A stretch of DNA of 53,010 nucleotides, taken from the NCBI GenBank assembly GCA_001798185.1, contig MGRM01000007.1:1-53010 (forward strand), read 5' to 3'. Both the position numbers and the translations under genes were made by a program. Under the pieces are notes generated by a model that worked only from the letters and a program-made list of their open reading frames with translations, was not told the origin of the DNA and searched no databases. This document shows, piece after piece, positions 1 through 53,010 of the stretch. The DNA is from Deltaproteobacteria bacterium RIFCSPHIGHO2_02_FULL_44_16. Lineage in GTDB: Bacteria > UBA10199 > 2-02-FULL-44-16. Numbering within the stretch: position 1 is the stretch's first letter; each line of letters opens with the position of its first letter.

Positions 1-3
1 TGA

Positions 4-237
4 GACGCTTTTAGAAACAAAAACCGCTTTTGTGAAACACATCCACCACAAAACTTTCGCCTATCATATCTGACATCTTGTTTTGCGCGGGCTATAGGCC
101 AGAGGTTTAAAGATATAGAAGGAATCATGCACTACATTCCAGAAGCGACGAAAGAACAAGTAAATGCCATGCTCAAAAGGTTTGGTGCGTTCCAGGAAAT
201 CGATCGAAGGACTATGAGCGACGCATTGAAAGATTGA
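4..237 (+). pseudogene. C-terminal remnant of an unrecognised gene
   Basis: One frame is open from just after a TGA at 1-3 to a TGA at 235-237. Its only usable start is an ATG at 127, which would give 36 residues beginning MHYIPEATKEQ. The upstream in-frame residues, for example RAIGQRFKDIEGI, look like natural protein sequence and resemble the end of nucleotidyltransferase-type proteins, but I cannot name the family. An in-frame stop at the window edge and no start codon for the upstream part suggest the tail of a decayed gene. It could equally be a short chance frame. Confidence 0.25.
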
Positions 238-248
238 AGGTTAAGGAG

Positions 249-278
249 AAAGGGATCAAGTCTTGGCCCTTTCCTTTT
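249..278. terminator. Possible hairpin terminator
   Basis: AAAGGG (249-254) pairs with CCCTTT (267-272), and an inner CAAG/CTTG can extend the stem. The hairpin is followed by CCTTTT. It lies between a rightward gene remnant ending at 237 and a leftward remnant ending at 305, so it could serve either. The inner TCAAGTCTTG is also found at 52883-52892 beside the insertion sequence, so it may instead be a scar of mobile DNA. Confidence 0.3.
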
Positions 279-304
279 GAAGAGTGAGAGATTTTTTCAG
301 AAAC

Positions 305-521
305 TCATAAGAAAGCTTCCGTTCCTGGATGTGCCAGCGAGAAAGCGGAGATCACCTGCTCAATGACAAATCCCTCCCAACTGCTTCCGCGTTTGGGATG
401 GTTTTCAAGGTCGTCCTGATCGTGAATCCCCAGAAAATAATGTAAAAGACCTGAATCGCGAATATAGATTTTTTGGCTTTTGACGAATCTTTTCCCAGTG
501 TTAACGAAATACCCTTTATCA
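305..521 (-). pseudogene. Decayed 3' fragment of an AAA ATPase with DUF4143 domain
   Basis: The minus-strand frame ending at a TGA (307-305) reads [20 protein letters not shown], then [10 protein letters not shown], then [17 protein letters not shown]. This matches the core of DUF4143 (NxGKRxVKSPKxYxRDSGLLHxLLGI and GxSWEGFxxEQV), the C-terminal domain of a widespread ATPase family. The frame has a TAA 5' of this segment (near 522) and no start, and the ATPase half is missing, so it is a remnant. A second, intact member of the wider ATPase/DUF4143 group is at 19517-20905. The 467-bp stretch 238-704 contains only this remnant, the possible hairpin before it and the promoter candidate after it. 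Confidence 0.7.
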
Positions 522-650
522 GCTTATTTTTTCTCAACATGCATTTCTAAAGTGAGAAATTTACCCTTTTGAGATCGCAAGCGCTCCTTTCTGGGTAGTT
601 ATAGATCAATAAAATCAATACTTTATGTTTTCATCCTTTTGACATGATCA

Positions 651-666
651 TGGCATGGATTCTGCA
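651..666 (+). promoter_or_regulatory. Candidate sigma-54 (RpoN) promoter
   Basis: TGGCATGGATTCTGCA has GG (652-653) and GC (664-665) separated by 10 bases and agrees with most of the -24/-12 consensus TGGCACG-N4-TTGCA. A start point near 677 would leave a leader of about 28 nt before the gene at 705. A TTGACA occurs at 639-644, but no convincing -10 box follows it. Three sigma-54 activators are encoded at 39925-44149, so RpoN control in this genome is expected. Confidence 0.4.
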
Positions 667-704
667 CAAAAGGAAGGTGCGTAGTTCATACTATTGGGGG
701 AGCT

Positions 705-1082
705 ATGAAACCAACAATGCAGAAACATCTTCAGGATCATGACGTCACGCGCAAAGAGACTCAGCGCATCGCAGGAGCGATGCCAAAGGCAAAACCTGCG
801 AGCATGCCAGTCGACACCCGACTTGCGGTCTTTAAGGATCGACTCACCTATACCTTTATTCTCGACAGTGAAGTGGCCTCGATCCATTTCGATCGAAATC
901 GAGGAGAAATTTTTTATAAAGGCCATAATATTATCAATCTCGAACTGAGCGAGAATCAAAAGAAGGTCTTAAAGAGCTTTCTCATGGTTTTAGAGGGGGA
1001 TGCGAAGGGAAAAGAATTTTTGAATGCATATTCCGCAACTTTAGAGCGCTCTTTAGCCGATAAACAGAAAGTGGGGGAATAG
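705..1082 (+). CDS. Hypothetical protein, 125 aa
   Basis: The ATG at 705 follows a purine-rich GGGGGAG. The protein has a basic N-terminus (residues 1-35) with no signal peptide. The middle has short beta-like segments (about 45-82, LTYTFILDSEVASIHF) and is followed by a helical tail. I do not recognise the family. The next gene starts 9 bases downstream and comEC follows it, so the three probably form one transcript, perhaps from the sigma-54-like promoter at 651. The small size and conserved-looking spacing suggest a soluble cytoplasmic protein. No function is assigned. Confidence 0.75.
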   Translation: MKPTMQKHLQDHDVTRKETQRIAGAMPKAKPASMPVDTRLAVFKDRLTYTFILDSEVASIHFDRNRGEIFYKGHNIINLELSENQKKVLKSFLMVLEGDAKGKEFLNAYSATLERSLADKQKVGE

Positions 1083-1090
1083 GGAGAAGC

Positions 1091-1735
1091 ATGTCCGATC
1101 GTTTACGAAGACTTGGGTTGTTTCGCCGCAAAGGCATTTTCGAATCCGAATCTTCTGAGGCCACCCCTTTTCGAGTTGATCCAAAACTTCCTTTTGATTC
1201 CGAACATGACGAACGCTGGACCTATGAAGAGGGACGCATCTCTCTCAATGAAGATGAAGTCGCTGACATCATCCGCGCACATCGCAGAGACTCGCGTGTT
1301 CTCATGAACCTTTCGAACGGGCTCTCTGAGTATCGCGATTTTGTAGAGCAAAATTATGTCACCGAGCTCGAAAAATTTCGGGCAGCAATTGATATTTCGT
1401 TGCATCAAGTCTTTCGTAGTCTCAATGGAATTTATACCTGCCTCACCAGTGGCGTCGATATCGAACTCACCGATGATCATATCTGGCTCAACAATATCGA
1501 TGTGATGTCGCTCATGCGTCTCTATCGTCTTCGTCCAACATCCAAGGCACGTGCGTATCTCACCACGTTCCGCGACAAACTCTCCTTGATTCTCCAGGCA
1601 GAGCAGAGTAACCAGTATCACCAAGAGCTGCGCCAGAAAATGTTCCATGTCTTTGATGAACTGTGCGAAGTTCTTGCCACGACCCCAACCCTTGATACTC
1701 CTCACCTTATGTCTGCTGAGTGGGGAAGCCCTTGA
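1091..1735 (+). CDS. Hypothetical protein, 214 aa
   Basis: The ATG at 1091 is preceded by GGGAGAAGC, 9 bases after the stop of the upstream gene. The protein is acidic and mostly alpha-helical, with no signal peptide or membrane segment. It has a long central helical stretch (about 70-200) containing ELTDDHIWLNNIDVMSLMRL. I do not recognise a family. Its 3' end overlaps the start of comEC by up to 89 bases, which suggests translational coupling in one operon. A competence or DNA-uptake role would be a guess from position only. Confidence 0.75.
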   Translation: MSDRLRRLGLFRRKGIFESESSEATPFRVDPKLPFDSEHDERWTYEEGRISLNEDEVADIIRAHRRDSRVLMNLSNGLSEYRDFVEQNYVTELEKFRAAIDISLHQVFRSLNGIYTCLTSGVDIELTDDHIWLNNIDVMSLMRLYRLRPTSKARAYLTTFRDKLSLILQAEQSNQYHQELRQKMFHVFDELCEVLATTPTLDTPHLMSAEWGSP

Positions 1736-4052
1736 GCTTGCGCTCTTTCATCGTCCTTCTGTTTTTTTAGCTCTCTTTTTTGCTTCACTTGCATGTACGA
1801 TCTTATTCTCACGACGAAAAAGAAAATCGATCGCACGTTGTTTTTTATTCTTCTCCTTTTTTGTTTTCGGCGCATTTCTTTCGACGAAAAAATTGGAGAT
1901 CCTTCAGGATCAAGCAAGCTCGCTTTTGCATCATCACGTCCGCGCTCGACCCCTTTGTGAAGGATTTCTGCGAGATGATCCTGCACCGAGAGCACAAGGT
2001 GTATCGCTCGAGGTGATGCTTGTGCGATGTCAACCTGCACGAGACAAACCGTTTGAAAAGGTCTCTGCGTACGTTCGTCTCTTTGTAAAAGGAGAGACCG
2101 AGGAACTCTGGCAGGGAGACGCTCTCCGTTTTGAAGCGACCTTTCAAAAGCCGCAAGATTTTTTCAATCCCGCTGCATTTTCCTATCGGTTTCATCTAGC
2201 GAGCCGCGATATTTCGCTCTCGGGTTTTGCAGAAGGGAGTTCGCTTGTTCGGTTGTATCAGCGAGAGCAATCTTTTTTTCAACGTATGGTTGCGCTTCGT
2301 CATCAGTTCTTGCGACGCATTAACAGTTCCATGTCTCCGGACGCTGCTTCTATTGTGAACGCACTTCTTTTGGGTTCGCGAGGGGATATTGATGACGAAC
2401 ATCAAAAACTTTTTTCACTTCTCGGCATCGCTCATATTCTCTCTATCTCAGGCCTGCATGTGGTTTCTATTGTTGTCATTCTTTCGTGGATCCTTTCGCT
2501 TATCCTGAATCGATGCGCATTCGTTTATTTATCCATTCCCCGTCGCTATATGATAGCGCTTCTTTCACTTCCGATGCTGTGGGTATATGTTCTTTTTGTC
2601 GGAGCTCCTATCTCGGCAATTCGTGCAGCATGCATGATCACATTTTTTCTGATCAGCACTTTCTTTTTTCGTCGTCACGATTCCCTTGTCACCCTTGCGG
2701 GAACGGTGTTGGTGATGTGTATCCTGTGGCCGTTAGCGCTGATGGATATTTCGTTTCAACTCTCGATCGTTTCGGTGTTGGGAATTATTCTCACGAGTCG
2801 TTTCTTGCCGAAGAAAAAGTGGATGCAAGTAACGGGGAGCACTGTAGGAGCATATCTTTTTTCTGCGCCTCTCATTCTTTTGACGTTTCATGAACTCACT
2901 CCTCTTGGACTTATAACGAATATTATCGTTATCCCGTTGTTTGGATTTGTCCTCATGCCGCTCTTTCTTGCTGCTTCTCTTCTTTCCATTTTTTCTCACA
3001 CGTATGGATGTATCGTGTGGAAATATTCGGGGTTTCTCCTTGAAGAGCTCCTTATCGTGTTTCAAGCTCTTCTCCCCGCGGCAGAGGAGACAACATTCTT
3101 TGCCGCTCCAACGTTGTTTCAACTCGCTCTCTGTTATCTTCTCTTGATCGTAGCGCTCATGAACTTTAAAAGAGCTTACCGAGGCTCTCTCTTCATCATG
3201 TTCGTGCTTCTCTGTTCTTTTGTCTGGCCCATGTATCGTCCCCAAATCACGAAAAGGCTTGAAGTCACGTTTTTCGATGTGGGCCATGGAGATGCTGTGC
3301 TTCTCCGATTTCCTGACGGAACGTCGTGGATGATCGATGCAGGAGGTTTTCCCTCCTCTTCATTTGATACGGGGAAGCGGATTCTCGCACCTGCTCTATG
3401 GCAGCTCGGAGTCCGAAGATTAGAAACCATCATCTTAAGCCATGCCCATTTTGATCACTACGGAGGATTTTCGAGTTTAAGACAACTCTTTCATCCCGAA
3501 TTCTTTTTTCTTTCATCAGCGACCTCTTCACAGGAACCAGAGTGGAAAGTATTTTTTCAAGAAATGAAAGAGCATCAGCTCGAGGTTCGATTTTTAGACG
3601 CGAATACGCCACGATGGAAAAAAGGAGAGGTGGAATTCACAGTCTCTTATCCTCACGCCGATCTCCGTATCGATGATATTAATGATCAATCGCTCGTCTT
3701 ATTTCTTCGATATCGCGATGTCTCGTTTCTCTTTACCGGAGACATCGAAACTTTTTCTGAAAAACAGATCGTGCAACAGGCGGATTTGGATTCACCTACG
3801 GTTTTGAAAGTGGCGCATCATGGCAGCAAAACTTCTTCGACAGAAGAGTTTCTCAATATGATTTCACCGCGCTATGCTGTGATTTCGGTGGGAAAGCATC
3901 ATCGCTTTCGGCTCCCTCACGAAAAGGTTTTGCATCGATTTGAAAAAAGGGGAGTCGCTCTTTATCGAACGGATCGCCAGGGTGCGATTACGATGAGCAC
4001 TGATGGAAAAGAGATTTCGATTACGACCCTTCGAGATCTTCCCACGAAGTGA
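1647..4052 (+). CDS. comEC: ComEC/Rec2-type DNA uptake channel
   Basis: This is the inner-membrane channel that carries single-stranded DNA into the cytoplasm in natural transformation. The 801-aa protein has the family order: N-terminal membrane helices with a soluble loop (about 1-210), then the Competence domain starting LLLGSRGDIDDEHQKLFSLL and including HILSISGLHV (about 230-270), many membrane helices to about 525, and a metallo-beta-lactamase-like C-terminal domain. That last domain shows DVGHGDAVLL, the metal motif SHAHFDHYGG, LFTGDI and VAHHGS. The start is uncertain: ATGs at 1647 and 1656 both lie inside the preceding gene and neither has a clear ribosome site. The 3' end overlaps the convergent lipoprotein gene by 32 bases. 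The rest of the competence machinery is not in the window. Confidence 0.93.
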   Translation: MSLMNCAKFLPRPQPLILLTLCLLSGEALELALFHRPSVFLALFFASLACTILFSRRKRKSIARCFLFFSFFVFGAFLSTKKLEILQDQASSLLHHHVRARPLCEGFLRDDPAPRAQGVSLEVMLVRCQPARDKPFEKVSAYVRLFVKGETEELWQGDALRFEATFQKPQDFFNPAAFSYRFHLASRDISLSGFAEGSSLVRLYQREQSFFQRMVALRHQFLRRINSSMSPDAASIVNALLLGSRGDIDDEHQKLFSLLGIAHILSISGLHVVSIVVILSWILSLILNRCAFVYLSIPRRYMIALLSLPMLWVYVLFVGAPISAIRAACMITFFLISTFFFRRHDSLVTLAGTVLVMCILWPLALMDISFQLSIVSVLGIILTSRFLPKKKWMQVTGSTVGAYLFSAPLILLTFHELTPLGLITNIIVIPLFGFVLMPLFLAASLLSIFSHTYGCIVWKYSGFLLEELLIVFQALLPAAEETTFFAAPTLFQLALCYLLLIVALMNFKRAYRGSLFIMFVLLCSFVWPMYRPQITKRLEVTFFDVGHGDAVLLRFPDGTSWMIDAGGFPSSSFDTGKRILAPALWQLGVRRLETIILSHAHFDHYGGFSSLRQLFHPEFFFLSSATSSQEPEWKVFFQEMKEHQLEVRFLDANTPRWKKGEVEFTVSYPHADLRIDDINDQSLVLFLRYRDVSFLFTGDIETFSEKQIVQQADLDSPTVLKVAHHGSKTSSTEEFLNMISPRYAVISVGKHHRFRLPHEKVLHRFEKRGVALYRTDRQGAITMSTDGKEISITTLRDLPTK

Positions 4053-4335
4053 ACGACCACAGGAGTGTTTTCTTTTGAAGGGTGGCATTTACTTTTTTCA
4101 GATCACCGCTTTTGAGCGTGATAAAAGCTTCGATTGCTGCCACATGTTTTCGAATTTCACTGATTTTCAGAATCTCGACTTTTTCAACGCCTTTTCCAAA
4201 AGGAGTTTCAGGATATTTTTTGCCGTAATTTTTGAAGAAATGGCGAAGCGATTGTTGAGCCCGATTTTCACTCGGTACCCGAGCTGCACAACCGAAGAGA
4301 AAACAAATAATAAGGATGGAAAACAACTGTTTCAT
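4021..4335 (-). CDS. Small putative lipoprotein, 104 aa
   Basis: The N-terminus MKQLFSILIICFLFGCAARV is a lipoprotein signal with lipobox LFGC at residues 13-16, so the mature protein should be anchored to a membrane. The remaining 88 residues are basic and have no recognised domain (…GKKYPETPFGKGVEKVEIL…). A GGAG lies about 10 bases upstream of the ATG. It is downstream of mltD in the same direction, separated by a palindromic element (4375-4517), and its 3' end overlaps comEC by 32 bases on the other strand. A role with the murein enzymes is possible by position only. Confidence 0.8.
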   Translation of the reverse strand: MKQLFSILIICFLFGCAARVPSENRAQQSLRHFFKNYGKKYPETPFGKGVEKVEILKISEIRKHVAAIEAFITLKSGDLKKVNATLQKKTLLWSFTSWEDLEGS

Positions 4336-4374
4336 GAGAATTAGCTCCTAACAGCTTCAATAATGTCGTGCAAG

Positions 4375-4517
4375 AGTTCTCAAAATATATTGAACAGATC
4401 ATCATTCGGGTGACGCCGGAGGCTATTTCGGAAGCTACCGCATATCAGCGGAGCTTACGGAATGCCGCAGGCGGCAGGACCCGTTACAATTAAAAGGTTC
4501 AATATATTTTGAGAACT
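4375..4517. repeat. Palindromic element, family C, copy 1 (perfect 21-bp arms)
   Basis: Arms at 4375-4395 and 4497-4517 are perfect reverse complements over 21 bases and start AGTTCTCAAAATATAT. Inside are the conserved core blocks CGGGTGACGCCGGAGG (4408-4423) and GCCGCAGGCGGCAGGACCCG, and a tip hairpin AAGCT-a-CCGC/GCGG-AGCTT. The outer arm overlaps the stop codon of mltD (4516-4518). The element therefore lies in the 3' region of mltD and upstream of the lipoprotein gene, where a hairpin of this size would form in the transcript. See the matching copies at 13532, 29111 and 48443. Confidence 0.9.
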
Positions 4518-6021
4518 AACTTCTGATGACATTTCTCATTGCGGAAGCGAAGCGGTTGCCTTTTCCCAGGGGAATGCGAATGGTAGTCCCCAAAGGAATT
4601 TTTTCCGTTCCGGTAAAGGCCGCTTTTTGAAGCATGGGATTGAGTTCTTCGAGTTGAAGGATGGAAATGCCACTTGCACGCGCCACTTCAGGAAGGGAGA
4701 GAGAAACTTCGAGTTGAAGTTCGTCAAACGCAATCGGCTGATCATAGTGAAGAGCGTTGAAGTGTTGCGTTACCTCGTCGATGATTTGCGAAGCTGCAAG
4801 AAAAGAGGGGAAAAAATTGCGCGACGCAAAACCATAACTTGGATGTTCAAATTTTTTAATAATCGTTGAGATGTCCTGCGTGCCCAGGAGATTGACGGCT
4901 CCTTTCAACCGTCCTCGCCCCGCATTATAGGCATTAATCGCAAGAGGCCATGTTCCGAGCATTTCATAATTATCTTTTAAGAGGCGTATCGCGGCGGAAG
5001 TGGAACGAATCGGATCAAGTCGTTCATCGACAACATTATTTACGCGAAGACTATAATGATGTGCGGTTCCTTTCATGATTTGCCAAATCCCTCGGGCTCC
5101 AGCAGAGGAGTGAGCATCCATTTGAAACATCGATTCCACAAACACCAGTCGGGTGATTTCTTTCGGGAGTCCAGCTTCTTCAAAGAGCCGTTCAATTTCA
5201 CCGAGAAAACGACCAGAGCGACAAAGCCCCACTTCGAATTGGTCTTTCAGTCCTTTTTGTCCACGAACGCGATCGATGGCGCTGCGAAATTTGAGGGGAT
5301 CATCAATTTTTTGAAATGCTTTTCGAATTTTCCACTCTTCATCTGTTCCTTGTGAAGCAGTTTGCTGGTTCTGAATTTTTTCGAGCATCATTTTAATACG
5401 ATCGCGTTCTTCCTCGAGCGCTTCATCAAGAGCTTTTTGTTTTTCTCGTGGTGTGAGTGCTTCATTCTGAGCGATGTCACTTATATCTAAAACGTTATAA
5501 ATGATGTCGAGAAAGAGGGCGTCGTGCATCACGATCTGATGCGTTGAATATCGAGCGTAAATATTTTTCCAGAATTTGACTTCAGTAGTGAGACCGCTCG
5601 GAACATCAAGCCAAGAGCGATCCACAACTGGAGCAGCCATCGACGTTCCGGCGGGATTATAGGTTGCAAGGCTCGAAGAACGAAATCGACGTGTAAAAGG
5701 AGTCGACTCCGGAATAAAAGGAGCGGCATCAGGTTCAAGTTGAGGGAGCTTTTCTTGAGGAAGTGTTAATTTCGGCAAAGGCTCTGGAGTAAAGCGAGCA
5801 ATGATACCTTGAACTTCTCTCGCTGTTGAAGAGGGTTTCGTGAAATCGTAAGGATCAAGCGCTTCAAAGGAAACCACATCGTTCAGATTTTTTTGGGAAG
5901 CGTGTGATGCAGATGAAGGTTCTTTCAATTTGTCCGGAAGATAACCAAATACCAGAGAGAGCAGGCCGAGAGTAAGGCAGACACACATAAAAATATTAAT
6001 GATGTTTCGCTCTCGGTTCAT
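4516..6021 (-). CDS. mltD: Membrane-bound lytic murein transglycosylase, MltD-like
   Basis: The enzyme cleaves glycan strands of peptidoglycan in the periplasm to give 1,6-anhydro-muropeptides. The SLT domain is clear: catalytic Glu in FVESMF, then GARGIWQIMKGTA, VDERLDPIRSTSAAIRLL and AINAYNAGRGRLKGA. A C-terminal LysM-like segment (SLPEVARASGISILQLEELN and IPLGTTIRIPLG) probably binds glycan. I chose the start at 6021 (MNRERN): AAAGGA lies 6 bases upstream and a membrane anchor (INIFMCVCLTLGLLSLVFGY) follows. An upstream in-frame ATG at 6060 would overlap dacB. The gene follows dacB by 7 bases, so they are one operon. The stop codon abuts a palindromic element. Confidence 0.9.
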   Translation of the reverse strand: MNRERNIINIFMCVCLTLGLLSLVFGYLPDKLKEPSSASHASQKNLNDVVSFEALDPYDFTKPSSTAREVQGIIARFTPEPLPKLTLPQEKLPQLEPDAAPFIPESTPFTRRFRSSSLATYNPAGTSMAAPVVDRSWLDVPSGLTTEVKFWKNIYARYSTHQIVMHDALFLDIIYNVLDISDIAQNEALTPREKQKALDEALEEERDRIKMMLEKIQNQQTASQGTDEEWKIRKAFQKIDDPLKFRSAIDRVRGQKGLKDQFEVGLCRSGRFLGEIERLFEEAGLPKEITRLVFVESMFQMDAHSSAGARGIWQIMKGTAHHYSLRVNNVVDERLDPIRSTSAAIRLLKDNYEMLGTWPLAINAYNAGRGRLKGAVNLLGTQDISTIIKKFEHPSYGFASRNFFPSFLAASQIIDEVTQHFNALHYDQPIAFDELQLEVSLSLPEVARASGISILQLEELNPMLQKAAFTGTEKIPLGTTIRIPLGKGNRFASAMRNVIRS

Positions 6022-6028
6022 AGATCCT

Positions 6029-7444
6029 TTAATGACGGGCGATTTTATCCACCACATCAAGCTGTATCTGACGCATCACATCGTGACCCTGTTTTAAATG
6101 ATCTCCTAAAATGGCAAAGGCACGAACGTCTCCGTTTTTTATCGAAACAAAACCAGCGAGTGCGCTGACGCCATTGAGTGATCCTGTCTTTGCGCGCATT
6201 TTTCCGCGAAGAGCTTCATGGTGATTCCAGTCTTTCATCGTTCCATCTGCCCCAAAAACGGCGAGAGAGGCGACAAAATCAGCGCTGGTGCGAAAGTCGT
6301 GGTAAGCTGCCATCAACACCTGAACCAGTTGAGATGCCGTAAAACGGGTAATGCTCGAGAAACCTGAACCATTTTCGATGGTGTAGCTGGATCGAGGAAT
6401 GCCGATGGAGGCGAGATATTCCTGTAACACTTCCACACCGTGAGCCGTTGTCCCTGGAATCCCTTTTTTGACCGCGGCAAGATGCTTGAGAAGTTGTTCC
6501 GCGGTAAAATTATTCGAAAATTTATTCATGTCGCGAATCAGCAAACTCAGAGGTTTGGAAGAAGCGCTTAAAAGAAGATGTGCATGTTCCGGCGTTTTCC
6601 CTTCTTTGATATTTCCGGAAACAGAAATACCATGTTGAAGAAGGAGGAGACGAAGAATGGAGCCGGCATAAAATGTGGGATTCGTCACATTCCGATAAAA
6701 AACTTTTTCTCCGAGCGATACAGGAATGGTACCGCTGATGATCAACTTTTCTCCTTGAGCTGTTTCGACGGGATCAATCTGAAGGCGGTACTCACTTCCT
6801 GTTTTAAGAGAATTGACGATCTGAAAAAAGTCGATATTCGGATCGAGCGAAACAGTTGCGAGATCACCTCTCTTTGCGCCAGGGGTGACGTGAATCGCAA
6901 GAGAGTTAAAGTTAACGGCAAAAGGACTTGTTACGGCTGCGTATGCGCGCCGACTCTCTCCTGACATGCGGGGATATTCATTTTTTTCAAAAAAACTATT
7001 GTCGATGACAATGTCACCTGAAATGGTTTTCAATCCCTTTACGGAAAGCTCATGGACGATTTTCCAGAGTTCCTCATTGACCAGAAAAGGATCCCCGGTT
7101 CCTTTGACGTAAAGATTCTGAATGGTTCCCTGTTGAGGTGGAGTTGAGCTGAAGAAGTCAGTCGGAAGTGTATAGTTTGGTCCTAAAAAAGAGAGGAGTG
7201 CTGCTGCGGTGACGATTTTGGTGCAAGAGGCAGGGTTACGCAGGACATCACCGTTGATCGTGGCAAGTTCTGTTTGACTGCTGACATCTGCAACTGCAAT
7301 CGAAGTTTTGGCCGCATCAACATGAGATTTTCCTAACGTCTGACGCAAGATCAGTTCCAATGACGTTGCTTTGGGAGAAGCCATCACAAGGGAAGGAAAA
7401 AAAGTGAGGATCAATGCCGTGAGAAGTTTGACATGTGGCTTCAT
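6029..7444 (-). CDS. dacB: D-alanyl-D-alanine carboxypeptidase/endopeptidase, PBP4 family
   Basis: This periplasmic serine enzyme trims stem peptides or cuts cross-links in peptidoglycan. The active-site motifs of class-C low-molecular-mass PBPs are present: SxxK as PASCTKIVTAAALL, SxN as FSNNFTAEQLLKHL and KTG as AKTGSLNGVSALAGF. The PBP4-type insert between the first two motifs is present, and 471 aa fits the family. The start at 7444 gives a clean signal peptide (MKPHVKLLTALILTFFPSLV, cleavage after MA) with GGGGGAA about 10 bases upstream; other in-frame ATGs are at 7474 and 7501. It is divergent from the peptide-binding protein gene, 46 bases away, and forms an operon with mltD. Confidence 0.92.
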   Translation of the reverse strand: MKPHVKLLTALILTFFPSLVMASPKATSLELILRQTLGKSHVDAAKTSIAVADVSSQTELATINGDVLRNPASCTKIVTAAALLSFLGPNYTLPTDFFSSTPPQQGTIQNLYVKGTGDPFLVNEELWKIVHELSVKGLKTISGDIVIDNSFFEKNEYPRMSGESRRAYAAVTSPFAVNFNSLAIHVTPGAKRGDLATVSLDPNIDFFQIVNSLKTGSEYRLQIDPVETAQGEKLIISGTIPVSLGEKVFYRNVTNPTFYAGSILRLLLLQHGISVSGNIKEGKTPEHAHLLLSASSKPLSLLIRDMNKFSNNFTAEQLLKHLAAVKKGIPGTTAHGVEVLQEYLASIGIPRSSYTIENGSGFSSITRFTASQLVQVLMAAYHDFRTSADFVASLAVFGADGTMKDWNHHEALRGKMRAKTGSLNGVSALAGFVSIKNGDVRAFAILGDHLKQGHDVMRQIQLDVVDKIARH

Positions 7445-7490
7445 TGCTCGTAAATTCCCCCTGAAGTTCTTCATAATAAAGGAGAATCTG

Positions 7491-9041
7491 ATGAGTGTCA
7501 AAGCTTTCGCCTTTTTGGGCTGCGCCCTTTTCTATCTTATATCAGGTTCCCTCTGCTTCTTTTCTTGTTCACAAGGGGCGAAGCAGCAATCCAAACTCGA
7601 AATTGCGATTCGAACACAACCCATTACGCTCGATCCACGGACAGCCACGGACGCTTATGGACAACAGATCTCAGAGCTCATTTTTAACGGTCTTTTTAAC
7701 AATAATGAACGGATGGAAATTGTGCCGGACCTTGCAGCACATGTCGAACAGCCCAATGACACGACCTATGTGATTTCCCTTAAAAAAGGGGTCTTCTTTC
7801 ATCATGGAAAGGAGCTCACGGCGGATGATGTCATCTATACGATTACCTCGATGCGCGATGGAGGGGTAATCTCGCCTCATAAGAGTGTTTTTGCCCGCAT
7901 CAAGACACTTGAAAAAATTGATCCTTATACGATCCGTCTTGAACTGACCGAGCCCTTTGCTCCTCTTTTGATTTCCTTGTGCGTGGGCATTGTCCCTCAG
8001 GATGTTGCACAACAAAAAGGGGAGAGCTTTGGACGTGAACCGATTGGAACCGGCCCATACCGATTTGTTCGTTGGATGGACGATACCGTTGTAGAACTTG
8101 CGGCACATGAAAAATTTTCTGGGCAAAAACCTCTATCGCAAAAACTGCTTTTTCAGATTGTCAAAGATGACAATGTGCGCGTGTTGAAACTTTTAAAAGG
8201 GGATCTTGATATTGTGCTCAATGGTGTTCCTCCACTTCTTTTGGAAAAAGTAAAAGAAGATAAAAAACTTGTGACGCGAACAGAGACGGGATTGACGATG
8301 GCGTATATCGGCGTCAACATGACGGACAATATCCTCAAAAAGAAAAATGTTCGTAAAGCGATTGCTTTGGGACTTAATCGAGATGAGCTCATTCAACATC
8401 GTCGGTATGGGCTCGCGGAGAAAGCCAACTCTCTGCTCGCTCCCGTAAACTGGGCGTTTGATAAACGTCTTTCTCAAATTCCCTATGATCCAGAACAAGC
8501 GAAAAAACTTTTGAATGAAGCGGGATATCACGATCCTGATGGAGATGGTCCCAAGATGCGATTTACGCTTTCGTTCAAGACTTCAACCGTAAAAGAGCGT
8601 GTGGATACGGTTCGCATGATTGCGCATCAACTGGGAAAAATTGGAGTCGGCATTAAAGTAGAATCGTTCGAATGGGCAACACTTTTTGATGATATCAAGA
8701 AAGGGAATTTTCAACTTTACTCACTGACATGGGTCGGCATCATTGATCCTGACATGTATTATTCTGTTTTTCATTCAACACAGACTCCGCCGGAAGGGGC
8801 CAATCGAGGTCGTTACAAAAATCCTGCGCTCGATCCTCTCCTCGAAGCAGGGAGAAGAGAGATCAATATTGAAAAACGTGGTGAGATTTATGCGAATGTT
8901 CAAGAAATTTTGCTCGATGACCTTCCGCAGATTCCACTCTGGCACGAAGATAATATCCTCGTCTATCGCAAGGGACTCGAGCATGTAGCTCTCTGGCCCG
9001 ATGCGTCCTTTCAACCTCTTGCCAGTATTTCTACAAAATAA
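7491..9041 (+). CDS. Peptide ABC transporter substrate-binding lipoprotein (SBP_bac_5)
   Basis: This is the extracytoplasmic binding protein of a Dpp/Opp-type importer. The N-terminus carries a lipoprotein signal ending CFFSC (C at residue 24). The mature domain has the family features TLDPRTATDAYGQQISELIF, VPDLA, the family signature region (KKGVFFHHGKELTADDVIYT), IGTGPYRF and AKKLLNEAGY. I chose the ATG at 7491 over an in-frame ATG at 7371 because AAAGGAGAA precedes it and the signal peptide starts there; the length is then 516 aa. It heads an operon with a glycosidase-like gene, two permeases and nagZ, so the likely ligand is a murein peptide rather than a nutritional peptide. That is inference. 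A mini-palindrome (7512-7532) lies in the signal-peptide coding region. Confidence 0.92.
   Translation: MSVKAFAFLGCALFYLISGSLCFFSCSQGAKQQSKLEIAIRTQPITLDPRTATDAYGQQISELIFNGLFNNNERMEIVPDLAAHVEQPNDTTYVISLKKGVFFHHGKELTADDVIYTITSMRDGGVISPHKSVFARIKTLEKIDPYTIRLELTEPFAPLLISLCVGIVPQDVAQQKGESFGREPIGTGPYRFVRWMDDTVVELAAHEKFSGQKPLSQKLLFQIVKDDNVRVLKLLKGDLDIVLNGVPPLLLEKVKEDKKLVTRTETGLTMAYIGVNMTDNILKKKNVRKAIALGLNRDELIQHRRYGLAEKANSLLAPVNWAFDKRLSQIPYDPEQAKKLLNEAGYHDPDGDGPKMRFTLSFKTSTVKERVDTVRMIAHQLGKIGVGIKVESFEWATLFDDIKKGNFQLYSLTWVGIIDPDMYYSVFHSTQTPPEGANRGRYKNPALDPLLEAGRREINIEKRGEIYANVQEILLDDLPQIPLWHEDNILVYRKGLEHVALWPDASFQPLASISTK
7512..7532. repeat. Mini-palindrome, GGGC-GCGCCC type
   Basis: GGGCTGCGCCC flanked by T runs on both sides (AAAAGGGCGCAGCCCAAAA on the minus strand), within the signal peptide of the binding protein. 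Similar copies: 14331-14345, 22281-22297, 22523-22538, 22934-22950 and 44896-44912, all in coding sequence. Confidence 0.6.
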
Positions 9042-9053
9042 ATCGGAGAGAAA

Positions 9054-9953
9054 ATGATTGCTGTTGGTGAAATAAAGATTCGAAAAGTAACGGTGACGCT
9101 CAGTCAGTTTGATGGCGATTCTCGTATTGATTCGTTTGATGTACCACTTCCCACATGGGGAGACACCTTTGAACTCGTTGAAGTATCCTTTCATCCTTCA
9201 CAATTACGTGTGCTGGATATTAATGAGTGGCGAGATCGTATTGCTTCAAAGCATCATGTCAGTGGGGGAGCGCTTGAACAATTACTCCCACCACTCCTCC
9301 GTGACGTCGATGGTCTTAGAGCTGTTGATATCACGAGGTTTCCACCATTTGATTTTTATGCAATTCAAGTAGCTTTTGGCGGAATCTATTATGCTGATGA
9401 AAGACATCCGCAATATCGCACTCGTCAAGCAAGCGGATTTGTTTCTCTCAATGGAATTGTTTTTTCGGAGGATATTGAACACTTCACTCAGGGTGGTTAC
9501 CTCCTTTTCCCTTATGCCGGTTCACCTGAGCTTATTCGGACAAAGTTTATTTCTCACGAAGACAAAATGTCTCCAAGGCAGATTTGTGATCATCAAAAGC
9601 AACAATGTCAGCCGCTCAACAACTATCGCCTCATTCTTCAGTCCAAACCAGTCTTGGTAATGGATGGAAAACCAGAGGGAGATAATAACAACAATTTTAG
9701 AGAAAGACGCGCAGCCATCGCTGCTTATTCTGCGGATCTTGCTTCATTTGTGGTTACAGAGGAAGAGGTGACATTAAGAGAGTTTAGTTTTCTTCTTGCC
9801 AATCTAGGAGTTCCTCTTGCACTTAATCTCGATGGAAAAAAATCAGCTCAAATGGTAGAACGGCGTCCTAATGGGTCTCTGCATGTTTGGGTGGGTGGTG
9901 AAGGGGCAGATCGAATGCCTCAAGTCTATGCCATTATGGATGCTGCTCAATAA
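9054..9953 (+). CDS. Phosphodiester glycosidase-like protein (DUF2233/NAGPA family)
   Basis: The C-terminal two thirds fit the NAGPA/DUF2233 fold, whose known members remove GlcNAc from phosphodiester links or occur with exopolysaccharide genes. Motifs seen: FGGIYYADERHPQYRTRQAS then GFVSLNGIVFSE (usual NGGFF…GxVxxNG), ILQSKPVLVMDGK, an Arg-rich RERRAAIAAY and LGVPLALNLDGKKSAQM (usual LNLDGGGSS). There is no signal peptide, so it appears cytoplasmic. GGAGAGAAA precedes the ATG. It lies 12 bases after the binding protein and 8 bases before the permease, clearly inside the transport operon. This suggests that it acts on an imported sugar-peptide. The family call is confident, the substrate is not. 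Confidence 0.7.
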   Translation: MIAVGEIKIRKVTVTLSQFDGDSRIDSFDVPLPTWGDTFELVEVSFHPSQLRVLDINEWRDRIASKHHVSGGALEQLLPPLLRDVDGLRAVDITRFPPFDFYAIQVAFGGIYYADERHPQYRTRQASGFVSLNGIVFSEDIEHFTQGGYLLFPYAGSPELIRTKFISHEDKMSPRQICDHQKQQCQPLNNYRLILQSKPVLVMDGKPEGDNNNNFRERRAAIAAYSADLASFVVTEEEVTLREFSFLLANLGVPLALNLDGKKSAQMVERRPNGSLHVWVGGEGADRMPQVYAIMDAAQ

Positions 9954-9961
9954 AATTATTT

Positions 9962-10879
9962 ATGCTCGCTTATTTTTTACGCCGTTTTTTATCTGTCATT
10001 CCGGTTCTCCTCGCGGTCTCGACGATTGTTTTTGTTCTGCTTCATGCCATCCCCGGAGATCCTGTTGATCTCATGCTTGGAGAGCAGGCGATGCAGGCTG
10101 ATCGCCAAGCTCTGGTAGAGCAGTTGGGACTCAATCGTCCGATTTTGGTTCAATATCTCGATTTTTTGAAAGGACTAATCACAGGGAATTGGGGAAAATC
10201 ACTTTTTGATCGACAGCCGGTGTTAACCCATGTTGGCAATCGCATTGGAGCGACGCTCCTTCTCGCTTTTTGCGCGATGTTTGTCTCCATTATCATTGCG
10301 CTTCCCGCAGGAATTCTTGCCGCAACGAAGCGGGGTCGATTTTTTGATCAATTCACGATGCTTCTTGCCTTGATTGGGATTTCCATTCCGAATTTTTGGT
10401 TAGGACCAGTGCTTATTCTTATCTTTTCGGTTCATCTGGGAATCCTTCCGATCTCTGGAAAAGAATCGCTGACATCTCTGATTCTCCCTTCGATCACCTT
10501 GGGTGCTGCGCTTGCGGCCATGCTTTCGCGTATGACTCGTTCTTCTATGATTGAAGAACTTGGTCGCGACTATGTGACAACAGCTCGTGCCAAAGGAGTG
10601 TCGGAGAAAAGCATTATTTTCAAACATGCATTTCGAAATGCGCTCAATCCGATTATTACGATTATCGGTCTTCAAGTCGGAACGCTCCTTGCGGGGACGA
10701 TTATTGCCGAGAAAGTTTTTAGTTGGCCTGGAATGGGGATGCTTTTGCTCGACGCGATCCATCGACGCGACTATCCTGTGGTTGAAGGATGCATTCTGGT
10801 GATTTCATTTTTATTTGTGTTCATTAATACCGTGACCGATTGTTTTTATAAAGTGATCGATCCACGAGTGGAGTTGTAA
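9962..10879 (+). CDS. dppB: Peptide ABC transporter permease, DppB/OppB type
   Basis: This is an inner-membrane permease subunit of the peptide importer. The 305-aa protein starts with the family N-terminus (LRRFLSVIPVLLAVSTIVFV…GDPVDLMLGEQA), has six membrane helices, and carries the cytoplasmic EAA loop GRDYVTTARAKGVSEKSIIF that docks the ATPase. No strong ribosome site precedes the ATG, 8 bases after the upstream stop, so translation may be coupled. Its TAA shares a base with the ATG of the next permease (10879). ATPase genes (DppD/DppF) are not in this operon and must be elsewhere. Confidence 0.93.
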   Translation: MLAYFLRRFLSVIPVLLAVSTIVFVLLHAIPGDPVDLMLGEQAMQADRQALVEQLGLNRPILVQYLDFLKGLITGNWGKSLFDRQPVLTHVGNRIGATLLLAFCAMFVSIIIALPAGILAATKRGRFFDQFTMLLALIGISIPNFWLGPVLILIFSVHLGILPISGKESLTSLILPSITLGAALAAMLSRMTRSSMIEELGRDYVTTARAKGVSEKSIIFKHAFRNALNPIITIIGLQVGTLLAGTIIAEKVFSWPGMGMLLLDAIHRRDYPVVEGCILVISFLFVFINTVTDCFYKVIDPRVEL

Positions 10880-11682
10880 TGCACTCACTGACCACGAAAA
10901 TTGGCGCGTTCTTAATTGTGACACTTCTCTTTGTAGCGATCTTTGCTCCGTGGATTGCGCCCCATGATCCGAATCTCTTTGCCATCCAAGAAGCGTTTGC
11001 TCCACCACGCGTCGGTTATTGGTTTGGCCAAGATGCGGATGGTCGTGATATTTTCTCGCGCATTATTTATGGTGCTCGCGTCTCTCTCGGTATTGGATTT
11101 ACGGTGACTTTGATTTCTCTTGTGGTCGGCTGTGCTATTGGACTTCTCTCTGGTTATGTTGGCGGCGTTGTCGATAAAACGATCTCTTTTGTCTCTGATG
11201 TTTTTCTTGCGTTTCCGAGCATTCTCTTTGCGATTACGATTGCTGCTTTTCTTTCTCCTTCCATTGGAAATATTATTTTAATTCTTTCGCTCAAAGGTTG
11301 GGTCACCTTTGCGAGACTTGTGAGAGGTCAAACATTTTCTCTGAAAGAGAGAGATTATATAAGAGCAGGAAGAGCGCTCGGCGCAAGCAGTCTGCGTCTG
11401 TGCTTGTTACATCTTCTTCCGAATATGGTCGGTCCCATTGTCGTGAATATTAGTTTTGGTTTAGCAGGAGTGATCATTATTGAATCCGCGCTTTCGTTTT
11501 TGGGTCTTGGAGTTCCGATTGATACTCCGAGCTGGGGTGGCATGCTCGATCAAGGGACACAGTATCTTCTTGTAGCCCCCCATCTTTCAATCTTTCCTGG
11601 AATTTTTATTATGTTGATTGTGGTTGGATTTAATTTTTTAGGAGATGGTCTGAGAGATAAGCTCGCTCCACGTGGGAAATGA
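10879..11682 (+). CDS. dppC: Peptide ABC transporter permease, DppC/OppC type
   Basis: This is the second permease subunit, 267 aa. It has an N-terminal helix, then HDPNLFAIQEAFAPP and FGQDADGRDIFSRIIYGARVSL typical of DppC, and the EAA loop ERDYIRAGRALGASSLRLCL. The start codon overlaps the stop of dppB (TAATG). It is slightly shorter than many DppC proteins because the N-terminal cytoplasmic extension is absent. nagZ starts 18 bases downstream. Together with the binding protein it forms an importer lacking only its ATPases. Confidence 0.93.
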   Translation: MHSLTTKIGAFLIVTLLFVAIFAPWIAPHDPNLFAIQEAFAPPRVGYWFGQDADGRDIFSRIIYGARVSLGIGFTVTLISLVVGCAIGLLSGYVGGVVDKTISFVSDVFLAFPSILFAITIAAFLSPSIGNIILILSLKGWVTFARLVRGQTFSLKERDYIRAGRALGASSLRLCLLHLLPNMVGPIVVNISFGLAGVIIIESALSFLGLGVPIDTPSWGGMLDQGTQYLLVAPHLSIFPGIFIMLIVVGFNFLGDGLRDKLAPRGK

Positions 11683-11700
11683 CAACCATGAAAGGTCAAA

Positions 11701-12756
11701 ATGAAAGAACTTGGACAAATGTTTGTGGTTGGATTTTCCGGAACCAAACCCTCAGACGCATTTCTGCGCTTTCTTCATGACGAAAATATCGGTGGTATTT
11801 TGCTCTACGGCGCGAATGTCAAAACGCCAAAGCAAATTTTAGAACTGACAGAAATATTGCAAGATGCGGTGCGAACGTCGCTGCTCATCACGGTCGATCA
11901 TGAAGGAGGAAATGTTTTTCGGATGTCCAAACCTTTTACGCAATTTCCCAGCATGAGTGAAGTCGCACAAAAGACAAAAACTCATGGAGAGCATATCGTC
12001 GCTGAAATCGGAAAAATTATGGGGAGAGAACTTCGCGCTGTCGGCATTCACTGTAATTTTGCTCCTGTCCTTGATGTCCTGACAAATCCTTTTAATCGGG
12101 TGATCGGCAAGCGCTCATTTGGAAATGATCCGCATCTTGTAGCAAACCTCGGGTGTGAGCTCATGAGAGGACTTGAAGAAGAGGGGATTATGTCGTGCGG
12201 AAAACATTTCCCCGGGCATGGAGATACGAATCATGACAGTCACGAAACGCTTCCCTCTCTTGCGCATACGCGAAAACGTTTTGAGATTTGCGAGTTTATT
12301 CCTTTTCGTGCAGCGATTGCAGCGGGCATTCCCTCGATGATGACCGCACATCTTCACATTCCTCTTCTCGATAGCGAAAATATGGTGACGATATCGCGAC
12401 AGGTGACCACGACCATTCTTCGGCATGAGTTGGGATATGATGGGCTCATTTTTACCGATGATCTGCTGATGCGAGGAATTGCTGGCATGATGCCGATTCC
12501 TGAGGCAACGGTTCGCTCTCTCCACGCTGGAGCTGATATGCTTCTTTTTAGTCGTGATCTGGAAATCCAGAAGAAGTCGCTTGCGGAACTGAAAAACGCG
12601 GTTGCGCAAGGTCGCATTCCAGAAGAGCAGCTTCAAGCATCACTTTCCCGCATCAAACACGTGAAAAAACGATACTGTCATCATGAACTTGAACGTCTTC
12701 CTTTAAGTGTTATCGGTTCCTCTGAACATCGGGAATTTTTAACAAAATTGTCTTAA
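11701..12756 (+). CDS. nagZ: Beta-N-acetylhexosaminidase NagZ (GH3)
   Basis: NagZ is a cytoplasmic glycosidase that removes GlcNAc from anhydro-muropeptides during cell-wall recycling. The 351-aa protein has the GH3 signatures KHFPGHGDTNHDSHETLPSL (catalytic His loop) and GLIFTDDLLMRGI (nucleophile Asp). The active-site HEGG in TVDHEGGNVFR and GRELRAVGIHCNFAPVLDVL are also typical. No signal peptide is present. It is the last gene of the peptide-uptake operon and close to dacB and mltD, which supports a joint role in murein release, uptake and recycling. A palindromic repeat lies just downstream. Confidence 0.94.
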   Translation: MKELGQMFVVGFSGTKPSDAFLRFLHDENIGGILLYGANVKTPKQILELTEILQDAVRTSLLITVDHEGGNVFRMSKPFTQFPSMSEVAQKTKTHGEHIVAEIGKIMGRELRAVGIHCNFAPVLDVLTNPFNRVIGKRSFGNDPHLVANLGCELMRGLEEEGIMSCGKHFPGHGDTNHDSHETLPSLAHTRKRFEICEFIPFRAAIAAGIPSMMTAHLHIPLLDSENMVTISRQVTTTILRHELGYDGLIFTDDLLMRGIAGMMPIPEATVRSLHAGADMLLFSRDLEIQKKSLAELKNAVAQGRIPEEQLQASLSRIKHVKKRYCHHELERLPLSVIGSSEHREFLTKLS

Positions 12757-12790
12757 GAATACCTAGTGCGTGTTTGCAAAACTCTCGTAT

Positions 12791-12890
12791 GTCATTGCGA
12801 GGAGCAAGCGACGAAGCAATCTCCTCCTGTATATATGGTTGTCAGGAGATCGCCACGCCCGCCACTGAACCGTTGGCGGCTCGCGATGAC
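12791..12890. repeat. Dispersed repeat, family A (GTCATTGCGAGG type)
   Basis: The element runs from GTCATTGCGAGGAGCAAGCG to CTCGCGATGAC with internal GCAATCTCC and GGAGATCGCCACGCCC blocks, forming an imperfect palindrome. A second copy is at 32579-32652. This sequence type is a common intergenic repeat in many bacteria. In the 331-bp gap 12757-13087 it is the only repeat; the rest holds the promoter described at 13049 and no gene that I can support. Confidence 0.8.
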
Positions 12891-13048
12891 TACCCATCCA
12901 TAAAGAAAGAGTGTTTTGCCGTAGGGAAACAATGCCTCTGAGAGACTTTTTCAATAGGACCATTCTTTGGCAGACCTTTTGCATTTCTACCTCATAGAGT
13001 TTCTCTCTCAACGGAGGGATCTAAAAATATGTATATATTTCATATAGT

Positions 13049-13079
13049 TATAATCTCACCCTTTTTGGGGGTGGTGAGA
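13049..13079 (+). promoter_or_regulatory. -10 box TATAAT with overlapping dyad before the 377-aa gene
   Basis: A perfect TATAAT is at 13049-13054 in an AT-rich stretch, with no good -35 box. It overlaps a dyad TCTCACC (13054-13060) and GGTGAGA (13073-13079), which could be an operator or an mRNA hairpin just upstream of the AGAGGAG ribosome site at 13077-13083. The gene starts at 13088. Confidence 0.4.
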
Positions 13080-13087
13080 GGAGTCCT

Positions 13088-14221
13088 ATGAGTGTGGACG
13101 GTAAAGACTGGAAATTGACCGGAAATTTCTCGAGTCGCATTCGCAAAAAGGGCGAAGATGCGCGTGAAGAAAATCGAGACCGTCATGATGAGTTCATGCA
13201 AAAAAGCAAACAGGCGAAAAATGTTGCCAATGCGCTTCTCCATCAAACACGTGATATAAAACAAGGGGAAGCAAAACAAACCGTACAACGCACGGAAACC
13301 TTGCAACAATCAACATCGTCCTCTGACAAAAAAATTTCTTCTGCCATGTCGAACTCCGAAATTTCTCGTGAGGGGCATAAAGAAAAGGCCGGAAAGAATT
13401 TTGTTGAAGCAGCGCAAGCAGCAACAAATTTACAAAAACTTTCTACAAAGCAGATCCCAAAAGTAAATGTTGAACCAAAACAACCGACTCTTGCAAAACA
13501 GGGGACTGAGAAAACATCTTCTTCTTTGCCAGCGAGAAACACTTTCAAAACAGATGGGACACGGGTGACGCCGGAGGCTGTTCCGGGAGGCCTCCGCGAA
13601 AAGCGGAGGGCCGGAACACCGCAGGCGGCAGGACCCGAAACCAAAAAAAGTTTTGAAAGCGTTTCTCGCGAAACAAAACAATCTTTTGAAAATATCTCTC
13701 GCAAACCTGCTGAGGCAGGACAACCTCTTACGGTAAAGGCAGGGCCCGTTACGAAAGATCGTTTTGAAAGTACTTCTGAAAACAAAAAAGAATTTAAAAA
13801 AGATGAAACAAAAAAGAATGCTTCGTCTACTGCAGCATCCGCTTCTCCACTTTCCCGCTCACGCAAGGAAAACCTCGGCGAACTTGAAGCCGGTGTCTCA
13901 AGTCGTTTTGGTGGCGAATCCGGAGAGAATATTATTGTTCAGGATGGAGATGTTCTTTCTTCTCTGACGATTGAAGAGTTTCCTCAACCTTTTGAAACTT
14001 TCAATGCAGAAGCCGCAGAAACAGCCGTTGTCACCAAGGGACGACAATATAAATATTTTATTGAAAAGACACGCGATCAGCTCAATGCCATTCGTGAGTT
14101 TGACGAAGAACTTGAGATGGGACTTCAATCACTCGCAAAACGTGTCTTAACCGATGACCCAGATCTGAAACTCTCGACCGCGGATTTCATCAAAAATATT
14201 TATGGAGGAACACGCGCATGA
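13088..14221 (+). CDS. Hypothetical low-complexity protein with an inserted palindromic element, 377 aa
   Basis: The ATG follows AGAGGAG by 4 bases. The protein is highly charged, Lys/Glu/Ser/Thr-rich and probably disordered for residues 1-270, with a helical C-terminus (VTKGRQYKYFIEKTRDQLNA onward). There is no signal peptide or known domain. Residues about 149-194 are encoded by a family C palindromic element (RVTPEAVPGG…AGTPQAAGPE). A decayed second copy encodes AGQPLTVKAGPVTKDRFES. A short repeat (FESVSRE, FENISRK, FESTSEN) follows each. The last bases (ATGA) overlap the next gene, so the two are translated together. Function unknown; a partner of the 1040-aa coiled-coil protein is likely. 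Confidence 0.8.
   Translation: MSVDGKDWKLTGNFSSRIRKKGEDAREENRDRHDEFMQKSKQAKNVANALLHQTRDIKQGEAKQTVQRTETLQQSTSSSDKKISSAMSNSEISREGHKEKAGKNFVEAAQAATNLQKLSTKQIPKVNVEPKQPTLAKQGTEKTSSSLPARNTFKTDGTRVTPEAVPGGLREKRRAGTPQAAGPETKKSFESVSRETKQSFENISRKPAEAGQPLTVKAGPVTKDRFESTSENKKEFKKDETKKNASSTAASASPLSRSRKENLGELEAGVSSRFGGESGENIIVQDGDVLSSLTIEEFPQPFETFNAEAAETAVVTKGRQYKYFIEKTRDQLNAIREFDEELEMGLQSLAKRVLTDDPDLKLSTADFIKNIYGGTRA
13532..13669 (+). repeat. Palindromic element, family C, copy 2, inside a reading frame
   Basis: Arms at 13532-13551 and 13650-13669 pair over 20 bases with one mismatch (GCGAGAAACACTTTCAAAAC against its complement). The core is CGGGTGACGCCGGAGG…GTTCCGG and CCGGAACACCGCAGGCGG followed by CAGGACCCG, with tip hairpin CCTCCGC-gaaaa-GCGGAGG. 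The whole element is translated without a stop as part of the 377-aa protein. Confidence 0.88.
13700..13769 (+). repeat. Palindromic element, family C, partial copy
   Basis: GGCAGG, a degenerate middle, then GGCAGGGCCCGTTAC and an arm-like GTTTTGAAAG match the 3' half of family C elements. The 5' half is missing or decayed. It is read in frame in the same protein, giving AGPVTKDRFES, equivalent to AGPVTAKRFEI in copy 3. Confidence 0.6.
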
Positions 14222-17200
14222 AATCGGCAGGAAGAATCGATGATGTCTTTCGTCGCGCTGGGTCACCGGTTCAATTTAACAACGGTGAACTCAAAAGTGT
14301 CCGCTCACTTCTCGAGAGAACACAAGAAGAAAGGGCGCCAGCCCCATTTGAGCAATCTTTCTATAGCCGAAATTTTTTAGATACACTTCTGCGCGGAGGA
14401 ATGGATGCAGCCGCATTCGCTGACAAGGGACTTGGCAGTGCTGCGAAAAAATTTGGTCAGGCTTGGGATTTTTTTGGACTTGGGGATGGTCAATCAGCAA
14501 TGTCTGTTGCTGATAAATTTGCACAATCCGCTCAACACATTTTCGCCAATCTCTTTGCCCCACAGAACCAACCCTTTGCGCCGATGATGGCAGGAGCGCA
14601 GACAGAGAATGGAGCAATGCGATCCCCTGCAAGTCAAAGTTCGTTTGATGTCAGCTCAGGTAAAGCCGAACCATCCAAACCAGTGGGACTTCCTGAATTT
14701 GTTAAAGACATGATTACAAATCTTAAGGGTGCTAAAGAAGAGTTACAAAAAGCAGTGAATAGAGATGAAAAAGTAGAGGATCAATATCAAAAGTTTGAAA
14801 AATTTTATGAGGAAACGCTCGAAAATGTGAAGAAACAGGATTATTTAAGCGAAGAGGCCATGGAGTCGGCGCTTGAGCAAGTTGAAGAACTCAAAGAAGA
14901 GGGAGATACTCTTTATGAAACCTATCTGGATGCCCAAGATGAAGAGGCTCCCGAAAAGGTAAATCTCCCTTCTGAGATTGAACAAAAAATTAGCGCATTG
15001 AGACAAGAGAAAAAAACTTTAGAAGAAGAGGCGAAGAGAGCTGGTTCTCAGCAAGCGTTGAGCGATAAATATCAAAACTTCCTCAGGAAATATGACGAGC
15101 TTCGCGGAGAAATAAAATCAGTTTCCTATGTGAGCGAAGATGCGATGAAGTATGCGTTGTCAGAACTAAAAGCTGTGAAGACTCAAGGGAGTGAAATATT
15201 TGAAGCCAAAATGAATACTCTCCCCAAAAAAGCTCCAGAAGCTTCTCCACCACCTGCAGCTGACCCTGTACCGGAAGCACCGACGGCCTCTGAGCCTGAA
15301 GCAGATGCAGAAGCAGCATCAGCCGATGAACCTGAAGCAGCTGAACCTGCCACAGAACCACCTCCAGCAGCACCACCTGCTGAATCTGAGCCTCAGCCAG
15401 CTCCAGAAGAATCAGCACCCGAACCGGAACCTGAACCAGAGCCGGCGCCTGAACCAGCACCGCCACCGCCTCAGCCTGATCCGAATGCGCAGATACAAGC
15501 CATCAAAAAATTTGAAGATCAAAAGAATGATTATCTCGCAGAGATCGGTTCCATGAGTGACGTTTCGGAATTAGAACGGAAAAAACAGGAAATTTTATTT
15601 CAATTGGATGATATCAATGCCTCATTGCCAAAAGATTCGCCTGAACGTGCGCGCATTATCGCTCTAAGTGAAGAACTTACTAAAGCATATTATGTACAGA
15701 GAGATTCTCTTCAATCACCAGCCATACCCGATGACTTTTCGTCTCCAAGAGATCAACGAGACTTAGCAGAAGGGATGATAGAGCCATTTTTACTGGCGGT
15801 GAATGATTTCACGACGCGCGTTCAAGGTCAAAGAGGTGAAGATCTTTCAAAGATGGAGCGTGAACTTGGTGGACTGCAAAGACAGATTGACACAGTTGAG
15901 CAGGAAGTAGAAAACGAAATATCAGATCGTTCAATCCTCAAAGAGACGTCTGATAAATTGTGGGATGAACTTCAAACTGCCGAAGTAGCTTTTGAAAACG
16001 AACAAACTCGAGAAGCAATTGAACCTTTGGAAGAAAAAAAGGAGGAGTTGAAGAAAAGTCTCACGAATCCAGAAGAGACACTTGCTTCCGTCACTTCAAA
16101 GTATCGCGATGTACAAGAAACGTATCAAGAACGCGCACGATATCTTCTAAGTCTGGAGTTCAATACGCCTGATGTAAAAAAGAAAACTCTTGCAAAGATG
16201 GATGGCACATTTACAGCAGCTTCAATGCACTTCACTCACTATAAAACTATTCACGGCATCATGGAACCTATTTATGGGAGTAAAGCAGCAGCTCAAACTG
16301 CAACACTTATTCGAGAAAATTCTGCAAAACCATTTAATGAACTCATTCAACTGGCAAAAACGAGAGTCGAAGAGAAACGAAGAGAATCACCCCCAAGTGT
16401 TAAATCATCTACAACCGCCGCGATTGCAGCTTCACCAGAAGAAGAAGTTCTTGAACCCCTTGAAGCTGAACGACGTGCGAAAGCGATGAAGCAACGTGTG
16501 ACAAAAGCTGTGATAAGTTTTGAAGACTCGTTAACAAAATTTCAAGAAGATCTGAGTGGAGATGGAGTTGACCCAAGGGCGAAAATGGAAATGTATGAAG
16601 AGAATGAAGAAGAAGGACTTCCAGCATATCTTCAGCAAATTGTTGATAATAGACATTTATCACAAGAAGAACGAGCTCAAACTCTTCTTGCTGTTCATGA
16701 AAGGTGGGAAAAATTTAAAGCATCAGATGAAGTACAAGAAATTTTATCAGAGTATGATCAAAAAATTCGTGCTGTCACAACAACTAAACCGGAGAGTGGA
16801 TCATTAGGTGATGCAGTCTTTGCGGGCACTGGAGTTCAAGCACCATCAAAAAACTTAGAAAGCGCGGAAGCGCCTCCAAGTACAGCACTCCCGCCAAATG
16901 AAGCGATGGCTGATATGATCGATGGTTCTTCAGAGCGCTATGCTATCAAAAGTGCTGGAGGGAAAAAGTTTGTGGATCTCATCACTGATCGCGCTGATCG
17001 CATTTTAAAAAAACGTGCGAAAGAAGAACGATTAGGTGCGGGTCAATATTCTATTCCTCTTCAATTTGTCGTGACACCAGATGCATCCAAAACCCAGGCC
17101 ATTGTCCGTCTTGAGTTTGACCGCGCCAGGGTCCGTGATCTCAAAGGAAGAGGGATTACTGAGAAAACTGCAGAAAAAATGCTTCAAGACTTATCTTTTT

Positions 17201-17340
17201 TCGTACCGCTTCCAGGAGATGTTTCGAATGAATGGTTTGGTAGAAAAACAGCTACATTTGATGACAAGGATCTCCAAAGCGTGACTCTTCGAAATCCTTC
17301 AAAACGCATCCATCGTGTTGTTCCTCTGAGGATCAGTTAA
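14218..17340 (+). CDS. Giant coiled-coil protein with Pro/Glu-rich linker, 1040 aa
   Basis: The start overlaps the previous stop (ATGA). There is no signal peptide or membrane helix. Residues 1-150 resemble a short exported- or effector-type N-terminus, but no family is recognised. Residues about 161-246 and 253-339 are two copies of one helical unit (QYQKFEKFYEETLENVKKQD / KYQNFLRKYDELRGEIKSVS, then LSEEAMESALEQVEELK / VSEDAMKYALSELKAVK). Residues about 340-425 are Pro/Glu/Ala-rich (PEPEPEPEPAPEPAPPPP). Long coiled coils follow to about 850 and the last 120 residues look globular. A mini-palindrome at 14331-14345 encodes RAPAPF. Function unknown; a structural or scaffold role is plausible. 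Confidence 0.85.
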   Translation: MKSAGRIDDVFRRAGSPVQFNNGELKSVRSLLERTQEERAPAPFEQSFYSRNFLDTLLRGGMDAAAFADKGLGSAAKKFGQAWDFFGLGDGQSAMSVADKFAQSAQHIFANLFAPQNQPFAPMMAGAQTENGAMRSPASQSSFDVSSGKAEPSKPVGLPEFVKDMITNLKGAKEELQKAVNRDEKVEDQYQKFEKFYEETLENVKKQDYLSEEAMESALEQVEELKEEGDTLYETYLDAQDEEAPEKVNLPSEIEQKISALRQEKKTLEEEAKRAGSQQALSDKYQNFLRKYDELRGEIKSVSYVSEDAMKYALSELKAVKTQGSEIFEAKMNTLPKKAPEASPPPAADPVPEAPTASEPEADAEAASADEPEAAEPATEPPPAAPPAESEPQPAPEESAPEPEPEPEPAPEPAPPPPQPDPNAQIQAIKKFEDQKNDYLAEIGSMSDVSELERKKQEILFQLDDINASLPKDSPERARIIALSEELTKAYYVQRDSLQSPAIPDDFSSPRDQRDLAEGMIEPFLLAVNDFTTRVQGQRGEDLSKMERELGGLQRQIDTVEQEVENEISDRSILKETSDKLWDELQTAEVAFENEQTREAIEPLEEKKEELKKSLTNPEETLASVTSKYRDVQETYQERARYLLSLEFNTPDVKKKTLAKMDGTFTAASMHFTHYKTIHGIMEPIYGSKAAAQTATLIRENSAKPFNELIQLAKTRVEEKRRESPPSVKSSTTAAIAASPEEEVLEPLEAERRAKAMKQRVTKAVISFEDSLTKFQEDLSGDGVDPRAKMEMYEENEEEGLPAYLQQIVDNRHLSQEERAQTLLAVHERWEKFKASDEVQEILSEYDQKIRAVTTTKPESGSLGDAVFAGTGVQAPSKNLESAEAPPSTALPPNEAMADMIDGSSERYAIKSAGGKKFVDLITDRADRILKKRAKEERLGAGQYSIPLQFVVTPDASKTQAIVRLEFDRARVRDLKGRGITEKTAEKMLQDLSFFVPLPGDVSNEWFGRKTATFDDKDLQSVTLRNPSKRIHRVVPLRIS
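14331..14345. repeat. Mini-palindrome in the 1040-aa gene
   Basis: AAGGGCGCCAGCCCC, translated as RAPAP within EERAPAPFEQ. Member of the group listed at 7512. Confidence 0.5.
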
Positions 17341-17436
17341 CGGATATAGTTTGTTTTTTGGAATTATTGCCTGAATTTCCCCACAACCTTTTAGAAGACT
17401 TGACGAAAAGAGAAGAGCAATTATTAAGGAGAACAA

Positions 17437-19499
17437 ATGTCTTTTAGCACAACCTCCATTGCTCTACGTACGACTCAAAATCTTATAGCTGAAAATCCTA
17501 CAACGGCTGAAAAAAACAACCCCTTCATTACATGATTCACAGATTCCTGATATTCCCGCGAGAGAACACATTGGCGGTGGATTTCTTTCTCGGTTTTCAA
17601 ATTCGATATTGTTGGCTCAAGTTCCAAATCAAGAGGAAGCGCAAGTAAGCGCTGCGCTTCATAAACTTCAATCTTCTGATGCTTCAGAGAGAAGAGACTC
17701 AATACTGATTCTTGCAAATTCTTCAGATAACAGAGCTGTTCCCGCATTGATTAAAATGCTTGAAGATCGAGATAATTCGGTTCGCCTTGCAGCAACAGAG
17801 GCGCTTAGGAAAAAGCAAGACCTAAGAGCCATTGAACCACTTTTTAGAATTCTTGATGATGATCAAACTGCAATAAGAGATGTTGCAGAGGCGACTTTGG
17901 AAGAATTTTTTGTTCAAAATAGAAGAAGCTGCTCAAAATCTATTTCCTTATTTTGAACATCGCAATTCAAATGTACGGTCCTATGCTGTAACATGGTCGG
18001 TTTGGGCAGGAGAAAATGCCGTTCCACACTTAATTCGCATTCTTCATCATGATCAGGATTCCTTCGTCAGAGCCTCAGCAGTTGGTGCCTTAGGTTCTTG
18101 GGTTCTTAGAACAACACCATTAACTACAACAAAACGCGTGAGCGCTTTGATATCGAGCTTAAATGACCCTGAAAAATGGGTTCGAGGAAAGATAGCTGAA
18201 TCGTTGGGTGACGTGGGTGGTAATGATAGACGAACTGTTCCCGCACTTGTTTCAATGTTAAAAGATGAATCACATTGGGTTCGAGTTGTTGTGGCGCGAG
18301 CATTGGGGAGGTTAAAAAATAAAAATGCAGTGCTTTCTCTTATCCACGGTTTAAAGCATGATAAAGATGGTTCTGTAAGAGGAGCCATTGCGGCTTCTCT
18401 AGGTCAGATTATGGATCGGAGAAGTTTTGCTGTTCTTGTGATGAGTATTCGAGATCAAGATGATTATGTAAGACTGAAGGCTGTCCAAGCTCTTTCGAAT
18501 TTTAAAGGGGAAAAAACCATCGAATTTCTGAAACCGGTATTAAAAGATAGCAATGGAAATATTCAGTTAGCTGCAGCTATATCGTTAGTAAATCTCGGTT
18601 ATAGTGAAGCGATAGATATTATCGTTTCTCACTTACAAGGGAAAAAGCCAGACCCAGATGATTACAGGAGTAATTCTTTGTTGAGACAAGCAGCAGAAGT
18701 TCTCGTACAAAGAGGAAACCCGGCATTTGCAAAAGTGCTAAAGGAGTATGGAGGAGAAGAATGGGAACTTGCTATTTATAAATCTGCTGCTCAAAAAGCT
18801 ATTGATACAGGGAAATATGCGGATGCAATTGTTTATTATGACCATCTCATAGAAAAACGCCCAAACGATTTTACCTATCCTCTCCGTCAAGCTGAAGTCT
18901 ATCAAAAACTTGGAAGAATTGAAGAAGCGATAACAAATTGTAAAAAATCAATTGCGATATGCAGCGATTGCGACGGCTTGGCGGCAAAACGTTTGTTGGC
19001 AGAGCTTGAGGAGGTGCAACGTCAAAGAAATTTTCTTCCTCCAACTGTTTTTATTGGCTTTGCAGACTTTCAGGATGCCGGTGAGGAAATTACCGACAAA
19101 AATATAGGAAGGAAATCAAAGTCGTTGCTCGATGAAGGATTAAAAAAGGAAATCACTGATTCAATTTTAAGAGAGCTCAAAGCGAACTGGATACGCGTGA
19201 GCTTGCCAAATATTGAATCTCTCAGCGACAAGTTGCAAGGATATGAATGTACGGAGGCTGGATGTACGGCAGAAATTGCGGGAGCCATGGATCTCGAAGG
19301 TGGCTTTTTTGGCGCTGTAACTTTGATTCCGGTATCTCAGGAATTACGCTTTTCACTCAGTTATGTGCAGACAGAAAATGCGACTGAACTGCATCGGGTT
19401 TCGGTAACTCGGAAGAAGCAACGTGTCAAAACATCGTCTGATGCTCAGGCTATTGCACGAGAGTTGGTACAGAAGATGGTGAACCAATTGAAATCGTGA
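17437..19499 (+). pseudogene. HEAT/TPR-repeat protein gene with two +1 frameshifts
   Basis: AAGGAGAAC precedes the ATG at 17437. The first frame (MSFSTTSIALRTTQNLIAEN…) runs to a TGA near 17535. The protein resumes in the next frame after an A7 run at about 17508-17514 (KKTTPSLHDSQIPDIP…) to 17956, and in the third frame after a T6 run at about 17907-17912 to 19499. Joined, it has PBS-lyase-type HEAT repeats (for example DKDGSVRGAIAASLGQIMDR), a TPR-like pair (KYADAIVYYDHLIEKRPNDF) and an unknown C-terminal domain with ECTEAGCTAEIAGAM. The largest intact part is 17880-19499. Both shifts are +1 and at homopolymers, so they are sequencing errors or recent mutations; programmed shifting is less likely. 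It probably belongs with the two genes upstream. Confidence 0.75.
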
Positions 19500-19516
19500 A
19501 GTTTGTCACCGATTGC

Positions 19517-20905
19517 CTACATCATCACTATCCACGCAGGTATCATGTAGAGGCGTTTTCCGTCAACCGTGACTGAATCAAAAATATGTTTTGTGATGAC
19601 CAATCCTGCAGATAATTTTTTCTTTTTCATCAGAAAGAGAGTATCTGCAAGATCTTCTTTGCGGAGTCGATTTGTATATTTTACTTCAATCGGAAGAAGC
19701 TCCTTTTGGAGAGAGAGAAGAAAATCGACTTCTTTTCCCTTGGAATTCCAAAATGAAATCGGGTGGTGTTGTCGCAGATGATTAAAAACTTCTGTCTCTA
19801 CGAGATGGCCCATCACAGGGTTATTGATGAGATTGAATTCGTTCATTCCATGGAGAGCGCAGGTAAAGTTGGGTGAAACAATATATCCCTTTTTTAGCTG
19901 TCGCGGTCCACGGCGATGTTTTTTTGTGTAGGAAAAGAGAAGATCGAGCAGATAAGAATCCTTGAAGGCGGAAATATACTCTTTGATGGTGAGGAGTGAG
20001 ATGCCGATTTCAGCGGCAAGATTGCTGTATTCCAGAATATTGCCGGTTTCTTTTGCAAGACTGAAGAGAAGAGTTGCAAGCTCACCCGATTTTCGAAAAC
20101 CATAGAGTTTTGGAAGATCATATTCGATGATCTTTGTAATCACTGATTCACGAAGATATCGAAAAACGAGCGAGCTGTCGGGAAATGAAACCGCTTCGGG
20201 AAATTGTCCCCGAACCATAAATGTTGTAAATGCTTTTTCTCTTTTCTCCTGATGCAGGGAAAACATTTGACGATATGTTTCAAACAGTTTGTCATCAAGC
20301 TCATTGAAGGAGAATTGAGTGTGCGGCATGTCATCCTGAAATTGTCCCGTCATCTCCAGATATTCCCGAAAGGAGAGAGGTGAAATCATTTCTTCAAAGA
20401 CTCTGCCAGCAAGCGATTCCCTCGTAGCCTTGCGAAGAAAGAGTGATGATGAGCCCGAGACAAAAAATTTGAGATGTTTGTTCAGGTCATAATATTTTTT
20501 GAGAACAGCCTGCCATCCTTCGACAAATTGCAGTTCATCAAAGAAAAAAAATGTTCTTTTTGTTGTATGAATGTCTTCATTCAATATTGATTCAAGAAAC
20601 GTACGGATAATGAGATCAAGATCCCGGTCAGTTGGCGGAATTAATCGTTCTTCAAATTGGTAACGACAGATGCGCTGGGGAGAAATTTTTTCGTGTTCAA
20701 TGAGGTGATGAAGCAATTGAAACAGGAGCGTTGTTTTTCCTGTTCGCCTCAGACCTGTCACGGCCACTATGGGTTCGAGCGGAAGGAGTTTGAGAAGAGA
20801 TGCAAAACCATGGCGATGATAAAGCCTTCCTTCGGTGGGGAAAGAACCTTTCCACCAAGGGTTAAAGTCATTGAGTTCCTGTAAAAGTATAGTCTTATCA
20901 AGCAT
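19517..20905 (-). CDS. AAA-type ATPase with DUF4143-like C-terminal domain
   Basis: The 462-aa protein has Walker A in TGLRRTGKTTLL (about 50-60), Walker B in TFFFFDELQFVEGW, and sensor-like FVSGSSSLFLR. These are followed by a winged-helix segment and a C-terminal restriction-nuclease-like motif (SFWNSKGKEVDFLL…LLPIEVKYTNR) typical of ATPase/DUF4143 proteins. Their biological role is poorly known; many are linked to mobile or defence regions. The gene is single. A promoter with TTGACT and TACTCT 17 bases apart places the start point about 3 bases before the ATG, so the mRNA may be leaderless, which agrees with the absence of a ribosome site. A 35-bp dyad covers the promoter. Confidence 0.88.
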   Translation of the reverse strand: MLDKTILLQELNDFNPWWKGSFPTEGRLYHRHGFASLLKLLPLEPIVAVTGLRRTGKTTLLFQLLHHLIEHEKISPQRICRYQFEERLIPPTDRDLDLIIRTFLESILNEDIHTTKRTFFFFDELQFVEGWQAVLKKYYDLNKHLKFFVSGSSSLFLRKATRESLAGRVFEEMISPLSFREYLEMTGQFQDDMPHTQFSFNELDDKLFETYRQMFSLHQEKREKAFTTFMVRGQFPEAVSFPDSSLVFRYLRESVITKIIEYDLPKLYGFRKSGELATLLFSLAKETGNILEYSNLAAEIGISLLTIKEYISAFKDSYLLDLLFSYTKKHRRGPRQLKKGYIVSPNFTCALHGMNEFNLINNPVMGHLVETEVFNHLRQHHPISFWNSKGKEVDFLLSLQKELLPIEVKYTNRLRKEDLADTLFLMKKKKLSAGLVITKHIFDSVTVDGKRLYMIPAWIVMM

Positions 20906-20914
20906 TTGTATTTA

Positions 20915-20958
20915 AGAGTAAACATACTATCAATAAAAGTCAATTTTATTAATAGTAT
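20915..20958 (-). promoter_or_regulatory. Promoter and operator-like dyad of the DUF4143 ATPase gene
   Basis: On the minus strand TTGACT (20943-20938) and TACTCT (20920-20915) are 17 bases apart. The -35 box sits at the centre of an inverted repeat: ATACTATCAATAAAA (20924-20938) and TTTTATTAATAGTAT (20944-20958), 15-bp arms with one mismatch. A repressor bound there would block RNA polymerase. Confidence 0.6.
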
Positions 20959-21029
20959 TATTATTTAATAAAATGCCTTCTGAATATGACGTAATCAAAG
21001 TTAGTCGTTTTTGTTCGAAAACGGCCGTA

Positions 21030-21149
21030 GGAGGCGAGCCTTGAGCGGCGTCTTCAGGAGCTGGGAACGAAGCCTCAATGTCCAGCGGATGAAGCGCAGG
21101 CAAAAATCCGGCGTGTGAGGATTTTTGCCGTAAGCGAAAGGTCGCCTCC
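21030..21149. repeat. Palindromic element, family D
   Basis: Outer inverted repeat GGAGGCGA (21030-21037) and TCGCCTCC (21142-21149) encloses an inner perfect hairpin GGCAAAAATCC (21099-21109) / GGATTTTTGCC (21119-21129). It occurs once here, in the 303-bp gap between the divergent ATPase and rmuC genes (20906-21208). The gap also holds the ATPase promoter; otherwise I see nothing. An 89-codon frame on the minus strand runs through the element and is probably accidental. Confidence 0.7.
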
Positions 21150-21208
21150 GAGAGACGCTCATAGAGAATTTTCTTGTCAATTTTCTTCGATAACCTCATG
21201 AAGATGTA

Positions 21209-22342
21209 ATGAATCTTGGAAGTTTTCTCCCTTGGGTAGTTTCATTCTTCGCGATTGGTCTTCTTCTTTTTTTGGTTATTTGGAAAAAATCAAAAAAAGG
21301 AAGTGATCAATCGCTTTCTTTATTTCAACAACAGATCACAAGTCTTCAGGAACAGCTGCGCATAAGTCTTGAAGCGTCGACCGCTCGTATCTCTGAGTAT
21401 TTGCAACAACAATCAGGACAGTGGCAACAGACGCATCAGACGGTGGGAGAGCGGCTCGATAATGTCTCGCAAACCGTTGGACAACGGCTCGATAACGCTG
21501 CGCGGGTGGTGATGCAGCTTGACCAACGGATGGGAAAAGTGGAAGAGGCGACCAAGCGCGTGTTTGAAGTAGGACAGGATATCGCAAGTTTGCAGGAAAT
21601 TCTTCGCGCTCCGAAGTTGCGCGGAAACTTGGGAGAGCAATTTTTGGGCGATCTTTTAGCTCAAATGCTTCCGCAGGATGCGTATGCGCTTCAACATTCT
21701 TTCAAAGATGGGGAGCGCGTTGATGCGATTATTCGTACGGCACACGGTTTTGTCCCAGTTGATGCCAAATTTCCGCTCGAAAACTTTCAGCGTCTCATCA
21801 GTGCGTCAACTGATGAAGACCGAATGAAATGTCGAAAACTTTTTGTTTCTGATGTGAAAAAACATGTCAGTGATATTGCGAAAAAATATATTCGTCCGGG
21901 AGAGGGGACGTTTGATTTTGCGCTCATGTATGTTCCTGCGGAAAATGTTTATTATGAAATTATTGCGCGTGAAGAAAATCTCGGAGAAGAGGCCTCATCG
22001 GCAGCGCTTGCACTGAAAAAACAGGTGATCCCAGTTTCACCGAATACCTTTTATGCTTATCTTCATACTATACTTTTAGGTCTTCGCGGAATGCGCGTGG
22101 AGAAGTTTGCAAAAGAAATTTTGAATGACATGGGCCGCATTCGAACTGAAGTGAAAAATTTTACCGATGAATTTGCAACGATTGGAAAACATCTCTCCAA
22201 TGCGACCAGCGCTTATGGAAAAGCAGAGAAGCGACTGACGCGCATTGATGATCGCCTTCAACAATTTGAAAACCCACCAGAAAGGGCGCTAGCCCTTGAC
22301 GAGAAAAAGGAAGAAGGGCCGTCGCTCTATCTCAATAGTTAG
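21209..22342 (+). CDS. rmuC: DNA recombination protein RmuC
   Basis: RmuC limits inversions at short inverted repeats in E. coli, apparently through a nuclease-like domain. The 377-aa protein has an N-terminal membrane anchor (LPWVVSFFAIGLLLFLVIW), a coiled-coil segment with a repeated SQTVGQRLDN/HQTVGERLDN, and the RmuC domain (RGNLGEQFLGDLLAQMLP, PVDAKFPLENFQRL, YIRPGEGTFDFALMYVPAEN). The ribosome site is weak. The last 54 bases overlap the end of the convergent NAD kinase gene. In a genome rich in inverted repeats an RmuC function is of interest. A mini-palindrome at 22281-22297 encodes part of its tail. Confidence 0.93.
   Translation: MNLGSFLPWVVSFFAIGLLLFLVIWKKSKKGSDQSLSLFQQQITSLQEQLRISLEASTARISEYLQQQSGQWQQTHQTVGERLDNVSQTVGQRLDNAARVVMQLDQRMGKVEEATKRVFEVGQDIASLQEILRAPKLRGNLGEQFLGDLLAQMLPQDAYALQHSFKDGERVDAIIRTAHGFVPVDAKFPLENFQRLISASTDEDRMKCRKLFVSDVKKHVSDIAKKYIRPGEGTFDFALMYVPAENVYYEIIAREENLGEEASSAALALKKQVIPVSPNTFYAYLHTILLGLRGMRVEKFAKEILNDMGRIRTEVKNFTDEFATIGKHLSNATSAYGKAEKRLTRIDDRLQQFENPPERALALDEKKEEGPSLYLNS
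22281..22297. repeat. Mini-palindrome in the rmuC tail
   Basis: AAAGGGCGCTAGCCCTT, translated in rmuC as ERALAL and overlapping the end of nadK on the other strand. Confidence 0.6.
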
Positions 22343-23122
22343 GGTCTGTTTGTGCGGCAATTCTTTCACCAGTGATGTTCCATCCAGATAAATCATGACA
22401 TTGGTCCCTTCGCAGGTAAGAGCAAATGTTCTCCCGCGAGAAACCTCTCCTTGGAGCATATGGTATGTTGCATGAGGAAGCGGACATGGTTCTCGAACGA
22501 GATATCGAATGATATCCGAAGTAAGGGGCGCAGCCCTTCCGCCAGCAGAATGATAACCAGCCGTTGATCCAGGACCAGCCGCAATCCAAATTCCAGAGCT
22601 TCGCTGCGTTTCACTTTTCCCATCGATGTGAAGAGTGTAGTAGACCGTATCCGCAGGAGATGTTCCTGCAATCAAGATGTCATTGAGCGCCGGAGATTCA
22701 ATCGGCTCTCCGTCGATGGTTGCTCGAAGAAGAGGGAGTTTGGTTGGGATCATTTTCTCTTCCAGAATTGCGGTGAGAAGAGGTTTAAAATTTTCTTTGG
22801 TCGCTGAGCAAAAAAAACCGGTACTAAATTCAGGAACAGAATTGACTCCCAGAACGGGGATATCACCAGCGACATGTGCTGCAGCGATCACAGTCCCATC
22901 GCCACCGACGGTAATGATCAGGTCATACCCTAGAAAGGGGCGCAGCCCCCCGCGGTCGAGGAGGTGGTAGGAGAGTTTCAAGCTCTCAAGTGTGGTGGTA
23001 ATGGTCTGCAGTGTTTCTTGATGCGCTTTCTCCCGTTTTTCCTGATGAAAAAGTTTCTTATGTCGAGCATCAGGAGAAGCTATATTTTTATAAACAATAA
23101 GGATCTGTTTGTATTTTGTCAT
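22289..23122 (-). CDS. nadK: NAD kinase
   Basis: This enzyme phosphorylates NAD to NADP in the cytoplasm. The 277-aa protein has the signature TVGGDGTVI (GGDGT), GVNSVPEFSTGFF, LNDILIAG and GSTAGYHSAGG. The start at 23122 (MTKYKQILIVYKN) is the family start; a longer frame to 23317 would overlap nadD coding sequence. Two mini-palindromes (22523-22538 and 22934-22950) are translated here as GRAAPL and GGLRPF. The GG-PxxxP stretch after STAxxxSAGG is altered at one of these. It is divergent from nadD (48 bases between starts) and its 3' end overlaps rmuC by 54 bases. Confidence 0.9.
   Translation of the reverse strand: MTKYKQILIVYKNIASPDARHKKLFHQEKREKAHQETLQTITTTLESLKLSYHLLDRGGLRPFLGYDLIITVGGDGTVIAAAHVAGDIPVLGVNSVPEFSTGFFCSATKENFKPLLTAILEEKMIPTKLPLLRATIDGEPIESPALNDILIAGTSPADTVYYTLHIDGKSETQRSSGIWIAAGPGSTAGYHSAGGRAAPLTSDIIRYLVREPCPLPHATYHMLQGEVSRGRTFALTCEGTNVMIYLDGTSLVKELPHKQTLTIEIERRPFFLFLVKG
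22523..22538. repeat. Mini-palindrome in nadK
   Basis: AAGGGGCGCAGCCCTT, translated on the minus strand as GRAAPL, next to the conserved STAxxxSAGG motif. Confidence 0.6.
22934..22950. repeat. Second mini-palindrome in nadK
   Basis: AAAGGGGCGCAGCCCCC, translated on the minus strand as GGLRPF, in the loop before the strand leading to GGDGT. Confidence 0.6.
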
Positions 23123-23170
23123 CACATTCGATATTAATGATGCAATGCACTCCTTGCAAGAGCGAAGACG

Positions 23171-23719
23171 ATGGTCTTTGTAAGCACACAACGACGGCGT
23201 ATCGGTCTTTTTGGGGGATCGTTTGATCCTCCTCATCTCGGTCATGTCGAGATCTGCAAACGTCTCCTTCTCCGCAATCAAGTCGATGAAATCTGGATTA
23301 TCCCCTGTTTTCTCCATCCATTTGGGAAACCGATATTACCCTATGAACATCGAAAAACGATGTGTCATTTTGCCTTTGATCCTTTGGGCAAACGAGTGGC
23401 GATCAGCAATGTGGAAATGGAGCTTGGCGGTGTTAGTCATACGATTCGGACGATTATGCATCTGAAGCGAACGCATCCTGAGTATGCATTTTCGTTGATT
23501 GTAGGAGAAGATAATGAAGAACAATTGCGGGAGTGGTTTCATTTTGAAGAGATGAAGCGTATCATTCCGATCATTCTTATTCCGCGAGGAAATGATTCTC
23601 CTATCTCTGATATTTCATCGTCAGATATTCGTGAACGGATGACCAAAGGAGAGTCGATTGCAGAACTCGTTCCGATGTCGGTTGCAGTCTATATGATTAC
23701 GCATGCTTTATATCGTTAG
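23171..23719 (+). CDS. nadD: Nicotinate-nucleotide adenylyltransferase
   Basis: NadD makes deamido-NAD from nicotinate mononucleotide and ATP. The 182-aa protein has GLFGGSFDPPHLGHVEI with the HxGH nucleotidyltransferase motif, a substrate-loop IPCFLHPFGK, GEDNEEQLREW and the C-terminal ISSSDIRERM motif. The gene is divergent from nadK, which places two steps of NAD(P) synthesis together. Its last bases overlap the end of the convergent 584-aa gene. No strong ribosome site precedes the ATG; an alternative start at the second codon (GTC) is not available, so 23171 is kept. Confidence 0.92.
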   Translation: MVFVSTQRRRIGLFGGSFDPPHLGHVEICKRLLLRNQVDEIWIIPCFLHPFGKPILPYEHRKTMCHFAFDPLGKRVAISNVEMELGGVSHTIRTIMHLKRTHPEYAFSLIVGEDNEEQLREWFHFEEMKRIIPIILIPRGNDSPISDISSSDIRERMTKGESIAELVPMSVAVYMITHALYR

Positions 23720-25470
23720 AAGCCAAAGTCATCATGGAATCTAAGGCTCAGGGTTGGAGCGATATTGAGCATGGCCCCTGGACCCGCGATTTTGTGGAAA
23801 GAAAGATAAGCTCCAGCGGCGATGCCGGCTTTTCCATCCGCAAGTTGATATTCAAATTCTGCAGCTCCTTCGAGGCCAGCTGCTGCAAGTTGTTTGGGAT
23901 AGGTAAGTTCCAGACTTAAGCCTGCTTGAGCTTCAAAGCTCACTTTTTCTGATAATTGTTTGGTGAAACTTGCTCCAAATGCTGCAGCAACAGAAGTACG
24001 TTGATAGGAGCGATGGTCACCAAGTTGAGTTGCGGGCGTTATAAATGTCGCGCTGCTATACGCTGTGATTTTTCCATCTTCGTTTTGTTGATGTGTAATC
24101 CGTCCACCCATCGAAGGTCCAAAATTGCTTTCATCCAGAGAAAGATTTGGAAGAAAGAGAGAGTATCGGGCGTTTTTCAATGGATTCGATTTTTTGAGAG
24201 GAAATGGGGCAAGCGCCAATCCTGTCAAAGCTTGGGCGCCAACGGTTGAGAGAATTTTTGCACCATCAGCGTCAGGATCAAAACTTGAAACGATGCCACC
24301 AAGAGCCATAATGCCGCCATTGAGAACGAGTCGTGCAATAGCAACATCCATCATCTGATCTTTGTTCGTCAGATCTGCATCGAAGATATAGTAGAGTGCA
24401 GTGTTTGCAACGGTGAGTCCATCAGCAAAACCCGCAATATATCCATTTACGTTTCGGGGACGGTTGTCTTCAAGTTCTACTTGAAGCTGCGGAAGAGGTT
24501 CTTCAAAGGCATTATCAATCATCGAACCGAGCGCTCCAGCAAGTTTGGTTCCGATAAGCATTGCTTTCCCAGCGGTATTACTTCTGAGGACTGCGTTATG
24601 AAAATTTTTATCCGCAGAAGTTAAAACAAAAACACTTCCGAGAATTGGCGGAACATCTTTTGTTTCTGGCTCCACTTTTCCTTCGGTAATCCCCAACGCA
24701 TCGATATCAGAGTTTGGAGTAATAATCACTTTGCGTACAAAATAGGAGATGAGCCAATCGTAAGCTAAAAATGCTAATTCAAAAAAAGAGTAAGAAGTTG
24801 GAAGTTGATTTTCTGCATCATTTGGTTCTGTCTCCGAAGGCCCTTCTCCAAAAAGACCGAAGCTTAAAGAGAGACTTGGAGTCAGCAGAAGGCGATTGAA
24901 TTCGCTACGATCATTTTCATAGAGCGCTCCATAGAGCAGTCCGAAAGAAGCATGTATCGAAAACGAATCCGAGAAATAATGGGTGATATCGCCGTTCCAG
25001 GATTTTGAGACCTCCCAAATCAACGCTTCACGACCAGATTGCCCCTCGTGGACCGGTTGCACGGCACGCCCAAAGCCCAAGTATCGTGTTATGGAGGTCG
25101 TGCGATGAAAAGTTTCTTTTTTCTCCCAAGGGTGATGACCTGAGATGAGTCCAATGCGGCCGAGATCAACGTGAAGAGGTTTGATTTCTTCCAGAGGGGG
25201 GAGATCAGCTAAAATCTCAGGACGGACGAGGCTAATGTCATCAATACCGGAAGTCACAGTTTTAATGTTACTCGACATCCCATGCCAGCCGAGCGAGAGA
25301 CCGAAAGTCTGGTTCTGATCTGGGAAAGCGATATCCTGATCATTCTTGGTAGGGAATCCCAGATTGAGACTGCATCCAAGAGAACCACCGTAACCTTGAT
25401 TGGTAATGGTGGTTTGAAATGGAATCCACTCCACGCCACCACCACATTGTATATTTTTTAACGCAGCCAT
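23716..25470 (-). CDS. Large hypothetical protein, possible outer-membrane barrel, 584 aa
   Basis: GGAG in the end of the upstream gene lies 10 bases before the ATG. There is no clear signal peptide. N-terminal and C-terminal parts show alternating hydrophobic segments typical of beta strands (FETQAGLSLELTYPKQL-like pattern, SFSIHASFGLLYGALYEN). The protein ends …LSLRFHDDFGF with a terminal Phe, as many outer-membrane barrels do. A central Ala/Gly-rich helical part (ALGSMIDNAF…, VANTALYYIFDADL) interrupts this. I do not recognise the family. It is 4 bases downstream of the 1266-aa lipoprotein gene, so the pair is one transcript and may form one surface complex. Lack of a signal peptide weakens the barrel idea. 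Confidence 0.75.
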   Translation of the reverse strand: MAALKNIQCGGGVEWIPFQTTITNQGYGGSLGCSLNLGFPTKNDQDIAFPDQNQTFGLSLGWHGMSSNIKTVTSGIDDISLVRPEILADLPPLEEIKPLHVDLGRIGLISGHHPWEKKETFHRTTSITRYLGFGRAVQPVHEGQSGREALIWEVSKSWNGDITHYFSDSFSIHASFGLLYGALYENDRSEFNRLLLTPSLSLSFGLFGEGPSETEPNDAENQLPTSYSFFELAFLAYDWLISYFVRKVIITPNSDIDALGITEGKVEPETKDVPPILGSVFVLTSADKNFHNAVLRSNTAGKAMLIGTKLAGALGSMIDNAFEEPLPQLQVELEDNRPRNVNGYIAGFADGLTVANTALYYIFDADLTNKDQMMDVAIARLVLNGGIMALGGIVSSFDPDADGAKILSTVGAQALTGLALAPFPLKKSNPLKNARYSLFLPNLSLDESNFGPSMGGRITHQQNEDGKITAYSSATFITPATQLGDHRSYQRTSVAAAFGASFTKQLSEKVSFEAQAGLSLELTYPKQLAAAGLEGAAEFEYQLADGKAGIAAGAYLSFHKIAGPGAMLNIAPTLSLRFHDDFGF

Positions 25471-25474
25471 TTAT

Positions 25475-28400
25475 TTACTCCAAGATAGAAATTTGTCCGA
25501 CTTCGTCGCGCTCGTTTTGCATCATGTCGTAACAGCGCTCGCCTTCGAAATTTTCAGGATCGCCATTCGGATTGCAGACCCAACCGTTCAAGATGATAAA
25601 AATAGGAACCTCTTTAAACGCAAAGGTGAGATCGTTTGAACTTCCAAAATGCATTGCCGTCACAAATGTCACCACACCGGTTTCATGATCTACAGGACGG
25701 CCATGGAGAAAGGCAGTGCCGCCACTGATTTTCGGATCGTCTTGAGGACAGCCCGCTGGAATTTTTCCTTCAGGATCTTTTGAAAGAAGTGGAGCGAGAT
25801 AACGCCATGTACTCAACACTTTCCCGTTAATGGTTTTATTTTTCACCGTTCCTTCGCACAGTGGAGGATTGACGTGCGCAGAATCCGTAAGATTTATTTT
25901 GTACATCTCTCGCGCGTGATCGATCGCTTCATTGGGAAGCACATTTGGGTCCTGCGGACTTTCTTGGGGTTTAATCGTGTGTGTCGTGACGGCGGTGAGT
26001 GAAACAGCATCAAGAGGTCGAACTTTTTCAAATGGACCATAGGGATTGTGGAAGTATGTCGGCCCAAAGAGACGAAAACCTAACTCTTCAAAGGTAATGT
26101 GTCCATCAAGTGTGTAAATGCCGGTATTCCCATCAATCAGTGCAGGCTCTTGATTGACGGCATCACAAAAGTGACGACGTATGCCGCCGGGTAATTCTGT
26201 TGGAGTATGAAACTCGGGACTATCGTATCGTCCGGCACTTCCAAAGAAGAAGGCGCATGCTCCTTTTCCTCCCGGAGGAACACCGATATCACTCAAAAGT
26301 TTCATCTCTTCATTGGAACAGGGATTGATGGTGACACAGTGAGAAGGCCACGGCGGGCCTGCTTTTGAGGTGAGCGGTCCAGGATACGAGAGAGAAGTGG
26401 TAAACATACGAAAACCATTTGATTGAAATCCTGCTGGAATATTTGGATATCCTTCAAAAATTCCCTGCTTCCCTTCAGGTTTGGTTTCGTCATGAAGAAA
26501 ACCTGAATAGTCATACAAAAGAGGATCTTCATATTTCTCACTTCGAATATGAGTCGCAACCTTTCGTAAAACCGCTGTGACTCCATCTCCGGGAATGGTG
26601 GCTGGTTCATTGGAATCGGTCATCGGATAGGTGTCATCATCAAAGGGATCGAGAAGTACGGCAGCGATGAAAAGTTGTGTGTCACTCTCGGTTGCATTTC
26701 CTTTTTTGAGTTCTTGAATAAAATAAGAATGTTTATCTGCAGATGAAACTCCAGATACCTGAGGATGAAGAATAATTGCCATCGCCTGGGTGATTCTCAC
26801 CACAACCATGCCTTGGAGAGGATTGACCGCTGCCATGAGATCAATCGTAAATTTTGTCTCCTTAAAACTTCCATCGGGATTGCGAAGAGGTTTTCGCGTT
26901 TCACTCAGTTGAAGAGCGCTTACCGTCAGGGTGGCTTTGGAAACTCTCTTTTCATCCGTAGGTTCACGATGAAAATGGAGACATCCAAAAAGAGGCAGGT
27001 TTTCTTTCGAATGTGCTCCGGGAAGAAGATCAAAACCGGTTGCTCCCCGCGAAACAGGAGAAAGATCAGTGGAACAATTTCCCCCTTTTATTTTTTCTGG
27101 AGTATCAAGAAGCTCAAATTTTGAAGCATCTTCTCCTTCAATATTTATTGACACAATGCGAAGTGGTTGAGTCGCTGTTTCTGAAAGTTTTAAGAAAAGA
27201 GGGACAACTTGATCCTTGGTTTCAGCGGTAATGTCACGAAAGGGAAAGTTTTCCCCATGCGCAATTTGTCGCAGCCGTTTCGTTGTTTTTACAAAAAGTT
27301 CGAGTTCCGGAATTTCTTGAATCGTGGTTTTCCCAGAGACGCGAGCTTCTATTTTTCCAACATCAGTAATGACGGTGATAAGGGCTCGGTCGATCGCAGC
27401 ACTTCCGATGCCCGCAGAAGATCCATCACTTCCTCGTAGGTCGTGAGGATGATAAGCGACGACAACAAAAGCAGAAGCATTTTTCTTTTCCGAAGAAAAC
27501 GGAGGAAGCGTAAAGGGAAGTTGTTGAGGCTGTGCCTCTTTTCCATTCAATGCGTTTTCAATTTTTTGTTGGATATCACGAATATTCGAAGCAACAAATA
27601 CTCCTTGAACAGGGAGTGAAAATTCCCCTTTGGACTGAGAATGTTGAATATCTTCTAATGTAATTGATTCAATTGTCAGCGGCGTGACGCCATTATTGCG
27701 AAGCGCGAGCACTTGTTTTCCCGCCACAATTTTCATTTCGCTTGTCCCTTTGAGATCGATGGTGAGAAGGGGCGTGGCATTCGGATAACGCGCTTCACAT
27801 GTTGATGTGACTTCGCCTAAAGGATTGCCTTCAACAGAAACCGGTAAGAGTTGGCACTGTTTCGAAGTGGCATCTTCACACGGTTTACAGTTCGTAAACG
27901 TTTCAGTTTCTTCACACTTGATGAGAGTGCATTGGAAGAAACGTTTTTCTGAACTTGTGGTGACCGTCATTTCTCCAAGATCTATTTTTTCTATTCGCGA
28001 TTGAAGAATCTCTCCTTCTTCACTCAATGCATCGAGTGAAGGTTTCCCTTGCGGATTCAAAGCAGCGGCAACAAGTTGAAAGGCATCGTTGCCGATAATC
28101 ATTGATTCCATCACTTTTCCTGGTTGCACATCATTGACGTGAGGATGAAAGGTAATGGAGAGAAGAAATGATTGTTGAGGACTGAGTTGACGAGTGAGGG
28201 GATCACGCGCATCGAGAGCAAAAGCGCCAATTTTGGAAGGAAGATCAATATCGAGTGTTTGAGAACTGATATTCTTGATTCGAAACAGCGCAGCTGTTTC
28301 AAACTTTGCGCCGACGTCTTGCTCATTTTGAGCAATATAGGTTCCATTCGAAACTTCGAGATACTTTCCTTCAGGAATCGGCGACGCGCTCTCGTGTCCA

Positions 28401-29275
28401 GATTCATTCAACTGTATTTTGTTCACCTCAAGTGAACGAGGAAGGCCTGAATCTCCACATTCCTCAAGTGTTGGCTTGATGGAACCTTCAAAGGAAGCCG
28501 TGAGAGACGCATCAAGAAGAAGATCATCAGTCGCATCAAAAAGATGAGGGAGTGTTGTTGCGGTAACAAGACGCATAGCTCCGGTTGAATCAGGAGGAGA
28601 ACCGGCGAGAGAAGGGAGATACTTCAGTTCTGGAGTTGTCCCTGTTGTGAGGGTGAGGCCTGGGACCTCCGCGGAAGAGCCGATAATATTAATGAAAAGA
28701 GAGAAATCTTGAATGACGATATTGCCGACAGCATCGATCGTCCCCTCGCCTTTATTCTCTTCGCCCGTTCCATCTCCCTTGCCATTAATAATAATGGGAA
28801 CAGGAAGAGCTTTGCCTTCAACTGCAATGTCAGGAAATTCGTCGCCTTGAATGGTGACCGTTGCGCCCGTGATGCGAAGAGGAAACGGAGGGACTTCGGT
28901 GCAGATGGGTCCCTCTTTTTCTGTGCCGGCTTCAAAGTGATCTCCTTTGAGAGTGACACAGAGCTTCGACGTAAAGGTGACATTACATTTGCGTCCCTTT
29001 ACTTTTTCACCTGGGAGCGGCTCTTTTTTTTCAGCGACATCAGTTGAAGGAAAATAACGAAGTGGTTTGTCTTCTCCAACGCAGCTTGAGATGAAAAAAA
29101 ATACAACAAAGAAGAGAGAAATGATTTCAAAACGCTTCGCTGTAACGGGTCCTGCCGTCTGCGGTGTTCCGGCACTCCCCCATGAACCGCGGGGGAGACC
29201 TCCCGGAACACACTCCGACGTCACCCGAATCTCATCAGTTTCGAAATCATTTCTCTCTTCATGCAATTTCATCAT
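25475..29275 (-). CDS. Giant lipoprotein with ASH-like repeats and an element in its signal region, 1266 aa
   Basis: AAGGAGACA precedes the ATG at 29275. Residues 49-65 (FEIISLFFVVFFFISSC) are a lipoprotein signal with lipobox ISSC, but it is preceded by 48 residues, most of them encoded by a family C palindromic element (RVTSECVPGG…AGTPQTAGPVT). The mature part has repeated segments like the ASH/choice-of-anchor type (LFRIKNISSQTLDI, LRIVSINIEGEDASKFELL, LSITFHPH). A Cys-containing C-terminal region (about 800-1266) is unrecognised. The protein is expected at the cell surface. The gene is divergent from a secreted 1006-aa protein and followed by the 584-aa gene; functions are unknown. Confidence 0.85.
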   Translation of the reverse strand: MMKLHEERNDFETDEIRVTSECVPGGLPRGSWGSAGTPQTAGPVTAKRFEIISLFFVVFFFISSCVGEDKPLRYFPSTDVAEKKEPLPGEKVKGRKCNVTFTSKLCVTLKGDHFEAGTEKEGPICTEVPPFPLRITGATVTIQGDEFPDIAVEGKALPVPIIINGKGDGTGEENKGEGTIDAVGNIVIQDFSLFINIIGSSAEVPGLTLTTGTTPELKYLPSLAGSPPDSTGAMRLVTATTLPHLFDATDDLLLDASLTASFEGSIKPTLEECGDSGLPRSLEVNKIQLNESGHESASPIPEGKYLEVSNGTYIAQNEQDVGAKFETAALFRIKNISSQTLDIDLPSKIGAFALDARDPLTRQLSPQQSFLLSITFHPHVNDVQPGKVMESMIIGNDAFQLVAAALNPQGKPSLDALSEEGEILQSRIEKIDLGEMTVTTSSEKRFFQCTLIKCEETETFTNCKPCEDATSKQCQLLPVSVEGNPLGEVTSTCEARYPNATPLLTIDLKGTSEMKIVAGKQVLALRNNGVTPLTIESITLEDIQHSQSKGEFSLPVQGVFVASNIRDIQQKIENALNGKEAQPQQLPFTLPPFSSEKKNASAFVVVAYHPHDLRGSDGSSAGIGSAAIDRALITVITDVGKIEARVSGKTTIQEIPELELFVKTTKRLRQIAHGENFPFRDITAETKDQVVPLFLKLSETATQPLRIVSINIEGEDASKFELLDTPEKIKGGNCSTDLSPVSRGATGFDLLPGAHSKENLPLFGCLHFHREPTDEKRVSKATLTVSALQLSETRKPLRNPDGSFKETKFTIDLMAAVNPLQGMVVVRITQAMAIILHPQVSGVSSADKHSYFIQELKKGNATESDTQLFIAAVLLDPFDDDTYPMTDSNEPATIPGDGVTAVLRKVATHIRSEKYEDPLLYDYSGFLHDETKPEGKQGIFEGYPNIPAGFQSNGFRMFTTSLSYPGPLTSKAGPPWPSHCVTINPCSNEEMKLLSDIGVPPGGKGACAFFFGSAGRYDSPEFHTPTELPGGIRRHFCDAVNQEPALIDGNTGIYTLDGHITFEELGFRLFGPTYFHNPYGPFEKVRPLDAVSLTAVTTHTIKPQESPQDPNVLPNEAIDHAREMYKINLTDSAHVNPPLCEGTVKNKTINGKVLSTWRYLAPLLSKDPEGKIPAGCPQDDPKISGGTAFLHGRPVDHETGVVTFVTAMHFGSSNDLTFAFKEVPIFIILNGWVCNPNGDPENFEGERCYDMMQNERDEVGQISILE
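29111..29260 (-). repeat. Palindromic element, family C, copy 3, in a signal-peptide region
   Basis: Arms at 29111-29133 and 29238-29260 pair over 23 bases with one mismatch. On the minus strand the core is CGGGTGACGTCGGAGT…GTTCCGG, then CCGGAACACCGCAGACGG and CAGGACCCGTTAC, with tip stem CTCCCCC/GGGGGAG. The 29111-29133 arm is the coding sequence of the lipoprotein signal (FEIISLF), and the other arm is its inverted copy within the first 13 codons. Confidence 0.9.
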
Positions 29276-29342
29276 TGTCTCCTTATCGCCGAAGAAGAGA
29301 AAAGGTTGCGCCGCAAGATTCTGCAAGCCGCACTGTTCTGAC

Positions 29343-29370
29343 GTGATGCGTTATCCTCTAACGCGCTCAC
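29343..29370. promoter_or_regulatory. Operator-like dyad between divergent giant genes
   Basis: GTGA-t-GCGTTA-tcctc-TAACGC-gc-TCAC is an inverted repeat centred at 29356, between the lipoprotein gene (start 29275) and the secreted protein gene (start 29419). A run of seven T follows at 29373-29379, so a terminator-like hairpin is an alternative. Either way it could control both genes. Confidence 0.4.
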
Positions 29371-29418
29371 CCTTTTTTTAACGAAACATTTCAGATTTAT
29401 TGCCGAAATGGGAACGAC

Positions 29419-32400
29419 ATGAGCTTCTTCTTCAAAAAAACAATCACCTTTCTTTTTGTGCTCCCTCTTTTTTTTGTGCACACGACGAGCCTTTTCGCAC
29501 AGTCAGAGACGACACCTTATGGGGCATGTCGAGTCTCCAAACCGATGCTACAGGTGCATTGTAGGGGTGATGGTGGATTTCTTTGTGTCGATACTCCTGA
29601 AGGAGGAGTGGCAGAAAAAAGTTTTATTCTTACGGGACGAGTTGATCAAAAAGAATCGGCCCTGAGTTCTTTCTCCTTTCGTGTGCAACATAACTATACC
29701 AAACAGACCACTCTTCTCGACACGCGTCATCCTCAAGAAAATTGTGGAGGTGAACTTACGGCGCAATCACCTTTTTGTTTGAATGCCGATGGAACTTTCA
29801 AAGCACGCATTGAATTAGAGGAGTTCGGACCTTATACCATTTTTGTCAGCGCCACGCGAATTTCAGGAAAACCAGAAAGTCGCACGGTGGCTATGAGTCG
29901 TGTTAAGGCTCTCTCGCTGGTGTCTGAAAAAATTGTCTTTGATCCGAACATTCTTCAGGGAAAAAAAGTGGATGCAACGCATGTCAATGTCACCGTTGAT
30001 CTTCTTGAACCCGGCTGTGCATTTTGTGATTTTATTGGTGCTTCGACAGGTGGAGTTACCGTAACGGTTTCAAATCAGGTGGAAGAAGGAAATAATATCC
30101 GACAAATTGATTGTGAAACCAATGTTTCACCAGAGAGTATCGGGAGATTTGAGATCGGTGTCCCAGTTCTTGCGGGCACAAATATTCTGACCATGACTGC
30201 TTGTAATGCTGCGACAAAAGGAAATTGTCCTCATCTCACGGGCATTACATTTGAAGGCAAGAGTGAAGTAAAACCATTTGAAATTCTATCGCCATCTCCT
30301 TTACCTTCTTATCCGGCTTCACAATATCCGACAATTCAACTTTCGTTTCGACTGACGACCGACGCTGCATGCGTTCAGGTGACGCTGAATCGAAAAAATG
30401 TAGGTTGTCTGGAGAAGAATGGGGATGCTCGCTACAATGTCACTCTTCAACCACACGTAGGGATCAATGTCGTGAAGATCGAAGCGAACGAACAACACTC
30501 TTCATGGATTTTTGGATGGGGTGATATGGTAAGTCCATTCTTACATCCAGAAAAGAAACTTCATCTTCCTTCAGCACTTGGAGTTGAAATTCCAACCACG
30601 ACCTTTACGAACATATTTCTTCCTCTTCTTAATAATTTTATGATGGCAGATGAATTTCAAACAATGCTCTCGTCTCTCTTTGAAAGCATGGGTGAGAAAA
30701 AAGAAACATCAGAAGAAGGGACACTGCCTGCAAATATCGTTGCTTCCATACCTGGATGTGATCAGAAGGCACTTGAAGGTTTCCGGATTGCACTTCGAAC
30801 GCAACCCACAATAAGCAAAGCAAAAATTGAGACACTTCTTTTTGCCAATAATATAATCAATTTTACGATCAATGCCGATGATCTCAATGTGGGCATTCAT
30901 CTTATTCGCGACATGAATCACGATTCGATTCCAGATCATAGTCCACTTCCCTTAAAGATAGCATTCAAAAAAGCCCTCTTTGATATCGAGCTTCGAGTCG
31001 AGAAAGATGAAAAAGGTCGGGGAAGATATTTAGTTGCGAGTCCTTTTACCGATTGTGTTTATAAAAGTGAAAGCGCTTGTTTTGATCGTCCTGCCTCGCT
31101 CATTCCGCAACGATTTGTCGGGAGCGCGGGACGACTTGGTCATTTTGTAGCGTGCGATGTTGAGGCTGCCGCAGATGATATCAAAGATGTTTGTAAATCC
31201 TTGAACAGTATTGATGCACAAACAGGAGCGGTCAGTGAAAAAGTTCTCGATGCGCTCAACAGCGCTTTTTATTGTCAAGGATCGGCGTACCTGACACATT
31301 TTTTAAGAGATGGAATAGAAGGACAAAAAATTGCGAACATTGATCTTCCGTTTTCATTTTCATTTGATAATGGGGTCAGTGTGGATGAAAACCACATGCG
31401 TTTGGATGCTGCATTTCAAGTAGGGAGTGAAATTTTTTATCAAAATATTCCTGCGCCACTTCAGCTTCCAACGGTTGGAGTCATTGTCTCTCCTGGAACG
31501 AAAACATTTTCTCCTTCGAATTTTGCAGATCGTCGTATGATGAGTTTGGAACTTTCTGCAAATACCATCAATGCGCTTCTTTTTGCTTTATCATCGCATC
31601 TTCGTATTGATCTTCATGAAGTGATGCTGGAAAAATTTGGTTATAGTTTTCTGGAGAAATGTGATCGTGCAGAGAAAAAGGATACCTTTTGTCCCCTACG
31701 ACCAACGGTCAGCGGGCTTTTAGGAACATCCCTTGTTTCTTATGGGTATGATGTCGAAGATGCGAATCATCCGCTGATGGTCCGCATTGAGCCACATCAA
31801 GCGCTTGCGCCACGTCTGCAGATTTTGGAGAAAGATCGTATTGAACTTCAAATTGGCGGACTTCGTGCCAGCTTTTTTGCTCTCGAAGTGGATGAAGACC
31901 TGGGTCGCAATGAATTTGGAAATTGGACAATCAAATTGGATGATCACAGCAATCCCATGATTCGTAAAATTTCAAAAAATGCGCGTGATTCGCAAATTAT
32001 TATGTTTGAACTCACACTCCTTTTGCCGATCCAGCTTGGCGCATTGGAACCGTTGTCAGAGGATCCATCACAATTATCTCTGAAAATTATTCCTCATGGG
32101 AAAGAGGCTACTTTTCTTTTAACTCCTCTTCCGTCAACCAATACGACAACGATTCCTGCAGAAAGTTTGGTGCTTCAACTTCGACAGACGTTGCAATATG
32201 CGCTTGCTCTTTTTTCAGGAGAAGAGACAGGATTTTCTGTCCCACTTCCAAAAGGAATCGATTTTTCAGATGACCAAAGTCTTTTTTCTCAATTGGGAAT
32301 TCAAAAACTCGAATGGGGCAATGATGGACTCATGTTTTCTTTGGAAGTAGAACGGCAGAGAATCAATATGGCGATTGATGCTTTCATGTTGCAGCTCTTG

Positions 32401-32439
32401 CATCAAAAAGGAAAACTTCAAGAATATCAGTTGCCTTAA
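29419..32439 (+). CDS. Large secreted hypothetical protein, 1006 aa
   Basis: A Sec signal peptide (FKKTITFLFVLPLFFVHTTS, cleavage near LFAQS) starts the protein, so it is periplasmic or exported. Early segments (EKSFILTGRVDQKESALSSF, GPYTIFVSATR, VPVLAGTNILTMTACNAA) look like Ig-like beta-sandwich repeats. Later parts are mixed, with scattered Cys pairs that may form disulfides. I do not recognise a named domain. It is divergent from the 1266-aa lipoprotein gene, across a dyad at 29343, and has a partial palindromic element 14 bases after its stop. A surface or envelope role is inferred from the signal and neighbours. Confidence 0.85.
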   Translation: MSFFFKKTITFLFVLPLFFVHTTSLFAQSETTPYGACRVSKPMLQVHCRGDGGFLCVDTPEGGVAEKSFILTGRVDQKESALSSFSFRVQHNYTKQTTLLDTRHPQENCGGELTAQSPFCLNADGTFKARIELEEFGPYTIFVSATRISGKPESRTVAMSRVKALSLVSEKIVFDPNILQGKKVDATHVNVTVDLLEPGCAFCDFIGASTGGVTVTVSNQVEEGNNIRQIDCETNVSPESIGRFEIGVPVLAGTNILTMTACNAATKGNCPHLTGITFEGKSEVKPFEILSPSPLPSYPASQYPTIQLSFRLTTDAACVQVTLNRKNVGCLEKNGDARYNVTLQPHVGINVVKIEANEQHSSWIFGWGDMVSPFLHPEKKLHLPSALGVEIPTTTFTNIFLPLLNNFMMADEFQTMLSSLFESMGEKKETSEEGTLPANIVASIPGCDQKALEGFRIALRTQPTISKAKIETLLFANNIINFTINADDLNVGIHLIRDMNHDSIPDHSPLPLKIAFKKALFDIELRVEKDEKGRGRYLVASPFTDCVYKSESACFDRPASLIPQRFVGSAGRLGHFVACDVEAAADDIKDVCKSLNSIDAQTGAVSEKVLDALNSAFYCQGSAYLTHFLRDGIEGQKIANIDLPFSFSFDNGVSVDENHMRLDAAFQVGSEIFYQNIPAPLQLPTVGVIVSPGTKTFSPSNFADRRMMSLELSANTINALLFALSSHLRIDLHEVMLEKFGYSFLEKCDRAEKKDTFCPLRPTVSGLLGTSLVSYGYDVEDANHPLMVRIEPHQALAPRLQILEKDRIELQIGGLRASFFALEVDEDLGRNEFGNWTIKLDDHSNPMIRKISKNARDSQIIMFELTLLLPIQLGALEPLSEDPSQLSLKIIPHGKEATFLLTPLPSTNTTTIPAESLVLQLRQTLQYALALFSGEETGFSVPLPKGIDFSDDQSLFSQLGIQKLEWGNDGLMFSLEVERQRINMAIDAFMLQLLHQKGKLQEYQLP

Positions 32440-32452
32440 AAAGGAAAAAGAA

Positions 32453-32504
32453 CCTCTCTCAAAACGTTTTATCGTTTGAGGGTCCTGCCGCCTGCGGCAT
32501 TCCG
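32453..32504 (-). repeat. Palindromic element, family C, truncated copy
   Basis: Read on the minus strand it has CGGAATGCCGCAGG and CGGCAGGACC, identical to copy 1, and ends in an arm-like GTTTTGAGAGAG. The 5' half of the element is absent. It begins 14 bases after the stop of the 1006-aa gene. The 352-bp gap 32440-32791 holds this, family A (32579-32652) and family B (32688-32758) repeats and no supportable gene. Confidence 0.75.
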
Positions 32505-32578
32505 TCATTAGACTTCTTGCATAACCTCAATAGAATCCAGCCTATAAAGTTTTTGTTTTCAAAGAGATACACTTGGAT

Positions 32579-32652
32579 GTCATCGCGAGCGAAGCGTGGC
32601 GATCTCCCGAGTAAACAGAGGAGATTGCCACGCCCTTCGGGCTCGCAATGAC
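32579..32652. repeat. Dispersed repeat, family A, copy 2
   Basis: GTCATCGCGAGCGAAGCGTG to CGGGCTCGCAATGAC form an imperfect palindrome with inner GGCGATCTCC/GGAGATTGCC. It matches the element at 12791-12890. Confidence 0.8.
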
Positions 32653-32687
32653 AACGAGTGTCACCCAGGGTTACGCAAGAGGTCTAT

Positions 32688-32758
32688 TGTCATTCCCGCG
32701 AAGGCGGGAATCCAGAAAACAACGAAAACACTGGATCCCTGCTTTCGCAGGCATGACA
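32688..32758. repeat. Dispersed repeat, family B (TGTCATTCCCGCG type), copy 1
   Basis: TGTCATTCCCGCGAAGGCGG with GAATCCAG at the left and CTGGATCCCTGCTTTCGCAG with GCATGACA at the right form an imperfect palindrome of a type common in proteobacterial genomes. Further copies are at 44171 and 52344. Confidence 0.85.
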
Positions 32759-32791
32759 AAAAAAGATCAAAAGCCATTTATGAAGTGGGCT

Positions 32792-35329
32792 CTAAAAACG
32801 TATGACTTGCTCGACGATTTGATTTTCACCTACTTCAATATTGATCCACTTTTTGAGCATTTGAGATGAGTCGGTGTCGTGGTACGCAGCTTCCATGTAA
32901 TATTTCCCGGGTTCAATTTCAAACGTTTGCCAATCGTTTGCCGTCGAACCATTGATGAGTTCTCGATCAGAGCCGTATTGGAAAATTTTGAAATGACAGG
33001 TGATAATCTTACTATTCGGTCCACGTCCTATGATTTTGATTTTTCCTTGTGTAAAGATGGCTTCGTGACTGACGGTTTTGGATTCTTCAACGCGCACATC
33101 TTGCAGCCATACCGTGCGAGGTTCTTCTTCGGGCTTGAGCGTTTCTATTTTTTCAGCGCGAATATCATATACTCCGGGAAGTGTTTCGAATGTATTCCAA
33201 TTCTTCGCCGGTGGAGCTGACATGACCACTTCATCAGTCCCTTCTCGATAAAGGGTGAATTTCGTTTCAAAAAGATGTTCTTTCGAATCTCTTCCTCGAA
33301 GTCGCAACGTTCCGAGCGCAAAAAGAGCATTCACATCGATCGGTTTTTCGATCGTTACTTTCATATCATTCAAGAGAAGCATCGGTTTTGGTTCTGTTTG
33401 AGCTTGAGAAAGGAACGCCTCAAGATCATACGTTCCAGGTGGGATGGAAAGTTCCACTATCTTTGTTCCTTCATAATCAACTTCCGTCAATATTTCCTGT
33501 TTATTATCTTCGTGAAGAACAAAGTGAGCACGAAGTGGTTTTTTCTGATTATCTGTAGCCGTCAGACGCATGATTCCAAGTTCAAACGTTGCCATTGCCT
33601 CTGTTGTTTCAGCTGCTTTGACGATGATATTTGTGAGCCTTGTTCCGGGATATGCGGGCATTTCAGGATCTTGAGCTTGCAGAAAGAAATCATAACTTCC
33701 CGGTGAAAGCGTAATGGAGCCACCCTCAGCATTAAAGGCGCCGCTTGCGACGAGCGATTCTGGTTTTCCGCTGACGGAGACTTGGAAAAGAAAGGGAATC
33801 GATTTTTTTTGCGAGGTGATACCTTTGAGAATGACTTCGCCATGTTGAAATTTAAATCGTTCTTCTTTTGCTTCACCGACACCAAGGATGATTTCTTCAT
33901 GCGTGAGCGTAAATTGATCAGGACTTTCATCGGCACGTTCTGCTGTAATGTCATACGTGCCTGGCGAGAGAAAAAGTGACGCGGGTTTTGCATCTGTTTT
34001 CATTTCCGGAAGTGAAACTCCTTCACCTTTGCGAGTGATGCGATAGAGAGCACCGATAAGTTGTCCAGAATCATCAATTGCAGAGAGTGTTAAAGATCCT
34101 AAATCAAACGTGACGGTTTGTTCCACTTTTGTGCTTGCGAGAACTTCCACTCCCTTCAAAATTTTTGAAGGTTTGCGTGATTCGGGGGATTGCGGATATT
34201 CGATAAGAATATCGTAGGTTCCTGGATCGAGACGCAAAAGTTTCGTTCCAAAACTGTTTTCCTTGCGGAACACTTTTTCCGCTCCTGGCTGCAGGATGCT
34301 GAGTGTTGTGGGGAGTGGAGTTGCTCCCACCATGGTCATGATTTTCAAATTATAGGGGACCGTGGAATTAATGGCTTCATCGAAGGCTGTTCTGAGTTCT
34401 TCTTCTGTTCGTGCAAGGAAAAAACGCCCATCGCCTTTTGAAGCGATACACGAAAGTTTTTCCTGCTCTTGTGGTTCAATGTCAAATCCGATGACGTGGA
34501 TCATTGTTTTGCCCGTTGTCTGTTGAATTTTTTCAGCAACAAGACATGGATCTGCGTCACAGGTATCGCCTCCATCTACAATCGCGACAATTAAACGATC
34601 AGCTCCACTTTCAGCAGGAAAATCTTTTGCGGCTTGTTCTAATGCCAAAGCAAGCGGACTTGTTCCTTGTGCTTTGAGTGGTTCCAACACCTGGCGGATT
34701 CCATTTGGATCCGCTTCGCCCATAGAATAAAGAGATTTGGTATCATCACACTTCTTCGCTTCAGCAGGAGCTTCAGAACCGAAAACACGTAAACTGACAT
34801 TCCGAGGAAAATCTTTTTGAAGAGCCACTTCATCTAAAACGTCAATTAAAGTTTCGCGCAAAAGAGAAAATTTAAAGACAGAACTTTTTCCAAAAGGAGC
34901 ATTCATGCTTCCGGAAGCATCAAGAAGAATGACAATGTCACTTTTTGAGGTCATCAGTTTCGGAACAAAAGGAAGCGGCGCTGGTTTCGAAACTTCCGGT
35001 ATTTTTGCTGGTAGAGGAATATTGGGAGCAGCGAGAGAAGGGACCTCCTGAAGAGGTGTCGTGGTATCCGTTGTTCCAGGCAAAGAAGTGACAGGGGTTT
35101 GAGGTGTTGAAGGCCCTGACATGGGAAGGGCTTCTGGAGGAAGAGAGGGTGGAAGGAGCTCTTCTTCTTCAGGTCCACCGAGAATGGGAATGTCGCCTGT
35201 TTGTTCTGCTTTCAGAGTGGTCTGAGCTGGTTCTTCACTGCTTTTTAATTCTAACTCCTCTTTTTTATTGCAAGAAAGAGGGGTGAGAAGAAACAAAAGA
35301 AGGGGGATTGACAGTAAACAATGAAGCAT
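32792..35329 (-). CDS. vWA-domain lipoprotein with C-terminal beta-sandwich repeats, 845 aa
   Basis: A lipoprotein signal (LLFLLTPLSC, Cys at residue 20) is followed by a Pro-rich linker to about residue 125. A von Willebrand A domain (about 128-320) has the MIDAS motif DIVILLDASGSMN and a later GTSPLALALEQAAKDF. The remaining 500 residues are about six related units of 85 residues, each starting like LGSLTLSAIDDSGQ / LGIMRLTATDNQKK / LGTLRLRGRDSKEH and ending LSPGTYDITAE / IPPGTYDLEAF / LPGVYDIRAEK. This is the pattern of carboxypeptidase-regulatory-like sandwiches. It is probably a surface protein that binds metal or ligand. It is divergent from the 1055-aa gene. Confidence 0.88.
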   Translation of the reverse strand: MLHCLLSIPLLLFLLTPLSCNKKEELELKSSEEPAQTTLKAEQTGDIPILGGPEEEELLPPSLPPEALPMSGPSTPQTPVTSLPGTTDTTTPLQEVPSLAAPNIPLPAKIPEVSKPAPLPFVPKLMTSKSDIVILLDASGSMNAPFGKSSVFKFSLLRETLIDVLDEVALQKDFPRNVSLRVFGSEAPAEAKKCDDTKSLYSMGEADPNGIRQVLEPLKAQGTSPLALALEQAAKDFPAESGADRLIVAIVDGGDTCDADPCLVAEKIQQTTGKTMIHVIGFDIEPQEQEKLSCIASKGDGRFFLARTEEELRTAFDEAINSTVPYNLKIMTMVGATPLPTTLSILQPGAEKVFRKENSFGTKLLRLDPGTYDILIEYPQSPESRKPSKILKGVEVLASTKVEQTVTFDLGSLTLSAIDDSGQLIGALYRITRKGEGVSLPEMKTDAKPASLFLSPGTYDITAERADESPDQFTLTHEEIILGVGEAKEERFKFQHGEVILKGITSQKKSIPFLFQVSVSGKPESLVASGAFNAEGGSITLSPGSYDFFLQAQDPEMPAYPGTRLTNIIVKAAETTEAMATFELGIMRLTATDNQKKPLRAHFVLHEDNKQEILTEVDYEGTKIVELSIPPGTYDLEAFLSQAQTEPKPMLLLNDMKVTIEKPIDVNALFALGTLRLRGRDSKEHLFETKFTLYREGTDEVVMSAPPAKNWNTFETLPGVYDIRAEKIETLKPEEEPRTVWLQDVRVEESKTVSHEAIFTQGKIKIIGRGPNSKIITCHFKIFQYGSDRELINGSTANDWQTFEIEPGKYYMEAAYHDTDSSQMLKKWINIEVGENQIVEQVIRF

Positions 35330-35435
35330 AGTGAGATGTGTGTAGCACAGGTAAATCTATTTGAAAATAATGAGTTATCAGATGAAAAGAAATTGAGCAA
35401 CTTTTGGTGTCAGAAAGCCGAGATGAGAGATACCT

Positions 35436-38400
35436 ATGAAGTCATCTGGGGAAGTAAAAATCGGACATTTTAAAGGTTCTTTCCTTCAAGGGGATATTTT
35501 TGATGATGGATCATCTTCATCAGTAAAAAAGGGCCTCGATGCAACCGGGCAAGATTCTTTTTCACGGCATGTTTTTTCAGCATTGCCTACATGGAATGTA
35601 GGTGGAGCAGCTCTTTCTTTATTTGCCGCACAGCCGAAAGAACCAGTATATAAAGAACTCTTAACCGGAACTGCATTACGTTTGACAGAACCCAATCCTC
35701 AGAATCAGGTGATGGTGGCCATCGCAGCAGAGAATGTAGAGGAGATGAGAGAGGGGAAAGAGCGTATAGCGGATTTTATGAAATCGTGGTCGCCGGCTAT
35801 GCAAAACAACGCTCTTTTTTACGAGTTTGATACCTCTGACGCTTCACTGAAGCGTGCAGATATGTTGAAGACACTCCTCGGTTTGAAAAAAAAGGGTCTT
35901 GCTGTCATTTATATTCGATATGAAAACTCGGATAAAGCTACAGCATACGTGAAGGAGGGAGAGAATTGGAGAATGGTTCAAAATATTCCGGGCTCTTCAT
36001 CTCCTCAATTTTCTGTTGAAAGTGGCACAGTAGAAATGAAATCCCCCTCAGCACCTCCAGTATCAGCGCCAGTTGCGCAAGTTCCAGAAGTGCCTGAAAC
36101 ACGAGCTCCCAAAAATGTAACGGACATTGAACTCACTACCACCGATCAATTAGATGATGCCTTTGCTGCAGTTCAAAGTGGAAAAGATGTCTATGTTCTT
36201 TTGTCTCCATTAAGGGCAAGTAAAGAGCAGGACGCAGCGAGACTGCTTGCAGGTTCAAAAGAAACTATTCTTTATGTGTATAACTCATCTTCAGATGAAG
36301 CATCATCTGTTTATGAAGCACTGCAAGATTTGGATGATCTTTTGACACCTGTAGTTCCGACTCGTGCTCGTTTGTCGAAACCACTTTTGGTAAAGCTCGA
36401 GATTGCCATTTCACCACACACCCATAAAAAAGTATTTCGAGGAAAACGAAGCGTTCCTGGAGCACAGCCACATGAGCATCAATCCTTCGGTATGGGTCCG
36501 GTAGGTTCAAAAGATAAAAAAACTCATAAGCATGCTCATCCACTTGCTTCTGCAATGAGGAAAAAATGGAGCAACTATCCTGACGAAGGAATAAAACTTG
36601 TAAAACCTCGACAAAATGTTGGTGAGCTTGCACCGCGTTCTCTACAGACGGTAGGTGCATATTATCAGGAGCTGAGTGCCGATAACTTCTTAGAACGTGT
36701 TGGGAAAGGTCTTGCTGAAAAAACACTGACTGAAGGAGGAAATACAGCTCGCATCCTCGTGGTTCACGATCGACATGATGAAAAGGCTCGTGGTGTATTG
36801 CCGAACTATGTAGAAAACGACGATGTCAGGAAAAAGAAAGCCTTTTGGATCGACTGGAGCAAGGTCCCTTTCGAGAAGCGTGCAAAATTGCTTGAACAGC
36901 TTCGCCTTGACCCATGGGATATGTGGCATCGAAAATCAGTTGTCATCGATATCAAAGGAAAGCTTGAAGGAGAAAATTTACTGCTTGAAAATTATCAACT
37001 TGTTGAACATGCGGGAGAACTTTTTTCATTCGATGATTTCAAATCGTATGAAGGGATGCAAGGAATGTTGCCTTTTGAGATCGCTGAAAATAGCACTTTT
37101 GGGCCACGTCAAACGCGGAATAATTATCTAACCAGAATCACGAAACGCAATAATGCTCAGCAGGCTTTGGTGATTGCAGGTGAGTTTGCGGATCAAAACC
37201 CCGAGCGTACGAAAAGTACATTAGCAGTTCTCTCGAGCGCTCTTCTTGCGAGAGATGTTGTTGAGGGAACGTATCCTATTGTTTTTATTCAGGCTGAAAA
37301 AGATACGCCAACCTTTACTCTTTATAAAAAAGATAAGAAGAATGATGGAAATTGGGAAGATCGCGGCAGTGGTCCTCTTCTTCGATCGATCCTTTCCAAG
37401 AAATATGTAGAAGAACGAATTATAAAATCAGAAAAAAATCAGCTTATTATTGCTGGAAACCCTACTGATCCAGAAACACGCCGATTGCTCGGGTATACTT
37501 TGAGAGCTTATACGAAGAGCGACCTCCGTGTACAACCAGCTGCTGGTGTTGATGCTGAGCCTGTTCAAGAAGTTTACTTTCTCTCTCTCTCTCTTCTTAA
37601 AAAGGAAGGTCCTTTTGTGTTTATGAGGGATCGAGAATCTGGAACCGAAGCAGCAAGAATTGCTGCTATTGATATCGCAACAGTTACGCAAAAAGGTTTT
37701 CCTCTTGTTTTTAATGTAGATAGTTCTCCTGGAGAACAACGCGCCCTTGTGCTTCTCGATCCCAATAAAGCACTCGTTACAGAAGCAGAGTTGGGAGATC
37801 AAACGCCGCTCATCCCCGCAAAAGATAAAATTCAAACAACGTCTTATGTCGTTGACAGGTCAGTTCATTCGAGTTCTTCACGAAGAGTGATGACGTCTCC
37901 TGATGACTCAGCGCCTGCTGCTCCATCTGCTCCTCCACCACAAGCAGCACCAAAAAAAACTCCTAAAGCACCTCCACCTCCTGCGGAAGAAAAAGATGAT
38001 GAAACTGATGCCCTACCAATAGAGCCAGGAAAAAGCATTGCGATTGAAGATCGCGGGGTTTTAGAGGGCGAAGGAGCTGAAGAAAAAAAGCCTGCTGTGC
38101 CAAGTGATCTTTATCATTGGGCTGGTGATGAGGTAAAAAAAGATATTCTCAAGCGTCTTCTTGAGCCAAATCGATCAAAGCTTGCAGCATTGGTAAAAAA
38201 ATTAAGGATAGAACGAAACGCAAAACTGCGTGTGATTGTAACGCTTTCACGCATCCAGGGGAACAATCAGAATGTGCATGCCACCATCAAAGCTGATACA
38301 ACACGTGCAAAAAATGGTACACAACCTCAAACGCATGGTACCTATTTTGAAGGGATGGATCGAACGAGGGCAAAAAGACTTTTCAGTGCGATTGAAAACG

Positions 38401-38603
38401 GAGAATATACACTTCCGGTAACAGCAGGTGAGATAGCGCAATGGTTTCGTCCAGAAGAGGGATTGAGTGATGAAAAACGGAGTTTTGCAATTGAGGTTGA
38501 ACTCTCTGTCGCAGAAGGTGGGAAGAAGAGAAATAAAGTACGAAAGAAATCTTCAACAAAAGGTGTAGTTGACTTCAACGAAACAGAAGCGGAGCAACCA
38601 TAA
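35436..38603 (+). CDS. Giant hypothetical repeat protein, 1055 aa
   Basis: There is no signal peptide, so it is presumably cytoplasmic. Several related alpha/beta units occur (NQVMVAIAAENVEEMREGKE near 85; TDQLDDAFAAVQSGKDVYVL near 232; NNAQQALVIAGEFADQNPER near 570; KNQLIIAGNPTDPETRRLLG near 667). A His-rich stretch lies at about 326-368 and a Pro/Ala-rich linker at about 822-863. The C-terminal 160 residues are basic and end in an acidic tail. The plan (globular units, proline linker, no export signal) recalls the 1040-aa protein at 14218, though I cannot show homology. The start lacks a strong ribosome site. Function unknown. Confidence 0.83.
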   Translation: MKSSGEVKIGHFKGSFLQGDIFDDGSSSSVKKGLDATGQDSFSRHVFSALPTWNVGGAALSLFAAQPKEPVYKELLTGTALRLTEPNPQNQVMVAIAAENVEEMREGKERIADFMKSWSPAMQNNALFYEFDTSDASLKRADMLKTLLGLKKKGLAVIYIRYENSDKATAYVKEGENWRMVQNIPGSSSPQFSVESGTVEMKSPSAPPVSAPVAQVPEVPETRAPKNVTDIELTTTDQLDDAFAAVQSGKDVYVLLSPLRASKEQDAARLLAGSKETILYVYNSSSDEASSVYEALQDLDDLLTPVVPTRARLSKPLLVKLEIAISPHTHKKVFRGKRSVPGAQPHEHQSFGMGPVGSKDKKTHKHAHPLASAMRKKWSNYPDEGIKLVKPRQNVGELAPRSLQTVGAYYQELSADNFLERVGKGLAEKTLTEGGNTARILVVHDRHDEKARGVLPNYVENDDVRKKKAFWIDWSKVPFEKRAKLLEQLRLDPWDMWHRKSVVIDIKGKLEGENLLLENYQLVEHAGELFSFDDFKSYEGMQGMLPFEIAENSTFGPRQTRNNYLTRITKRNNAQQALVIAGEFADQNPERTKSTLAVLSSALLARDVVEGTYPIVFIQAEKDTPTFTLYKKDKKNDGNWEDRGSGPLLRSILSKKYVEERIIKSEKNQLIIAGNPTDPETRRLLGYTLRAYTKSDLRVQPAAGVDAEPVQEVYFLSLSLLKKEGPFVFMRDRESGTEAARIAAIDIATVTQKGFPLVFNVDSSPGEQRALVLLDPNKALVTEAELGDQTPLIPAKDKIQTTSYVVDRSVHSSSSRRVMTSPDDSAPAAPSAPPPQAAPKKTPKAPPPPAEEKDDETDALPIEPGKSIAIEDRGVLEGEGAEEKKPAVPSDLYHWAGDEVKKDILKRLLEPNRSKLAALVKKLRIERNAKLRVIVTLSRIQGNNQNVHATIKADTTRAKNGTQPQTHGTYFEGMDRTRAKRLFSAIENGEYTLPVTAGEIAQWFRPEEGLSDEKRSFAIEVELSVAEGGKKRNKVRKKSSTKGVVDFNETEAEQP

Positions 38604-38669
38604 ACGAATCGTCAAAAAAATGACAGTATTTCAATTCCTTAGCAGTCTCCCGAAAAACAACCTTTCATT

Positions 38670-38698
38670 TTGAGAAAAATTCGCGTAACCTCTAGAAA
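38670..38698 (+). promoter_or_regulatory. Possible sigma-70-type promoter for the signalling block
   Basis: TTGAGA (38670-38675) and TAGAAA (38693-38698) are 17 bases apart, about 30 bases before the histidine kinase start. GAGGAG at 38703-38708 is too far from the ATG to be an ideal ribosome site. Confidence 0.3.
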
Positions 38699-38727
38699 TA
38701 TCGAGGAGTCTTTTTCATAAAAAAGCT

Positions 38728-39915
38728 ATGGAAACCACGTGGAGCGTCAATCCTTCGTCACTTGGAACCTTAAATAGTGACGAACTCAAGCAAGTGGCCT
38801 CTTCTTTGGCTGAACGCGTCGAGCGACTCGAGCGGCTGGTGCAGGTCATCTCGCGTGGCAAGTATATGTGGGAATCAACTTTCGATGCGATTACGTTACC
38901 GGTTCAAATCGTGACCGAAGAATACGAAATTCAACGTGCCAATGTGAGCTGTGCAGAAGTGGGTGGGGGCGATATCGTGAACTTTACAGGTCATCACTGC
39001 TATGAAGTTTTCGCAGGTCGCAAAACCCCCTGCGGTGGCTGCCCTTTGCAAGAATCGCTTCGAAAAAATACCACGGTGAATTCCATTCTTTCGGATGAAA
39101 TCCACGGACGCCATTTTCAAGTTTCTGCTTATCCCTATGTGCATGATGCGACGACCGGCAAACGATCGGTCATTCTCTCCTATCGTGATGTGACCGAAGA
39201 ACAGCGTCTTCAGCAGGAGATCGTGCAGCAAGAAAAGATGGCAGCAATCGGAATGCTCGCCGGTGGTGTGGCGCATGAAATCAACAATCCACTCGGTGGC
39301 ATTGTTGCCTTCACGCAACTTATCCTTCGCAATGTAAAAAAAGAAGACGATCAATTAAAAAGCGATTTGAAAGAGATTGAAGGAGCGGCCATGCGTTGCA
39401 AACGCATTGTGGCTGATCTTCTCGAATTTTCGAGAGTTTCAAAAGAACGAAAAAAACTGATGTGCCATTTAAAAGATGTTTTTGAAAAAGTGATTCCGTT
39501 TGTGCATGCTGAGATGAAAAATTTAAACATTCATTTTGAACTCCATGCTGAAGAAAATCTTCCTGCCATTGCTGCAGAATCGGATCGGCTTCAACAAGTT
39601 TTTTTAAATCTTCTGACCAATGCCTGTCATGCGATGCCCAAAGGTGGAAGTCTAACGGTCGATATGCGAACGTCCTCTTCCAAAAATGATGTCGTGGTCA
39701 GTGTGATTGATACCGGTGAAGGAATTGCAGCAGAACATCTTTCCAAAATATTTGATCCGTTTTTTACAACCAAAGATCCCGGGAAGGGGACTGGGTTAGG
39801 ACTTTCTATTTGCTATCGCATTATTCGTGAGCATGGCGGATCCATTGATGTCGAGAGTGAGCTTGGCAAGGGGACAACGTTCCGGATGACGCTTCCCAAA
39901 GCGGTCTCTGTCTAA
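38728..39915 (+). CDS. PAS-domain sensor histidine kinase, NtrB-like
   Basis: The 395-aa protein has a coiled start and a PAS domain (about 48-150). The PAS domain carries a Cys cluster, HHCYEVFAGRKTPCGGCPL, which may bind a metal or sense redox. The kinase core shows the H-box GGVAHEINNPLGGIVAFTQL (phospho-accepting His about 183), N-box NLLTNACHAMP, G1 VIDTGEGI and G2 GKGTGLGLSICYRI. No membrane helix is present, so it senses a cytoplasmic signal. The stop is 9 bases before a sigma-54 response regulator that has a good ribosome site, making an evident two-component pair. Confidence 0.93.
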   Translation: METTWSVNPSSLGTLNSDELKQVASSLAERVERLERLVQVISRGKYMWESTFDAITLPVQIVTEEYEIQRANVSCAEVGGGDIVNFTGHHCYEVFAGRKTPCGGCPLQESLRKNTTVNSILSDEIHGRHFQVSAYPYVHDATTGKRSVILSYRDVTEEQRLQQEIVQQEKMAAIGMLAGGVAHEINNPLGGIVAFTQLILRNVKKEDDQLKSDLKEIEGAAMRCKRIVADLLEFSRVSKERKKLMCHLKDVFEKVIPFVHAEMKNLNIHFELHAEENLPAIAAESDRLQQVFLNLLTNACHAMPKGGSLTVDMRTSSSKNDVVVSVIDTGEGIAAEHLSKIFDPFFTTKDPGKGTGLGLSICYRIIREHGGSIDVESELGKGTTFRMTLPKAVSV

Positions 39916-39924
39916 GGAGGTTGT

Positions 39925-41331
39925 ATGTCGCGCATTTTGGTAGTTGATGATGAAGCTTCGATCCGAAAAGCGCTTGAGCGTTTTTTGCGAGAGTTGGGGC
40001 ATGAAGTTTTTGTGGCGGCTGATGGCGAGGAGGCGCTTCATATTCTTCAAACCGAAACGCTCGATTTGGCGCTCGTTGATCTGGTGATGCCGAAGATCGA
40101 TGGCATCGAACTCATTCGACGTTTGAAGCAGCACGATCCAAATATTGTGGCGATCGTCCTGACCGGTTTTGGAACGATCACCTCTGCGGTCGAAGCCATG
40201 CGTGCTGGCGCGTATCATTATCTGACGAAGCCGTTTGAGCTTGATGATATTGCTTCGCTCATTTCATTGGCACTTGATCATCGTGAACTCAAACAAGAAA
40301 ATCGTCGCCTCAAAAGCCAACTTCATGGTCGATATCGATTTGAAAATATCATTGGGACCAACGAAGGCTTAGGTCCTGTTTTTGATATGATCGAACGGGT
40401 TTCAGAAACTGATAGCACCGTGTTGATTTTAGGTGAAAGTGGAACCGGAAAAGAACTGATTGCTCGAGCCATTCATTATAATAGTCCGCGTCGAGATAAA
40501 TCTTTGGTGACCGTAAACTGCGCTGCGATTCCTGAAGATCTTTTAGAGTCGGAACTTTTTGGACATGTGCGAGGCGCTTTTACGGGTGCGGTGCAAACTC
40601 GACCCGGAAGATTTGATGCAGCTCATCACGGGAGTATTTTTCTCGATGAAATTGGAGATATGAGTTTAAAGCTTCAGGTGAAACTCCTTCGTGTTCTTCA
40701 AGAGCACCGATTTGAACCTGTTGGTTCGAATAAAACGCACCAAGTTGATGTTCGAATTATTGCTGCCACCAATCAAGATTTAGAAAAAGCGGTCAATGAG
40801 GGACGTTTTCGCGAAGATCTTTATTATCGCTTACATGTCATTCCCATTCGTGTCCCACCCTTGCGGGAACGGCTCGCTGATGTTCCACTTCTTGCGGAAC
40901 ATTTTATGAAAAAATTTAATAAGGCAAATAATCATCATGTCAGAGGTCTTTCCTCTGATGCTCTTGATGCCATGATGAATTATGCATGGCCCGGAAATGT
41001 ACGTGAGTTAGAGAATGTGATTGAACGCGCAGTGGTGTTACAACACGATGGAGAAATTCAAGCAAAAACCCTTGAGGAGAAATTGCGGCAACCAAAAGTT
41101 TTGGGAGAACGAAAAGATGCAACCACGGCAGCGCATGTGGGGATTCGTATTCCCGATGAAGGCATTTCATTTAAACACGCAGTTGCGGATTTTGAAGCCC
41201 AATTGATTCTACAAGCCTTGGAAAAAACAGGTGGGAATAAAAATCAAGCAGCATCACTTTTAAAATTAAATCGAACGACACTTGTCGAAAAAATTAAAAA
41301 GCAACAACTTGAAAAACGAACGACGGGATAA
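39925..41331 (+). CDS. Sigma-54-dependent response regulator, NtrC family (first of three)
   Basis: AAGGAGGTTGT precedes the ATG. The receiver domain is intact (ILVVDDEASIRKALERF, phospho-acceptor Asp in LALVDLVMP, Lys in LTKPF). The AAA+ domain has Walker A GESGTGKELI, the RpoN-contacting GAFTGA loop (HVRGAFTGAVQTRPGRFDAA), LDEIGDMSLKLQVKLLRVLQ and ATNQDLEK. A Fis-type helix-turn-helix lies at the end (GNKNQAASLLKLNRTTL). It is cognate to the preceding histidine kinase. Its stop shares a base with the next start (TAATG), so the two activators are translated together. Confidence 0.95.
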   Translation: MSRILVVDDEASIRKALERFLRELGHEVFVAADGEEALHILQTETLDLALVDLVMPKIDGIELIRRLKQHDPNIVAIVLTGFGTITSAVEAMRAGAYHYLTKPFELDDIASLISLALDHRELKQENRRLKSQLHGRYRFENIIGTNEGLGPVFDMIERVSETDSTVLILGESGTGKELIARAIHYNSPRRDKSLVTVNCAAIPEDLLESELFGHVRGAFTGAVQTRPGRFDAAHHGSIFLDEIGDMSLKLQVKLLRVLQEHRFEPVGSNKTHQVDVRIIAATNQDLEKAVNEGRFREDLYYRLHVIPIRVPPLRERLADVPLLAEHFMKKFNKANNHHVRGLSSDALDAMMNYAWPGNVRELENVIERAVVLQHDGEIQAKTLEEKLRQPKVLGERKDATTAAHVGIRIPDEGISFKHAVADFEAQLILQALEKTGGNKNQAASLLKLNRTTLVEKIKKQQLEKRTTG

Positions 41332-42755
41332 TGATGACGAAGATAACCGATTTACTTATTGTGGATGATGACGAAACGCTTGTCCGTGTTTTTGAACGTC
41401 TGGCGCGCGAGCGGGGATGGAGCTATCAGATTGCTCGTGGCGGAGATGAAGCAGTTCAAAAATTAGGAAAGAATGTTTTTGCCGTCGCGCTTCTTGACAT
41501 GAAACTTCCCGGGTATTCTGGTCTTCAGGTGCTGGAATATATCAAAAAAAATAAAATCCCTACTGAAGTTCTGATGATTACAGGTGGTGGCTCCGTTGAA
41601 GCGGCTGTTTCTGCGATGAAGCAAGGAGCTTATGATTTTCTGACCAAACCTTTCGATAATATTGAGCGAATCGCACTTGTGATCCAGAAAGCACACGAAC
41701 GTTATGAGATGACGCAAAAATTAACGCAGCTCGAGCGACAACATTCCGGTTCGACTTCCTATGAAGATATCATTGGGAAAAGTAAAAAAATGCAGGAAAT
41801 TTTTTCGACGATCGATGCTATAGCCAGTACAGATTCTACAGTTCTGATCTATGGGGAAAGTGGGACCGGAAAAGAACTCATTGCTCATGCGATTCAGCGG
41901 CGATCGAAACGAACGGAAAATCCCTTTGTCATTATTAACTGTGCGGCCATCCCCGCAAATTTATTAGAGTCTGAATTTTTTGGACATCGAAAAGGCTCTT
42001 TTACGGGAGCTATTGCTGACCGAAAGGGACTTTTTGAAGAAGCAGATAAGGGGACTGTTTTTCTTGATGAAATTGGAGAACTTCCTCTTCCCCTTCAAGT
42101 CAAAATTCTTCGTGTTCTTCAAGAAGGTGAGTTGCGACCCATTGGAGAGACTGATGTTCGTAAAGTAGAAGTACGTGTCATAGCCGCGACAAATCGTGAT
42201 TTGCCGATGCTCGTAAAAAAAGGAGAGTTTCGCGAAGATCTTTATTATCGGCTCAATGTGATTAATCTTTTTATTCCTCCTTTACGTGAGCGTGCCGAGG
42301 ATATTCCTCTGCTTGCCTATCATTTTTTGGAAAAATGTTCGAAGCGCTCAAAGAAAAAGATCGAAAAAATATCAGTTGATACGCTTCAAGCGCTTCAAAA
42401 TTATTCGTGGAGTGGCAATGTTCGAGAGCTTGAAAACGTCATCGAGCGGGGAGTGGTGATGGCCAAAGAAGATATTCTCCAAGCTCAAGATCTTCCCGCA
42501 AAAATTTTAGGAGAATCTTTTTATGTCGATGGAGAAGTCATGGATGCTGATCTCTCGGATCTTGAATATCAAAAGGCCAAAGGGAGAGCGCTTGGATCGT
42601 TTAATCGAGCCTATATTGGGAACTTATTGCGACTTACGCATGGCAATGTTTCTACCGCTTCTGAAAAAGCAGGAATGGATCGAAGTAATTTTAAAAAACT
42701 GATTAAGCGATACAACATTAATATTGATGAATATCGTCATTCATCACGAAAATAG
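41331..42755 (+). CDS. Sigma-54-dependent response regulator, NtrC family (second of three)
   Basis: The receiver domain is canonical (LLIVDDDETLVRVFERL, ALLDMKLPG, FLTKPF). The AAA+ domain has GESGTGKELIAHAI and the RpoN loop as GSFTGA, a common variant that keeps the Phe. The C-terminus carries a Fis-like helix-turn-helix (NVSTASEKAGMDRSNFKKLI). The start overlaps the stop of the upstream activator. It may compete for, or work with, the same kinase; the DNA-binding helices differ, so target promoters should differ too. Confidence 0.95.
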   Translation: MMTKITDLLIVDDDETLVRVFERLARERGWSYQIARGGDEAVQKLGKNVFAVALLDMKLPGYSGLQVLEYIKKNKIPTEVLMITGGGSVEAAVSAMKQGAYDFLTKPFDNIERIALVIQKAHERYEMTQKLTQLERQHSGSTSYEDIIGKSKKMQEIFSTIDAIASTDSTVLIYGESGTGKELIAHAIQRRSKRTENPFVIINCAAIPANLLESEFFGHRKGSFTGAIADRKGLFEEADKGTVFLDEIGELPLPLQVKILRVLQEGELRPIGETDVRKVEVRVIAATNRDLPMLVKKGEFREDLYYRLNVINLFIPPLRERAEDIPLLAYHFLEKCSKRSKKKIEKISVDTLQALQNYSWSGNVRELENVIERGVVMAKEDILQAQDLPAKILGESFYVDGEVMDADLSDLEYQKAKGRALGSFNRAYIGNLLRLTHGNVSTASEKAGMDRSNFKKLIKRYNINIDEYRHSSRK

Positions 42756-42766
42756 GAAGGGGCTCT

Positions 42767-44149
42767 ATGAAGGATGCTACGATTGTCATTGCTTCTGCGG
42801 GGAAAAATCCTCCCATTACTATTTTCAAAGCGCTTGAAAAAGTAGGCTGGAAGACCGTGAAGATTTCGATCAAGAATCTTGAACCGACGCTGACCTCTTC
42901 TTCTCCGGATTGCGTGATTGTGATGCTCGAGGAAAACGATCGCGATCTTATTCTTCGTGTGCTCGAAACGATGAAATTTTATGATGATAATCTTCCTCTG
43001 CTTGCGGTGTCCGAATCTCAATCGCTGGAAGATGCCGTGAATGTGATGAAAGCGGGCGCTTACGATTATTTTTCGATCCCCATTGATCATGAAAAGTTGC
43101 GCCATTCGGTTTCGAATGCCGTGAGACTGTATAAACTGACCAAGCGAGTTTTTCTTCTGGAAAGTCAGATGGGATGGCGTGGTCGTTTTGATGATATCAT
43201 TGGCCAAAGTTCAAAGATGCAAGAGATCTTTGGAATGGTGCAAATGGTGTCAAAAAGTAATGCCACGGTTTTAATTCAGGGTGAAAGTGGAACGGGGAAA
43301 GAGCTTATTGCCAAAGCTATTCATCGGCATAGCGATCGCGAGAAGAAAATATTTCTCGACATTAATTGTGGCGCGATCCCGCGCGAGCTTCTTGAAAATG
43401 AAATGTTTGGACATGAACGAGGTTCTTATACCGGAGCGGATCGGCGTTATATTGGAAGTATTGAACGAGCGCATGGAGGAACTCTTTTCCTCGACGAAAT
43501 TAGCGAGATGGATATGTCGCTACAGGTGAAGCTCTTGCGATTTTTACAAGAACGGACCTTAAATCGCATCGGGGGCAATGAACAAATTTCAGTCGATGTG
43601 CGCATTGTGACGGCGACGAATCGCAATTTGGTGAAAGAAGTGGAAGAGGGACGTTTTCGTGAAGATCTCTTTTATCGATTAAATGTGGTTCCGATTAATC
43701 TTCCTCCACTTCGAGATCGACGTGAAGATATTCCAGTGCTTGCCAAATCTTTTCTCGAAAAATATTCTATGAAAAATGAAAAAATCTTTCTCGATTTTGC
43801 TCCCCAGGCCATGGAAGCGTTGCTTGCGTATGACTGGCCGGGAAATGTGAGAGAACTTGAGAATGTGATTGAGCGCGTTGTTGTTCTGAATAACGATAGT
43901 CGTGTAAAGCTTGCGCATTTTCCAGCGCAAATTCAAACCACACGCAAAAAAGCAACCATGCAGTCCTCATTTACAGATGTGATGCCAATTGATATGGAAA
44001 AGATCCTCCCCTTGGAGCTTGTGGAGAAATATGCTATTGAAGCGGCGCTCCAACGTTGCTTGGGAAATGTAGGCGAAGCCGCTGGAAAACTCAAAATTGG
44101 TCAGGCAACATTATATAGGAAGATTAAACAGTATGGCTTACGAGTTTAG
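42767..44149 (+). CDS. Sigma-54 activator with a degenerate receiver domain (third of three)
   Basis: The AAA+ core is complete (GESGTGKELIAKAI, FLDEISEMDMSLQVKLLRFL, ATNRNLVK, PGNVRELENVIERVV) and a Fis-type helix-turn-helix ends the protein (NVGEAAGKLKIGQATLY). The N-terminal 120 residues keep a receiver fold (AVNVMKAGAYDYFSIPID) but lack the acidic pocket (IVIASAG in place of VDDD) and the phospho-acceptor Asp (CVIVMLEEND, Met at that place), and Lys of TKP is Ile. It is therefore probably not controlled by phosphorylation. The RpoN loop is GSYTGA, with Tyr at the key Phe. A ribosome site AAGGGGCT precedes the ATG, 11 bases after the upstream stop. Confidence 0.94.
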   Translation: MKDATIVIASAGKNPPITIFKALEKVGWKTVKISIKNLEPTLTSSSPDCVIVMLEENDRDLILRVLETMKFYDDNLPLLAVSESQSLEDAVNVMKAGAYDYFSIPIDHEKLRHSVSNAVRLYKLTKRVFLLESQMGWRGRFDDIIGQSSKMQEIFGMVQMVSKSNATVLIQGESGTGKELIAKAIHRHSDREKKIFLDINCGAIPRELLENEMFGHERGSYTGADRRYIGSIERAHGGTLFLDEISEMDMSLQVKLLRFLQERTLNRIGGNEQISVDVRIVTATNRNLVKEVEEGRFREDLFYRLNVVPINLPPLRDRREDIPVLAKSFLEKYSMKNEKIFLDFAPQAMEALLAYDWPGNVRELENVIERVVVLNNDSRVKLAHFPAQIQTTRKKATMQSSFTDVMPIDMEKILPLELVEKYAIEAALQRCLGNVGEAAGKLKIGQATLYRKIKQYGLRV

Positions 44150-44170
44150 AAGCTAGTTGAAATGAACTTA

Positions 44171-44226
44171 TGTCATCCCCGCGCAGGCGGGGATCTCATG
44201 AGATTCCCGCTTTCGCGGGAATGACA
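44171..44226. repeat. Dispersed repeat, family B, copy 2
   Basis: TGTCATCCCCGCGCAGGCGG to TTTCGCGGGAATGACA, with the palindromic middle ATCTCATGAGAT. It lies between the third activator and the STAS gene and may form a hairpin that separates two transcripts. Confidence 0.85.
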
Positions 44227-44261
44227 ACAGATTATTCCGGCGCTAAAGAAGAGGAGAGGAT

Positions 44262-44600
44262 ATGAATATCAAAGTTGAATCGTTAGGAGATGTTTCGGTC
44301 GTGAAATGCGGTGGCAATCTCGATGCTGACTCTGTGGCCGTTTTTAAAAAGATAACTTCAGAGCTCGTCAATCAAGGATCTGTGCGATTGGTCGTGGACT
44401 GTTCATTGCTCAAGTTTATCGACAGTATGGGGCTCGGCGCTATGATTTCATTGCTGCGTCGTGTTCGGAGTCGCGATGGCGATGTTAAAGTTTCTGCTTT
44501 GAATGCAGATGTGAAAGCGATTTTTGAGATTACCCGTTTGCATCGGCTCTTTGAAGTTTGCACTGATGCAAAAGCCGCATGCAAATCATTTAAAGGATAG
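44262..44600 (+). CDS. STAS-domain anti-sigma factor antagonist
   Basis: This is a partner-switch protein (RsbV/SpoIIAA type) that, when unphosphorylated, binds the anti-sigma kinase. The 112-aa protein is one STAS domain with the phosphorylation-site loop FIDSMGLGAMISLLRR (Ser in DSMGLG) after the strand RLVVDCSLLK. GAGGAGAGGAT precedes the ATG. The kinase gene starts 5 bases downstream and the phosphatase overlaps that, so antagonist, kinase and phosphatase are made together. Confidence 0.92.
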   Translation: MNIKVESLGDVSVVKCGGNLDADSVAVFKKITSELVNQGSVRLVVDCSLLKFIDSMGLGAMISLLRRVRSRDGDVKVSALNADVKAIFEITRLHRLFEVCTDAKAACKSFKG

Positions 44601-44605
44601 ACCCT

Positions 44606-45037
44606 ATGGTCTATCGTCATTTCACCGTCTCCGTTACGATCGGGAGCGACACGCGCTACCTCTCATTTCTTCGTGATTTGGTGAAGTCCTCTGCGCGGCT
44701 TGTCGGAAGAAAAGCATTCCCTCGCGCACTCGAACGACCGCTCAGTTTAGCCTTGATCGAGGCAGTCAATAATGCCATCTTTCATGCCCATCACGGGCGA
44801 CGGAGTGAACCGATTCAGGTGATGATGAAGATACGACCCAAGTGGGTTGCAGTAGAAGTCGAAGATTCTGGACGAGGACTCTCTCGCAAGAAATTAAAGG
44901 GGCGCGCGCCCCACGAGCTGGAAACGCATGGACGTGGCCTCTTTCTCATTCGGCAATTAGTAGATTCGGTTCAATCACGCCGACGAGAGAATCGTCATGT
45001 CTTAAAAATGATGTGTTGGAAGAAAACTCATGTCTGA
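44606..45037 (+). CDS. HATPase anti-sigma regulatory factor (RsbW-like serine kinase)
   Basis: The ATP-binding fold is seen as N-box ALIEAVNNAIFHAHHG, G1 VEVEDSGRGLS and G2 THGRGLFLIRQLVD. Such kinases bind a target regulator and phosphorylate the STAS antagonist. A mini-palindrome (44896-44912) encodes KGRAPHE inside the ATP-lid region, where length varies in the family. AAGGAT precedes the start and the 3' end overlaps the phosphatase gene by 8 bases. No partner sigma factor is encoded nearby. Confidence 0.9.
   Translation: MVYRHFTVSVTIGSDTRYLSFLRDLVKSSARLVGRKAFPRALERPLSLALIEAVNNAIFHAHHGRRSEPIQVMMKIRPKWVAVEVEDSGRGLSRKKLKGRAPHELETHGRGLFLIRQLVDSVQSRRRENRHVLKMMCWKKTHV
44896..44912. repeat. 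Mini-palindrome in the anti-sigma kinase gene
   Basis: AAAGGGGCGCGCGCCCC, translated as KGRAPH in the ATP-lid region of the HATPase protein. Confidence 0.6.
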
Positions 45038-46292
45038 AAATCAAACAAAAGCGCTCGAAGTCATCCATCGTTTAAGCACAGCGATTGCGGAAGCGACGGA
45101 GCTGACACAAGTTTATGACTTGATTCTGGATCAAGTCATTGAACTTCTTCACGTCGAAAAAGCGTCGGTCATGATCTATGATCCTTCGCTTGACGCTCTT
45201 CGTGTCGTTGCTGCTCGTGGCATGTCGCGTGAAGTGATGGAGAAAGCGATTGTGCGAGTGGGTGAAGGAATCAGTGGAAAAGTCTTTGCGCGTCACGAAC
45301 CGCTTCTCGTCGATGATATCCGAGGTGAAACCTTGGGGCCGAAACGTGATCGCTATCGCACGCATTCGCTGATGTCAGCGCCAGTGACTTGTTTCCCGAT
45401 GAAAATGGGAAAAGAAACGTTAGGCGTTATTAATGTGACAGATCGTTCGAATGGAAAAGATTTTACGCAAGAAGATTTGCAATTGCTCATGACTATTTCA
45501 AATCAAGCAGCTTCTTATTTACATGTCTGTCAACTTCTTGAAAAAATTCAATCGGGCGAACGTTTACGACAACAAGTGGAGATTGCGCGACATATTCAAT
45601 ATCGACTTTTGCCGGGTGATCCTCCTGCCATCGATGGTCTTGATATTGCCGGACAGCTTGTGACCGCAGATCGTGTTGGAGGAGATTATTACGATTACTA
45701 TATGCTTCGTGAAAGTCGTCCGGGGTTTATCATTGCGGATGTTTCAGGACATTCAGTAGGCGCTGCTATGATTATGGCTGCGTTTCGAGCTGCAGTGAAG
45801 TCACAGCAAGATGCAGATTTTTCGCCAGCGACTCTTGCTCAACGTGTGAATCACATTCTCTACGCGGATCTTTATCAAGCAGAACAATTTATTTCCATGG
45901 CGTATGTGCAGTATCTTCGCGCGCGACAAATGATTCAGTTTACGAATGCCGGTCATCCTGCGCCACTTCTGTGGAGAGCAACTGAAAAGCGCGTTGAACA
46001 TCTGATCACGGAAGACCCTCTCCTTGGGATTGATGAACATACGACCTTTCATGAGAAAAAAATGGTGGTGAGTCCGGGAGATGTTCTTCTTCTTTATACT
46101 GACGGCATTACAGAAGCGGCGAATAATGAAGGGGAACGTTTTGGTCTTGAGCGTCTGGAACAGTTGCTTCGAGAAAGGGCGCACGAGAGCGCTTTGCGCT
46201 TGCTCGATCATCTTATTTCGTCCGTCACTGATTTTATGAAACCTCAACATCCTCGCGACGATATTACAGCGCTTGTCATAAAGGTCTGTTAG
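45030..46292 (+). CDS. GAF-domain PP2C phosphatase (RsbU/SpoIIE type)
   Basis: The N-terminal GAF domain (about 15-165; IHRLSTAIAEATELTQVYDL…VINVTDRSN) probably senses a small ligand or partner. The C-terminal PP2C domain has the family motifs QVEIARHIQYRLLP, DRVGGDYYDYY (metal Asp), FIIADVSGHSVGAAMIMAAF, FTNAGHPAPLLW and LLLYTDGITEAAN. The expected task is to dephosphorylate the STAS antagonist and so release the kinase's target. The start overlaps the kinase gene by 8 bases. Confidence 0.94.
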   Translation: MSENQTKALEVIHRLSTAIAEATELTQVYDLILDQVIELLHVEKASVMIYDPSLDALRVVAARGMSREVMEKAIVRVGEGISGKVFARHEPLLVDDIRGETLGPKRDRYRTHSLMSAPVTCFPMKMGKETLGVINVTDRSNGKDFTQEDLQLLMTISNQAASYLHVCQLLEKIQSGERLRQQVEIARHIQYRLLPGDPPAIDGLDIAGQLVTADRVGGDYYDYYMLRESRPGFIIADVSGHSVGAAMIMAAFRAAVKSQQDADFSPATLAQRVNHILYADLYQAEQFISMAYVQYLRARQMIQFTNAGHPAPLLWRATEKRVEHLITEDPLLGIDEHTTFHEKKMVVSPGDVLLLYTDGITEAANNEGERFGLERLEQLLRERAHESALRLLDHLISSVTDFMKPQHPRDDITALVIKVC

Positions 46293-46293
46293 G

Positions 46294-47547
46294 ATGAATT
46301 TTTTTGAAAGTCAGACTTATCTTGAAACGCTGATCCCCAAAGATTTTCGCGCTGATCTGAAACCGATGGCAGAAGTTTGTGATCATTTTGGGAATCCTCA
46401 GCTTTCTTATCCGACAGTTCATGTCTGCGGAACAAACGGCAAAGGTTCAACTTGCGCTTTTCTTCAGAATATCTGTGCCTTCAATGGCTTCAAAACTGGA
46501 CGTATGATTTCTCCTCATCTCATTCGGCTGACGGAACGCATTCACATCAATGCTCAAGAAATTGATGAAGAGAGTGTTGTTCTTTTAACGGATGAGATTC
46601 GAGAAAAGACAAATGACTTAAGCTATTTTGAATTTTTAACGCTTATGGGTTTTCTTTTTTTTCAGCGTCAACAGATCGACATCGCGGTGATTGAAACGGG
46701 CCTGGGCGGAAGATGGGATGCGACGAACGTGGTGAAGCCTCATGTTGCGGTGATCACTTCTATTTCGTTTGATCATATGCGTCACTTAGGAAATACGCTT
46801 ACAGCGATTACCACAGAAAAATGCGGTATTCTCAAAGAAGGAATGCCAGTCGTCACGGCGCAGCAACCGGATGAAGTGATGCAAGTGATCGAACAGATCT
46901 CGCGTGAAAGGGGATGCGAACTTTTTGTTGCAGATCCTCGAATGATTTCATCGCCACTTGGGCTTGCGGGAGAACATCAGAAACAAAATGCTGCATGTGC
47001 GGCAGTCGCTACGTCTATTTTAAAAACAAAAGGTTTTTCTCTTTCCAACATTGAAAAAGCTTTATTGAAAACAACGTGGCCTGGGCGTTTGGAATATCTT
47101 TTACCCAATGTTCTTCTGGACGGTGCGCACAATGAAGATGGTTGTCGAAAACTAGCAGCATATCTCCGCGCACACTGCGATCCTTTCAAAACGATTCTTG
47201 TTTTTGGTGTTTTTCGCGATAAAAATTACGAAGCGATGCTACGGTTTCTTCAGCCTTGCGTTGCCAAGATCGTCATTGTACGAGCTCCATCACATAGAGC
47301 GGCTGAGCCCGATGAGATTGCGGCCATTGCGGTGCGAGAGGGGGCAAAAGTCTCGTGCAAAGAATCGATTGAAGAAACTTTCGATGACTGTTTTTATTCG
47401 CTTGCTCCTGATGAAACGCTTGTCATTGCTGGCTCGTTGAGTGTGGTTGGAGCCGTTCGAAAACATGTCGGAGAACATTATGGCATTTCCCACAACACGA
47501 CTGCGACGACTTCGCGTGAGCGAACCGTTGCGTCATCTCGTCGCTGA
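46294..47547 (+). CDS. folC: Bifunctional folylpolyglutamate/dihydrofolate synthase
   Basis: FolC adds glutamate to folates and, in many bacteria, makes dihydrofolate. The 417-aa protein has the ATP loop VHVCGTNGKGSTCAFLQN, ISPHLIRLTERIHIN, ETGLGGRWDATN, TSISFDHMRHLGNT and the C-terminal domain DGAHNEDGCRKL. The ATG comes one base after the phosphatase stop. The last 65 bases overlap the start of hemB; the extra C-terminal tail (NTTATTSRERTVASSRR) is likely not conserved. Confidence 0.94.
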   Translation: MNFFESQTYLETLIPKDFRADLKPMAEVCDHFGNPQLSYPTVHVCGTNGKGSTCAFLQNICAFNGFKTGRMISPHLIRLTERIHINAQEIDEESVVLLTDEIREKTNDLSYFEFLTLMGFLFFQRQQIDIAVIETGLGGRWDATNVVKPHVAVITSISFDHMRHLGNTLTAITTEKCGILKEGMPVVTAQQPDEVMQVIEQISRERGCELFVADPRMISSPLGLAGEHQKQNAACAAVATSILKTKGFSLSNIEKALLKTTWPGRLEYLLPNVLLDGAHNEDGCRKLAAYLRAHCDPFKTILVFGVFRDKNYEAMLRFLQPCVAKIVIVRAPSHRAAEPDEIAAIAVREGAKVSCKESIEETFDDCFYSLAPDETLVIAGSLSVVGAVRKHVGEHYGISHNTTATTSRERTVASSRR

Positions 47548-48445
47548 GACCACTGTCGTGGCTTCCAATTTGGTGTTTCCTCTGTTCGTTGTTCCGGGGA
47601 AAGGAGTGCGTCGTCCGCTTCCCTCACTTCCTGGACAGTTTCATCTTTCGGTTGATGAACTTGTCAAAGAGGTGAGAGAAACATTTATGAAAGGCATTCA
47701 TGCCTTTTTGCTTTTTGGAGTTCCTGATACAAAAGATGAAAGAGGAGAAAGCGCTTGTCGCGATGATGCTCTTATTCCTCAAGCTCTTCGCGCCGTAAAA
47801 GATGAAGTGCCGCAGGCGTGTGTCATTACTGATGTTTGCCTTTGTGCGTATACCACGCATGGACATTGCGGCGTGGTGGATGAAAAGGGAAATATTCTGA
47901 ATGATCCAACGCTGGAGATTCTTTCATCTATGGCGCTTGCACATGCTCGTGCTGGTGTCGATGTCATTGCTCCGTCAGACATGATGGATGGTCGCGTTGC
48001 CGCTCTTCGCAAAGCGCTTGATCACAATGGATATCAACAGACATTGATTATGAGTTATGCTGCAAAATTTGCTTCTGCTTTTTACGGTCCCTTTCGTGAT
48101 GTTGCTCATTCGACCCCACAATTCGGTGATCGCAAAACATATCAGATGGATATGCGCAATGGACGCGAGGCGTTGCGTGAGATGGAGCTTGATCTTCAAG
48201 AAGGGGCAGATATCGTGATGGTGAAACCGGCGATGCCCTATCTCGACGTCATCAGTAAAGCACGTGAGCGCTTCGATGCTCCGATTGCTGCGTATCAAGT
48301 GAGTGGTGAGTATGCCATGATCAAAGCAGCCGCAAAAGAAGGCTGGATCAATGAGAGAGCGGCGATGATAGAATCACTCATGGCGATTAAGCGCGCTGGT
48401 GCTGATATGATTATTACGTATTTTGCAAAAGGCTTCGTGGAGTGA
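47483..48445 (+). CDS. hemB: Delta-aminolevulinic acid dehydratase (porphobilinogen synthase)
   Basis: HemB joins two aminolevulinates to porphobilinogen in tetrapyrrole synthesis. The 320-aa protein has the zinc-site Cys motif TDVCLCAYTTHGHCG, the Schiff-base lysines in MSYAAKFASAFYGPFR and MVKPAMPYLD, and GVDVIAPSDMMDGRV. I chose the ATG at 47483 because CGGAGA lies just upstream and homologous proteins begin with the segment that follows (RLRRLRVSEPLRHLV); an upstream ATG at 47441 would overlap folC further. The stop lies in the first arm of a palindromic element, and the C-terminus (YFAKGFVE) is a little short, so the element may have trimmed it. Confidence 0.94.
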   Translation, partial: AFPTTRLRRLRVSEPLRHLVAETTVVASNLVFPLFVVPGKGVRRPLPSLPGQFHLSVDELVKEVRETFMKGIHAFLLFGVPDTKDERGESACRDDALIPQALRAVKDEVPQACVITDVCLCAYTTHGHCGVVDEKGNILNDPTLEILSSMALAHARAGVDVIAPSDMMDGRVAALRKALDHNGYQQTLIMSYAAKFASAFYGPFRDVAHSTPQFGDRKTYQMDMRNGREALREMELDLQEGADIVMVKPAMPYLDVISKARERFDAPIAAYQVSGEYAMIKAAAKEGWINERAAMIESLMAIKRAGADMIITYFAKGFVE

Positions 48446-48582
48446 AAACTCAATTGCAAAACTGACAAATGATTCGGGTGGCACCGACGTTCGGATCCCA
48501 GGGGCGCCCCGCGTCAGCGGGGAGGTGGAACGACGGAGGTGACAGGACCCGTAACAGTAAATGTTTTGAAATTGAGTTTTCA
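48443..48582 (+). repeat. Palindromic element, family C, copy 4, between hemB and polA
   Basis: Arms at 48443-48462 and 48563-48582 pair over 20 bases with one mismatch (TGAAAACTCAATTGCAAAAC). The core is more diverged (CGGGTGGCACCGACGT…, GGTGACAGGACCCGTAAC) but the tip stem CCCCGC/GCGGGG is perfect. The first arm contains the hemB stop; the second ends 10 bases before the polA ATG, so the element forms the whole hemB-polA gap. Confidence 0.85.
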
Positions 48583-48592
48583 TCATAAAGTT

Positions 48593-51250
48593 ATGACTAA
48601 AAAATTATATTTAATCGACGGTGCCAATTATCTGTTTCGAGCTTTTTATGCGATTCCATCACTGAGTAATTCAAAAGGGCTCCCGACGAACGCTCTCTAT
48701 GGTTTTGCGCAAATGGTGCTCTCGCTTATTCGCGAGGAAAAGCCAGATTATATTGCGGTTGCGCTCGATCGACCTGAACCGACGTTTCGCCATCAGCTTT
48801 TCTCAGCATATAAAGCCAATCGCCGCGAACCACCGTCAGATCTGATTCCGCAGTTTCCGTATGTTCGTCCTCTGCTCGAAGCCTTGAATATTCAGATCAT
48901 GGAGAAAGCAGGATTTGAAGCCGATGATCTGATGGGAACGGTTGCGCAGAAAGAAGCTTCATCTGAGTTGCAGGTCGTAATTGTTTCTGGAGATAAAGAT
49001 TTACTCCAACTCGTCAACGATCATGTTTCTGTTTACGACACGATGAAAGCGATTCGTTACGGTGCGAAAGAAGTAGAAACAAAAATGGGTGTTCCTCCAG
49101 CTGAAGTCGTAGAGGTTTTAACGCTTGCGGGAGATGCCTCTGATAATATTCCCGGAATCTCTGGGATTGGGCCGAAGACAGCAGTGCAGCTCATTCAGGA
49201 GTATCATTCCGTTGAAAATATTTTGGCAAATCTTGAAAAAATAAAAACATCGGTGCGAGGACGAATTGAAGAGAAAAAAGAAGAACTCAAACTCTATAAG
49301 CAGTTAACGAAAATTGATATCGATGTTTCGTTTCCTTATATTCTCGAATCACTCAAGCTTACTCCTCCTCACCCCGAAAGGATGCAATCCCTTTTTTCGG
49401 AACTTGGGTTTACAAAACTGTTGCAACAACTTGCTCCGACTAAGGAGATCGATCGAAGTGGCTATCGCTTGATTCAACAAAAAGTGGATTTCATACAATT
49501 ACTTGAGACTATAAAAAAACAGCGCAGCTGTGCGCTTGATTTGGAAACAACTTCCTTGGATCAGATGCAAGCGAAAATCGTTGGTGTCTCTGTTGCTTTT
49601 GCGAATCACGATGCTTTTTATATTCCGGTGGGGCATCGATTACAGCTCGGCGAACAACAACTTGAACTCAACTTTGTGCTCGAAGCGTTGCGCGCGCTTT
49701 TTTTAGATCCGAATATCGAAGTGGTTGGGCAAAATCTCAAATATGATCTGACAATTTTGAAACGACACGATGTTGAAGTGAAAGGAAAAATTTTTGATAC
49801 GATGGTGGCATCTTATCTCGTTTCTTCGGGACCGCATAATCTCGATACGCTTGCGCAGGTTCACTTACATCACACAAATATCAGTTATGAAGATGTAACA
49901 GGAAAAGGAAAAAAACAAATTTGCTTTGACGAAGTTCCTCTTTTGCAAGCGTGCGAATATGCGGCTGAAGATGCTGATGTCACATTTCGACTTTCAGAAA
50001 TTTTTCGAAATAAACTTAAAGAACTGAATCTTCTTTCGCTCTTTGATGAGATGGAGATGCGTTTGCTTCGTGTTTTAATGGCCATGGAAATGCACGGAGT
50101 TGCTTTAGATGTTCAACTCCTCGCAGCGCTTTCTCAAGAATTTGATCTGAAACTTCGCAGCTTTGAACAAAAAATTTATGAAGCGTGTGGTAGAGAGTTT
50201 AATATCAAGAGTCCGAAACAACTGGGTGAAATTCTTTTTGGGAAACTTCAGCTTCCTGGCGGGAAACGTACGAAAACAGGATATTCGACGAGTCAAGAGG
50301 TTCTCGATGAGCTGGCGCTTCACCATGAGTTGCCGCGACTCATTCTGGAGTATCGATCGATTTCAAAGCTGAAATCGACGTATGTCGACGCACTTCCAAA
50401 ATTGATGAATGAGCAAACCGGACGATTGCATACTTCTCTCAATCAAGCGATTGCGGCAACCGGTCGACTTTCATCCTCAGATCCGAATCTTCAAAATATT
50501 CCGATTCGCAGTGAAGAGGGGAGAAGAATACGAAAAGCTTTTGTGGCTCCGAAGGGATTTCTTTTACTCGATTGTGATTATAGTCAGATTGAACTTCGGG
50601 TCCTTGCTCATATGAGTCGTGATGAAGCTCTCATCGATGCATTCACGAAGAATCTCGATGTGCATGCGATTACGGCGTCAGGGATTTATGGTATCGCCGC
50701 TGAAAAATTGACGAAAGAGCAACGCAACGTGGGTAAGACTGTTAATTTCTCGACGATCTACGGACAATCGGCCTTTGGGCTTTCGAAGCAATTGGACATT
50801 CATCCTGAAGAGGCCAATGCGTATATTGATCGCTATTTTGCGACGTATCCAAAGGTTTCTCTTTATCGAGATGAAATTCTTGCGAAAGCAAAAAAGGAAA
50901 AGTGCGTCAGCACCCTTTTTGGGAGACGACGGTTGGTGCCCGACATTGTCCATCCAAATCATATGGTGCGCCAGGCTGCGGAGCGCGCTGCGTTTAATAC
51001 GGTTTTTCAGGGGACTGCAGCGGATATCATTAAGCGCGCGATGATTACGATTCATGAAAAATTGCCAAATATTTCTCCTCGATCAAAAATGTTGCTTCAA
51101 GTTCACGATGAGCTGATCTTTGAAGTTCCCCAAGATGAGATCGAAAAGGTAAAAACCTTTGTCGTGAGTGAGATGCAGAACGCCGCGCAATTAGATGTGC
51201 CACTTCTCGTTGAAGCCGGGATTGGTCCCAACTGGGACGACGCGCATTGA
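48593..51250 (+). CDS. polA: DNA polymerase I
   Basis: This is the replication and repair polymerase, 885 aa, with all three domains. The 5' nuclease domain starts MTKKLYLIDGANYLFRAFYA and includes EKAGFEADDLMGT and GDASDNIPGISGIGPKT. The 3'-5' exonuclease has DLETTS, VGQNLKYDL and YAAEDADVT, so it is intact. The polymerase domain has DYSQIELRVLAHMSRDEALI, RNVGKTVNFSTIYGQSAFGL and LQVHDELIFEV. I chose the ATG at 48593; a frame from 48539 runs through the palindromic element and would add TGPVTVNVLKLSFHHKV. The ribosome site is weak (AAAG). Confidence 0.96.
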   Translation: MTKKLYLIDGANYLFRAFYAIPSLSNSKGLPTNALYGFAQMVLSLIREEKPDYIAVALDRPEPTFRHQLFSAYKANRREPPSDLIPQFPYVRPLLEALNIQIMEKAGFEADDLMGTVAQKEASSELQVVIVSGDKDLLQLVNDHVSVYDTMKAIRYGAKEVETKMGVPPAEVVEVLTLAGDASDNIPGISGIGPKTAVQLIQEYHSVENILANLEKIKTSVRGRIEEKKEELKLYKQLTKIDIDVSFPYILESLKLTPPHPERMQSLFSELGFTKLLQQLAPTKEIDRSGYRLIQQKVDFIQLLETIKKQRSCALDLETTSLDQMQAKIVGVSVAFANHDAFYIPVGHRLQLGEQQLELNFVLEALRALFLDPNIEVVGQNLKYDLTILKRHDVEVKGKIFDTMVASYLVSSGPHNLDTLAQVHLHHTNISYEDVTGKGKKQICFDEVPLLQACEYAAEDADVTFRLSEIFRNKLKELNLLSLFDEMEMRLLRVLMAMEMHGVALDVQLLAALSQEFDLKLRSFEQKIYEACGREFNIKSPKQLGEILFGKLQLPGGKRTKTGYSTSQEVLDELALHHELPRLILEYRSISKLKSTYVDALPKLMNEQTGRLHTSLNQAIAATGRLSSSDPNLQNIPIRSEEGRRIRKAFVAPKGFLLLDCDYSQIELRVLAHMSRDEALIDAFTKNLDVHAITASGIYGIAAEKLTKEQRNVGKTVNFSTIYGQSAFGLSKQLDIHPEEANAYIDRYFATYPKVSLYRDEILAKAKKEKCVSTLFGRRRLVPDIVHPNHMVRQAAERAAFNTVFQGTAADIIKRAMITIHEKLPNISPRSKMLLQVHDELIFEVPQDEIEKVKTFVVSEMQNAAQLDVPLLVEAGIGPNWDDAH

Positions 51251-51294
51251 ACTGAGCAGATTGTTTTAGTGAAACATTTCTTCAATAAAAGCAC

Positions 51295-51324
51295 TTGACA
51301 TAGGTGATCCACTAGTGGCACACT
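51295..51324 (+). promoter_or_regulatory. Promoter with operator palindrome for the toxin-antitoxin pair
   Basis: TTGACA (51295-51300) and CACACT (51319-51324), 18 bases apart, flank a perfect 10-bp palindrome CCACTAGTGG (51309-51318) with outer GTG and CAC. RHH antitoxins repress their own promoter by binding such sites, so this is the likely autoregulatory operator. Confidence 0.55.
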
Positions 51325-51354
51325 CTGTTTGTCTCTTTCATAAAAGGAGTGCTT

Positions 51355-51576
51355 ATGCCGACAAAACATCCTCGATTACATGTTCTTCTTCCAAAAAACC
51401 TACTTCAGATGCTCTCTGAAATTGCTCGGAATGAAGATAAGTCTTTATCCGTTGTTGCCCAGGAGCTTATTGCTGATGCTCTTGATCGTCATGAAGACAG
51501 ACTTCTTTCCGGTCTTGCCATGAAGCGGGAAAGCAAAGCGAAAAGGACCGTTTCTCATGACAAAGCATGGAAATAG
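51355..51576 (+). CDS. Ribbon-helix-helix antitoxin
   Basis: AAAAGGAG lies 5 bases before the ATG at 51355; a GTG at 51349 in frame is less likely. The 73-aa protein begins with an RHH strand and helices (RLHVLLPKNLLQMLSEIARN then EDKSLSVVAQELIADAL), followed by a Lys-rich tail that would wrap the toxin. It overlaps the toxin gene by 20 bases, a typical antitoxin-first arrangement, and should repress the promoter at 51295. Confidence 0.88.
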   Translation: MPTKHPRLHVLLPKNLLQMLSEIARNEDKSLSVVAQELIADALDRHEDRLLSGLAMKRESKAKRTVSHDKAWK

Positions 51577-51841
51577 CCCGTACACTATAGAATATTTGGA
51601 TTCCGTGGTTGAAGAAGATATTCCGAGACTCCCGAAGAGTATCCGCGTCATTATTAAAAGAGCTATTGAAGAAAGGTTATCGATAGATCCTATCGGACTT
51701 GGAAAGCCGCTTCGTTACAGCTTGAAAGGTCATCGACGGTTGCGTGTAGGTGATTATCGTATTGTTTATCGTATCGATCACACAAAACATATCGTAACCA
51801 TTGTTGTGATCAAACACCGAAAAGATGTGTACGATGAATAG
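51557..51841 (+). CDS. RelE/ParE-family toxin
   Basis: The 94-aa protein has the family fold and C-terminal signature: GLGKPLRYSLKGHRRLRVGD, YRIVYRID and VIKHRKDVYDE (usual LKG…RLRVGDYRVIYxI…HRxxVY). RelE members cut mRNA on the ribosome and ParE members poison gyrase; the HRKDVY end favours RelE-like. It is translated with the antitoxin through the 20-base overlap. The pair is probably complete and functional. Confidence 0.88.
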   Translation: MTKHGNSPYTIEYLDSVVEEDIPRLPKSIRVIIKRAIEERLSIDPIGLGKPLRYSLKGHRRLRVGDYRIVYRIDHTKHIVTIVVIKHRKDVYDE

Positions 51842-51996
51842 ACTGTCATCGGTGTGATGAGCGTGATCGATGAGGATTTTTTTGTCCTACATTGCTACAG
51901 AATTGTTATCTTTGATGAAACGCACAAGCGGTGCTATTCAAAACGCGGCTCTTGTTGATGTGGAAATTGACCTCAACCGGGATAATACGCATTGAA

Positions 51997-52305
51997 CTAT
52001 CGACGCATAATGTTCATTGAGTTTGGATAATGTTTTCTGAAAAACACATCGAATAAAAAACTTCCATACACTTCATCCATACGAAACTGAATCTTGTCCG
52101 GGTCGTCAGGTGTAGAGTCTACTTGCGGAATCTCTTTCACATACAATCCTGACCCATCTGAAGTACACTTTTTGTTGTTGATACTATTGGATGCATTATT
52201 CCAAAAGCCATAATGATTTCCAATACGATAATAGTACGTGCCATACACAAATGGTTTATCAGGAAGAAGTGCATGAAATGTCAAAGGCTCTAGGCCTGTT
52301 TGCAA
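51997..52305 (-). pseudogene. Possible C-terminal fragment of an unrecognised protein
   Basis: A minus-strand frame of about 100 codons has a protein-like composition (PFVYGTYYYRIGNHYGFWNN, KIQFRMDEVYGSFLFDVFFR) but no ATG; the only start is a TTG at 52305, with no ribosome site, and a stop lies six codons upstream of it. The Tyr/Trp-rich sequence suggests an exported protein tail. I do not recognise the family. The 662-bp stretch 51842-52503 otherwise contains only the family B repeat at 52344. Confidence 0.35.
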
Positions 52306-52343
52306 AGTTGAAGCTATAGTCGTTTAACTTTCAACTAGGATAT

Positions 52344-52415
52344 TGTCATCCTCGCGTAGGCGGGGATCCAGAAAGGCTGATAAACATCTGGATTCCTGCT
52401 TTCGCAGGAATGACA
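52344..52415. repeat. Dispersed repeat, family B, copy 3
   Basis: TGTCATCCTCGCGTAGGCGG with GGATCCAG at the left and CTGGATTCCTGCTTTCGCAG with GAATGACA at the right form a palindrome like those at 32688 and 44171. Confidence 0.85.
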
Positions 52416-52503
52416 TCGTACTCATGAAAAGTTAATTTACTATAGGAACCCGAAACTTTTTTAAAATGGAGTCGATAATAGGAGCATCAATGATGGAGGT
52501 TGC

Positions 52504-52893
52504 TTGAACATTCATTTGACCAGACCTTTTTTAAGAGCCATTCTGACCGATTGTGATCATGGGCGCAACGTGGTGATTGCTGTGAATGAAGGCGAAACGC
52601 ACGAAGAGTTGCGAGTGCGCGCAACTTCCATTCAAGTAAAAAGTTCTTGTCGTTTGCTTGAGGTGCAAGAAATATCTTTTCTTTTCCGCAAAGAAGATCA
52701 TTTCATACCATCTCCGGAAAACTCTCAGAATTGTCCAGAAGGGACGGTGCTTATTGATAAAGGTGGAGAGATTCATCCGGATGAACCTGCTTTTTGTATC
52801 GAAAAAACGGAAGTAACTCAGTTGGATGATCGACGATTTTGGGAAGAGCGAAAACAGCAGAAGCCTCAGCCAGGTGATGGGGTCAAGTCTTGA
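52504..52893 (+). CDS. Hypothetical protein, 129 aa, TTG start
   Basis: GGAGG (52495-52499) lies 4 bases before a TTG, which supports this unusual start; no ATG fits. The protein is acidic with beta-like segments (NVVIAVNEGETHEELRVRAT, QEISFLFRKEDHF) and no signal peptide. I do not recognise it. The stop codon is inside GTCAAGTCTTGAC (52882-52894), a perfect palindrome at the presumed edge of the insertion sequence, so the original C-terminus may have been replaced. Confidence 0.5.
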   Translation: MNIHLTRPFLRAILTDCDHGRNVVIAVNEGETHEELRVRATSIQVKSSCRLLEVQEISFLFRKEDHFIPSPENSQNCPEGTVLIDKGGEIHPDEPAFCIEKTEVTQLDDRRFWEERKQQKPQPGDGVKS

Positions 52894-53010
52894 CATGAGT
52901 CAACACTCTATCGTTGGTCCAATCAAGGTACATAGGTAACAAACAATACAAGGCACATCGGTAACACATGATACGGGGGCATAAAGGAGGTTTTTATGCC
53001 CTGGAAAGAG
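52882..53010 (+). mobile_element. Left end of an IS481-like insertion sequence
   Basis: Two direct repeats, AAGGTACATAGGTAACA (52925-52941) and AAGGCACATCGGTAACA (52950-52966), spaced 25 bases, precede the transposase gene and look like transposase-binding sites at an IS end. The palindrome GTCAAGTCTTGAC may mark the outer boundary. Only the left end is inside the window. Confidence 0.6.
52996..53010 (+). CDS. IS481-type transposase, first five codons
   Basis: AAAGGAGG is 5 bases before the ATG, and the reading frame begins MPWKE, the very common start of IS481-family transposases (MPWKE…, then a helix-turn-helix). The gene runs off the window, so the identification rests on five residues, the strong ribosome site and the repeats upstream. 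Confidence 0.55.

Follow-up and report, generated by a model that had tools for sequence, protein, structure and literature searches.

AmpG, an MFS muropeptide permease (TIGR00901), is often taken as the sign that a Gram-negative genome encodes muropeptide recycling. It belongs to a protein family unrelated to ABC importers and works without a binding protein. Murein peptide is bound by MppA, an orphan binding protein of the Opp type that uses OppBCDF of E. coli, its parts being shared with the Opp system. According to Gilmore and Cava (2022, PMC9790009), Agrobacterium employs the peptide-type ABC importer YejBEF-YepA in place of AmpG to feed NagZ; the ATPase YejF is encoded in the operon and the specific binding protein elsewhere. 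The same paper reports that most species possess either a YejBEF-type importer or AmpG, and some species both.

The locus described here lies in a window of 53,010 nucleotides (the whole stretch of DNA that was analysed) and comprises the features listed below. Open reading frames and profile searches bear out the positions and families that the initial annotation had assigned to oppA, the DUF2233 gene, oppB, oppC and nagZ.

4516..6060, minus strand: mltD-type lytic transglycosylase with SLT domain (PF01464, 87 bits), found beside dacB in relatives too
6029..7444, minus strand: dacB, PBP4-type DD-carboxypeptidase/endopeptidase (PF02113, 301.9 bits; TIGR00666, 249.6 against a cut-off of 107.8)
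7428..7501, both strands: candidate divergent, overlapping sigma-70-like promoters (consensus scan only)
7491..9041, plus strand: oppA, family 5 solute-binding protein (SBP_bac_5, PF00496, 273.4 bits), starting at ATG 7491
9054..9953, plus strand: DUF2233/NAGPA-like gene of a divergent subfamily (PF09992, 45.2 bits), outside the conserved cluster
9962..10879, plus strand: oppB, permease (PF00528, 155.8 bits; NF045470 Opp2B, 363.2 against a cut-off of 350)
10879..11682, plus strand: oppC, permease (PF00528, 89.1 bits)
11701..12756, plus strand: nagZ, GH3 beta-N-acetylhexosaminidase (PF00933, 260 bits; curated NF003740, 237, above its cut-off of 207)

The start of dacB was taken as ATG 7444, the open reading frame itself running on to a TTG at 7501. 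With this start dacB and mltD diverge from oppA across a gap of 46 bases, as had been noted before. The candidate promoters read TTGACA-17-TAAATT on the plus strand (7428-7456, 10/12 consensus matches) and TTGACA-17-TATTAT on the minus strand (7501-7473, 11/12 matches); the scan returned 12 sites in the region against a mean of 7.4 (sd 2.5) in shuffled sequences. Judged by eye, OppA begins with a lipoprotein-like signal, and no NCBIfam equivalog was reached by this protein at or above its cut-off. The earlier description of these genes as an importer operon holds for the binding protein and the two permeases, but not for the ATPase, no gene for which was found among the open reading frames between 7491 and 12756.

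The reading that we prefer, and consider fairly probable, is that the cluster constitutes an ABC-type muropeptide recycling locus in which the DUF2233 gene is a lineage-specific passenger, its product having an altered active site. MltD and DacB would cut peptidoglycan outside the inner membrane and free fragments; OppA would capture a fragment, OppB and OppC would form the channel, and import would be powered by ATPase subunits of the OppD/OppF type encoded elsewhere. NagZ would take GlcNAc off the imported muropeptide in the cytoplasm, the OppABC set doing the job that AmpG performs in many Gram-negative bacteria. The DUF2233 gene would have been inserted between oppA and oppB as a member of a rare subfamily and not as a conserved part of the pathway.

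The proposed peptide-type ABC import feeding NagZ resembles YejBEF-YepA, whereas the arrangement is different, since the cluster holds its own binding protein and nagZ and leaves the ATPase outside. The match of OppB to the YejB permease model is poor (149.7, the cut-off being 445), and the combination of a Yej-type permease with an ATPase in the operon is not found here. Unlike the MppA system, the cluster encodes two dedicated permeases, and only the ATPases would be shared. With AmpG the importer probably has its function in common, as well as its place in the cluster in two relatives. Related to the source of energy, genes for OppD/F-type ATPases are present in 45 of the 46 genomes of the phylum, including all 21 with the importer, where they lie outside the cluster. 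The source genome has two OppD/F pairs elsewhere, and OppABC would borrow its power from the OppD/OppF-type subunits of the opp operons on contigs 14 and 22. We put forward tentatively, as a possibility close to evenly balanced, that an Opp-type ABC importer lacking its own ATPase, borrowing OppD/OppF, locked to nagZ and swapping with AmpG between dacB and nagZ, carries out muropeptide uptake in this uncultured phylum. If so, it would be an ABC route to cell-wall recycling distinct from both YejBEF-YepA and MppA.

The comparison covered 46 genomes of the same phylum with completeness between 67 and 100% (contamination reaches 6% in G036 and 8% in G016); searches at phylum level and at class level drew on this one set. 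The importer was scored as present at 50% or more identity to OppB, paralogues getting to 46% over short stretches, and on this basis the OppB type occurs in the source genome and in 20 others (21/46). In 18 of these 20 genomes oppC is immediately upstream of nagZ, and across the phylum the importer has kept its linkage with nagZ, dacB and mltD. In family f12 oppA-oppB has moved apart from oppC-nagZ, and the latter pair is still kept. OppABC is thus linked genetically, in relatives as well, to enzymes that process muropeptides. The initial annotation had proposed murein peptides or muropeptides as the cargo, and this conserved linkage, together with an AmpG-like permease at the same place in two relatives, makes an importer for cell-wall fragments probable.

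AmpG was not found in the source genome at E <= 0.001. Across the phylum an AmpG-type permease, scored as present at 200 bits or more with TIGR00901 (weak matches below 30 bits in G005, G033 and G036 being counted as absent), occurs in 21/46 genomes; only three of the AmpG-like matches reach the curated cut-off of 350 bits, all others being below it. The interval between dacB and nagZ could be read in 16 genomes, including the source genome. It contains oppABC in nine of them (the source genome among these), ampG in two (G017 and G021) and oppA alone in another two (G029 and G039, with ampG elsewhere), and it is empty in the remaining three (G001, G024 and G033). Besides, ampG adjoins dacB close to a contig end in G010, and it adjoins nagZ in G020, G031 and G035. 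In G036 oppAB is beside dacB and oppC beside nagZ, with a contig break in between; this genome is nested among ampG-bearing genomes of family f5 in the Mpl tree. The stretch between dacB and nagZ can, in this phylum, house either kind of importer. As a separate observation on G036 (6% contamination), the genes past nagZ resemble, by eye, those past nagZ in G021, which belongs to the same family.

Counted over the 46 genomes, 17 have only the importer, 17 only AmpG, four have both and eight neither; six of these eight (G001, G009, G026, G033, G041 and G044) still have nagZ. The anticorrelation gives a Fisher p of 0.0012, a statistic that ignores relatedness. Phylogenetically independent pairs on a tree of 42 genomes, a comparison of low power, gave no support for mutual exclusion of importer and AmpG: the trait goes the other way in 2.0/10 and 3.1/7 pairs (median p of 1 and 0.69, respectively). 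Therefore, the claim is limited to interchange at the same position and does not extend to exclusion. The tree was built from the best Mpl matches, leaving out G026, G027, G038 and G040, where the best match is MurC-like; presence of Mpl was not used as evidence because MurC relatives also match the Mpl search.

The DUF2233 protein exceeds the gathering cut-off of the Pfam NAGPA family (45.2 against 25 bits), the match covering only positions 53-146 of the 169 in the profile. Profile comparison shows homology of residues 81-283 with the NAGPA/DUF2233 phosphodiester glycosidases (solved chains 6pky, 6pku, 6pkg, 3ohg and 5h3k; E 8.9e-13). A single-sequence AlphaFold model, at a mean pLDDT of 31.7, was too uncertain to show the fold. 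The LNLDGKKS motif is present as had been described. Like those glycosidases, the protein retains NLDG and the S of NLDGGxS (N258, D260 and S264). In contrast with them, it has G for the N of NGGFF, lacks H52 and GPR, reads DGK for DGG, contains a Cys-bearing insert and shows no signal peptide to the eye, in agreement with the initial annotation; upstream of the ATG the frame stays open for just four more codons (303 against 299), and the open reading frame is intact. The ordinary NAGPA proteins used for comparison were 27 distinct proteins, from 26 loci plus the source genome's own paralogue on contig 28. The positions N109, H52 and G198-P199 are invariant in all 27 and lost in the four members of the subfamily to which the DUF2233 protein belongs. 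The N of NGGFF, invariant in the 27 ordinary proteins and seen in solved relatives, is G in all four. The second G of NLDGGxS, kept in the 27 ordinary proteins and in the three siblings, is K262 in the DUF2233 protein, which thus reads DGKKS against DGGPS in its siblings. A Cys pair (C178 and C185), GGYLxF and YRLxxQS are conserved in the four members; the three siblings are about 31-34% identical to the DUF2233 protein.

As for its distribution, the initial annotation had named absence of the DUF2233 gene from the operon in most relatives as a result that would refute its role, and this is what was found: the junction of oppA and oppB could be read in 15 relatives, and none of them carries the gene there. 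The subfamily occurs in 4/46 genomes (E <= 1e-15) and lies between oppA and oppB in the source genome alone. None of the three other carriers has the importer, and nagZ went undetected in two. Because close relatives are without it, the gene is probably a lineage-specific passenger, with an active site that appears altered from its residues; it is probably co-transcribed with the cluster.

Several alternatives have to be weighed against this interpretation. It is somewhat unlikely that members of the subfamily are working enzymes whose specificity has shifted to an unrelated sugar phosphodiester in the cytoplasm, the gene being placed in the operon only for expression: the motifs kept in its four members suggest constraint and the open reading frame is intact, but these are four sequences only, the siblings being distant, and the DUF2233 protein differs even from them at DGGPS. 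OppABC could also be a general peptide or nickel importer whose place beside nagZ is historical, which we regard as unlikely. OppB does exceed the cut-off of Opp2B, described as a nickel permease; nevertheless, OppA and OppC remain below those of the corresponding nickel models (NikA 167 against 393, Opp2C 258 against 300), and the profile of an Opp2/Nik nickel importer is not found as a whole. Moreover, oppC remains beside nagZ even in genomes where oppA-oppB has separated from it, and in two relatives the same place is taken by AmpG, facts that tell against a general peptide importer as well.

The role first suggested for the DUF2233 protein was that of a cytoplasmic NAGPA-type glycosidase adding a recycling step on a phosphodiester- or sugar-linked fragment delivered by the importer. 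The Pfam match, the position inside the operon without a visible signal peptide and the retained N258, D260 and S264 speak for it, whereas the unoccupied junctions of all 15 relatives, a subfamily limited to four genomes whose other carriers lack the importer and in two cases a detected nagZ, the loss of N109, H52 and G198-P199 in all members and the change of DGG to DGK make it highly improbable.

If OppABC is the muropeptide importer of the preferred reading, genomes apparently unable to recycle their wall would be doing this with what looks like an ordinary peptide transporter, recognisable by the nagZ gene next to it, and replacement of AmpG by an ABC system would have happened outside the Alphaproteobacteria. 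The DUF2233 gene, which has no counterpart at this position in 15 readable relatives, indicates that function should not be read from operon position alone.

Concerning the origin of the gene, it is packed tightly, 12 bases behind oppA and 8 ahead of oppB, and its codon deviation (0.135) is within the range of 21 genes of the window (0.076-0.169); therefore, nothing visible marks it as newly acquired. GC3, at 0.308, is lower than in any other gene of the operon, although not the lowest of the window. Horizontal transfer was considered and rejected: besides this codon deviation, no direct repeats flank the gene, plasmids and phages gave no match to the DUF2233 protein, and viral contigs no confirmed one. 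Finally, the subfamily copy of another carrier, G025, adjoins genes for an integrase, a Prim-Pol primase and a resolvase, an observation that is suggestive only.

The genes in this region were confirmed by open reading frame and family calls at the coordinates proposed in the initial annotation, and are arranged as follows:

dacB start (ATG) 7444, minus strand: dacB, with mltD on the same strand
oppA start (ATG) 7491, plus strand: oppA
9054-9953, plus strand: DUF2233 gene, between oppA and oppB
nagZ end 12756, plus strand: oppB, oppC and nagZ, in this order after the DUF2233 gene

The divergent dacB and oppA genes are separated by a spacer of 46 bases; in this region two divergent promoter-like sites overlap each other, one matching at 10/12 and the other at 11/12 positions.

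The conservation of this cluster was analysed in 46 genomes of the phylum, including the window's own. OppB orthologues (at least 50% identity) were found in 21 of them, hereafter importer genomes. Gene layout was obtained by tblastn of the seven genes listed above plus AmpG, the MFS muropeptide permease, against 48 stretches out of 40 genomes. Apart from the window's own there are 20 importer genomes, and in 18 of them nagZ has oppC directly upstream, counting G012, with a gap of about 600 bases; in the two exceptions nagZ was not detected (G040) or is located elsewhere (G043). Divergent dacB adjoins oppA in 12 of the 20. In family f12 oppA-oppB and oppC-nagZ are separated and found at different places, nagZ retaining oppC and dacB retaining oppA-oppB where readable. 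The earlier proposal that the importer carries murein peptides or muropeptides gains from this conserved synteny, which suggests such a role.

AmpG-like proteins (TIGR00901, at least 200 bits) were also found in 21 of the 46 genomes; at this threshold none was detected in the window's genome. The ampG gene sits between dacB and nagZ in G021 and G017, adjoins dacB close to a contig end in G010, and adjoins nagZ in G020, G031 and G035. The 16 readable dacB-nagZ intervals (own genome counted) contain oppABC (9), ampG (2), oppA alone with ampG elsewhere (2) or nothing (3). Besides, G036, belonging to the ampG-bearing family f5, has the opp version. This swap of position between opp and ampG, together with the opp version within f5, is taken as the best evidence that OppABC and AmpG probably transport similar substrates.

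In G029 and G039 (L074, L075), both with ampG at another place, the lone oppA left between dacB and nagZ resembles an orphan binding protein. In G001 (L018), a genome of 1.1 Mb from the same family as the window's, dacB adjoins nagZ with no importer between them, and AmpG was not detected.

Of the 46 genomes, 4 have both importer and AmpG, 17 have the importer alone, 17 have AmpG alone and 8 have neither (Fisher p = 0.0012). Mutual exclusion received no support from an independent-pairs test on a 42-genome tree (median p 1 and 0.69), on which the importer requires at least 12 state changes and AmpG at least 8. For Agrobacterium, Gilmore and Cava (2022; PMC9790009) demonstrated that YejBEF-YepA takes the place of AmpG; by their account, most species carry either one or the other. 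No description of an opp-nagZ cluster of the present kind was recognised in the accessible parts of the open-licence literature on AmpG, NagZ, OppA, MppA-OppBCDF and muropeptide ABC transporters.

The transporter consists of a binding protein and two permeases, an ATPase gene being absent from the cluster. PF08352, the C-terminal domain of OppD/OppF, was used as ATPase search model and has matches in 45 of the 46 genomes, with none of the 21 importer genomes lacking one; therefore, the proposed ATPase sharing would be possible in each of these. The window's genome has four matches, in two other opp operons (contigs 14 and 22).

The DUF2233 protein had been suggested to add a step to cell-wall recycling, which is not supported by its distribution: the gene is present at none of the 15 other readable oppA-oppB junctions, and its divergent subfamily (four members as query, E <= 1e-15) occurs in 4 of the 46 genomes, namely the window's own, G010, G025 and G034. 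The OppB search detected this importer in none of the last three, and nagZ was not detected in G025 and G034. Their subfamily genes have neighbourhoods unlike each other and unlike that of the window; in G025 the copy has integrase and primase genes next to it.

In a profile comparison (E 8.9e-13) the subfamily aligns to ordinary NAGPA proteins over residues 81-283. Among the residues invariant over 27 distinct ordinary proteins, N258, D260, G261, S264 and Q266 are kept, and N109 (replaced by G), H52 and the G198-P199 pair are lost, as is R200, present in 26 of the 27. The window copy alone keeps P at 199, but with K at 198, and alone has K262 for the second G of DGG. The motif deviation noticed at first is thus real and wider than described. 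NGGFF or NAGFF, plus NLDGG, are also found in solved NAGPA relatives. The commoner NAGPA protein of the phylum (L001 and L042-L067) differs from the subfamily, and its N-terminus is signal-like by eye; rho lies within the fetched 3 kb at 16 of 26 of its loci. The window's genome has an ordinary copy too (L001; contig 28, about 115006-115503).

Downstream of nagZ (13088-17340) there are two genes (377 and 1040 aa) without Pfam match, the former with weak relatives past nagZ in G001 and G006. The overlapping frames 17609-17956 and 17880-19499, in different frames and repeat-like by eye, could be a single frameshifted gene. Finally, the gene run at 38728-46292 resembles, by eye, a sensor kinase and response regulators together with an anti-sigma-factor module.

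Follow-up and report, generated by a model that had tools for sequence, protein, structure and literature searches.

For decades it has been known that bacterial genes can be invaded by short palindromic repeats, and the way in which these insert is largely unsettled. Among the systems closest to the one described here are the Rickettsia palindromic elements (RPEs), which are dispersed units of 105-150 bp that form one long stem-loop and often lie in frame in unrelated protein genes (PMC2229807; PMC10969869). REP sequences are likewise short and palindromic, are sometimes found within genes, often lie no more than 20 bp from the 3' end of the upstream ORF and, in some families, sit inside palindromes (PMC3733652). 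Bacterial MITEs are non-coding and dispersed, are shorter than 200 bp and can be fused in frame to genes (PMC2229807). A perfect reverse-complement arm can also be created in one event by replication template switching, giving quasipalindrome mutations (PMC8794818), for which the coding palindromes of nematomorph mitochondrial DNA are a comparison case (PMC6649704).

The present study concerns a repeat located at 29111-29260 of the window, by which is meant the whole stretch of DNA that was analysed (53,010 nt), in the 5' end of a lipoprotein gene. The repeat resembles the RPEs in being a dispersed unit with one long stem-loop (~65 copies of 130-155 nt, fold z about -7) and in being inserted in frame in unrelated protein genes. 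In the literature, however, RPEs carry terminal inverted repeats that belong to the element, whereas here the outer arms differ from copy to copy (64 different outer 10-mers among 64 copies) and are, at the focal locus, probably derived from the host. This comparison rests on published descriptions of RPEs, and Rfam, which possibly holds no RPE families, gave no usable match for the window at gathering scores or for the focal locus by E-value. With REPs of the GTAG/CGTC families the repeat shares its short palindromic form, its presence in some genes and its crowding behind stop codons, but REPs measure 20-40 bp and carry an unpaired tetranucleotide tag at one end, while here the core is ~100 nt and its CGTC lies inside the stem. 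Moreover, the palindromes around REPs fit a consensus, whereas each palindrome seen here is unique. REPs are also associated with RAYT (Y1_Tnp) genes, which they flank, whereas the Y1_Tnp genes of this genome have no copies of the core beside them. Like MITEs, the repeat is small, non-coding, dispersed and fused in frame to genes, but MITEs are marked by terminal inverted repeats that are conserved and by direct duplications of the target, whereas here the copies have no more than the inner 9-10 nt of their arms in common and the target duplication would be inverted.

The reading favored here, to which we assign a probability of roughly 0.6, is that the focal insert represents a single insertion event of a mobile repeat that is non-autonomous and forms a hairpin, and that one host flank served as template for its own reverse complement across the core by fold-back synthesis. 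No description of an inverted target duplication for a bacterial element was found in the open-licence literature searched, and host-derived inverted arms on a mobile hairpin are provisionally regarded as an undescribed insertion scar. A mirror image of one flank in every copy would be a written record of the insertion reaction, which makes that reaction testable.

Anatomy of the Insert

The host gene (25475..29275, minus strand) encodes a large lipoprotein of unknown function that starts with the ATG at 29275, has the lipobox ISSC (Cys codon 29081-29083), gave no match to a Pfam family and has orthologues in 20 of 40 relatives. An inverted-repeat search identified two arms of 23 nt in its 5' end, at 29111-29133 and 29238-29260, that are 96% complementary (22 of 23 positions paired, one mismatch) and are separated by 104 nt. 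Read on the coding (minus) strand, the order is the Shine-Dalgarno sequence AAGGAG (29279..29284, intact), ATG ATG AAA TTG CAT, the arm GAAGAGAGAAATGATTTCGAAAC, the core, the arm GTTTTGAAATCATTTCTCTCTTC and the residues FVVFFFISSC. The arm at 29111..29133 codes on the minus strand for FEIISLF of the lipoprotein signal peptide, while the gene reads EERNDFE from the arm at 29238..29260, which has no counterpart in the orthologues. The stretch between them (29134..29237, plus strand) is the core of the mobile hairpin repeat including short spacers and the inner ends of the element, and within it the conserved inner hairpin CGGGTCCTGCC...CGTCACCCG (29146..29227, plus strand) consists of near-invariant columns in an alignment of 28 copies. 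On folding, the insert strand gives one long hairpin with z scores relative to shuffled sequences of -7.4 as DNA and -7.1 as RNA. The pairing of the arms at 29111-29260 is far beyond chance, since all 64 inspected copies with the same core in this genome bear such arms, the sequence differing each time.

The preliminary description of this locus had reported inverted arms flanking an insert in the 5' end of the lipoprotein gene, and these were recovered. It had also taken the arm near the start codon as the reverse complement of 29111-29133, which is correct apart from one mismatched pair, and had placed the insert between the start codon and the signal, where it does lie, although after MMKLH and not directly behind the ATG. 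The reported extension of 48 residues is indeed an in-frame N-terminal insert, but comparison with the nearest orthologue gives a net gain of 129 nt (43 codons). The minus-strand ORF is open from the ATG at 29275 through the core into the lipoprotein signal peptide FEIISLFFVVFFFISSC, and the host gene survives because the insert is in frame and contains no stops. A sigma28-like promoter motif (GCAACTTTTT ... GCCGATAA; 29283-29311, minus strand) is situated just 5' of the start codon and is kept in most relatives. With this motif just upstream and both the start codon and the Shine-Dalgarno sequence intact, the lipoprotein should still be made, with the n-region of its signal peptide lengthened by a predicted ~43 residues.

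Copies of the Core

A BLAST search with the core gave 40 places in the 1.98-Mb genome from which the window comes, and a covariance model built from 28 copies gave 67 matches, two of which are opposite-strand doubles, leaving ~65 copies. The cores fall into at least two subfamilies, whose inner ends are the same. The window contains four full copies, namely the focal one and three on the minus strand, at 4375..4517 (perfect 21-nt arms, AGTTCTCAAAATATATTGAAC), at 13531..13670 within an ORF (arms GCGAGAAACRCTTTCAAAAC) and at 48442..48583 between hemB-like and polA-like genes (second core subfamily, arms TGAAAACTCAATTKCAAAAC). A truncated copy comprising the left half only is present at 32457..32505 on the plus strand. 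Other palindromic repeats, of the GTCATTCCCGCG..CGCGGGAAT and TGTCATCGCGAGCGAAGCGTGG types, occur at 32593-32712, adjoining this truncated copy, and at 44161-44236. A different kind of repetition is seen at ~40380-43900, where three similar consecutive stretches ~1.42 kb apart look like tandem genes for sigma54 activators of the NtrC type.

Outside this genome, the sister genus G002 has three copies of the core, and a G002 contig, from a groundwater Deltaproteobacteria MAG, was the sole match in a pattern search of GTDB genomes. Weaker, diverged relatives are scattered across the class, in 11 of 146 genomes at an E value of 1e-3 with the present genome counted.

Arms That Differ in Every Copy

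Complementary arms with a median length of 19 nt bound all of the 64 copies inspected in the genome. The outer 10 nt of an arm match those of its own partner by at least 90% in 37 of the 64 copies, compared with 6 of 4032 swapped pairs, and the likeness of outer arms is no greater for pairs of copies with cores at least 97% identical (0.39) than for those with cores less than 80% identical (0.38), such that the site-specific arms vary independently of core ancestry. Outside the family this independence is even clearer, as two copies in G006 and one in G007 have one core in common while their perfect arms, of ~21-29 nt, are unrelated. When arm positions are taken together over the copies, 898 are paired, 13 are A.C, 9 are G.T and 22 are transversion mismatches, and the complementarity is that of DNA identity with no G.U bias.

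Since near-identical cores bear unrelated arms, the arms are probably acquired at each insertion, and the finding that A.C mismatches are as common as G.T points to DNA copying rather than RNA covariation. The general claim of the preliminary description, that an arm is made from host sequence, is also borne out, in that copies with cores at least 97% identical have arms that bear no relation to one another. A conserved RNA with a covarying stem was rejected on the basis of the mismatch types and of the identical cores with unrelated arms. A search of the near flanks for other sources of the arm sequences gave no clear excess.

The arms might instead be terminal repeats that belong to the element and diverge while compensatory change or gene conversion preserves their pairing. 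The inner 9 nt of the arms, which tend to TTTCRAAAC and are common to the copies (inner 9-10 nt only), would fit this explanation, as would a weak purine-rich preference across the outer arms, an arm resembling AGACCTCTTTCGAAAC that recurs in a few copies, and the LivF gene, where both arms are extra to the host. The purine preference and the recurrent arm also count against fold-back synthesis at insertion, and they raise the possibility that some arms are in part supplied by the element. As an account of the arms in general, however, terminal repeats are rather improbable, given that outer-arm likeness is independent of core likeness, that an excess of G.U is absent and that the focal arm at 29111-29133 is native signal-peptide code. 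Inverted duplications are in addition a known class of artefact, and they could stem from fold-back during amplification or assembly of this metagenome-derived genome, but the arms are always found around the same core family, reading frames remain open across them and the same anatomy is present in several independent genomes, so an artefact is extremely improbable.

The Probable Native Arm at the Lipoprotein Gene

Of the two focal arms, the preliminary description had considered 29111-29133 to be native signal-peptide code from which the other was made, and comparison of the N-terminus with orthologues agrees with this assignment at the protein level. The orthologues in G001, G002, G003 and G005-G008 are free of the element, have ordinary signal peptides of ~17-29 residues and in no case bear both arms. 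Those of the same family have the short signals MMKKWLTIISLISVFGC (G001), MKHFHRYCFLLLMLAICGC (G002) and MKKLYLYNLTGLFFALSLFTSC (G003). The G001 protein, from another genus of the family, begins with MMKKWLTIISL and has MMK and IISL in common with the focal gene, four residues apart. If TTGCAT is joined to TTTGAAATC in the focal gene, using the arm 29111-29133 alone, the product is in frame with the same four-residue spacing, MMK-LHFE-IISL compared to MMK-KWLT-IISL at the empty site of G001. Because of this spacing, and because the net insertion of 129 nt is close to the 127 nt of the core plus one arm, we infer from proteins of different genera that the arm at 29111-29133 is native and the arm at 29238-29260 its copy. 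In G017 a diverged element with the arms GTGAAAAAGTGG / CCACTTTTTCAC occupies the same place in the lipoprotein gene, and there too the signal-peptide side looks native.

Insertion of the element into the center of palindromes already in the genome would also produce paired flanks. Some REP families are found in such a setting (PMC3733652), and when the flanks in TsaD of G035 are rejoined they read AGGGAACGTTCCCT, with the length of the orthologues. The window has almost no palindromes with arms of at least 12 nt and a loop no longer than 14 nt, however. Its 53 kb contain two, of which one is another repeat, and shuffled sequence contains one, compared with four occupied sites, and the orthologues do not show pre-existing palindromes, making this origin for the arms quite unlikely. 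A lone AT-rich palindrome with 15-nt arms and a 5-nt loop is located at 20923-20958 and has no element in it.

Length Changes at Other Sites

In-frame copies are found in unrelated protein genes that include those for MetH, YggS, MiaA, LivF, PyrD, MutL, MutY and lipoproteins. The net gain relative to orthologues is 111 nt in both MetH and YggS, 108 nt in MiaA, 102 nt at L021 and 144 nt in LivF. In the first four, the orthologue length is restored by removing ~102-111 nt, little more than the core, and the arms extend 4-16 nt beyond the removed segment on each side, while in LivF the unit with both arms, 144 nt, is extra to the host. At some sites other than the focal one, both arms fall within the normal length of the host. 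One arm in MiaA has lost the GE motif that almost every orthologue has, a pattern expected of a rewritten flank and counted in favor of fold-back synthesis. Since the net gain varies between slightly more than the core and the core with both arms, it appears that a copied arm can either add to the target or replace part of it. Nor does the native side seem to be fixed, as at some sites the opposite side looks native, and a rule that would place the native arm on the CGGGTCCTG side in every case, which looked true at first, seems to fail (L013, L202).

These length-neutral sites bring in the main rival explanation, in which insertion adds just the core hairpin with short ends and the long arms arise later by replication template switching (quasipalindrome correction) that turns one flank into the complement of its partner, with no change in length. 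Template switching is an established process that generates perfect stems in one event (PMC8794818), and MetH, YggS, MiaA and L021 fit the orthologue length once little more than the core is removed. Its products are like the arms seen here in that a neighboring stretch is copied as its reverse complement with Watson-Crick pairing and no G.U bias. A parental site with just one arm is suggested at the focal locus by G001, at the protein level. On the other hand, quasipalindrome events occur at scattered loci, whereas here they would have to accompany every copy of one mobile repeat. All 64 copies are already armed, including groups whose near-identical cores indicate that they are recent, and both the focal locus and LivF show added length. 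Later template switching is therefore an unlikely explanation for the family as a whole, though it may account for the length-neutral sites.

A Possible Insertion Mechanism

In the favored reading, fold-back synthesis would take place at insertion and use one host flank as template, with its reverse complement laid down across the core. We infer this timing, as well as the polarity and the involvement of the flank. The core hairpin would fold the end of the element back onto the flank that is already joined, DNA synthesis would then run 10-20 nt along this flank, and the new end would either be joined to the opposite flank or switch back to it, in many cases with the loss of about as much target. 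The copied stretch would amount to ~10-16 nt of host sequence, or ~19-23 nt with the short ends of the element, and at the focal locus the template would be the downstream, signal-peptide side. That the net gain is not constant across sites (102-144 nt) speaks against this scheme. A new mode of DNA mobility, in which hairpin-primed target copying leaves an inverted rather than a direct target duplication as the mark of each insertion, is put forward tentatively, at somewhat below even odds. Hairpin insertion is one way for a gene to acquire a long perfect hairpin along with an in-frame segment.

No direct repeat of a constant kind was seen outside the arms, and LivF shows a possible CGAT duplication. 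RAYT and reverse transcriptase genes show no association with the copies and were rejected as the mobilising partner, and no candidate for the mobilising enzyme was found among them. Of four Y1_Tnp places in the genome, none is flanked by copies of the core, the one nearby copy being ~1.6 kb away, and Y1_Tnp genes are present in element-free relatives and absent from some that bear the element.

Location of Copies in Operons and Proteins

In compact operons, the unit fills the gap from the stop codon of the upstream gene to the Shine-Dalgarno sequence or start of the next, while the sufB-sufC junction of G002 has only TGAcatcaAAGGAG at that place. In most intergenic copies (e.g., L016, L020, L024 and L041), the outer end of the upstream arm is within a few bases of the upstream stop codon. 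Measurement of the insertion site from a ribosome at the stop codon was considered, as it would fit the way in which intergenic copies adjoin such codons, but REPs too have been described as lying close behind the stop codon of the upstream gene (PMC3733652), and compact operons together with a purine-rich target preference may suffice.

Many in-frame copies are located in signal-peptide n-regions, often of lipoproteins (L001, L003, L013 and L020, L036 in G002, L079 and L209 in G017, and L207 in G026). The same protein positions, such as the lipoprotein signal peptide, have also been struck across genera, which allows tolerance and target choice to be studied: the MutY linker in G000 (L179) and G002 (L182) and the YggS loop in G000 (L023) and G026 (L214) contain copies with different core types in different genera.
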